DNA of 42,304 nucleotides from Methanothrix sp. Its GTDB lineage: Archaea > Halobacteriota > Methanosarcinia > Methanotrichales > Methanotrichaceae. The position numbers were made by a program, and so were the translations under genes. The DNA lies in assembly GCA_030611205.1 (NCBI GenBank), contig JAUWQF010000004.1:1-42304 (forward strand). Direction: 5' to 3'. Below, one piece after another: positions 1 to 42,304 of this stretch (position 1 is its first letter; each line of letters opens with the position of its first letter). The notes beneath the pieces were generated by a model that worked only from the letters and a program-made list of their open reading frames with translations, ran no database searches and had not been told where the DNA came from.

Positions 1-2
1 TA

Positions 3-863
3 GTCCATTACGATGAACAACATCCGAAGAGGGGTAGGACGCAAAAATATAGGTTGTCATTAGTCGATGGTATCACAGGCCGTGTGATTGCCGAGGAACT
101 TCACGATAGAAAAGATAAGAAGACCATTGAAAATTTCTTGAGAAAATACCTAGACCTATCTAAACACATATTCCTCGTTACAGATCAAGATATAGGCTAT
201 CCGAATCTCTTTCAGGAGCTATTTGGCAATAAACTCATCCATCAGCACTGTCTCTTTCATTTGAATAAGCTCATCGTCGGAGATTTCCCGAAAAAAACAA
301 CCATGGCAGAGGAACTGATAAAATATAGGATGTTAAATATATTCTATAATAGAGATGCCGAGCTTGAACTTTTAGAGAGAATGGCAAAGGAAGAAGAAAA
401 CGTAAAAGGCGAGCTACCTCGCTCAGATTATGTGGCATGGCTTGCAGATAAGAGGTCTATCTTCCGGGAGTTTTTGCACGATCGCGAACTGAGACGCAGA
501 CGCGAAAAGGAGAATTTGGAACACAGACCTTATGAAGAAGCTTTAAAATTATTCAACGAATTAAAACAGAGTAAGGACTCCTTCAGCATCTCAGTACAGA
601 AACGATTGGTTAGGATAGAGGTAAATTGGAGCCGCTTAACGGCTTTTTATTTAGTTGACGGTGCTCCGGCTACGAACAACATCATTGAGAACTACTACTC
701 AACGAGTCTCAAGACCCATAGAAAGAAACAGCTGAGGACTGACGAGGGAATTGAGAATCACATGAAGCTTTCCGCGATGAAGCGGGCTGGAATGCTGGAT
801 AAATGTAACCGGACCCTTATTGATACCCTTCTCATATTCATTCCCTTTCTGAAGGCAGGATAG
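3..863 (+). CDS. Transposase, DDE type, 5'-truncated by the window edge
   Basis: The frame is open from base 3 (VHYDEQHPKRGRTQKYRLSLVDGITG...), upstream of the listed ATG. DDE-like pattern: YDE...VTDQD...NNIIENYYS. Confidence 0.8.
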   Translation, partial: VHYDEQHPKRGRTQKYRLSLVDGITGRVIAEELHDRKDKKTIENFLRKYLDLSKHIFLVTDQDIGYPNLFQELFGNKLIHQHCLFHLNKLIVGDFPKKTTMAEELIKYRMLNIFYNRDAELELLERMAKEEENVKGELPRSDYVAWLADKRSIFREFLHDRELRRRREKENLEHRPYEEALKLFNELKQSKDSFSISVQKRLVRIEVNWSRLTAFYLVDGAPATNNIIENYYSTSLKTHRKKQLRTDEGIENHMKLSAMKRAGMLDKCNRTLIDTLLIFIPFLKAG

Positions 864-952
864 AAGTTAGGCGTGATCACAGGTCATAATGATTTACATC
901 CACTAGCGGAAGCTGTGTTTTTACACTAAAAATTTTTGTTTTTATAATCATT

Positions 953-1276
953 TTAACGCAAATATTGGATTTTATAAATAGCTTGGGCTATAATCCCAAT
1001 TGTATACATTACACTTCTTCTAAGATGTTCCCAATTTGGCGGGTGTAAGTGCGCTCGGATCTGCAATATCACGGGATTTCCGGATAGTGCCACTGGGAGA
1101 GACCTTCCTTGTCCATGAACTCCTATTATGTTCACATTCTGATGTGTACGCCACGCTCCAATCTGGTTTGCTAAGTTAATTGGTATTAGCGACGTCTCTG
1201 CCCCTGTATCAATAAGAGATTTTTTAATAACCTGATTTCTTGCTCCCTTGAATCTGATGTTTTTATATATTCTCAT
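953..1276 (-). CDS. Retropepsin-like (clan AA) aspartyl protease domain protein
   Basis: Motif SLIDTGAETSLIP. Start set at the ATG at 1276, with SD-like aaggagag just upstream; the longer ORF extension looks non-coding. Confidence 0.65.
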   Translation of the reverse strand: MRIYKNIRFKGARNQVIKKSLIDTGAETSLIPINLANQIGAWRTHQNVNIIGVHGQGRSLPVALSGNPVILQIRAHLHPPNWEHLRRSVMYTIGIIAQAIYKIQYLR

Positions 1277-1501
1277 CTTTTTCTCTCCTTCTTGCAATTT
1301 CGCACAATGTCCGGCAGGTATCTGAAGTCCGAGCGAAGCAAGGATTTGGGTCGAGGTGCGAAGCACCGTAGCCAGATACCCGCCTGTTACCTGATGTTGG
1401 GCTCGCTGGTGGCCCTGCCGATCTGCTTTTACCAAGCAAAACCTGTAGCCATACGGAGCAGCCACGCTGCTCGCGCCAGTGAGAGAATTTGTGGGACATA
1501 G

Positions 1502-2410
1502 CTAGGAAAGGTACGAGCATATCCGGTCCACCGCTCGAAATACGTTCTTGTCAATACTCCAGACGGTGCCGGCTATTGACTCCTTGGAACCGGGGATACG
1601 ATACAACTTGCGCTCCTCTGGAACTACCTCGATACGAGGGTCTGCGCCTGGTATTGACGTGGTGTTCGCGTCAAGCACACAGGGTAGGTCAAGGTCGACC
1701 TGTTGTCCTACAGTGTTCACAAATCTTAGAACGCCTCCTGCTTCAAGACTCAATGACCGCAACCCCAACTCCCCAAGGCGAACGCCTGCGCTGCCAAACC
1801 TCACCACGACCGAATGAAAGGAGCCGGGTTCTTGAACGGAAAGCGAGCGATGCTTGTTGAAGTTCGTTAAGTCGGCAAGTTGCCGAAGCCACAATTCGCC
1901 GTTGAATTCTTGGATAGAGAGCAGATCGTCTCGCACCTTCGGCACGCTGGTGCCTAGGCAGGGGAACCATTGGTCGAGCTTCAGTGCAAATGTGGTGGCA
2001 GTATCACTTGATTTCGCTATAGGGAACTGCACCTTTGTGGAAGGCAGCTTCGGCGCACATCGGTCGGCGATGTGATGCGCCGTGTACTCCAGTGCAGACC
2101 TGTGATTTTCCAAGAGATTCTTAAGGTCAACACGCAGCCCATCTAATTCTGCCGGGTCGATGTTTGGCCGCAGGTACCTATCAAGGAAGCGAGCTGTGTT
2201 TGCGTGCGTGCTTGTAAGCAACGCGCCCAGAGCACGAGCATGTTCCGACAGGATGCCGGTCGGCGTTCGTGGCGGGACAGCGACTTGAAAACTTTCAGCC
2301 CGTACCGTGGTGGTGTTCACGATGACCACGTGTTTAATTCGCACATGATCACCGACAGTCGGTATGTGCATATTGTCATGCCAGTTTAGAAACATGATCA
2401 CCGTCACCAT
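1502..2410 (-). CDS. Uncharacterised protein, possibly HEPN-like helical (LWLRQLADLTNFNKHRSL)
   Basis: 302-aa ORF with plausible composition and a KH-containing helical motif. Confidence 0.5.
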   Translation of the reverse strand: MVTVIMFLNWHDNMHIPTVGDHVRIKHVVIVNTTTVRAESFQVAVPPRTPTGILSEHARALGALLTSTHANTARFLDRYLRPNIDPAELDGLRVDLKNLLENHRSALEYTAHHIADRCAPKLPSTKVQFPIAKSSDTATTFALKLDQWFPCLGTSVPKVRDDLLSIQEFNGELWLRQLADLTNFNKHRSLSVQEPGSFHSVVVRFGSAGVRLGELGLRSLSLEAGGVLRFVNTVGQQVDLDLPCVLDANTTSIPGADPRIEVVPEERKLYRIPGSKESIAGTVWSIDKNVFRAVDRICSYLS

Positions 2411-2719
2411 TTCAAGTGTTGAGGGCTTATGTACCTCACCTAATCATTCCACCACTGCAAGTAACACTGAGCCACCGTGCGATTGCGAGCCCAATGTCAT
2501 ATAACTCAGATATATCCGAACTTGAGTTCGTATACACTTCCAATTTAGCGGTATATCGGAAATAAACTTCGGATATACTCCCCTCTATCAGAGGTTCACA
2601 TACTCTCATTCTTACCACCCGAATTAGTGATTAGATCCAACGGGCTTTTTAGTTTACCGATATCTTTCTTGCTCACATGCGTATATATTTCTGTCGTCTT
2701 TGAACTCTTGTGCCTCAAC

Positions 2720-3000
2720 CCGGAAGGCCTGCTTGGGTCGATAGTCTACATCGACCTGACGGGCCTGGACGAGGAGCCCGCCAGAGATAGACCGCTCGCC
2801 GGAGTGGAACGTGACCGAATCAAGCCGGCGACACCGCCACCTTCCCCGAGGCCAAACCGCGCCCGGTGAAAGATAGACCCACCTACCCTGGTGCCCTGCC
2901 GCCCATCTGGAACGTCCCCCACCTCCGAAACCGCAACTTCACCGGGCGAGAGGCGCTTCTGGACCACCCCCACACGATCCTGGTGCGGAATAACCTGAAA
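2720..3000 (+). pseudogene. Degraded fragment resembling a TIR/NB-ARC/TPR-type protein
   Basis: Frame 2 reads YIDLTGLDEEPARDRPLAGVERDRIKPATPPPSP and then stops. Frame 1 (from 2893) reads ALPPIWNVPHLRNRNFTGREALLD. No P-loop follows. Confidence 0.55.
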
Positions 3001-3106
3001 CCGCTCCGGCGAAGATGAGCACCGGCCAGTGAATGCGCCGGGCCTCCGGCCCGGACCCTCCGGGACGGTCCACAGATCCAGTCTCCTTTACTCATCGCCA
3101 GCAACG

Positions 3107-3664
3107 TTGTATTGGATTAAGCTTATATCCGCCCCAGACCCTTTTGTAGACATGAAGCTTCCAGGCACCGCAACCCAACCGGAGAACATCTACATAGCGC
3201 TGGGGAAGCTGGACATCAGGCCCGGGATGACCTTCCTGGACCTGGGCTGCGGCTCTGGCGCCGTCTCCCTTGCAGCATCCCGGTTCACCGAGAAGATCTA
3301 CGGGATAGACAGAAGACAAGAGGCGGTGGAGATGTCGAAGGCAAAAGTCCCCTCCGGGACCTTCCTCTGCGGCGAGGCCGTCGACCTGATCCCCGACCTC
3401 CCCGAGATCGACCGGTGCTTCATCGGAGGGACCAGAGACATCGAGAAGTTCTTCCCCCTTCTTGTAGATAGCGCCGCCCCGGAATGCATGATGGTGGCCA
3501 ACCTGGCCAGGATGGGAGTGGCCGCCACGATAGCAAGGCTGATGAAGGAACAGGGAACGTTCAAAGAGCTGATCCAGATCGGGATATCACGAGGCTACGA
3601 CCTGGCCGGGGACATCGCCCTCAGGCCGGAGAACCCCATATTCATGGTGGTGGGGCGCTGCTGA
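3107..3664 (+). CDS. cbiT: Cobalt-precorrin-6B C15-methyltransferase/decarboxylase CbiT
   Basis: SAM-binding motif TFLDLGCGSGAVSL; first gene of the cbi operon. Exact start uncertain (TTG 3107 or ATG 3152). Confidence 0.8.
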   Translation: MYWIKLISAPDPFVDMKLPGTATQPENIYIALGKLDIRPGMTFLDLGCGSGAVSLAASRFTEKIYGIDRRQEAVEMSKAKVPSGTFLCGEAVDLIPDLPEIDRCFIGGTRDIEKFFPLLVDSAAPECMMVANLARMGVAATIARLMKEQGTFKELIQIGISRGYDLAGDIALRPENPIFMVVGRC

Positions 3665-3721
3665 CCAGGACGCCAGCAAAGATGGCAGCGAGTACGCCAC
3701 CAGGTATGCCGCATCGTCCGA

Positions 3722-3752
<31 letters not shown>

Positions 3753-3779
3753 GCCACACCACCGCCGGGAGAAGATATC

Positions 3780-4391
3780 ATGCTGATCGGCGTCAGCCTC
3801 GGCCCCGGCGACCCCGACCTTTTGACCTACAAGGCCGCCGACGCCCTGAGACAAGCAGAGAAGGTCTTCGTCCCCGGCGAGATGGCCGCAGACCTGGTCC
3901 GCCCCTACTCCCGGCCGGAGATGCTAAAGTTCCCCATGATCTCCGACAAGAAGAAGCTGGAAGAGATCTGGGCCAAAAACGCCGACAGGGTGGCCAGCTA
4001 CGCCTCCCGGACAAAGACCGCCTTCGCCTGTATCGGTGACGTGAACACCTTCTCTACCTTCTCCCACCTCAGACGGGTCCTGAAAGAGCGCCACCCATCA
4101 ATCGAGGTCGAGACGATACCCGGCGTGGGAACCATCCCCGCCCTCGCCTCTAAATTCGGGGTGGACCTGAGCACCTCCTTCCAGGTCACCGACGGCTCCC
4201 CCGTGAATACGATGATCAGGATGAAGGCCGTAAGACCCGCCGAGGTGGCGGCAGAGCTGAGAGAAGAAGGCTTCGATGAGTTCATCCTGGGCACCCGCCT
4301 CTACACCCCGGAAGAGAAGATCATCAGGGGAGATATGCCGGAACGGAGCGACTACTTCAGCGTGCTCTACGCCAGGAGAAGGAGGGAATAG
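3780..4391 (+). CDS. cbiL: Cobalt-precorrin-2 C20-methyltransferase CbiL
   Basis: Tetrapyrrole methylase motif VSLGPGDPDLLTYKAADAL; IPGVGTIPALASKFG; IGDVNTFSTFSHL. Confidence 0.88.
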   Translation: MLIGVSLGPGDPDLLTYKAADALRQAEKVFVPGEMAADLVRPYSRPEMLKFPMISDKKKLEEIWAKNADRVASYASRTKTAFACIGDVNTFSTFSHLRRVLKERHPSIEVETIPGVGTIPALASKFGVDLSTSFQVTDGSPVNTMIRMKAVRPAEVAAELREEGFDEFILGTRLYTPEEKIIRGDMPERSDYFSVLYARRRRE

Positions 4392-4452
4392 AAGAAATGA
4401 TCTCCAAGGGCATGAGCTATATCTATATTTTCGTGCATATCGGTGACGAGCC

Positions 4453-5169
4453 ATGAAACTCTACTTTGTCGGCGCCGGTCCGGGCGACCCGGATCTGATC
4501 ACCGTCAAGGGCGCTAAGCTCCTGGCCGGGGCAGACCTGGTGGTCTACGCCGGGTCCCTGGTCAACCCGGAACTCCTGAAAGACCTCAAGGCCGAGCTGG
4601 TGGACAGCAACACCATCAACTTAGAGGAGATCACAGATACGATGCTGGAAGCCCTCCGGGCCGGGAAAAAGGTGGTGAGACTCCACAGCGGAGACCCCTC
4701 CCTCTACGGAGCCATACTGGAACAGATGAAACCCCTGGAAGAGGCAGGGGTGGAGGTCGAAGTCGTCCCCGGGGTCTCATCTATATTCGCGGTATCCGCC
4801 GCCCTCAAGACCCAGCTCACCCTCAAAGACGTCTCCGAGTCGCTGATAATCACCAGGCCCGCAGGAACCACCCTGGAACATGACCAGGACCAGATCGCCT
4901 CCCTCTCCAGGCACGGGACCACCCTCGCCATCTTTCTGGGCGTGGACAAAATAAGACAGGTGGTACGATCGCTGAAAGTCCCCGCCGAGACCCCGGTAGC
5001 AGTAGTATACCGGGCCTCCTGGCCGGACGAGAAGATCATACTGGGAACATTAGAAGACATCGCAGAGAAGGTGGAAGAGGCAAAAATCGAAAAAAGCGCC
5101 ATAATCCTGGTGGGGAACGTGATCAGCAGAAGCGGTTTCAGGAGGTCTCACCTATACAAAAGTCGGTAG
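4453..5169 (+). CDS. cbiF: Cobalt-precorrin-4 C11-methyltransferase CbiF
   Basis: [59 protein letters not shown]. Confidence 0.92.
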
Positions 5170-5171
5170 CG

Positions 5172-6104
5172 GTGCTGGTCTTCCCGAGGAACAAGAGAGA
5201 AGGCGAAAAGGTCTGCCAGGCCCTGGCCAGCCGGTACAGGCCTTCGCTGGAGATCTACAGGAAAGAGAAAGACCTGGACAGAGACCCCGACAAAGACCCG
5301 AACAAAAACAAAGACCCGCAAGACCGATCGCCCTTCGAACGCCTGAAAGAGTTCGACCTGGTGATAGCGGTCATGGCGGTGGGGATAGTGGTCCGGCTCC
5401 TCTGCAACACCCTGGAAGACAAATGGACCGAAACACCGGTGGTAGCGGTGGACTCGTCGCTGAGATGCGCCGTCCCCGTGGTGGGAGGGCACCACGGCGC
5501 CAACGACCTGGCCCTCCACCTGGCCGAGGAGATGAATATGTACCCGGCGATCACCACTGCCACCGACTCCGCCGGAAAACCCAGCCTGGAGGGCACCGCC
5601 GAGCAGCTGGGTGCAAAGCTGGTGAACAGAGAATGCTCCAAAGAGGTGAACCTGGCCTTTCTCCAAGAAGATGTCGATGTCCCCATCCTGAGGCTGAAAG
5701 GCCCCAAAGTGGTGATAGTGGACGATGACGTGGCTGTTCTGAAGAGCAGAGGCGGCGTGGTGGTAGGGCTGGGAACCAGGCGAGGGGTGACATCCCAAGA
5801 GGTGATCGACGCGATCACCACCGCCCTCCGGTCGGTGGGCAAAACCCCCGGAGAGATCAGGGTGATGGCCACCGCCTGGATCAAACATGACGAACGAGGG
5901 ATCGAAGAGGCCGCCGAGAACCTGGACCGGGAGGTCATCTACTTAGACGAGCACGTCCTGAACTCCCAGACCACCACCACCCCCTCCAGGGCCTCGGACC
6001 TGGGCCTGATCGGGGTGGCCGAACCCGCCGCCATGGCCCTCTCGACCAGGCTACTGATGCCCAAAAGGATCTACGGGAGGGTTACCGTTGCCCTCGGAGA
6101 GTAA
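5172..6104 (+). CDS. cbiG: Cobalt-precorrin-5A hydrolase CbiG
   Basis: VIAVMAVGIVVRLL, VVGGHHGANDLALHLAE, VVVGLGTRRGVTSQEVIDAI. Confidence 0.88.
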   Translation: MLVFPRNKREGEKVCQALASRYRPSLEIYRKEKDLDRDPDKDPNKNKDPQDRSPFERLKEFDLVIAVMAVGIVVRLLCNTLEDKWTETPVVAVDSSLRCAVPVVGGHHGANDLALHLAEEMNMYPAITTATDSAGKPSLEGTAEQLGAKLVNRECSKEVNLAFLQEDVDVPILRLKGPKVVIVDDDVAVLKSRGGVVVGLGTRRGVTSQEVIDAITTALRSVGKTPGEIRVMATAWIKHDERGIEEAAENLDREVIYLDEHVLNSQTTTTPSRASDLGLIGVAEPAAMALSTRLLMPKRIYGRVTVALGE

Positions 6105-7566
6105 ACTCTACATCGTGGGGATCGGTCCCGGTGGCCATGATCAGATTACCCGAAAGGCGGTAGAGGCCATAAGAAGATCAGACTACGTAGTCGGCTACAG
6201 GACCTACCTGGACCTGGTGAGAGACCTGCTTGGTGATAAACAGGTCGTCTCCAGCGGGATGGGAGGCGAGGTGGACCGGGCCAGGACCGCCGTGGACCTC
6301 CTGGAAAAGGGATCGGTGGCCCTGATCAGCAGCGGAGACCCCAACATCTACGGGATGGGAGGCCTGGGGCTTGAGGTAGCCTCCCAGCGGGTGGGCCTCG
6401 ACCGGACGGAGGTAGTGCCGGGGATAACCTCCTTTACCGCCGCAGCCTGCCGTTCCGGGATCACCTTCAGAGACTCGGTGGCCATAATCAGCCTCAGCGA
6501 CCTATTGACGCCGTGGGACGATATCGAGCAGAGGGTGAGAGCTATAGCTGTGGCCGGGATGCCCCTGGCCCTCTACAATCCCCGAAGCAAAAAGAGAACC
6601 TGGCAGCTGGAAAAAACCCTGGAGATCTGCTCCCGGCAGGGCAGAGGGAACGAAGACCTCCTGGTGGCCAAGAAGGTCGCCCGTCCCGGGGAAGAGTTCC
6701 TCTGGACCTCTGTAGACCGGATGAGGGAGAAAGAAGAGCTGCAAAACGAGGTGGACATGTTCTCCCTGATCATCATCGGCGGCGAGGGCATGGTCCGGTC
6801 CGGATCACCGGTCCCGGGTTCCAGGATCGGGCTCGTGGGGATAGGACCAGGTGACCGATCGCACCTCACGCTGGAGGCCGAGAGGCTTCTGAAGGGGTCA
6901 GAGATGGTCCTGGGAGCGGAGAGGTACCTGAGATCGATAAAAGAACTGATCAAAGGAGAGACGATCCCTCACCGGGGCGTCCCAGAGGAGCGGATGAGAT
7001 CCAGCCTGCTGACAGCGAAGGCCGCCTCGGACAGGGGGAAGACCGCATCCATACTGGCGGGCGGTGATCCCAGCCTCTTCAGCTCCTCCTGGCGGGTCCT
7101 GGAAGAGGCGAGAGTCTCCGGCTGCAGCGTCCACGTCGCCCCCGGGCTGAGCGCCTTCTCCGCGGTCGCGGCCCGGGCCGGTGCACCCCTGGTGAACGAT
7201 TTCGTCGTACTCTCCTGGCCAGGAGATGGCCCGCGGCTCGGAGAGATCCTCAATCTGATGGAGAGGGGCTTCGGGGTGGTGATCTACAACCTGGACGCCG
7301 AGAGGCTCTCCCTCCTGACGGACCTGGTTGGCCATATGGACCGGGCCTCCGCCCTGGCCCGAGACGTCACCCGCCCGGAAGAGGTGATGGTCGTCGCCAG
7401 TATCTCGGACCTCGCGGCGCAGAAACTCGAGGGAAAGATCGAAGGCAAGATCAAGAGAGAGATCGAGGGAAAAAGATGGACCCTCATAGTTGCAGGACCC
7501 AACTCGTATATACAAAATGATAAAATAATTACCCGGAGAGGTTATGAGACCAAGTACAACTACTAG
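6088..7566 (+). CDS. cbiH: Precorrin-3B C17-methyltransferase CbiH, tandem fusion with a second CbiH-like methylase domain
   Basis: Domain 1: VGIGPGGHDQITRKA...SSGDPNIYGMGG...LSDLLTPWDDIEQR...LYNPRSKKR. Domain 2: VGIGPGDRSHLTLEA...GGDPSLFSSSW...APGLSAFSAVAARAGAPLVNDF...ITRRGYETKY. Confidence 0.85.
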   Translation: MPSESKLYIVGIGPGGHDQITRKAVEAIRRSDYVVGYRTYLDLVRDLLGDKQVVSSGMGGEVDRARTAVDLLEKGSVALISSGDPNIYGMGGLGLEVASQRVGLDRTEVVPGITSFTAAACRSGITFRDSVAIISLSDLLTPWDDIEQRVRAIAVAGMPLALYNPRSKKRTWQLEKTLEICSRQGRGNEDLLVAKKVARPGEEFLWTSVDRMREKEELQNEVDMFSLIIIGGEGMVRSGSPVPGSRIGLVGIGPGDRSHLTLEAERLLKGSEMVLGAERYLRSIKELIKGETIPHRGVPEERMRSSLLTAKAASDRGKTASILAGGDPSLFSSSWRVLEEARVSGCSVHVAPGLSAFSAVAARAGAPLVNDFVVLSWPGDGPRLGEILNLMERGFGVVIYNLDAERLSLLTDLVGHMDRASALARDVTRPEEVMVVASISDLAAQKLEGKIEGKIKREIEGKRWTLIVAGPNSYIQNDKIITRRGYETKYNY

Positions 7567-8221
7567 AACGGCTGATGCAAAAATGAGTGAAGATACCTAT
7601 CCAGATCTGGGCGCGGTCACTCCTCAGGCCAGAGAGATCTACAACACGAGCAGGAAGTTCATCGCCAAGACGGTGGGCGATAGGAACCCGGAAGACAAGA
7701 TCCGACAGAGATGCGTCATCGCCACCGGCGATCTGAGCATAGCGGAGACGCTCCGGTTCGTGAACGACCCAGTAGGCGCGGGCCTCAGGACCCTGGATAA
7801 AGGTGCCGGGATCTATGCCGACATCAAGATGGTAGAGGCGGGGATAGTCAAAAAAAGCCACCAGTGCCCGGTGACGACCTTCATCGGGAGAGGTGACGAA
7901 CTGGCAGAGAGAGAGGGCATCACCAGGACCTCTGCAGGGGTGATCGAGCTTGTAGACGATCTCTCGGGGAGCATAGTGGTGATCGGCAACGCCCCTTCTG
8001 CCCTGATGACCCTCTGCGAGCTGATGGAAGAGGGTAGGATCATGCCCGAGCTGGTGATAGGAGTCCCGGTGGGGTTCGTGAACGCCACGGAGAGCAAGGA
8101 AAGGCTGAGAGAAATCGACGTCCCCTCGGTATCCACGGTGGGCACCCGGGGAGGCACCCCCATAGCCGTGGCAGCGATTAACGAAATTATAAATATGCAC
8201 CATGTCGGAGCCGACCGTTGA
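7544..8221 (+). CDS. cbiC: Cobalt-precorrin-8 methylmutase CbiC
   Basis: KIRQRCVIATGDLSIAETLRF, IVVIGNAPSALMTLCELM, PVGFVNATESKERL. Confidence 0.92.
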   Translation: MRPSTTTRTADAKMSEDTYPDLGAVTPQAREIYNTSRKFIAKTVGDRNPEDKIRQRCVIATGDLSIAETLRFVNDPVGAGLRTLDKGAGIYADIKMVEAGIVKKSHQCPVTTFIGRGDELAEREGITRTSAGVIELVDDLSGSIVVIGNAPSALMTLCELMEEGRIMPELVIGVPVGFVNATESKERLREIDVPSVSTVGTRGGTPIAVAAINEIINMHHVGADR

Positions 8222-9227
8222 CCCGGTAACCAAGTTTGTGATACCCGGCCCCTGGATAGAGAGAGCAGGCGATCCCGACGTCCTGGAGAAGGTGAAGAGC
8301 GGCAGGTGGGTCCTCCTCTCCGACGGAGCCCTCCTCCGCCGGGGGTACACCACCGGCACGACCGCGGCCGCTGCCTGCAAGGGGGCGGTCCTCTCCCTGG
8401 CCAGTCCGACCGGGCCGACGACCGAAGTCAATGTTCTCACCCCCGCTGGCATAAGAGTCCCGGTGCCGGTCCGGGCCGAAGGCGGGATCTGTACCGCAAG
8501 CAAGGTGGGCGGCGATCATGAGTCCGACGTAACCGCGGGCATGGTCATAAGAGCCAGGGCCGAGACCTCCGGAGAGACGATGCTGGTGGCCGGCCCCGGG
8601 ATCGGGAGGATCAATAGCCGAGGGCTCTGCGCCCCCCCGGGGAAGGCGGCCATCAGCCAGTCGGCCAGACAAGAGATCATGAGCGCGATCGAAGAAGGGC
8701 TGGAGGCAACAGGACTCCCCGGTGCGCGGGTCGAGCTGGAGGTCCCGGATGGAGAGGAGATCGCCCTCCAGACCCTGAACCCCAAGGTGGGGGTGAAGGG
8801 CGGAATATCCATCCTGGGATCAACCGGGTTCGTCGAGCCCTGGAACGAGCACCTAGGCGAGAGCAGAGGGGCCGATATCAAGAAGCTCGACAAAGTGGTG
8901 GTGACCACGGGCCGGGTAGGATTGAAGTACAGCAGGGTCCTCTTTCCCGACCACGTGGCGGTGCTCATCGGAAACAAGCTGGACAGACTCGACCTCGGCG
9001 ACCAGCAAGACAGCATACTCTGCGGCCTACCCGCATTGATCCTGAAGTGGGGGATGCCCGAGGTCCTGGAAGGTACCGGGTACAGGACGGTTGCCGAGAT
9101 GATCGAGGACCAACAGGACCACCCCAGGATAGATACGGCTCTGAGGAAGGTGCAGAAGAGGCTACCCAATACCAGGATCGTGCTTTTGAGGAGAGATGGA
9201 AGCGTGCTAAGGGATGATAAGACATGA
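8202..9227 (+). CDS. cbiD: Cobalt-precorrin-5B C1-methyltransferase CbiD
   Basis: LRRGYTTGTTAAAACKGAVLSL and VTAGMVIRARAET; position in cbi operon. Confidence 0.92.
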   Translation: MSEPTVDPVTKFVIPGPWIERAGDPDVLEKVKSGRWVLLSDGALLRRGYTTGTTAAAACKGAVLSLASPTGPTTEVNVLTPAGIRVPVPVRAEGGICTASKVGGDHESDVTAGMVIRARAETSGETMLVAGPGIGRINSRGLCAPPGKAAISQSARQEIMSAIEEGLEATGLPGARVELEVPDGEEIALQTLNPKVGVKGGISILGSTGFVEPWNEHLGESRGADIKKLDKVVVTTGRVGLKYSRVLFPDHVAVLIGNKLDRLDLGDQQDSILCGLPALILKWGMPEVLEGTGYRTVAEMIEDQQDHPRIDTALRKVQKRLPNTRIVLLRRDGSVLRDDKT

Positions 9228-9820
9228 AAGTGGTAGGCGTGGGTGCCGGGCCGGGTATGCTGACCTTCGAGGCGGCCAGGGTCGTCGGTGAGGCGAGGTT
9301 GATTTACGGGTCCGAGCGGGCGATCGAGCTGGCCTCCAGCCAGATCAACCCCCGATCCGACGTCCACGTCATCGATGATTACAAGGCGCTGCGTGAGCTG
9401 CCCGATGACGCGGTCGTCCTATCCACGGGAGACCCGATGTTGAGCGGCCTCGGCTACCTCGGCGGAGAGATTGTCCCCGGGATATCCAGCATGCAGGTAG
9501 CCTGCGCCCGGTTGGGGATCAGCCAGATCAAGGTCGTTCCCATAACCGTCCACGGAAGAAAGATGGATCCTGGGCCGATAGCCGAAGAGATCAGGAGGGG
9601 AAAGTGCGTATTTCTTCTGGTCGACGACTCTACCGACCTGGCAGGACTATGCCAGCACCTGGAAAAGAGAGAGCTGGGCAGGGAGGTGGCCGTGCTCACC
9701 GACCTGGGTTACCCGGAGGAGAAAGTCATGATGGGCAACACCTCGGACCCGCCGCTGTCCGGTGGGCTGGCCTGTGTGATGATCGGAGAGCTAGGTTCTA
9801 GTAAAAATTTTGGACGATAA
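9224..9820 (+). CDS. cbiE: Cobalt-precorrin-7 C5-methyltransferase CbiE
   Basis: VVGVGAGPGMLTFEAARVV, YGSERAIELA, LSTGDPMLSGLGYL, IVPGISSMQVACARLG. Confidence 0.85.
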   Translation: MKVVGVGAGPGMLTFEAARVVGEARLIYGSERAIELASSQINPRSDVHVIDDYKALRELPDDAVVLSTGDPMLSGLGYLGGEIVPGISSMQVACARLGISQIKVVPITVHGRKMDPGPIAEEIRRGKCVFLLVDDSTDLAGLCQHLEKRELGREVAVLTDLGYPEEKVMMGNTSDPPLSGGLACVMIGELGSSKNFGR

Positions 9821-10123
9821 CATGTGAGGAAGACAAATGCCTAGACATGTCGGTAATTTACTCATTACAGATGCCGTGTTGACTAGTACGTTGTCATCGC
9901 TCCCCTTGATGACGATTTTCGCTATATCCTGAATGAATTAAAAGTACACCACCGCAATGACAGAGAAAAATTTAAATATTGAGGCAATCTTTCTAAATGT
10001 TAGTAGGCTTTGGCTACTCATTGCGGAGAAACAATTAAGTATTGACTATGATGATGACGTATGGCTTTTTATAGTAGTTAAGACTCTAAAGGCGACAAGC
10101 CTGGGACGGAGGAGTGTGACGGC

Positions 10124-10309
10124 ATGGCAAAAGACGTAGATATTTGGGACGTGGACTATCCTGAGATACATATAGATAAAAACCACAAAGTAGGGGATTT
10201 TGTGAAAAGCAGATTCCGTGGATCGGTTAGGCTTTCTCTAGATTTGGTTTGTACTAAGGAGGAATTTGAAGAGAAGAAACTGCGAGTTTTAGGCCAGCCG
10301 CTCCCATAA
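10124..10309 (+). CDS. Small hypothetical protein
   Basis: 61-aa ORF ending VRLSLDLVCTKEEFEEKKLRVLGQPLP; coding-like composition. Confidence 0.4.
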   Translation: MAKDVDIWDVDYPEIHIDKNHKVGDFVKSRFRGSVRLSLDLVCTKEEFEEKKLRVLGQPLP

Positions 10310-10564
10310 ACTAATTTTTGGGGTTTCTCCAATTTCCAGACGATAATAGTAGGATTTTTGTACCTTGGCTCCGCATGATGTTTCAAGGTACATATTCCTG
10401 TGCCACCACAATACAGGGACTATCGACTGATGTAATTAAGGAGGGAAGACCCAACAACGAAAGCGCTATGCCTACTAAAATTTGCTACATTCACACCCTA
10501 CATGATTCGAAGTTAAGGCTTGTAGTCTTTCTGGCACATCAACGTAGGTATGGGAGTAATATAA

Positions 10565-11206
10565 ATGCAATTTACTGATGAGGAACGGGATCAGCTTTTT
10601 AAAATGACGGAACTGTATAAAGAAGTAAAAGAATTAATGACTTATGCAGAAGAATTGGATGATAATAAACGTACTTTCCTTCAGCCTGTAAATGAACTGA
10701 GAGCATCATTTGACCATATGATGAGAGTATACGCATTCAAATTCGGATTAAAAGAGACTACCAATTCTGATTATTCAATTAAAAATATTGATAAGTCTTA
10801 TGGTCATGTTTATAGAGCCGGGTATGACTTGCTCGACTATATCTCTATTGACCTGAGGAAAAAAATTGTAGATGAACTTAGTGATTATTCTCCAGAAATA
10901 ATTACTAATGTTTTTCCGAAATACTACCAAGAAATTAGGCCTGAGATTGAGAATGCATCTAATAAAGTATCCCAACTGCGGGCAAGTAAAGATGTTAGTA
11001 ATACAAATGATGAAAATTTTCGTGAATATGTCAAAATAAATAATAATTTGAGATCTTATTACGATGAAGTAATCCGAATGAAACCTAGCCTAATTGAGTG
11101 TCAATCGGCAGAAAACAAAAAAAAGTGGATAAGTCACGTGAAGTGGATTGTTGGACCTATAATAGGCGCACTTGTAGTTCTCTTCGGCCAACGTTTTCTA
11201 ATCTGA
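10565..11206 (+). CDS. Hypothetical helical protein with C-terminal transmembrane anchor
   Basis: 213 aa, charged helical body, C-terminal WIVGPIIGALVVLFGQRFLI. Confidence 0.65.
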   Translation: MQFTDEERDQLFKMTELYKEVKELMTYAEELDDNKRTFLQPVNELRASFDHMMRVYAFKFGLKETTNSDYSIKNIDKSYGHVYRAGYDLLDYISIDLRKKIVDELSDYSPEIITNVFPKYYQEIRPEIENASNKVSQLRASKDVSNTNDENFREYVKINNNLRSYYDEVIRMKPSLIECQSAENKKKWISHVKWIVGPIIGALVVLFGQRFLI

Positions 11207-11454
11207 TCCACAGTTTAGATACTGCATCGACTAATAATTCGGCCCCTTGTGATCGAATCTTAGGTCGTGTAGGTCGGTAATAATAGTATTAGCTGGTATT
11301 CCCCCTAAAACCAGCCACTTGCTCTTACTTTTCCTGATCCTTTCCAACGACCGATGCCCACGACCCCCAAATGAATCATGACGACGTCTATACGTATCAG
11401 TTGATGGGTAATTGTCAACAGAGCAAATTTTGATATGGATAAATTGTTCAGAGG

Positions 11455-12540
11455 TCAATGAGGATTACAGACCTTGCAGGGGACGTAACCTTTCTGCCGT
11501 GCATCCTCGGCATCGGCGAAGTATATCCTGTTCTCGGGCTTGATCTTCTGGGCGTATCTGCAGTCGAAACTGTGGTACTTGTCCGAGGTGGTGCTGCCCA
11601 TGTACATCGCCACTTGGTGCGCTTCGGCGCGGTTTTGTCTGGGCTCATCATAAAAAGATGCCGTATCTTCGCCGTCCTCTGAGACATCGCCGAGAACTCC
11701 ACGATCACCGTCGTCACGATAAACTGTCGTCTCGCAATAACTGTTATCATCGACATCAGAAAGCTCGCGATGAGAGACGAGACCGCTGTCGGAGGATCCG
11801 CGATAGATATCACCACGTGTATCAGAAACACGATAGAGATCACTACGGCTATCAGATCCGCGATAGGACGCATCAAGACGACCCGGGTACTCATATCGAT
11901 CACTGGACTGATCAGAGACTCCGGGCGAGGAAAGCCACGGATCGTATTCCGGTGGCGGTCTCCCGCCAGAGACCCCTTCTGGTTCTTTCCCGGTTACGAG
12001 GAGAGGATCATCTATCACCACCTGACACCGCCGCTCCATCGAGCGGATCAAGCCCTCTGGGCCGTGGGCCTCAAGAAGACAGAGATAACCACCGCTGGGA
12101 TCCAGCCTTCTGTTCTCAGATATGTCGAAACCGCAGCTCCGGCCGGGCTCCAGATCGATTATCATATACCTGGTGCTTTCCAGCAGGAAATCACCATCCC
12201 AGAGGGTGGCATTGAGCAAGAGGTAAGGAAGGGAGGCGTCACTCTGAAGGATGAGGGACCCTCTCGTGCGAAAGAGAGTATTGCTAACAAAGGACTCGAA
12301 GTCCATATCAATCCCGGGCCGATCCCCGGATCCCCTAAACAATACCGCCCCAGACAGAACTTGCCCAGACAGGTCCTCTCCAGACAGGTCTGAAGATGGC
12401 GTTTTTGCTTCCGTAGGCCCGTTCCCGTCCCGAAGAATTGATTTCTGGTAGTCCTGGAGACAGCCCGAGGATAACAAGAGGAACAGGATCAAGAGAAATA
12501 AGATAGAACGGGAACGGGTGATCTCCATCGTCAATAGCAC
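11455..12540 (-). CDS. Lipoprotein with decapeptide repeats and C-terminal Ada-like Zn-binding domain
   Basis: SILFLLILFLLLSSGC lipobox; YRGSDSRSDL/YRVSDTRGDI/YRGSSDSGLV repeats; YHSFDCRYAQKIKPENRIYFADAEDARQKGYVPCKVCNP. Confidence 0.8.
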   Translation of the reverse strand: MLLTMEITRSRSILFLLILFLLLSSGCLQDYQKSILRDGNGPTEAKTPSSDLSGEDLSGQVLSGAVLFRGSGDRPGIDMDFESFVSNTLFRTRGSLILQSDASLPYLLLNATLWDGDFLLESTRYMIIDLEPGRSCGFDISENRRLDPSGGYLCLLEAHGPEGLIRSMERRCQVVIDDPLLVTGKEPEGVSGGRPPPEYDPWLSSPGVSDQSSDRYEYPGRLDASYRGSDSRSDLYRVSDTRGDIYRGSSDSGLVSHRELSDVDDNSYCETTVYRDDGDRGVLGDVSEDGEDTASFYDEPRQNRAEAHQVAMYMGSTTSDKYHSFDCRYAQKIKPENRIYFADAEDARQKGYVPCKVCNPH

Positions 12541-12712
12541 AACCCCTTCATTTCCACTGAAGAATTAATAGACCAAGACCAAGAGACATAAAGCTACAGA
12601 AGGGTGCCTCTGGCAGATCCCCCCGGACATAGTCACGACCTTACCACAACCCTCTCGTCGAGAGCCGACATCATGCGTTCCTGACAGACCCCTTCCAGAC
12701 AATCTCCCGATC

Positions 12713-13258
12713 TTACCGCTCCAAAGTGATCAAAACCTTGAGAGCCTCTTCCATGCATTCTAGCTCGCTCTTGAGCCTGCTCAGATCCTCTTCGTTCCTG
12801 ACCTTATCTGAGAGTTTCCCCAACCTATAAAGAATAGACCGCCGTAGCTCCTCTTTTATCAGATCGGCCTCGCCTCTAACCTCCATCGCACCCTCTTCAC
12901 CCTCGCGTGAGGGAGAAACCGGCTTGGCCAGGGGGAGACGAGAAAAAGATCGCTCTTCAGGTCTGTGATCCCTTTCTCCAGCCACTCTGCCGGAGGCACC
13001 CTCCACACCTCTGCTGACCGGCCCCTCCTCTCCAGGTGATGGGAAACCGACCCCTGGGCCACCCGGACCCATTTCTTCGGACACGGTGGGCGCATCTCCG
13101 AATAACTCATCAAAGGAACATACTGGACAGATTACCTTACCTCCATACCGAAAGAGTGGAGCTCCACAGTCATGATGCTCAGCAAGCATGGTCCCACCCA
13201 GCCCCAGCAACTTCGTGATTCTCCTGATCGCTTCTTCTTCTTCTTCTTCTTCGCTCAT
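12713..13258 (-). CDS. Sjogren's syndrome/scleroderma autoantigen 1-type Zn-ribbon protein (UPF0148-like)
   Basis: ITKLLGLGGTMLAEHHDCGAPLFRYGGKVICPVC. Confidence 0.8.
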   Translation of the reverse strand: MSEEEEEEEAIRRITKLLGLGGTMLAEHHDCGAPLFRYGGKVICPVCSFDELFGDAPTVSEEMGPGGPGVGFPSPGEEGPVSRGVEGASGRVAGERDHRPEERSFSRLPLAKPVSPSREGEEGAMEVRGEADLIKEELRRSILYRLGKLSDKVRNEEDLSRLKSELECMEEALKVLITLER

Positions 13259-13390
13259 TCAGCATCACCAGACCAACCCGATCACCCGACACCACCAACG
13301 TTTAAATATTACAATATCACTAGTAATGGATGAGTAAGACGGATGTTATCCTTAACCTTTTTGCCGTCTCGGATAGTGCGTGGTGATTCC

Positions 13391-13651
13391 ATGGCAACTG
13401 AAAATGTGATTAAGCAGTGTGTTGAAGTATTAGAGCGCGTAATAGGTGATGACACCGTTCCTAGAAACATAAGGCGCTCTGCAGAGAACGTAAGGAACAT
13501 TCTCCTGAACGACGAGGACTCCAAAGCAGTCAGAGCGGCATCCGCGATATCAGTCCTCGACGAGATAAGCAACGACCCGAACATACCCCTCCATACCAGG
13601 ACCCTGGTCTGGAACGTCGCAAGTCAGCTGGAAACCGTACCTGTGGACTAG
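13391..13651 (+). CDS. UPF0147 family protein
   Basis: [29 protein letters not shown]...[26 protein letters not shown]. Confidence 0.85.
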
Positions 13652-14271
13652 TCTAAGATGGCCGCAGAAGACTTGAGAGGAGATCTCTTCTTTTCCGATG
13701 CAATAGAGGATACTTCCCACAAGACCTATGCATTATATAGAGAGATACATATAGAGGTATATAGGAGTGAGAAACTCTCATGACTCCTGCCAGAGGAGTT
13801 CAGACGGTCTAACAGCCATGCGGCTCTAAATATTGACTTTGATTAATGTTGAAAACGTGATGCTTGGGGTGGCACTACACGACTCCCACCAGAGTACAAG
13901 TGCATAACCTTACTTTCTAGACGAGTTCGAAATTAGTTGAAGTTTTCGGGTTCGTCTATTGCTGTCGTTGGGCACCGCTCTGGTGAGGAACCTATTACAT
14001 GACTTTCGGCCATATAGATTATAGCGACATATTAAATCGGACAAGCTTGAAATTGTACTGCACCCGATTAAGTATTTCATTCCCATGCAGTTGGTTGGAG
14101 GGGCGCTTAGTGCCGATTCTAACTTTCTCATAATATCTTCATGTTTTGGTAGATTAATATTGTCTAATCTAACCTGTCGATAACATGGTAATCGCCGAAA
14201 GTCATGTATTAGTTGTATCAGACCGCCTCGCATGAACAAGACCTAAGGCGACCGTCGATCGGTCGCCCCGG

Positions 14272-15222
14272 TCAGATGCTGAGCGTGTACGAGTATCCGC
14301 TCAAGAACGTCCCGCGCTCCGTGTAGGTACGTCCCATGCAGGTTATCGTTATGGTGCGGTACCGGTCGCCCGGCAAGGTTAATCTGTAGACCCCGTCCCG
14401 GAGATCGCCGCTTTCGCCGTCGGCGCCCACGTAAGAGCCGTCGACGAATACGCTATAGCCCCTCAGCTTGCTCGCCCGGAGGGTCACCGTGGCGTATCCC
14501 GACGACGGCGCCGGGCTGGGCGGCCAGACCCCCTTCCTCACGTCCACGATGACCACGTTGCTGGGTCGGTTGTCGACGACGAACAGGAGGACGTGCCGCC
14601 CGACCTCGCCCGCATGGAAGGTTGCCAGGCGGTTATATCCGGGGTCAAACCGGTACGAGTTGCGGGACAATCGACCGCTGGGATCGATCTCGTAGAAGTC
14701 GGCCAGACCCCCGCCGGACGAGTAGGCCAGCAGCTGCAGGTACGCGCCCACGGGACAAACAACGTAACGGGTCCAGCTCGTAGAGCCCTGGATCCAGAGG
14801 GCGTTAAGCCCGCCATAGGTGGACTGGTACTCTGAGTAGGTGAAAGATTGGCCGGACGGCCCTCCGGTATAGAGGGCGGTCGGCTCCTGTCCCGAGATGG
14901 AATACCAGGCGACCGTTCCTCCCGCGGCGGGCGCATCCATGCTGAAATAATCAGAATAGAGCGAAAATTCGGTGGCGCCGTACGGTGTTGTATCGTCCTT
15001 TGGTGACGCGTACAGCTCCGGATGCTTCTCGCTCATTATCCACGGCCCTCCGATGCCACGCTCGTAGAGCATCTCTGCCATCCTTTCACCAGGCTCGTAC
15101 TCGACCTGGGCGTGAGAGACGAAGAGCAGCGAGGATAATATCAACACCAGCCCTATCAACGCCGGTATCGATCTCGCGAGAAGGCCTCCGCCTGTATATT
15201 CTTCTTTCTTTCTGGATATCAT
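14272..15222 (-). CDS. Secreted protein with C-terminal PEGA-like beta domain
   Basis: Signal-like SIPALIGLVLILSSLLFVSHAQ; C-terminal GYSVFVDGSYVGADGESGDLRDGVYRLTLPGDRYRTITI. Confidence 0.65.
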   Translation of the reverse strand: MISRKKEEYTGGGLLARSIPALIGLVLILSSLLFVSHAQVEYEPGERMAEMLYERGIGGPWIMSEKHPELYASPKDDTTPYGATEFSLYSDYFSMDAPAAGGTVAWYSISGQEPTALYTGGPSGQSFTYSEYQSTYGGLNALWIQGSTSWTRYVVCPVGAYLQLLAYSSGGGLADFYEIDPSGRLSRNSYRFDPGYNRLATFHAGEVGRHVLLFVVDNRPSNVVIVDVRKGVWPPSPAPSSGYATVTLRASKLRGYSVFVDGSYVGADGESGDLRDGVYRLTLPGDRYRTITITCMGRTYTERGTFLSGYSYTLSI

Positions 15223-15298
15223 AACACCCCACTCCTTTGTTATATTAGGGGTACTCGATATTATATCTAACTTGGGTTTGCCGGGCGGCGAACCTTTT

Positions 15299-16562
15299 CT
15301 ACAGATAGCGGATCATCAACGGCAGCATCAGCACCCCCATCGCATGAGTCTTTCGTATCCCGGCCAGGGGCGCTATCAGCCCGATCGTGGTAGAGACGAA
15401 GAAGAGGAACCCGCCGAAGGGGCCGGTGAAGATCAGGGTCATCGCCACCAGGAACGATATTACCCCTACACAGAGCCGCCTGTAGTTCAACTTCTCCACG
15501 ATCCTGGCCGCAGTCTGTCCCGCCCATATCGTAACGATATAGGAAGCCAGCGCCGTTGTCAGGACTACCAGGATCATCATCATCAAGAGGCTCTGGTCGA
15601 GAGTTACAAGTTTATCCACCGCGGCCACGGCTCCGCTCCTGGGTCGGCCGATCACCAGCAGCGCCACCAGGGCGAAGAGGGCGTTGGCGGTGTTGACCCC
15701 GGAGACCGAGATCAAGAACTCCCGATCGGAGCCTGCCGACCCCAGCCTGGTGACCACCGTGGCCACCGCAGGGGTCACGCCCGGGATCCAGGCCACCAGA
15801 GATCCGGCCAGCCCGCCCAGGAAGACGGACTTGACCACCGTCCCGGCGGGCAGGCGGAAGAAGGTATCCCTCTGGGGCGGTATCTCCGCATTTGAGAAGA
15901 AGCTTATAATCAGCAGCGAGGCTCCGAAAAGACCGCTGAGGAGCGGGAGGAGTACCTGGGGCTCGAAGCCGAAGGGTGAAACCGCCAGGTTCTGATGCTC
16001 GAAGGCGAAGAGCCCCAAAAGCCCGCTGGTCAGGAAGAGAGCCAGGGCCAGAGCCTTGTACTTCAGATGGACCAGGGACCCCTGGCCTTCGACCACCAGC
16101 CCTTTCTCGGTGGCGATCATCAGAACGACGATGGCCAGAAGCACCAGACCGATATGAGCAATGAACCCATCGTAAAAGTGACGAAATAGGAGCGTCAGAG
16201 GATATATCAGGACCAGAGCCACCAGTATCGAAGACGCGCTCCCCAGGGCAGAGAGCCTGACCGCCTCCGGGCCTCTCCCCTCCAGCATCATGGCATGGCC
16301 AGGAAGCACCGCCAGGACGGTATCGGGATCCGGTGCGCCGATGAAGACCCGAGGGGATGATGTCCAGGAAGGTATGGGCTATGCTGGCCGCCAGGATGAC
16401 CACCGCCAGGTGATGAGGCTCCAGTCCCAAGGAAAGGAGAGATGGCGATAACGCCAGGAGCAACGCTGCGAAGTTGTTGGTATGCAGACCGGGCATCAGA
16501 CCGCTGCAGACCCCCAGGAAAAAACCCAGGGCAATCGATAGGAGGAGAACAAAATCCAGCAT
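15299..16562 (-). pseudogene. TctA/DUF112-like membrane permease, split by an apparent +1 frameshift
   Basis: N-term in one frame (MLDFVLLLSIALGFFLGVCSGLMPGLHTNNFAALLLAL...FLDIIPS); continuation in another (VFIGAPDPDTVLAVLPGHAMMLEGRG). Rejoins if one base of the ccc at 16348-16350 is dropped. Confidence 0.75.
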
Positions 16563-16714
16563 CTCTGCGGTTTTATTATATTTTGTGTTAGATAAGTCTT
16601 GCGATCAGCTGGTCGGGTTGGGGTTATCGCGGGGATTGGTGATAAGGAAAACACGACCCCCGTATGACCGGCCTGCAACCGGACCCACGCCAGACCCACG
16701 TCGAGGGCGAAAAC

Positions 16715-16724
16715 GCTTAAATAG
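16715..16724 (+). promoter_or_regulatory. Putative archaeal box A (gcttaaatag) for the L18e operon
   Basis: Consensus-like TATA element about 175 nt before the rpl18e ATG; the same gcttaaata core precedes cooS. Confidence 0.5.
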
Positions 16725-16750
16725 TCTTAATCAGGTGGTCTTACAAATCC

Positions 16751-16880
16751 GCGCGGGGGCAGTGTTCTCGTTGCTATCGTTTCAGCGGCGAGCAGGTGCG
16801 GTGAATGCACCCCCCGGCACATGGACTGCGGTGTCCGAACGCGCTCGTTGCGCGTGAGTCGATCTCCTTGAGGGAGATTC
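16751..16880 (+). ncRNA. Candidate structured 5' leader upstream of rpl18e
   Basis: Manual pairing: basal stem 16751-16759/16811-16818; hairpin 16767-16775/16784-16792; hairpin gtgc 16796-16799/gcac 16807-16810; then acgcgc-tcgtt-gcgcgt and atctcc-ttgag-ggagat. Confidence 0.4.
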
Positions 16881-16894
16881 AGCGGAGGACTGTG

Positions 16895-17257
16895 ATGAAG
16901 AAGATCAAGAAGACGAATCCAAGGGTAGTCCGCCTCATAGACGATCTAAAGGCAGCGTCTCGCGATGGTGGGGCAAGGATCTGGCGCGACGTGGCCCGCA
17001 GGTTGGAGAAGCCCACCCGCAACTACGCCACCGTGAACGTCAGCAAGATCAACAGACACACCGGCACCAACGGCCTGGTTCTCGTCGCGGGAAAGGTACT
17101 GGGCGCCGGCGAGATGAACCACAACGTAACCGTTGCGGCGCTCAGCTTCAGCGATCAGGCCCAATCCAAGATAAAGTCGGCTGGTGGCGAGTGTCTCAGG
17201 ATTGAAGAGCTGATGGCAAGAGACCCTGCATGTTCTGGCGTAATTATTTTAAGGTGA
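16895..17257 (+). CDS. rpl18e: 50S ribosomal protein L18e
   Basis: [15 protein letters not shown]...[28 protein letters not shown]; start set at ATG 16895 after ggagg. Confidence 0.93.
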
Positions 17258-17261
17258 TCTG

Positions 17262-17678
17262 ATGATTATTGATGCATCCGGGATGATCCTGGGACGTTTG
17301 GCCAGCATGACTGCGACGAGCCTTCTTGCGGGAGAGGAGGTTCGGATCGTCAACGCAGAGAAGGCGATAATCTCAGGTCGGAGAGAGAGTGTCTACCGAG
17401 AGTACACCGAGATGAGAGAGAAAGGGTCCACGGAGAAGGGGCCCTACTTCCCCAAGAGACCCGAAAGGATACTGAAGAGGACGGTTAGAGGGATGCTCCC
17501 CCACAAAACGAAGCGCGGACGCGATGCCCTGTCGCGGCTGAAGGTCTACGTCGGAGTTCCCACCGAGTTCGAGGGCATTGAGCTAGAACGTCCGACCTCG
17601 GCAGATATGAAACGACTAGGCACGGGTAAGTATGTAGAGCTGGGCAATCTGAGCCGTAGGCTCGGATCCAACTTCTAG
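17262..17678 (+). CDS. rpl13: 50S ribosomal protein L13
   Basis: [42 protein letters not shown]; operon context. Confidence 0.93.
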
Positions 17679-17688
17679 GAGAGTCGCG

Positions 17689-18087
17689 ATGAAGATAGTC
17701 AACACATCAGGTAAGAAGAAGACTGCCATAGCCAGGGCTACCCTGAGAGAGGGTAAAGGGCAGATCCGCATCAACAAGAAGCCTTTGGAGATCATGGAAC
17801 CCCGGTTGGCCAGGCTTAAGATCATGGAACCGATCAGGATGGCCCAGGGCCATATCACCAACATAGACATAGTGGTAAATGTCCGCGGTGGCGGGTTCAT
17901 GGGCCAGGCAGAGGCTGTGCGCACCGCGATCGCTCGTGGGATAGTGGAGTGGACCGGCGATACCGTTCTGAGAGATACCTATGCAGAGTATGACAGAAAC
18001 CTCTTGGTCAATGATCATCGACAGAAGGAGAGAAAGAAGGTCGGTGGCCCAGGTGCTAGAGCTAAATACCAGAAGTCCTACAGGTGA
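17689..18087 (+). CDS. rps9: 30S ribosomal protein S9
   Basis: [28 protein letters not shown]...[16 protein letters not shown]. Confidence 0.95.
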
Positions 18088-18093
18088 GTCTGC

Positions 18094-18279
18094 TTGATTC
18101 CAGTTAGGTGCTTTACCTGTGGTAATGTCATTTCTGACGTATGGGAGATATACAAAGAGCGTACGAAGGTCGAGCCACCTGGAAAGGTACTGGACGACCT
18201 GGGCATAGACAGCTATTGTTGCAGGCGTATGCTCCTAGCCCACGTGGAGATCGTGGACACGCTCCGAAGGTATCAGTAG
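18094..18279 (+). CDS. rpoN: DNA-directed RNA polymerase subunit N
   Basis: MIPVRCFTCGNVISDVWEIY...DLGIDSYCCRRMLLAHVEIVD; TTG start. Confidence 0.95.
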   Translation: MIPVRCFTCGNVISDVWEIYKERTKVEPPGKVLDDLGIDSYCCRRMLLAHVEIVDTLRRYQ

Positions 18280-18286
18280 ACGTTAA

Positions 18287-18360
18287 GGGGTTGTAGGGTA
18301 GCCTGGACATCCTTCGGCGTTCGGGACGCCGTAACCTGAGTTCGAATCTCAGCAACCCCA
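18287..18360 (+). tRNA. tRNA-Pro (anticodon CGG), encoded CCA follows at 18361-18363
   Basis: Acceptor ggggttg/caacccc; D arm gggt-agcctggac-atcc; anticodon arm cggcg-ttcggga-cgccg; T arm with gttcgaatc. Confidence 0.92.
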
Positions 18361-18388
18361 CCACAGCCCATCCATTTGAGGTGGCTAT

Positions 18389-18565
18389 TTGAAAGCCGAG
18401 AAGTATACTCGATATGAGCGCGCCAGAATTGTGGGGGCTCGAGCTTTACAAGTTTTGATGGGCGCTCCTGTATTTATCAATACCGACTCGATAGATCCTC
18501 TCGAAATAGCTCTTGAAGAAATGAAAATGGGAGTTATTCCCATTACCGTTAAACAGGAAAAGTGA
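18389..18565 (+). CDS. rpoK: DNA-directed RNA polymerase subunit K, absent from the supplied ORF track
   Basis: TTG start: [57 protein letters not shown] (58 aa). Confidence 0.92.
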
Positions 18566-19209
18566 TACCTTTAGAGGTAGGTGAAATTTTGGAAGAAGAT
18601 GTGATAGAGACAACGGTCAAAGAACATGAGATGCTTGTCCCTATAGATGAATACCTTGCAGCAGGCATACACATCGGTACGCAGCAGAAGACGAGCAGCA
18701 TGAAAGATTACATTTACAGGGTGCGCACGGACGGGCTCTACGTACTCGACGTCCAGGCCACGGATCTGCGCATCAGGCAGGCCGCAAAGTTCCTGGCGAA
18801 GTACGATCCGTCGAACATCCTCGTGATCTCGGCCAGACAGTACGGCCAGCGCCCGGCCTCCATGTTTGCCAAGTCTGTGAGGGCCAAGGCCATCGTAGGG
18901 CGTTACATCCCCAATACCTTGACCAACCCAACGTTTTACGGATATCTAGAGCCGGACGTGCTGATGGTCACAGATCCCAACGGTGATGGCCAGGCGGTGA
19001 TCGAGGCGATCGACGTGGGGATCCCCGTGGTCGCACTCTGCGATACCAACAACTTGACATCCAACGTAGATCTGGTGATACCGACCAACAACAAGGGCAG
19101 AAAGGCCCTCACCTTGATCTACTGGCTCCTGGCCAGAGAGATTTTGAGGCAGAGGAACGAAGAGGAACGATTCCGGCACACCGTATCCGACTTCGAGATG
19201 GAGTTCTGA
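18562..19209 (+). CDS. rps2: 30S ribosomal protein S2
   Basis: [33 protein letters not shown]...YIPNTLTNP. Confidence 0.94.
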
Positions 19210-19215
19210 TCCGTC

Positions 19216-20016
19216 ATGAGACATCCCGCCGCAGCAGACAGTTTCTACCCCGCAGATCCCGGTGCCCTCCGGCGCGAGCTGGAGCAGGCCTTCCTGGGGG
19301 TGAACACGTCTGGCGAGGTGATACCTGCTCATGGAGTGGTCGTCCCTCATGCAGGCTATCCCTACTCGGGATCTGTGGCGGCGGAGGTCTACTCCCGACT
19401 TCCTCGGAGAGATACCTACGTTCTCATCGGGCCGAACCACACCGGGATAGGCCTGCCCGTATCCCTATCCAGGGACTCATGGATGACACCATTGGGCGTA
19501 GTCGAATGTGATCTGGAGTTTGCCGACGCTCTGAGAGGAAGCATAATCGAGGTGGACGAATCTGCTCACCTCTACGAGCACTCGCTGGAGGTCCAGATAC
19601 CCTTCCTCCAGTACCGGTTCACCGGTTTCAGGATAGTCTCGATATGCATGGGCCTCCAGGACGAGGAGACCGCGGTGGATGTCGGCGAAGCCGTCGGAGA
19701 GGCGGCTCGCGATCTGGGCAGAGACTGTACGGTTATCGCAAGCAGCGATTTTACCCATTACGAGGCCTTCGAAGACGCTAATAGAAAAGACATCAGGCTG
19801 ATCGAGTCCATCCTGCAGATGGATATACCGAATATCTACGACCTGGTTTACCGGCTGAACATTACCGCCTGTGGATTCGGCCCCATCGCCGCCACCATAA
19901 CCGCATCCCGGATACTGGGTGCGAGCAGCGGCAAGCTCCTCCGCTACGCCACCAGCGGCGAGACCACCGGCGATTACAGCCAGGTAGTGGGGTACGGAGC
20001 GCTCGTCTTCACCTAG
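19216..20016 (+). CDS. MEMO1 family protein
   Basis: MRHPAAADSFYPADPGALRREL...GVVVPHAGYPYSGSVAAEVY...YVLIGPNHTG...SSDFTHYE. Confidence 0.92.
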   Translation: MRHPAAADSFYPADPGALRRELEQAFLGVNTSGEVIPAHGVVVPHAGYPYSGSVAAEVYSRLPRRDTYVLIGPNHTGIGLPVSLSRDSWMTPLGVVECDLEFADALRGSIIEVDESAHLYEHSLEVQIPFLQYRFTGFRIVSICMGLQDEETAVDVGEAVGEAARDLGRDCTVIASSDFTHYEAFEDANRKDIRLIESILQMDIPNIYDLVYRLNITACGFGPIAATITASRILGASSGKLLRYATSGETTGDYSQVVGYGALVFT

Positions 20017-20027
20017 GAGGCCTTTCA

Positions 20028-20996
20028 CTGACCACAGCATCGGCTCCGGGCAAGGTGATCCTCTTCGGAGAGCACGCCGTGGTCTCCGGGGCACCCGCTC
20101 TGGGCGCGGCCGTCGATATGAGGGTCCGGGTCCGAGTCGAGGACGCTTCAGGTCTCGTAATAGAAGCCCGCAACCTGGTCCTGGTCCTGGACGGTCTGGC
20201 CGTCGACCCCCTATCTAGAAAGGCCGACATGAAGGCGATCACCGGGAAGGCTCTTCACGCCACGAGGTACGTCTCTGCGGTTCTCGCCGAGGTAGAAGCC
20301 CGGGACCTTCGTGTGGTGGTGGAATCCGAGATACCCCCTTCCTCCGGGCTGGGTTCGTCGGCCTCGGTCGTCGTCGCCACCCTGGCGGCGCTGAACGACC
20401 ATCTGAGTCTGGGACTCTCTTTTGCTGAGATCGCCGAGAGGGCTTATTCGATAGAGAAAAATGTACAGAATGGCATGGGAAGCCGGATGGATACCGCCCT
20501 GGCCACCTTCGGCGGCTACCAGGTTGTCACCGGAGAGGCCAAACCGGTTGACCTGCCGAAGCTCGATCTGATCGTGGGCTGTACAGGGAAGCCCCATGAT
20601 ACCGGGTTGGAAGTGGAGAAGGTCCAGAGGTTGCGTGCCAGGTACCCCGACGTTGTGGATCCCGTCTTCGAGGCGATGGGCGCGATCTCCAGGAGGGCCC
20701 TGACCCATCTCAAAGAACGGAAGCTGACGGAACTGGGTATTCTCATGAACGTGAACCACGGCCTACTGGAGTCCATCGGGGTGGGGACCCGAGAGCTGAC
20801 CGAGCTGGTCTATGCGGCCCGTGGTGCGGGAAGAGCCCTCGGGGCGAAGCTGACCGGTGCAGGTGGAGGCGGATGCATGATCGCGTTGCCCGGTCCGGAA
20901 TATCTCGATAGGTCGAGAGCGATGACGGCTATCGTCCAGGCCGGGGGCGAAGCCTTCCCCGTGACCACCGGATGTGAAGGCGTGTTGCTGGGTTGA
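20028..20996 (+). CDS. mvk: Mevalonate kinase, apparent CTG start
   Basis: TTASAPGKVILFGEHAVVSGAPALG; PPSSGLGSSASVVV; KLTGAGGGGCMIAL. Listed GTG (20055) would cut the conserved N-terminus. Confidence 0.9.
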   Translation: MTTASAPGKVILFGEHAVVSGAPALGAAVDMRVRVRVEDASGLVIEARNLVLVLDGLAVDPLSRKADMKAITGKALHATRYVSAVLAEVEARDLRVVVESEIPPSSGLGSSASVVVATLAALNDHLSLGLSFAEIAERAYSIEKNVQNGMGSRMDTALATFGGYQVVTGEAKPVDLPKLDLIVGCTGKPHDTGLEVEKVQRLRARYPDVVDPVFEAMGAISRRALTHLKERKLTELGILMNVNHGLLESIGVGTRELTELVYAARGAGRALGAKLTGAGGGGCMIALPGPEYLDRSRAMTAIVQAGGEAFPVTTGCEGVLLG

Positions 20997-21757
20997 GAAA
21001 GATGGTCGGGATACTGAAGATCGGTGGCAGCGTACTGACCGATAAGACGAAGCTGGAATCTCCGCGTATGGAGGCGATCGAGCGGATCGCGGCGGAGGTG
21101 GCAAGTTGTTCCTCGGGACTGGTACTGGTACATGGTGCAGGCTCTTTTGGACACATCCACGCCGATAAGTACGACCTTAGGGAGAGGTTCGATCCCGAGG
21201 GAATCCTGGAGACGCACAGGTCTGTGGTGAGGCTGAACGAGATCGTGGTAGAAGCCCTGGGTCAAGCAGGAGCCCATCCCGTCCCCGTCCATCCGCTGAG
21301 CTGTGCCCTTCTCCAGGATGGTAGGATAAGAGATATGAATATCGGGCCCCTAACGGAGATGATAGAGAGGGGTCTGTTGCCCGTGCTACACGGCGACGTG
21401 GTCATGGACAGGGCGCGAGGCGCGGATATACTATCCGGTGACCAGATCATAACCCACCTGGCCAGATCCCTAGGGGCGGATGTCGTGGCGTTGGGGACGA
21501 GAGAGGACGGCGTCATCTATGGTGGAGAGGTCGTTTCTAGAGTTACCAGAGAGAACTATCACCGTATAGAGCCCGAGCTAGGCGGGAGCAGAGGGGTCGA
21601 TGACGTCACCGGTGGCATGAGAAAGAAGGTGATGGAGCTTCTGGACCTGGCAGACGACGGCATCCCATCGCTTATATTCAACGCCGGGAAGAAGGGTATG
21701 ATCGAGAAGGCCCTGGAAGGCGAACTCGTGGGAACCCTTGTGGAGGGATCCTCATGA
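20993..21757 (+). CDS. ipk: Isopentenyl phosphate kinase
   Basis: GILKIGGSVLTDK, LVHGAGSFGHIHADKY, GGMRKKVMELLDLA; amino-acid-kinase fold. Confidence 0.9.
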   Translation: MRKMVGILKIGGSVLTDKTKLESPRMEAIERIAAEVASCSSGLVLVHGAGSFGHIHADKYDLRERFDPEGILETHRSVVRLNEIVVEALGQAGAHPVPVHPLSCALLQDGRIRDMNIGPLTEMIERGLLPVLHGDVVMDRARGADILSGDQIITHLARSLGADVVALGTREDGVIYGGEVVSRVTRENYHRIEPELGGSRGVDDVTGGMRKKVMELLDLADDGIPSLIFNAGKKGMIEKALEGELVGTLVEGSS

Positions 21758-22842
21758 CCACCTCCAGCAGAAAACTGGATCACATCAGGATCTGTCTGGA
21801 GGAGGATATAGAGGCTGCCTGGAGACCCTTCAATGATCTGATGCTGGTGCCCAGGGCACTGCCGGGCATCGATGCTTCCGAGGTTAACACAAGATGCCGG
21901 TTCCTGGGCAAAGAGCTGGCCGCCCCCCTGATGATCTGCGGCATGACGGGAGGGCATCCTGATACCAAGGAGATCAACCGGAACCTGGCCCGGGCCGCCC
22001 AAGAGGTGGGCGTCGCCCTGGGTGTGGGCTCGCAGAGGGCTGCCCTGGAGGATCCGATGATGGAAGAAACCTTCTCCGTGGTCAGAGATGCCGCCCCAGG
22101 CGTGCCCGTGGTGGGCAACATCGGAGCGGTACAGCTCAAGAAGGAGGGGCCGGAGATCTTGGATAGGCTGGCGGAGATGATCGATGCCGACGCCCTGGCC
22201 ATCCACCTGAACTTCCTCCAGGAGAGCGTCCAGCCAGAGGGAGAGACATGGGGCGGGGGGCTGATCGAGGCCATCGGGTCGGCCGCCCGGGGAAAGGTGC
22301 CCATCATCGTAAAGGAGACGGGAGCCGGGATCTGCAGAGAAGATGCTGTCGCCCTCGTCGAGGCGGGCGTCCGGATCATCGATGTGAGCGGGTTGGGTGG
22401 AACCAGCTGGGCCGCCGTCGAGGCTCGCCGGGCGGAGGAGAAAGGCGATCAAGGGTCGTACCGTCTGGGCCGGACCTTCAGAAACTGGGGTATTCCCACA
22501 CCGGTCAGCATTGTGGAATGCGTCGCCGCAGGAGCCGAGGTGATATCCTCGGGAGGCGTCAGGAGCGGTGCCGACGTGGCCAAGAGCCTGGCTCTGGGAG
22601 CCACGATAGCCGGCTCGGCGCTGCCCTTGCTAGCGCCCGCTACGAAGAGCGCCGAGGAGGTGGCCGAGGTCCTCCGGCGCTATATACGAGAACTCAGAAC
22701 CTCGATGTTCCTGACCGCCTGCGTCGATCTGGCAGAGCTGGGGTCTGCGCCCATAGTCGTGGGCGGAAGGGTACGAGAGATCCTGGATCAGAGAGGATTT
22801 GAGACGAAAAAGTTCGCGATTATTAGAGAGATGTCAAGATGA
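21754..22842 (+). CDS. fni: Type 2 isopentenyl-diphosphate delta-isomerase
   Basis: RKLDHIRICLEED, GMTGGHPDTKEINRNLA, ALGVGSQRAALEDP, AIHLNFLQESVQPEGE, DVSGLGGTSWAAVEA. Confidence 0.94.
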   Translation: MTTSSRKLDHIRICLEEDIEAAWRPFNDLMLVPRALPGIDASEVNTRCRFLGKELAAPLMICGMTGGHPDTKEINRNLARAAQEVGVALGVGSQRAALEDPMMEETFSVVRDAAPGVPVVGNIGAVQLKKEGPEILDRLAEMIDADALAIHLNFLQESVQPEGETWGGGLIEAIGSAARGKVPIIVKETGAGICREDAVALVEAGVRIIDVSGLGGTSWAAVEARRAEEKGDQGSYRLGRTFRNWGIPTPVSIVECVAAGAEVISSGGVRSGADVAKSLALGATIAGSALPLLAPATKSAEEVAEVLRRYIRELRTSMFLTACVDLAELGSAPIVVGGRVREILDQRGFETKKFAIIREMSR

Positions 22843-22861
22843 ATATTAGAGAGTTGTCAAG

Positions 22862-24199
22862 ATGAATAATATAGAAATCAAAGCGGTCGGCGGCTACGAA
22901 GAGGTCGGAAGGAACATGACCGCGATCCGGGTCGATCGGGACGTCATCATTATGGATATGGGTCTCCGGTTGGACAGAGTTCAGATACACGAAGATACGG
23001 ATGTGGAACGGCTTCACACTTCGGAGCTGATCAGCATGGGTGCCATCCCTGATGACAGCGTCATGAAGAACATAAATGGCAAGGTAAGAGCGATAGCTTG
23101 CACCCATGGTCATCTGGACCACATCGGAGCCGTATCCAAGCTGGCGTACAAGTACAAGGCACCCGTACTGGGTACACCCTACACCGCAGACCTCATAAAA
23201 CAGGAGATTCGGGACGAGAAGCTCTTCGACGTCACGAACGAGGTCATAACCATGAACGCCGGGGAGAGCTATCAGGTCACCCCGGATATCGAGCTGGAGT
23301 TTGTAAGGGTCCAGCACAGCATAGTGGACTGCGTCTTCGCAGCCATACACACCCCCTACGGTGTGATCCTCTATGCCAACGACTTCAAGATGGACAGGAA
23401 CCCCACCCTGGGCCAGCCACCTGACTTCGTCAGGATGAAGGAACTAAGTAAGGAGGGTGTCCTGGCCCTGATCACCGAGACTACCAACGCGGGGATATCC
23501 GGGAAGACTCCCTCAGAGCAGATCGCGAAGGACCTGGTCTGGGACGCCTTATTGGGAACTGCGGAGAGTAAGTCGGGTGTGCTGGTTACCACCTTCTCGT
23601 CACACATCGCCCGGATCAGGGCCATAATCGAAGCTGCTCACGAGATGGGACGGAAACCGGTTCTTCTGGGCAGATCGATGGACAAGTACTGGGGAACCGC
23701 TAAGAGGACGGGGTACGCGATGAATGCCAAAAACCTCGCCATCTATGGCAGGCGGAGGAGCATAGACAAGTTCTTCAAGACGATGATGCAGGATGGTAAA
23801 GACAAGTATCTGCCCATAATGACCGGCCACCAAGGCGAACCCGGAGCCATACTGGGCAGGGTGGCCAATGGGGAGACACCCTATAAGGTCGAATCGGGAG
23901 ACAAGGTGATATTCAGCGCGGGGATAATACCCCAGCCCCTCAACAGAGCAAACCGCTACGTGGTGGAGACGAAGCTGAAGATGAGAGGGGCCAGGATATA
24001 CGACAACGTCCACGTCTCGGGACATGCCTGCATAGAAGATCACTGGGAGCTGCTCAGGATGATAAAACCGGAGCACGTGATAACCAGTCACGGTACCTTC
24101 GAGTCGCACGGCAAGTACCTGACCATGGCCGAAGAGACGGGGTACGAGCTGGATTATACGGTCCACATCCTCAGAAACGGGCAGGGGCTGCCGCTCTGA
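22862..24199 (+). CDS. rnj: Archaeal ribonuclease J
   Basis: Metallo-beta-lactamase ACTHGHLDHIGAVSKL; beta-CASP SHIARIRAIIEAA; TGHQGEPGAILGR; HVSGHA. Confidence 0.93.
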   Translation: MNNIEIKAVGGYEEVGRNMTAIRVDRDVIIMDMGLRLDRVQIHEDTDVERLHTSELISMGAIPDDSVMKNINGKVRAIACTHGHLDHIGAVSKLAYKYKAPVLGTPYTADLIKQEIRDEKLFDVTNEVITMNAGESYQVTPDIELEFVRVQHSIVDCVFAAIHTPYGVILYANDFKMDRNPTLGQPPDFVRMKELSKEGVLALITETTNAGISGKTPSEQIAKDLVWDALLGTAESKSGVLVTTFSSHIARIRAIIEAAHEMGRKPVLLGRSMDKYWGTAKRTGYAMNAKNLAIYGRRRSIDKFFKTMMQDGKDKYLPIMTGHQGEPGAILGRVANGETPYKVESGDKVIFSAGIIPQPLNRANRYVVETKLKMRGARIYDNVHVSGHACIEDHWELLRMIKPEHVITSHGTFESHGKYLTMAEETGYELDYTVHILRNGQGLPL

Positions 24200-24235
24200 G
24201 ATAAGTTTAACCGGTCGGAGTGTTGGTGACAATAT

Positions 24236-25198
24236 ATGCTTGACGAGGAGCTAAAGAGACGTGCTTCCATGGTAACTGATGCTATCGAGAAGCTGCTGCC
24301 GGTGGTTCATCCGCAGGGTCTGTATGAGGCGGGCAGGCATCTTGTGGATGCTGGCGGGAAGCGGCTCCGGCCGAGCATGTTGATCCTGGCGGCGGAGACC
24401 GTGGAAGGAGACCAAAAAGTCGTTCTTCCTGCCGCGGTCTCCGTGGAGCTGGTCCACAACTTCACCTTGATCCACGACGACATAATGGACCATGCAGAGA
24501 CCAGAAGAGGTCGGCCCGCGGTTCATGTGAAGTGGGACGAGTCCGGAGCCATCCTCGCAGGAGATACCCTCTACTCCAAGGCCTTCCAGATCCTCGCCTC
24601 CACGAAGACCGATCCCGGAAGCGTGGTAGCATCGATGGAGATGATGGCAAGAACCTGTACCGCCATCTGCGAGGGTCAGTGGCTGGATATGGAGTTCGAG
24701 ACGAAGGACCGGGTATCGGAGGACGAGTACCTGGAGATGATCGAGAAGAAGACCGGTGTCCTCTACGGCGCTGCGTCCTGGGTGGGGGCCACCCTATCCG
24801 GCGCTCCGGAAGAGCAGGTGAAGGGGCTGGAGGAGTTCGGCAGGCTGGTGGGTATGGGGTTCCAGATCTACGACGACGTCCTGGACCTGACCGCGCCTCC
24901 TGAGGTGCTGGGCAAGCCCCGGGGCGGGGATCTTGTGGAAGGGAAGAAGACGCTGATAATGATCCACGCCATGGAGAGGGGGGTCATGCCGGAGGTCTTG
25001 GGGAAGAAGAACGCCACAACCGAAGAGATCGAAGCGGCCTTATCGGTCCTGGAAGAGAGCGGGTCGATAGACTACGCCCGGACCAAGGCGGCGTCGCTGG
25101 TGGAGCAGGGGAAGAGAGCCTTGGATGTCCTGGAGGACTCAAAGGCGAAGGATCTGCTGCTGGAGCTCGCCGACTACATGATCAGCCGAAGGTACTGA
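24236..25198 (+). CDS. idsA: Trans-isoprenyl diphosphate synthase (short-chain, GGPP/FPP type)
   Basis: GGKRLRPSMLILAAE, LIHDDIMDHAETRRGRPAVH, FQIYDDVLD, GDLVEGKKTLI. Confidence 0.92.
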   Translation: MLDEELKRRASMVTDAIEKLLPVVHPQGLYEAGRHLVDAGGKRLRPSMLILAAETVEGDQKVVLPAAVSVELVHNFTLIHDDIMDHAETRRGRPAVHVKWDESGAILAGDTLYSKAFQILASTKTDPGSVVASMEMMARTCTAICEGQWLDMEFETKDRVSEDEYLEMIEKKTGVLYGAASWVGATLSGAPEEQVKGLEEFGRLVGMGFQIYDDVLDLTAPPEVLGKPRGGDLVEGKKTLIMIHAMERGVMPEVLGKKNATTEEIEAALSVLEESGSIDYARTKAASLVEQGKRALDVLEDSKAKDLLLELADYMISRRY

Positions 25199-25235
25199 AT
25201 AGTATGAGCTTAACGCAAGTTAATAGGTGATAAAT

Positions 25236-25427
25236 ATGAATAAATCCGAGGCCGAGCACCTCTTTGGACACTGGATAGAGCATAACAAGGGTCACGCCAA
25301 GAGCTTCCGGGACCGGGCAGAGGAGATCAAAGAGATAAGTTCTGGTTCCGCTATCGGGCTGAGAGAGGCGGCGGAGCTGATGGACCGGTGCACCGAGAAA
25401 CTTGTGGAAGCCAGAGAGAAGTTGTGA
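25236..25427 (+). CDS. Small helical protein (HWIEHNKGHAKSFRDRA)
   Basis: 63 aa from ATG 25236; His-rich helix. Confidence 0.6.
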   Translation: MNKSEAEHLFGHWIEHNKGHAKSFRDRAEEIKEISSGSAIGLREAAELMDRCTEKLVEAREKL

Positions 25428-25500
25428 AGGGGATCAGGGCCGAGGTCCTCTTGGATTAGTTTTTTGCCGCGCCATCACCCCTACCCAGTCCCTTGTCCTT

Positions 25501-26433
25501 CTACCTCGCCGCCTGTTCCTCGACCTTCTCCTTCGTGACCTTGTCGAACTGATCCTGTATGTCTTTTCCCAGGATGCCTATGGCGTCGGACCTGCACTGT
25601 CGGCAGTGCCTCATCTGCTTCATGATCTTGCTCAGCTCGTCCTGGATCGCCCTCTTCTCTGCCGGGCTCGGTGGGGTGAGGTGAGAGAACCGGTACTGGG
25701 GGATGAGAGGCATCACGTTCTGGATGTAGACCCCCAGCTTCTTGATCGTCCTGGCGATCTCCATGACGTGATCGTCGTTTATGGTGGGGATGAAAACGGT
25801 ATTCACCTTCACGATCATCTTCCTCTTCACCGCCTCTTCTATGCCCCTGAGCTGTTGGTCCAGTAAGATCTGGGCGGCTTCGTAACCAGTGTACTTCTTG
25901 CCCTCGTAGGTCACGTACTCGTAGATATCCTTCCCGATCTCGGGGTCCACGGCGTTCAGGGTGACGGTGACGTTCCCGACGCCCATCTCGTCCAGCCGGT
26001 CGACCTTCTCGGGAAGAAGCAAACCGTTGGTGCTGATGCATAGAAGGATATGAGGATACTTTTCTCCTACCAGCTTGAAGGTCTCGAAGGTCTGCTCGTT
26101 GAAGAGGGGCTCTCCCGGGCCGGCCACGGCAACCACCTTGATATAATGGACCTTCTCTATGACCTCATCCACCCTGGCCAGGGCCTCCACCGGCGTCAGG
26201 ACCTGGCTTGTGACCCCCGGCCTGCACTCGTTGACGCAGTCGAAATCCCTGATGCAGTAGTTGCACTGGATGTTACACCTCGGCGCCACGGCCAGGTGCA
26301 TCCTGCCGAAGCGATGACAGGCCTTGGCGCTGAAGCAGGGATGCTCCTGAATCCGCCTCAGCTGTTCCGGGTCCCAGGGAATATCCTTGCCCATGACGTT
26401 GGCGGTGGGGTACTCATTCTCGCTCATGATCAC
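25501..26433 (-). CDS. nifB: NifB-type radical SAM protein
   Basis: CFSAKACHRFGRMHLAVAPRCNIQCNYCIRDFDCVNECRPGVTSQVLTP; AVAGPGEPLFN. Confidence 0.88.
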   Translation of the reverse strand: MIMSENEYPTANVMGKDIPWDPEQLRRIQEHPCFSAKACHRFGRMHLAVAPRCNIQCNYCIRDFDCVNECRPGVTSQVLTPVEALARVDEVIEKVHYIKVVAVAGPGEPLFNEQTFETFKLVGEKYPHILLCISTNGLLLPEKVDRLDEMGVGNVTVTLNAVDPEIGKDIYEYVTYEGKKYTGYEAAQILLDQQLRGIEEAVKRKMIVKVNTVFIPTINDDHVMEIARTIKKLGVYIQNVMPLIPQYRFSHLTPPSPAEKRAIQDELSKIMKQMRHCRQCRSDAIGILGKDIQDQFDKVTKEKVEEQAAR

Positions 26434-26521
26434 GAACTCCGTCTTCTAAGGGTATCTTATTCTCTAAAAGGATATCTAAGACCCAAAACCCTTATCCGCT
26501 CTGGTCGCGTTTTGGCCTACC

Positions 26522-26809
26522 ATGTCTAAGAGGGACGATAGGTTGGTCATCTGGCCGGTCTACTTCGATGCAGATAGGACCCGGACCGGGGGCAGGGCGG
26601 TCTCCAAGAGCGACGCGGTCCACAAGCCCACGGTGAATGAGGTGCATGTGGCCGCGATGGAACTGAACCTGGAACCAACGGTAGAGCGAGAGAAACGCTA
26701 TCCATCCCTATGGTGGGATGATATGGGAAGGGTACTGGTCCGGAGGAGGGGACCCAAGACCGCTCTGTTGAGAGATCTCGCCAGAACTATCAGACGCATA
26801 AGAGGCTGA
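26522..26809 (+). CDS. srp19: Signal recognition particle 19 kDa protein
   Basis: LVIWPVYFDADRTRTGGRAVSKSDAVHKPTVNEV. Confidence 0.9.
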   Translation: MSKRDDRLVIWPVYFDADRTRTGGRAVSKSDAVHKPTVNEVHVAAMELNLEPTVEREKRYPSLWWDDMGRVLVRRRGPKTALLRDLARTIRRIRG

Positions 26810-26821
26810 CCGGCTCTGCGG

Positions 26822-27106
26822 TTAGCGTTCCTGGAGGGTCTCTACCTCTTCCACGATCTCTTTTCCCGCGGCGACTTCGTCTATGCTGTGAACGACGCCG
26901 CCAAAATCCTGGATCACCGATTCCACGGCGACGTAGTCGATATCGTCACCCTGGAGGGTGATCTTGACCGTCTCCGTCTGCTGGTCAACCTCAGAAAGAC
27001 TCAAGTTGACGCCGACTATCCCGTCGAGCCTGGCCAGAGTCCTGGCAAGCTCCAAAATAGTGGGGACATGCGGCTTCAATACGTCCAGTACCAATCGTCT
27101 GATCAT
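26822..27106 (-). CDS. DUF211 family protein
   Basis: [56 protein letters not shown]. Confidence 0.85.
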
Positions 27107-27194
27107 CTAAGCTCTCTGACACTCCATCAAATTGTTATCTAGCGCGCCCCGGTTAGAGGTAATACTTAATAATGTTTGTGATCGTCGCCCAACC

Positions 27195-27830
27195 ATGATC
27201 GATCTTCATACGCATACGGTCTTCAGCGACGGAGAACTGCTCCCTGCTGAACTGATCCGGCGAGCTGAGACCAGGGGCTACCGGGCCATAGGGATCACGG
27301 ATCACGTAGACTTCTCCAACGTGGAGTTCGTCATCTCCAACGTCTCCAAGATCAAGACGCTGGAGGACGTCCTGGATATGAAGATCCTGGTGGGTGTGGA
27401 GATCACCCACGTTCCTCCTCCAAAGATGGAACGATTGATCCTTCTTGCCCGCAGGCTGGGGGCCGAGATCATCGTGGTCCACGGAGAGACGCCAATAGAG
27501 CCTGTCTCACCGGGCACCAACCGGGCCGCCCTGGAGATGGGTGTCGATATCCTGGCCCACCCGGGTTTCATCACCCATGAAGAGGCCGACCTGGCCAGAG
27601 AGAACGACGTCTGTCTGGAGATCACCGCCCGCGCGGGTCACAATATCACCAACGGTCACGTGGTGAGGATGGCTGCGGCATCGGGCGCGAAGCTTGTGGT
27701 GAACACGGACGCCCACGGCCCCGACGACCTGATCGATCGTAAGCGTGCCATCCAGATCGCCATGGGTGCGGGACTGACAGAAGAAAATGCCACGGAGATC
27801 GTGACCCACCATCCCATAGTGACGCTGTAA
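27195..27830 (+). CDS. PHP domain (histidinol phosphatase-like) metal-dependent hydrolase
   Basis: MIDLHTHTVFSDGELLPAELIRRA, GITDHVDF, VHGETPIEPV, NTDAHGPDDL. Confidence 0.88.
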   Translation: MIDLHTHTVFSDGELLPAELIRRAETRGYRAIGITDHVDFSNVEFVISNVSKIKTLEDVLDMKILVGVEITHVPPPKMERLILLARRLGAEIIVVHGETPIEPVSPGTNRAALEMGVDILAHPGFITHEEADLARENDVCLEITARAGHNITNGHVVRMAAASGAKLVVNTDAHGPDDLIDRKRAIQIAMGAGLTEENATEIVTHHPIVTL

Positions 27831-27842
27831 CCTGGTGATATT

Positions 27843-28247
27843 TTGGATGTCGTGGCGGTGGATATCTCGGGCAGGCACGTCGTAGAGGGACGCTACATCA
27901 TGGTCTGCGCCGCGGTGGCCGCCAGGATATCGCCGCGGTGCACCGAGAAGACGTATCGAGTGAAGCTGACGACCCTGGTGGCGAGTTCCGTCGATCTGTA
28001 CGTGGTGACCGATCTGATCGAGACGGCCTCCAGAGGTCTCCTGGGGGTTCTTGTGGCCGAGAGAGGGGACCTCTTCAATATAGAGAGGTGGAAGGCCGAG
28101 AGCATCCTGGGTCGAGAGTTCAAGTACCCTGAGTCCCTGGGCGAGAGACGGGCCATCGAGCTGGCTCACCACATATCTTTTGCCGCCAGGAAGATGATGC
28201 TCGAACTTGAAGGGTGGCCGGGCATGGATGAAAATGAAAGACAGTAG
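27843..28247 (+). CDS. DUF2209-like archaeal protein
   Basis: VVAVDISGRHVVEGRYIMVCAAVAA; coding-like with TTG start. Confidence 0.65.
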   Translation: MDVVAVDISGRHVVEGRYIMVCAAVAARISPRCTEKTYRVKLTTLVASSVDLYVVTDLIETASRGLLGVLVAERGDLFNIERWKAESILGREFKYPESLGERRAIELAHHISFAARKMMLELEGWPGMDENERQ

Positions 28248-28294
28248 GCAAGGAAAAAAAACTTCCATTCGGTCTGATCCGCTCGGAGTATACA

Positions 28295-30193
28295 ATGTTA
28301 TACATTATATGCAATAAAAAAGGTTTGATATTCGCCGCCGTTATATTCGCAGCAGCAGCAGCATTTGTGTGCTTTGGATGCTCTTCTACAGCAACAAGTT
28401 GCACACCCATCATTACCGAAGTATATTATGACACCTATTTGAAAAATGATCTTGACGAGTTCATAAGGATACACAATCCCACTGAAAGTACAATCAATAT
28501 CGGCAACTGGCAGATTACTGATAGGGAGGGCGTCATCGCGTTCCCGGCATGGACGAATTTAGATGCCGGGGCCAGCCTATATCTCGCCTATAACGCAACA
28601 ACATTTTATGAAGAGATGCTCCTGGAGGCTGAGTTTGAATATGGCGTGGATTCAGACTCAACACCAAACATGATAAAATCAGGCAGGCTACAATTAGCCA
28701 ATGAGGGAGACGAAGTAATCCTGAAAGATGATAAAAGCGAGATAATAGATGTCGTGATTTATGGCGACTCGGATTATATCGGTGCCGGATGGACCAAAAC
28801 CCCGGTGAAAGGCATAAAAGAGGGTGTTATCTTAGAGCGAGATAGAAATGAGACCACCGGGCAGTATGAAGATGAAAACTCATCTGCTGATTGGGATGAT
28901 TGTCGAGTATACGTCCTTGGGCAGTCGCATTTTCATTATGAAACTTTCGATTTTAACGGAAATGTAACGGTATTTACATCGCCGGACGGCAGCTTTAACG
29001 AGGTTGTAAATGCAATTGATAACGCACAGGATTCGATCTATTTGAACATTTACCAATTTCATAATTTCTATTTGATGGACCATATAATAGATGCGTTAGA
29101 AAGGGGCGTTGACGTTAAGATAATGCTCGAAGGCAACCCGGTAAATGAGATCGCCGATGAAGAGAGGTACATCGCGAACCAAATCGTTACCGCAGGCGGA
29201 GAGGTACGGTTTATGATAAACGACAAAGACAGAGGTATTCATGACAGATATGCGTTCAATCATGCGAAATACGCAGTTATCGACGATGAAACGACGATGG
29301 TAACCTCCGAGAACTGGAAAAATACGGGTGTGCCGGTCAATAATACTTTTGGGAATAGAGGCTGGGGCATTATGGTAAACAGTCCAGATGTAACAGGTTA
29401 TTTCAGCGAGGTATTCTTTGAAGACTGGAAGCCCGCAAGCAAGGACAGTTTCCCTTTCACTGCAAACGATCCAACCTATGGGAATAAATATGGCTGTCCA
29501 CCGCCCGATTTTGTGCCAAATCGCACAATCCCGACGGGTAGTTACTCTCATCCGTTTGAGAGCAAAACAATTTCTGGCAAGTTTAATATGTCTCCTGTCT
29601 TAGCTCCTGATACCTCGCTAATGCAGATGGTGTCTATTATTGGGATGATAAAAGGAGCAAAAAATTCTGTTTATGTCGAGCAGCTTTATATCTACAAGAA
29701 CTGGGGGACGTATGCAGACCCAAAGCCAAATCTGTTCTTAGAGGCTGTAATCAACGCGTCGAGGAGAGGTTGTGAAGTAAAAATATTGCTGGATTCCGTG
29801 TACGGAAGGGAGCATAATGAGGAAACGATCGAGTACGTCAACGATATTGCCGCGGATGAAAAATTATGTCTTGAGGCGAAGTTGATAAATAACGAAGCGA
29901 TCGGGCTTAACAAAACACACAACAAGGGTGTGATTGTTGACTGCCGTGAAGTTTTGATCTCAAGTATCAATTGGAACGAGTACAGTCCAACAAACAACAG
30001 GGAAGCGGGTATAATTATCGAAAATGAAGACGTAGCCAAATTTTATACTGATGTGTTCCTCTATGACTGGTATGATGGCTCACCGGTAAAAGCCGTCTTC
30101 GATGCGGGACCTGGGACATGCTCAAGCATACCCGGCATGCATAGCGGAACAATCACACCCGATCAAACGATTACTGTTTCTGGTAGTACATAA
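28295..30193 (+). CDS. Lipoprotein with lamin-tail domain and two phospholipase D-like domains
   Basis: Signal plus Cys; IITEVYYDTYLKNDLDEFIRIHNPTESTINIGNWQITDREG; NHAKYAVIDDETTMVTSENW and THNKGVIVDCREVLISSINWNE. Confidence 0.85.
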   Translation: MLYIICNKKGLIFAAVIFAAAAAFVCFGCSSTATSCTPIITEVYYDTYLKNDLDEFIRIHNPTESTINIGNWQITDREGVIAFPAWTNLDAGASLYLAYNATTFYEEMLLEAEFEYGVDSDSTPNMIKSGRLQLANEGDEVILKDDKSEIIDVVIYGDSDYIGAGWTKTPVKGIKEGVILERDRNETTGQYEDENSSADWDDCRVYVLGQSHFHYETFDFNGNVTVFTSPDGSFNEVVNAIDNAQDSIYLNIYQFHNFYLMDHIIDALERGVDVKIMLEGNPVNEIADEERYIANQIVTAGGEVRFMINDKDRGIHDRYAFNHAKYAVIDDETTMVTSENWKNTGVPVNNTFGNRGWGIMVNSPDVTGYFSEVFFEDWKPASKDSFPFTANDPTYGNKYGCPPPDFVPNRTIPTGSYSHPFESKTISGKFNMSPVLAPDTSLMQMVSIIGMIKGAKNSVYVEQLYIYKNWGTYADPKPNLFLEAVINASRRGCEVKILLDSVYGREHNEETIEYVNDIAADEKLCLEAKLINNEAIGLNKTHNKGVIVDCREVLISSINWNEYSPTNNREAGIIIENEDVAKFYTDVFLYDWYDGSPVKAVFDAGPGTCSSIPGMHSGTITPDQTITVSGST

Positions 30194-30330
30194 AATTATA
30201 CTTTATGTACACTGAAAAATCATAAACAGACGGCATAGTTGCTAATAATCAAAAGATGGATTGCATGCTATCGATCATCAGGAACATCTTCGGTGACCTA
30301 CACCCACGACCCATTTGTGGATGCGAATGA

Positions 30331-31644
30331 ATGAAAATAGGTACAACAACTGGAATCTCGCTATTAAGCTGTGGATGCAACGAGAAGACCGCCGTTCTGC
30401 TTATGCGCGAGGACCCGCATAGGAAACGGCCCGAGAGCATGGACGAGCTGAGAGACCTGGCCAGGTCGGCGGGCTACAATATCCTGGCCGAGATCACCCA
30501 GATCAGAGGCAGAGACCGCAGGTTCCAGCTGGGCAGAGGCAAGATCATTCAGGCCACAGCTCACGAGCCCGATACCCTGATATTCTACAACCCCCTCTCC
30601 CCGGGCCAGGTCTACAACATCAAAAAAGAGTTCAGCATCAGGGTGATAGACAGGTTCAACCTCATACTGGAGATCTTCGCGTCCCGGGCCGCCACCAGGG
30701 AGGCGAAGCTCCAGGTAGAGCTGGCCCGCCTCACCTACGAGGCTCCCTTCGTCCGGGCCATGATATCCCTCCGCAAGTTGAGCGAGCGGCCCGGCTATCG
30801 GGGCACAGGCAGCTACGAGGAGGCCATGTACCAGGACATCAGTGGGAGGATGGCCAAGATCAGGGTAGATCTGAAGGGGGTGGAGATGCGGGGAGAGACG
30901 AGAAGACTGCGCCTTAGGGATCTCGGCTTCGACCTGGTGGCGCTGGCCGGGTACACCAACGCCGGCAAGAGCACCCTCCTCAACGCCCTCACCAGCGAGA
31001 GCGTGGCCGCCGAGGACCAGCCGTTCACCACCCTCTCCCCCACGACCCGGGCGATCAGGACGAAGGAACGGAAGATCCTCCTCACCGATACGGTGGGGTT
31101 CATAGACGATCTGCCTCTATTCTTGATCAACTCCTTTCGTTCGACGCTGGCGGAGATCGTCCAGGCCGATCTGGTGTTGCTGGTAGTGGATCTGAGCGAT
31201 CCTCCGGGGATCCTGCGCAAAAAGCTGGTCTCCTGTCACGACGCCCTGTGGGACTGCGGTTCTTACGCGCCGATGATCACCGTGCTGAACAAGGCGGACA
31301 GGCTGACGAAAGATGAGATGATTTCCAGGCAGCAGGAGATCCAGGATCTTGCTCCCAACCCGGTGGTGGTCTCGGCCGCGACGGGCAGAGGGCTGGAGGA
31401 GTTGATCGACCATGTGCTAGAGATTCTTCCTCCTCTGGAGGAGTTCGAGATCGAGCTGCCAGGTACCGAAGAGGGGATGAATCAGCTCTCCCGGCTGTAC
31501 GAGATGGCCGATCTATTGGAGGTGAAATACGGCGAGATGATCGCGGTCAGGCTCAAAGGAAGACGGAGCATGGTGGCGAGGGCGCTGAAACGCGCCGGTA
31601 CGAGAGAAGCTCTGGAGAAGGGAAACCATGTCCGGCCTGATTAG
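30331..31644 (+). CDS. hflX: HflX-type GTPase
   Basis: GRGKI, VALAGYTNAGKSTLLNALT, LLTDTVGFIDDLP, VLNKADRL. Confidence 0.93.
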   Translation: MKIGTTTGISLLSCGCNEKTAVLLMREDPHRKRPESMDELRDLARSAGYNILAEITQIRGRDRRFQLGRGKIIQATAHEPDTLIFYNPLSPGQVYNIKKEFSIRVIDRFNLILEIFASRAATREAKLQVELARLTYEAPFVRAMISLRKLSERPGYRGTGSYEEAMYQDISGRMAKIRVDLKGVEMRGETRRLRLRDLGFDLVALAGYTNAGKSTLLNALTSESVAAEDQPFTTLSPTTRAIRTKERKILLTDTVGFIDDLPLFLINSFRSTLAEIVQADLVLLVVDLSDPPGILRKKLVSCHDALWDCGSYAPMITVLNKADRLTKDEMISRQQEIQDLAPNPVVVSAATGRGLEELIDHVLEILPPLEEFEIELPGTEEGMNQLSRLYEMADLLEVKYGEMIAVRLKGRRSMVARALKRAGTREALEKGNHVRPD

Positions 31645-32350
31645 AGAGAGGTTCCAGCTCAAGCAGACGATAGTTTCCATCATCGCCCAGGAGGCGGTCC
31701 ACGCCGAGGCGGCCAAAGAGGCGATCAGGGAGCAGCGCAAGCTTCTGGAGGATTTCATCGCAAACGATCCCTTCTTCATGCTCACACTGGAGCCCTACGA
31801 TCTATTGGCAGAAAACGCGCCGAAGATCGTCAAGATGATGGTCGATGCCGCCGCCGCCTTCGGCATAGGTCCCATGAGCGCCGTTGCCGGGACCATCGCA
31901 GGGTTTGCTCTGGAAGCCATGATCGAGTCCGGCGCCGCCTACGCCATCGTGGATAACGGCGGAGACGTAGCCCTGGTGAACGACCGACCGGTGCACATGG
32001 GCGTCTACGCCGGGTCCTCGCCGATCAGCAACCTGGCCCTGGAGATCCCGCCACGTGTCACGCCTCTCGGAATATGCACCAGCAGCGGGACCGTGGGCCC
32101 CTCGATAAGCTTCGGGTGTGCAGATGCCGCCCTGGTGATCTCGGAGGACGTCTCTCTGGCAGATGCCGCGGCCACCGCTCTGGGGAACGCCGTTGCCGAC
32201 GACTCGTCGCTGGAGGAGAGCTTCCGGGCCGTAGATAGGCCTGGCGTAGAAGGAGCGCTGGTCATCAGGGGCCAAGAGCTGGCGCTCTGGGGCGAGCTGC
32301 CGAAGATCGAGCGAGCGGCTCTCCGGCCGGACCTGATCACCAGGGCGTAG
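31628..32350 (+). CDS. UPF0280 (ApbE-like) family protein
   Basis: GIGPMSAVAGTIAGFALEAMIESGAAYAIVDNGGDVAL; CTSSGTVGPSISFG. Confidence 0.88.
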   Translation: MSGLIRERFQLKQTIVSIIAQEAVHAEAAKEAIREQRKLLEDFIANDPFFMLTLEPYDLLAENAPKIVKMMVDAAAAFGIGPMSAVAGTIAGFALEAMIESGAAYAIVDNGGDVALVNDRPVHMGVYAGSSPISNLALEIPPRVTPLGICTSSGTVGPSISFGCADAALVISEDVSLADAAATALGNAVADDSSLEESFRAVDRPGVEGALVIRGQELALWGELPKIERAALRPDLITRA

Positions 32351-32416
32351 ATCGGCGAAAAGTATAATCTTATAATCTATATTATACAAAAATAAATATT
32401 GTGGTGGTGGTGGGCC

Positions 32417-32992
32417 TCATTCGCCCGACGTCAGCCGTCCGATCTTATCCCATCCGCTCTCCCGGCCAAGGGGTTGATCGAGGACCCAATCGAGGAACTC
32501 GAATACCATAGACGCCGCCAGCGCGTAGAACTCCCTGGTGAAGCTCAAGGCGTCTTCGACGCTCTTGAAGTGGCGCACCTCGATCTCCATGCCGGACTCC
32601 GTCATCTCGCCGTGGACCACCTGGTCGGTCACAAAAGAAGAGACCCCACAAGATGCCCTGGCCGGTTGCGCGGCGTCGATGTTCACCGGGACCCCGCCGT
32701 AGTAACGGTAGACGTCTCCAATGATCCCCTTTCGCGTGGGCACCACCTCCTCCGAGGCCTCCAGGACGATATCTTCGTCCAGATACTCGGGCTGGGGCAC
32801 AATCTGGGCTTCCACGATCAGGGAGTACTCTTCGTCCACGGGGACACGGCCGGTTCCGGCCAGATCGACCGCCTCGAAGACGATGCCCAGCTTCGCGGTA
32901 TTGCCGCCGGGAAGGTCGCACCGCCAGCTATCGTCTTCCACGTAGAGCGTCTTCTCGTCCAGCTCCAGGATATTGCTTGTTCCCATCGTCAT
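32417..32992 (-). CDS. Conserved hypothetical protein
   Basis: 191 aa from ATG 32992 (MTMGTSNILELDEKTLYVEDDSW...); SD-like aaggtg upstream; ORF-track extension beyond looks non-coding. Confidence 0.65.
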   Translation of the reverse strand: MTMGTSNILELDEKTLYVEDDSWRCDLPGGNTAKLGIVFEAVDLAGTGRVPVDEEYSLIVEAQIVPQPEYLDEDIVLEASEEVVPTRKGIIGDVYRYYGGVPVNIDAAQPARASCGVSSFVTDQVVHGEMTESGMEIEVRHFKSVEDALSFTREFYALAASMVFEFLDWVLDQPLGRESGWDKIGRLTSGE

Positions 32993-33063
32993 CACCTTTA
33001 TCGCGATCGGCTTCGGTCTCAAGTAAATGTGGTCGAGGTATCGGCCGTTATTCCGGCATCGTC

Positions 33064-33405
33064 CTATCTCCGCACCGTCACGTCCATCGGACCCTTGACC
33101 ACGATCTCGTCTTGGTCGCGGTACTCGGATACCGCCCCAACGACCTCGACTCGATCGCCCCTTTGCACCTTCTCTTTGACCATCTCCGCTCCGCACTGGC
33201 TGCTCACGAAGATCGGCATGTCGGTGGAGTCGAGGCGGATTATGAGGTGCCCTCCGCTCCTGGTGGACTGGATCGACTCAACGATTCCCTCCACCGTGAC
33301 CTCCGACGAATCGAGATCTCCCATGGCCCAGAAGGCCACAGAGAGAGATCCCAAGGCCATGAATAAGAGGACGACGACTATCTTCTCCTCCTTCTGCATC
33401 CTCAT
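33064..33405 (-). CDS. Membrane-anchored OB-fold-like protein
   Basis: N-terminal TM IVVVLLFMALGSLSVAFWAM then VEGIVESIQ...GDRVEVVGAVSEYRDQDEIVVKG. Confidence 0.7.
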   Translation of the reverse strand: MRMQKEEKIVVVLLFMALGSLSVAFWAMGDLDSSEVTVEGIVESIQSTRSGGHLIIRLDSTDMPIFVSSQCGAEMVKEKVQRGDRVEVVGAVSEYRDQDEIVVKGPMDVTVRR

Positions 33406-33483
33406 GAACTCAGTCCGCCAAAGAGGAATGGAAGAGACGTTAAAAATTAGCCATAGGCCTCTGTTGTCAAGGAGGAGAGAGGC

Positions 33484-33663
33484 CTACTTATCCCCTTCCT
33501 CTTCTGTCTTCCCGAAGTTTTCTTGATACGCCTTCTCGCAGGCATCCAGGCAGTCTAGACAGAGGCCCTTGTAGGCTCCCTCAGGGTTTGCCATGGTATG
33601 CACATCGACCTTTACCGGTACAAGAGTCGGTTTGGCGAGTCCGCAAAGCTCACAATCTGCCAT
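33484..33663 (-). CDS. Small CXXC protein (59 aa), absent from the supplied ORF track
   Basis: MADCELCGLAKPTLVPVKVDVHTMANPEGAYKGLCLDCLDACEKAYQENFGKTEEEGDK. Confidence 0.75.
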   Translation of the reverse strand: MADCELCGLAKPTLVPVKVDVHTMANPEGAYKGLCLDCLDACEKAYQENFGKTEEEGDK

Positions 33664-33754
33664 GCTAATTCATCTCCCGACACTGCCATGAACCCTTCTC
33701 CCTGTTGAACTTTTCCATCAGGGACTTAAACCCCGGAGAGGAATGTGAGAGATC

Positions 33755-35960
<2,206 letters not shown>

Positions 35961-35975
35961 GAACGCTCCACCTGC

Positions 35976-36407
35976 CTAGACCCGCGTTCCCCTTCGAGAG
36001 ACCAGCAGGGTCTTCGCCGCTCTTTCCCTCTCCACCGAACGGCGGCATCGTGGACAGAGAGTTATCCAGGAGGCGCCGAAGGCGTCGGTCTGCAGCTCCT
36101 GAGGTATGGTCTTCCCCAGCCGGTCCATCTCCCCGTAGGTTACGAATGGCGCGCCGCACCGTTGGCAGGGCACAAGGTCGAAGGAGAGGACGAACTCTGG
36201 CTGCACCTCCCCAAAGACCAGATCGATGGCTTCCTCGGGGCAGGCCCGGGCGCACTCCTGGCAGTCCTCGTCGCAGATGCCCGGAAAGTCGATCCTTCGC
36301 ACGCCGTCCTCGTCCGAGAGCCTGATCAGGTCGACGGGACAGACGGCAGAACAGGCCCTGCAGCCGATGCACGTCTTCTCGTCCACGGCCAGAAGTCGTT
36401 TCTTCAT
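35976..36407 (-). CDS. 4Fe-4S protein with extra C-terminal CxxC pairs (HycF-like layout)
   Basis: CIGCRACSAVCP, CDEDCQECARACP, then CQRC and CPRC. Confidence 0.75.
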   Translation of the reverse strand: MKKRLLAVDEKTCIGCRACSAVCPVDLIRLSDEDGVRRIDFPGICDEDCQECARACPEEAIDLVFGEVQPEFVLSFDLVPCQRCGAPFVTYGEMDRLGKTIPQELQTDAFGASWITLCPRCRRSVERERAAKTLLVSRRGTRV

Positions 36408-36868
36408 AACACCCTCCCTGAGGCCAAGGACCTCCCCATCTTCACCGCAGCCCTCTTCCTGATCTCTCTGGCGATATTCTCCACATCGTCCCAGATCAGG
36501 GCCTGTGATGGACAGGTGACCACACAGGCAGGGACCTCCCGATCAGGACAGAGGTCACACCTGCGAACCCCTGCAGTATCGAGCTGGACCGCGCCGAAGG
36601 GGCAGGCCAGTACGCATAGGTCGCAGCCGGTGCACCTATCCGAATCGAAGGTGATCGAGCCGTTATCCTGCGATAGGGCCCCAGGATAGCAGACCATCAC
36701 GCAGGTCGCCTTCTCGCACTGGCAACAGGATACGGGCACAGATACCCTGTCCCTCACCACATCCACGAATATCTTCGCCGCGCCGTGGGCCTTCTCACAG
36801 GCCACCTCGCAGGCGTGACAGGCGATGCACCTGCTCATATCTGCATAAACCGCCTTCGACAATATCAT
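36404..36868 (-). CDS. 4x[4Fe-4S] ferredoxin, HycB/CooF-like
   Basis: CIACHACEVAC, CCQCEKATCVMVCYP, CTGCDLCVLACP, CDLCPDREVPACVVTCP; ATGA overlap with the upstream gene. Confidence 0.85.
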   Translation of the reverse strand: MILSKAVYADMSRCIACHACEVACEKAHGAAKIFVDVVRDRVSVPVSCCQCEKATCVMVCYPGALSQDNGSITFDSDRCTGCDLCVLACPFGAVQLDTAGVRRCDLCPDREVPACVVTCPSQALIWDDVENIAREIRKRAAVKMGRSLASGRVL

Positions 36869-38904
36869 CCCCTCCCGATCCTGCATGCAGCAACCTTGAA
36901 CTCCGGGATCTTGGCCACCGGGTCCAGGACGTCGGTGGTGAGCCGGTTTGTATCAGGAAAGTGGAAGGGCAGGAATACCACACCAGGCCCAACCCTCTCG
37001 GTCAGATCGGCCCTGGCCAGGATCCTGCCCCGGGCGGTGGTCACCGCCACAGGGTCACCCTCCTCGATCTCCAGCTTTTTTGCGTCATGAGGGTTGATCT
37101 CCACGAAAAGCTCCGGCACCCGTCCTGCCAGAGACGGACTGCGCCGGGTCATGGATCCGGCGTTGTAATGGAGAACCACCCGTCCCGTGGTGAGGACCAG
37201 AGGATACTCCTGGTCGGTCACCTCGGCTGGAGGTTTGTACTCCACGGGGACTATCCTGCCCCGGCCGTCGGGGGTAGAGAAGCCCTCCGTGTGGAGTATG
37301 GGCGTCCCCGGATGTCCCGGATCGGGGCAGGGCCAGATCAGCCCTCCGGGCGAGGCCAGCCGTTCTCTGGTCACGCCACCGTAGCTGGGCAAGACCCGAT
37401 TGATCTCGGTGAGCACATCATCCGGACCGGCATAATGGAAGCCAAGACCCAGCCTCTCGGCCACCTGGGAGAATATCCAGAGGTCCTCTCTGGCATCTCC
37501 CGGTGGGTCTGCAGCTCGACGGATCCGCTGGACCCGGCGCTCGGTGGACGTGAAGGTCCCTTCCTTCTCCGCCCAGAGAGCCGCGGGCAGGACCAGGTCG
37601 GCCATCTGGGCGGTCTCGGTCATGAAGATATCCTGGACCACCATGAACTCCAGCCGCTCCAGGGCTTCCCTGGCACGGTCGGTGTTGGGACCGGAGTTTA
37701 TGGGGTCCTCGCCCACCACGTAGAGGATCCTCAGATCGCCATCGTAGGCTGCCTCGGTCATCTCCACGGCGGTCAGCCCCGGAGCGGTGGGAAGATGGCT
37801 CGCGCCCCAGGCCTCTTCCACGTCCTCCACCACGCCGGGGTCGTCGATCCTCCTGCCACCGGGATAGAAGTCCGGCAGCATGCCCATATCGCAGGCTCCC
37901 TGGACGTTGTTCTGACCGCGGAGGGGGTAGAGACCCGCGCCCGGCCGCCCAACCTGACCGCAGATCAGGGCCAGGTTGGCGCAGGCGGTCACGTTATCCG
38001 TGCCCACAGCGTGCTGGGTAATCCCCATGGAGTAGACGATGGACGACGCCGGGGACCGGGCATAGGATCTGGCCGCCTTCACGATGCCAGCGGCAGACAC
38101 ACCAGCTATCTCGGCGACCTTCTCAGGGGTGTACTCCTCCAGCGACCCTACCAGGTCCTCGAACCCCACCGTCTGCCGGGTGACGAACTCAGTATCCGCC
38201 AGACCCTCTTTCAGAATGACCCTCATCATGCCGTTCAGAAGGGCCACGTCGGTCCCTGGATCGATCTGGAGATGTTGATCGGCGAGCCAGGCGGTCGGCG
38301 TCAGCCGGGGATCGACCACGATCACCGTCGCGCCCCGGTCCTTGGCCTTCAAGATCCACCTGGCCACGATGGGGTGGTTCTCTGCGAGGTTCGACCCGAT
38401 CACCAGGATGCACCGGGAGTTGGCCAGGTCAGGGAAGGGGTTGGTCACGCCCACGAGGCCGAAGGCCCTCTCCAGACCATATATGGTCGGCGAGTGGCAG
38501 AGCCGGGCGCAGTTGTCCACGTTGCTGATGCCCAGGAGACGGGCCATCTTCTGGAAGATGTAGTTCTCCTCGTTGGTGACCTTGGCAGAGCCCAGAAACC
38601 CGATTGTGTGCGGACCGTGGGCTTCCAGCGCCTCCTTCAGCTTTTCCGAGACCAGGTCCAGCGCCTCTTCCCAGGAGATCTCGGCCCAGCCGTCTTCGGT
38701 CTTCTTGAGAGGATGGCGCAGCCTCTCCGGATGGCCCAGGACCTCCAGGGCGGCGTTCCCCTTGGGACAGAGCGCCCCTTCGTTCACGGGATGGTCTGGC
38801 ATATACTCTATCCTCGGCTCTTGCCCATCCTCCAACGCTACGTAAAACCCGCATCCTACACCACAGTAAGGACAGATGGTGGGAACCAGAGATTCGTTGG
38901 CCAT
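36865..38904 (-). CDS. fdhA: Molybdopterin oxidoreductase, formate dehydrogenase alpha-type (FdhF/FdhA), Cys at the probable active site
   Basis: CPYCGVGCGFYV...CPKG [4Fe-4S] motif; DNCARLCHSPT; GMGITQHAVGTDNV-like region; QNNVQGACDMGMLPDFYPG; HYNAGSMTRRSP. Start ATG 38904. Confidence 0.85.
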   Translation of the reverse strand: MANESLVPTICPYCGVGCGFYVALEDGQEPRIEYMPDHPVNEGALCPKGNAALEVLGHPERLRHPLKKTEDGWAEISWEEALDLVSEKLKEALEAHGPHTIGFLGSAKVTNEENYIFQKMARLLGISNVDNCARLCHSPTIYGLERAFGLVGVTNPFPDLANSRCILVIGSNLAENHPIVARWILKAKDRGATVIVVDPRLTPTAWLADQHLQIDPGTDVALLNGMMRVILKEGLADTEFVTRQTVGFEDLVGSLEEYTPEKVAEIAGVSAAGIVKAARSYARSPASSIVYSMGITQHAVGTDNVTACANLALICGQVGRPGAGLYPLRGQNNVQGACDMGMLPDFYPGGRRIDDPGVVEDVEEAWGASHLPTAPGLTAVEMTEAAYDGDLRILYVVGEDPINSGPNTDRAREALERLEFMVVQDIFMTETAQMADLVLPAALWAEKEGTFTSTERRVQRIRRAADPPGDAREDLWIFSQVAERLGLGFHYAGPDDVLTEINRVLPSYGGVTRERLASPGGLIWPCPDPGHPGTPILHTEGFSTPDGRGRIVPVEYKPPAEVTDQEYPLVLTTGRVVLHYNAGSMTRRSPSLAGRVPELFVEINPHDAKKLEIEEGDPVAVTTARGRILARADLTERVGPGVVFLPFHFPDTNRLTTDVLDPVAKIPEFKVAACRIGRG

Positions 38905-38937
38905 ATTCTTAGTCTCCAGGACGGTATTATCGAGGCC

Positions 38938-38973
38938 AAAAAAAGGGTGGGGGCCCCGTCTCAGGGGGTCCCG
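38938..38973 (-). terminator. Putative GC-rich hairpin plus T7 terminator/attenuator
   Basis: Minus strand gggaccccctgagacggggcccccacccttttttt, overlapping the ferredoxin stop codon. Confidence 0.45.
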
Positions 38974-39476
38974 CCTCCCACTATCCCTCTGGCCAGCGTC
39001 AGAGCGGCATCTGCGCGTATCGATCCTGAAAAGTCTTCCACCTCGGTGAAGGCCAGGGCTCGTGTGGGGCAGGCCACCACGCAGACGGGAACCTCCCTGT
39101 CGGGGCAGCGATCGCACTTGATGGCGACCCGCCTTTCCTTATGCTTCCCGATCATCCCGTAGTTGCAGACCATGGCGCAGGTCCAGCAGCCCACGCAGAT
39201 GTCGGGGTTATGGGTCACCACCCTGGAGATCTCGTCCTGGGTCAGGGCTCCCGTGGGACAGACGGATACACAGGGTGCGTCTTCACAGTGGTGGCAGATC
39301 ATGGTGACCGGGATCATCTGTTCTGGAGAGTATTCGACGTAGATCCGCTTTCTGGGCACCGGCTTCTCCGTCACGGCACCGAAGAGGTTCTTGCTCTCAG
39401 AGTGTTCTACGGCACAGGCAATCTCGCAGGAGTGACATCCCACGCACCTGTCCAGACGGACTAAGACCTCTTTCAT
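38961..39476 (-). CDS. cooF: 4x[4Fe-4S] ferredoxin, CooF/HycB-like
   Basis: CVGCHSCEIAC, CHHCEDAPCVSVCP, CVGCWTCAMVC, CDRCPDREVPVCVVACP; directly downstream of cooS. Confidence 0.83.
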   Translation of the reverse strand: MKEVLVRLDRCVGCHSCEIACAVEHSESKNLFGAVTEKPVPRKRIYVEYSPEQMIPVTMICHHCEDAPCVSVCPTGALTQDEISRVVTHNPDICVGCWTCAMVCNYGMIGKHKERRVAIKCDRCPDREVPVCVVACPTRALAFTEVEDFSGSIRADAALTLARGIVGGGTP

Positions 39477-39494
39477 CTCATCATCACCCCGAGA

Positions 39495-41369
39495 TCAGGG
39501 GTCCAGCCCCAGAGCCTTCCGCTTCGCTTCGATCCGCTCGATCATCAGATTGGCTCCCTTGAAGGGGTCCGGCTCCACGGCGAAGGTTGCCCCTATCACG
39601 TCTTCTAGCCCGTCGGTGAGCAGCTCCGTTACCAGGGAGCTTCCCAGGACCGGCGGCACCGTTCCCAGCACGGTATAGATTCCGGAGGCTACGACGTAGG
39701 TGCCGATGCTCACCGCCTTCTCGCTCATCCACTCCGGAGCCGATCCGGCTGCGGGCAGGTCGCTTATGTCTACCCCCATGTGGTTGGCCAGGACGGCGGC
39801 CAGCACCAGGATCCGGCTGATGTCCACGCAGGAGCCCATGTGGAGCACCGGAGGGATGCCCAGCGACTCGCAGACCGCCCTCAGCCCTTCACCGGCCTCT
39901 TTGGCCGCCTCCGGCTGGAGCAGTCCCGCCTTGGCGCAGGCGATGGCGTTGCAACCCGTGGTGACCACCAGGACGTTGTTCTTGATCAGCTCCTTGACCT
40001 GGTTGACGTGGCCGTAGTCGTGCTGGATCTTGACGTTGTTGCAGCCCACAACAGCCCCCACGCCCTTGATCGCTCCCGACTTGATGGCTTCGACCAGCGG
40101 CTCGGGACTTCCGCCCAGGGCTTCCAGGATGGCCTCGGCGCTGAAGCCCACCATGCAGTTGCACTTCTCGCTGGGGATGTTGACCCTCTGAGGGTTGCGG
40201 TTCTCGTAGTTCTCCACCGCCGTCTTCACGATCGCCTTGGCGGTATCGAGAGCCTCGTCCTCGTGGAACTCCATTCTGACCGTTCCTGGGAACTCGGCCT
40301 TGGGCGAGGTGGAGATGAACTTGGTATGGTAGCAGCCTGTCAGGTCGCCCAGAGATGGCATGATGCATTGGACGTCCACGATCATGGCCTCGACGGAACC
40401 GGTGATCACCGCCAGCTCTTGCTGAAGGAAGTTACCTGCCGTGGGGACGCCGTGGCGCATCATGATCTCGTTGCCGGTGCAGCACATGCCCACCACGTTG
40501 ATGCCTTTGGCACCCAATTTCTTGGCCAGGTCCAGCATCTCGGGATCTTCTGCCGCGGCCACTATCATCTCCGAGAGGATGGGCTCATGACCGTGCATCA
40601 CGATGTTTACCTCGTCTTCCTTAAGCACGCCCAGGTTGGCTTCGGAGATCACCGGCGTGGGGGTGCCGAAGAGCACGTCCTGGATCTCGGTGGCGATCAT
40701 GGACCCGCCCCAGCCGTCGGATATGCTGGTCCTGAGGCCGTGGAGAAGGATGTGAACGGGGTCGTTGTCCACGCCGATGTGGGTCCGGTGCATGCACTCC
40801 ACGATCTCCCGGTCCACACCGCGGGGATCGATGCCCGCGTTGGTCCATATCTCCACCCGCTGCGGTGGAGCCCGGCGGGTGAACCGGATCGGGCCGTCCT
40901 GGTTGCCGAACTCCGCCATAACAGCGCCGGCCAGATCGAGGGCTACCTCCTCTTTCGTCCGGTCTTCGGTGGAGATGTTGTACTCGGTCGCCAGGGCGTT
41001 GAGCTTGGCCTCGTCCTTGATCTGATAGCTGGTGGCCTTCCCCTCGGTCATGAGCTTGAAGGCGTGGGCCGCGTCCCGGGCGTGGTCTGAGTGGGCTGCG
41101 GCTCCGGCGGCTATCATGCGGAGCAGGTTGCGGGCCACTATGATGTCTGCGGTGGCTCCGCAGACCCCCTTCTCCGGTCCCTCGCCGAAGGGATCGATGC
41201 GACAGGGGCCCATGTTGCAGTTGCGACAGCAGAGTCCCAGCTGGCCTAAGCCGCATTGGGGCTGCTGCTTGTCGAAACGATCCCAGGCGGTCTCCATCCC
41301 CTCCTTTTTGGCCACCCGTAACATGGACTGGGTGGCAGGATCGATACTTCTCTCAGCGTTCTTTGTCAT
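39495..41369 (-). CDS. cooS: Anaerobic carbon monoxide dehydrogenase catalytic subunit CooS
   Basis: QCGLGQLGLCCRNCNMGPCRIDPFGEGPEKGVCGATADIIVARN; MHGHEPILSEM; GMCCTGNEIMMRHG; CNNVKIQHDYGH; MGSCVDISR. Start ATG 41369 after aggaggt. Confidence 0.95.
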   Translation of the reverse strand: MTKNAERSIDPATQSMLRVAKKEGMETAWDRFDKQQPQCGLGQLGLCCRNCNMGPCRIDPFGEGPEKGVCGATADIIVARNLLRMIAAGAAAHSDHARDAAHAFKLMTEGKATSYQIKDEAKLNALATEYNISTEDRTKEEVALDLAGAVMAEFGNQDGPIRFTRRAPPQRVEIWTNAGIDPRGVDREIVECMHRTHIGVDNDPVHILLHGLRTSISDGWGGSMIATEIQDVLFGTPTPVISEANLGVLKEDEVNIVMHGHEPILSEMIVAAAEDPEMLDLAKKLGAKGINVVGMCCTGNEIMMRHGVPTAGNFLQQELAVITGSVEAMIVDVQCIMPSLGDLTGCYHTKFISTSPKAEFPGTVRMEFHEDEALDTAKAIVKTAVENYENRNPQRVNIPSEKCNCMVGFSAEAILEALGGSPEPLVEAIKSGAIKGVGAVVGCNNVKIQHDYGHVNQVKELIKNNVLVVTTGCNAIACAKAGLLQPEAAKEAGEGLRAVCESLGIPPVLHMGSCVDISRILVLAAVLANHMGVDISDLPAAGSAPEWMSEKAVSIGTYVVASGIYTVLGTVPPVLGSSLVTELLTDGLEDVIGATFAVEPDPFKGANLMIERIEAKRKALGLDP

Positions 41370-41428
41370 TATTGTGACCTCCTCTACACTATGCATATTA
41401 TCGTAATTATCTTTGGTCCACGGCGTTG

Positions 41429-41438
41429 ATATTTAAGC
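41429..41438 (-). promoter_or_regulatory. Putative box A upstream of cooS
   Basis: Minus strand gcttaaatatc, about 60 nt before the cooS ATG. Confidence 0.45.
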
Positions 41439-42304
41439 TTTGTTACAGTGTGTCATGCTACGGATTTGCACATGTCTCAAATCGCTTTAAGTACCAACTT
41501 TTTCCATAACAGGATAATAAATAAGTTATATTGTAAGTTGCTAAATGGGTATATGGGGCGGGACTAGCATGTATAAACTTGTCAAGGTACCCTCTAGCTC
41601 ACTTTCAGCAGTAAAGAAGTGATGACTTGAGAATTTTTAACATCCCATGAAGATGTATTTATTCCACAATCACAAATCACAAATCACAATAAATACAATG
41701 ATTCAAAGTAGATAAATACAGCATGTGACGTTTTAAACTGTTAATCCTGTACAATGTCGCAATAGAGTGTAATCAAAACGCCGATGTATGTTGATTTTTA
41801 AGAAAAACGCTATCGAGAAAATCCTCCCTTCGGTCGAATTTACTCTGAGCACTTCAGTAGCTAACATTTTTATGACAAGCAACACCTCGAATTAATATGA
41901 TTTTTTTTAATAAAAATTAAATGGCATGTCAATCACCACTATATTCTCTTGCCTAAAGAGCATATAATGAGAACTTAAACATAATTTCAGAACTTCTTCG
42001 ATTCGATAATCGCAATACAGTCAAAATAAGATAGTCTCCACTCACCCAACCTACTGAGTTTCATTATTTTACTCAGACTTAGCCGTAATATCCACTATGT
42101 GAATGGCTGTATTTTCCAAGCCTCGAAGAATGGTTGAAGTAACTTCCGGATTAGCCTTCTAAACTTCCAGAGCGGAGCACGTTTGAGATATGAAGAAATT
42201 TTCCTTAGGCCATCCAGGAAAAGCCCTACCATGCGATCTTTTCCTTTTGGAGGCTTACGGACATCGCCAGTATCTTCTTTTTTTTCCCTTCAAGTACACA
42301 TAGG

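Follow-up and report, generated by a model that had tools for sequence, protein, structure and literature searches.

A conserved cooS-cooF-fdhF-hycB-hycF operon in Methanothrix and its relatives, with a possible role in CO-formate redox coupling

Five genes for CO dehydrogenase, formate dehydrogenase and iron-sulfur proteins form one operon

We analyzed a 42,304-nucleotide stretch of Methanothrix sp. DNA (the window). Five neighbouring genes on its minus strand, at positions 35976-41369, have as products CooS, two polyferredoxins (one of CooF type, one of HycB type), a Cys-type FdhF and a small Fe-S protein. The genes are tightly spaced, their content and order are conserved in relatives, the fifth is a homologue of hycF, and no hydrogenase was found in the genome. 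The operon is a real and conserved combination of known parts, and the combination is new. We infer its function to be that of a CO-formate redox system, in which a CO dehydrogenase (CODH) module (CooS and CooF) is joined to FdhF, HycB and HycF, the formate arm known from formate hydrogenlyase (FHL); we give this reading an even chance of being correct.

An ORF check bore out the five reading frames of the first-pass annotation, all on the minus strand. The first gene, cooS (39495-41369), encodes a Ni-dependent CODH catalytic subunit of 624 aa. It is followed by hycB1, the CooF-type gene (38961-39476), fdhF (36865-38904), hycB2 (36404-36886, with a start at 36886 or 36868) and the hycF-like gene (35976-36407). 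The gap between cooS and hycB1 is 18 bp and that between cooF and fdhF about 56 bp, while ATGA overlaps are found at the fdhF/hycB2 and hycB2/hycF junctions. The five genes therefore look like one operon.

A Shine-Dalgarno sequence, GAGGAGGT, is located directly 5' of position 41369, which is most likely the CooS start, in agreement with the first-pass coordinates and in preference to the start of a longer ORF at 41396. A putative archaeal TATA box, CTTAAATAT (41429-41437, minus strand), was assigned by consensus match some 60 bp upstream of cooS. The approximately 900 bp from upstream of cooS to the window end (41410-42304) are apparently noncoding, with 36% GC compared to 56% for the window. 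No long gene was found in this stretch, and an Rfam search over the whole window gave no match. Between cooF and fdhF (38904-38961) the coding strand has a run of seven T, which could act as a partial terminator and keep CODH expression above that of the formate dehydrogenase (FDH).

The genes adjoining the cluster encode Mer and an archaeal NMN adenylyltransferase, and CdhA is encoded elsewhere in the genome. The window also contains a cobalamin synthesis cluster at 3780-9820 (CbiL, CbiF, CbiG, CbiH fused to a second methyltransferase-like domain, CbiD and CbiE). A typical archaeal core cluster is found at 18287-25198, with tRNA-Pro (CGG), ribosomal protein S2, MEMO1, mevalonate kinase, IPP isomerase, an RNase J-like nuclease and a prenyl synthase in a row.

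The CO dehydrogenase module

CooS scored 747 bits against TIGR01702 (cut-off 478), and its nearest solved structure was 6t7j_B (836 bits). The sequence has motifs fitting the six C-cluster ligands of CODH structures and the C-x7-CC-x2-C-x4-C motif of the D and B clusters. It is the sole CooS found in the genome.

Both polyferredoxins had previously been described as HycB-like 4x[4Fe-4S] proteins. The cluster count agrees with the at least 16 cysteines that both have in relatives, but in many genomes the first is paired with cooS only, and it is therefore CooF-type. Its gene adjoins cooS in fdh-linked and unlinked loci alike, and the window protein has 16 cysteines in Fer4-type domains. A CooS equivalog with an adjoining CooF-type polyferredoxin places the first two genes among the CooS-CooF CODHs. 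At fdh-free loci (L123 and L174) the Methanosarcina-type CooF differs from the fdh-linked CooF by an insert of 22 residues and by the absence of the latter's C-terminal region. These changes may reflect loss of the FDH partner.

The formate dehydrogenase arm

FdhF scored 841 bits against TIGR01591 (cut-off 666) and is of the type present in FHL. Its closest solved relatives were 9t1s_L from an F420 FDH, matched over the full length, and 7qv7_S, the FdhF of hydrogen-dependent CO2 reductase (HDCR). At the metal-ligand position, in the ARLCHS motif, it has a cysteine where 9t1s_L shows X, a non-standard residue. The model score and this motif agree with the earlier assignment as a Mo/W FDH with a Cys active site. 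An FdhF-like subunit with another substrate, which would make the operon a CODH with a different kind of Mo/W oxidoreductase, is very improbable. FdhF family membership was assigned by sequence alone, and for distant FdhA homologues in ANME archaea the substrates are uncertain (PMC9012536). However, the score against the FDH equivalog model, the full-length 9t1s_L match, the conserved Cys-His and LRGQNNVQGACDMG motifs and the pairing with FHL-type HycB and HycF all argue for a formate enzyme.

Two further FDHs were found in the same genome (L161 and L162, on contigs C163 and C12). The first, a NuoG-like protein of 919 aa, is accompanied by a DHODB-type subunit and by GltD-like neighbours, and the second, of 670 aa, has sulfhydrogenase beta/gamma-like neighbours. 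Whereas both have flavin/pyridine-nucleotide-type neighbours, the cooS-linked FDH has none and thus alone has solely Fe-S partners. No FrhB-type gene was found on the contig of any FDH in this genome. FrhB-family genes were confined to contigs C133 and C166, which carry one FrhB-family protein and one sulfite/nitrite reductase fusion. The fusion (L164:1720-3669) joins an FrhB/FdhB-type domain to a sulfite/nitrite reductase domain and resembles F420-dependent sulfite reductase.

The top solved match of HycB2, the second 4x[4Fe-4S] polyferredoxin, was E. coli HycB (7z0s_B), and hycB2 accompanies fdhF in cooS-linked and cooS-free modules alike. The fifth protein had been called a ferredoxin with extra CxxC pairs. 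The pairs were confirmed as an invariant CxxC...CxxC quartet, but the protein is HycF-like. All 25 aligned members match the HycF model NF009053, and their profile aligns to E. coli HycF (7z0s_F) over positions 10-125, through the C-terminal domain. For an AlphaFold model (pLDDT 89) the sole PDB matches at E ≤ 0.001 were the HycF chains 7z0s_F/7z0t_F. With these three kinds of match a generic ferredoxin was rejected. The window protein scored 34 bits compared to an NCBIfam full-length cut-off of 204 bits, and is therefore a homologue of HycF, not an equivalog.

Residues C81, C84, C118 and C121 are invariant, as are the cysteines of one [4Fe-4S] cluster, while the second [4Fe-4S] motif was lost in two lineages. 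The quartet, CxxC-x33-CPxC in the window protein, fits the CxxC-x34-CPxC metal-ion site that HycF has near FdhF (PMC9474812). In E. coli FHL, electrons move between FdhF and the hydrogenase by way of HycB and HycF (PMC9474812), and both electron-transfer subunits are present here at the level of homology. The HycF homology of the fifth protein makes FdhF-HycB-HycF the formate arm of FHL, with CooS-CooF at the place of the hydrogenase.

The gene order is conserved in two families

We compared the lists of CooS and FdhF matches to count co-located genes. Of the 238 genomes of the class, 22 have fdhF no more than about 1 kb from cooS. Fourteen of these are from Methanotrichaceae (six genera) and eight from family f3 (three genera), which is Methanosarcinaceae as judged by its named members. 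Recurrence in 22 genomes and nine genera makes a chance arrangement untenable, and the cooS-fdh linkage expected by the first-pass annotation was thus recovered in relatives. The full order cooS-cooF-fdhF-hycB-hycF was read in 19 cases (the window and 18 relatives), with gaps nearly always below 120 bp. Named carriers of all five genes are Ca. Methanocrinis natronophilus Mx and the Methanothrix MAGs 280, LCB019-064 and SKW87. The closest named relatives of the window are Candidatus Methanocrinis, Methanothrix and Methanosaeta (Methanotrichaceae). Loci of Bipolaricaulota/Dehalococcoidales (L070, L075 and L099) with cooS and fdhF 2-6 kb apart were judged not to be the same cluster.

In the CooS tree the linked state was found on deep branches of both archaeal subclades, with at least five changes. 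Loss from a linked ancestor would be the more probable history. Divergence of the other proteins followed that of CooS (r = 0.91 for CooF, 0.93 for FdhF, 0.88 for HycB and 0.89 for HycF; 0 of 2000 permutations), which fits genes kept together but is partly expected from shared species history and vertical inheritance. The linked FdhF proteins as a single clade were rejected (p-AU 1.3e-6). A single clade of Methanotrichaceae was rejected for CooS (p-AU 0.0014) but not for FdhF (p 0.28), so CooS and FdhF may have been transferred jointly between families.

The two modules also occur apart

cooS-cooF was found without fdh in Methanotrichaceae genus g2 and in most Methanosarcina-type genomes. Conversely, fdhF-hycB-hycF was found without cooS in five relatives (L194, L172, L182, L186 and L198), directly downstream of split archaeal glutamate synthase genes of Methanotrichaceae. 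The L194 locus was confirmed to encode GATase, Glu_synthase and GXGXG domains, the L172 locus a Glu_synthase domain, and the ORFs neighbouring L182, L186 and L198 are closely similar to those of L194/L172. These loci, which can be likened to the F420-linked glutamate synthases described in ANME, possibly encode a formate-driven glutamate synthase. A third group of the same FDH clade is located near formylmethanofuran-dehydrogenase-like, FmdE or FdhD genes. In the FdhF tree the cooS-linked modules, the cooS-free modules and the third group formed one clade, apart from NAD-/F420-type FDHs (100/100). We read this as one FDH lineage that has probably been joined to different Fe-S enzymes. Because it also occurs cooS-free beside glutamate synthase, the FDH arm behaves as a plug-in electron module.

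In genome G028 fdhF is missing from the cooS cluster, with 117 bp between the cooF and hycB matches (L118:5295-5412). Its hycB and hycF stay in the cooS cluster, and a separate fdhF-hycB-hycF copy is present at L172.

The separate occurrence of the arms, the fdhF loss in G028 and the failure of linked FdhF to form one clade count against a joined CO-formate system. Since each arm is found apart, coupling through the ferredoxin pool is an alternative to one complex. CooS-CooF would then reduce a general ferredoxin and FdhF-HycB-HycF would be a separate ferredoxin-dependent FDH, co-regulated by the operon and giving the same net reaction without direct wiring. This agrees with the modules being apart in many relatives and with the ability of HDCR to use reduced ferredoxin, though inefficiently, as electron donor (PMC7533326). 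We nevertheless consider it rather unlikely, since HycF is a fixed link to the partner enzyme in FHL and is less expected in an FDH that uses ferredoxin freely, and since gene order and tight spacing are kept in nine genera.

Hydrogenases and formate channels

The genome is 95% complete in 181 contigs, and a missed gene is possible behind each absence reported from it. No NiFe hydrogenase was found beyond a weak FpoD-like match, and none in the cluster. [FeFe] hydrogenase was found in none of 31 genomes, this one included. As stated in the first-pass annotation, no F420, hydrogenase or formate-transporter gene lies within the cluster, and by eye none was seen beside it in the ORF lists of relatives with long contigs.

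A FocA/FdhC-type formate channel is present in six cluster-bearing relatives (G004, G007, G009, G010, G014 and G017); in the window genome and in three others with the cluster (G005, G013 and G016) none was found. The channels of the six relatives would suit an FDH arm that oxidizes formate and feeds the electrons into cell metabolism via CooF and ferredoxin, with CooS as a CO scavenger or CO supplier and formate as the donor. Cleavage of formate to H2 and CO2 is on record for some Methanothrix strains (PMC6687939), and beside glutamate synthase the FDH arm most plausibly donates electrons from formate. However, the genomes without a detected channel and standard energetics, which favour CO to formate, make formate oxidation by the operon improbable.

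Proposed function

We favour a CO-formate redox system. CO would be oxidized at the CooS C-cluster and its electrons would exit via the D-cluster to CooF, which would pass them to HycF and then HycB, and FdhF would reduce CO2 to formate with the electrons from HycB. The whole chain would thus run from CO through CooS, CooF, HycF, HycB and FdhF to formate. The CODH and FDH halves may be parts of one complex or meet via dedicated Fe-S proteins. The stricter version, a natural CO:formate oxidoreductase in which CODH replaces the FHL hydrogenase within one soluble complex and the same arm is also plugged into glutamate synthase, is put forward tentatively from the sequences and has somewhat less than an even chance.

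The net conversion of CO to formate has about -16.5 kJ/mol under standard conditions (PMC9166738). By our calculation this value corresponds to about 780 for formate (M) over CO (atm) at equilibrium. With 1 mM formate the balance point is accordingly about 1 ppm CO, and the reaction is favoured towards formate except where CO is present only in traces. Flow could reverse where CO is very scarce and formate abundant. The genome carries two PurP-family genes, and PurP consumes formate in making purines; the operon may thus provide formate for this pathway in addition to disposing of reducing power.

If the operon directly couples CO oxidation to formate production, it is a natural template for CO-to-formate catalysis and suggests that acetoclastic methanogens lacking hydrogenases have a route for CO. 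Such coupling could also help with an unexplained trait of Methanothrix, where the role of FDH was called unclear (PMC6687939). The glutamate synthase version suggests that the FHL arm is a general electron adaptor.

Comparison with known systems

Methanosarcina has related cooS-cooF pairs, and its CooS1F-type monofunctional CODH shares CooS and the 16-Cys CooF-type partner. There the cluster ends after cooF, whereas the window operon continues with fdhF-hycB-hycF. The F420-dependent FdhAB of methanogens shares the FdhA-type catalytic subunit (9t1s_L). Membership in this group was rejected because FdhF has no adjoining FdhB/FrhB flavoprotein partner; its clade is also separate from the F420-linked FdhA of relatives.

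E. coli FHL-1 (FdhF-HycBCDEFG) shares homologues of FdhF, HycB and HycF, and the metal quartet near the C-terminus, CxxC-x33/34-CPxC, is retained in the window HycF-like protein. This protein begins about where HycF residue 30-40 aligns and thus is without the N-terminal extension of HycF. The window lacks the HycE/HycG NiFe hydrogenase and the HycC/HycD membrane arm and has CooS-CooF instead, and its FdhF has Cys where that of E. coli has Sec.

HDCR (FdhF, HycB3/HycB4 and HydA2) likewise combines FdhF with HycB-type polyferredoxins and is matched strongly at 7qv7_S, and both systems are predicted to be soluble. HDCR membership was rejected, as no HydA2-type [FeFe] hydrogenase was found in the window genome, which has a HycF-like subunit instead. 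An HDCR-like scheme with CooS in place of the hydrogenase had been proposed for this DNA. The replacement survives the linkage and neighbour-gene checks, but with a HycF homologue as the fifth gene FHL (FdhF-HycB-HycF) is a closer model than HDCR.

M. acetivorans makes formate from CO, which was attributed to formylmethanofuran dehydrogenase (PMC4652020), and conversion of CO to formate in T. kivui depends on CooS, Ech2 and HDCR and proceeds via H2 (PMC7533326). No cooS-fdhF-hycB-hycF operon was described in the literature searched, nor in the main-text passages located by keyword in two broad CODH context surveys. A 2022 study states that no natural enzyme directly coupling CO oxidation to formate production was known (PMC9166738). 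The synthetic CFOR of Thermococcus onnurineus from that study also joins CODH and FDH through Fe-S proteins and makes formate from CO (PMC9166738). It is an engineered fusion with Fe-S proteins of unrelated enzymes, whereas the window operon is natural and conserved, encodes separate subunits and has a CO:formate activity predicted from its genes.
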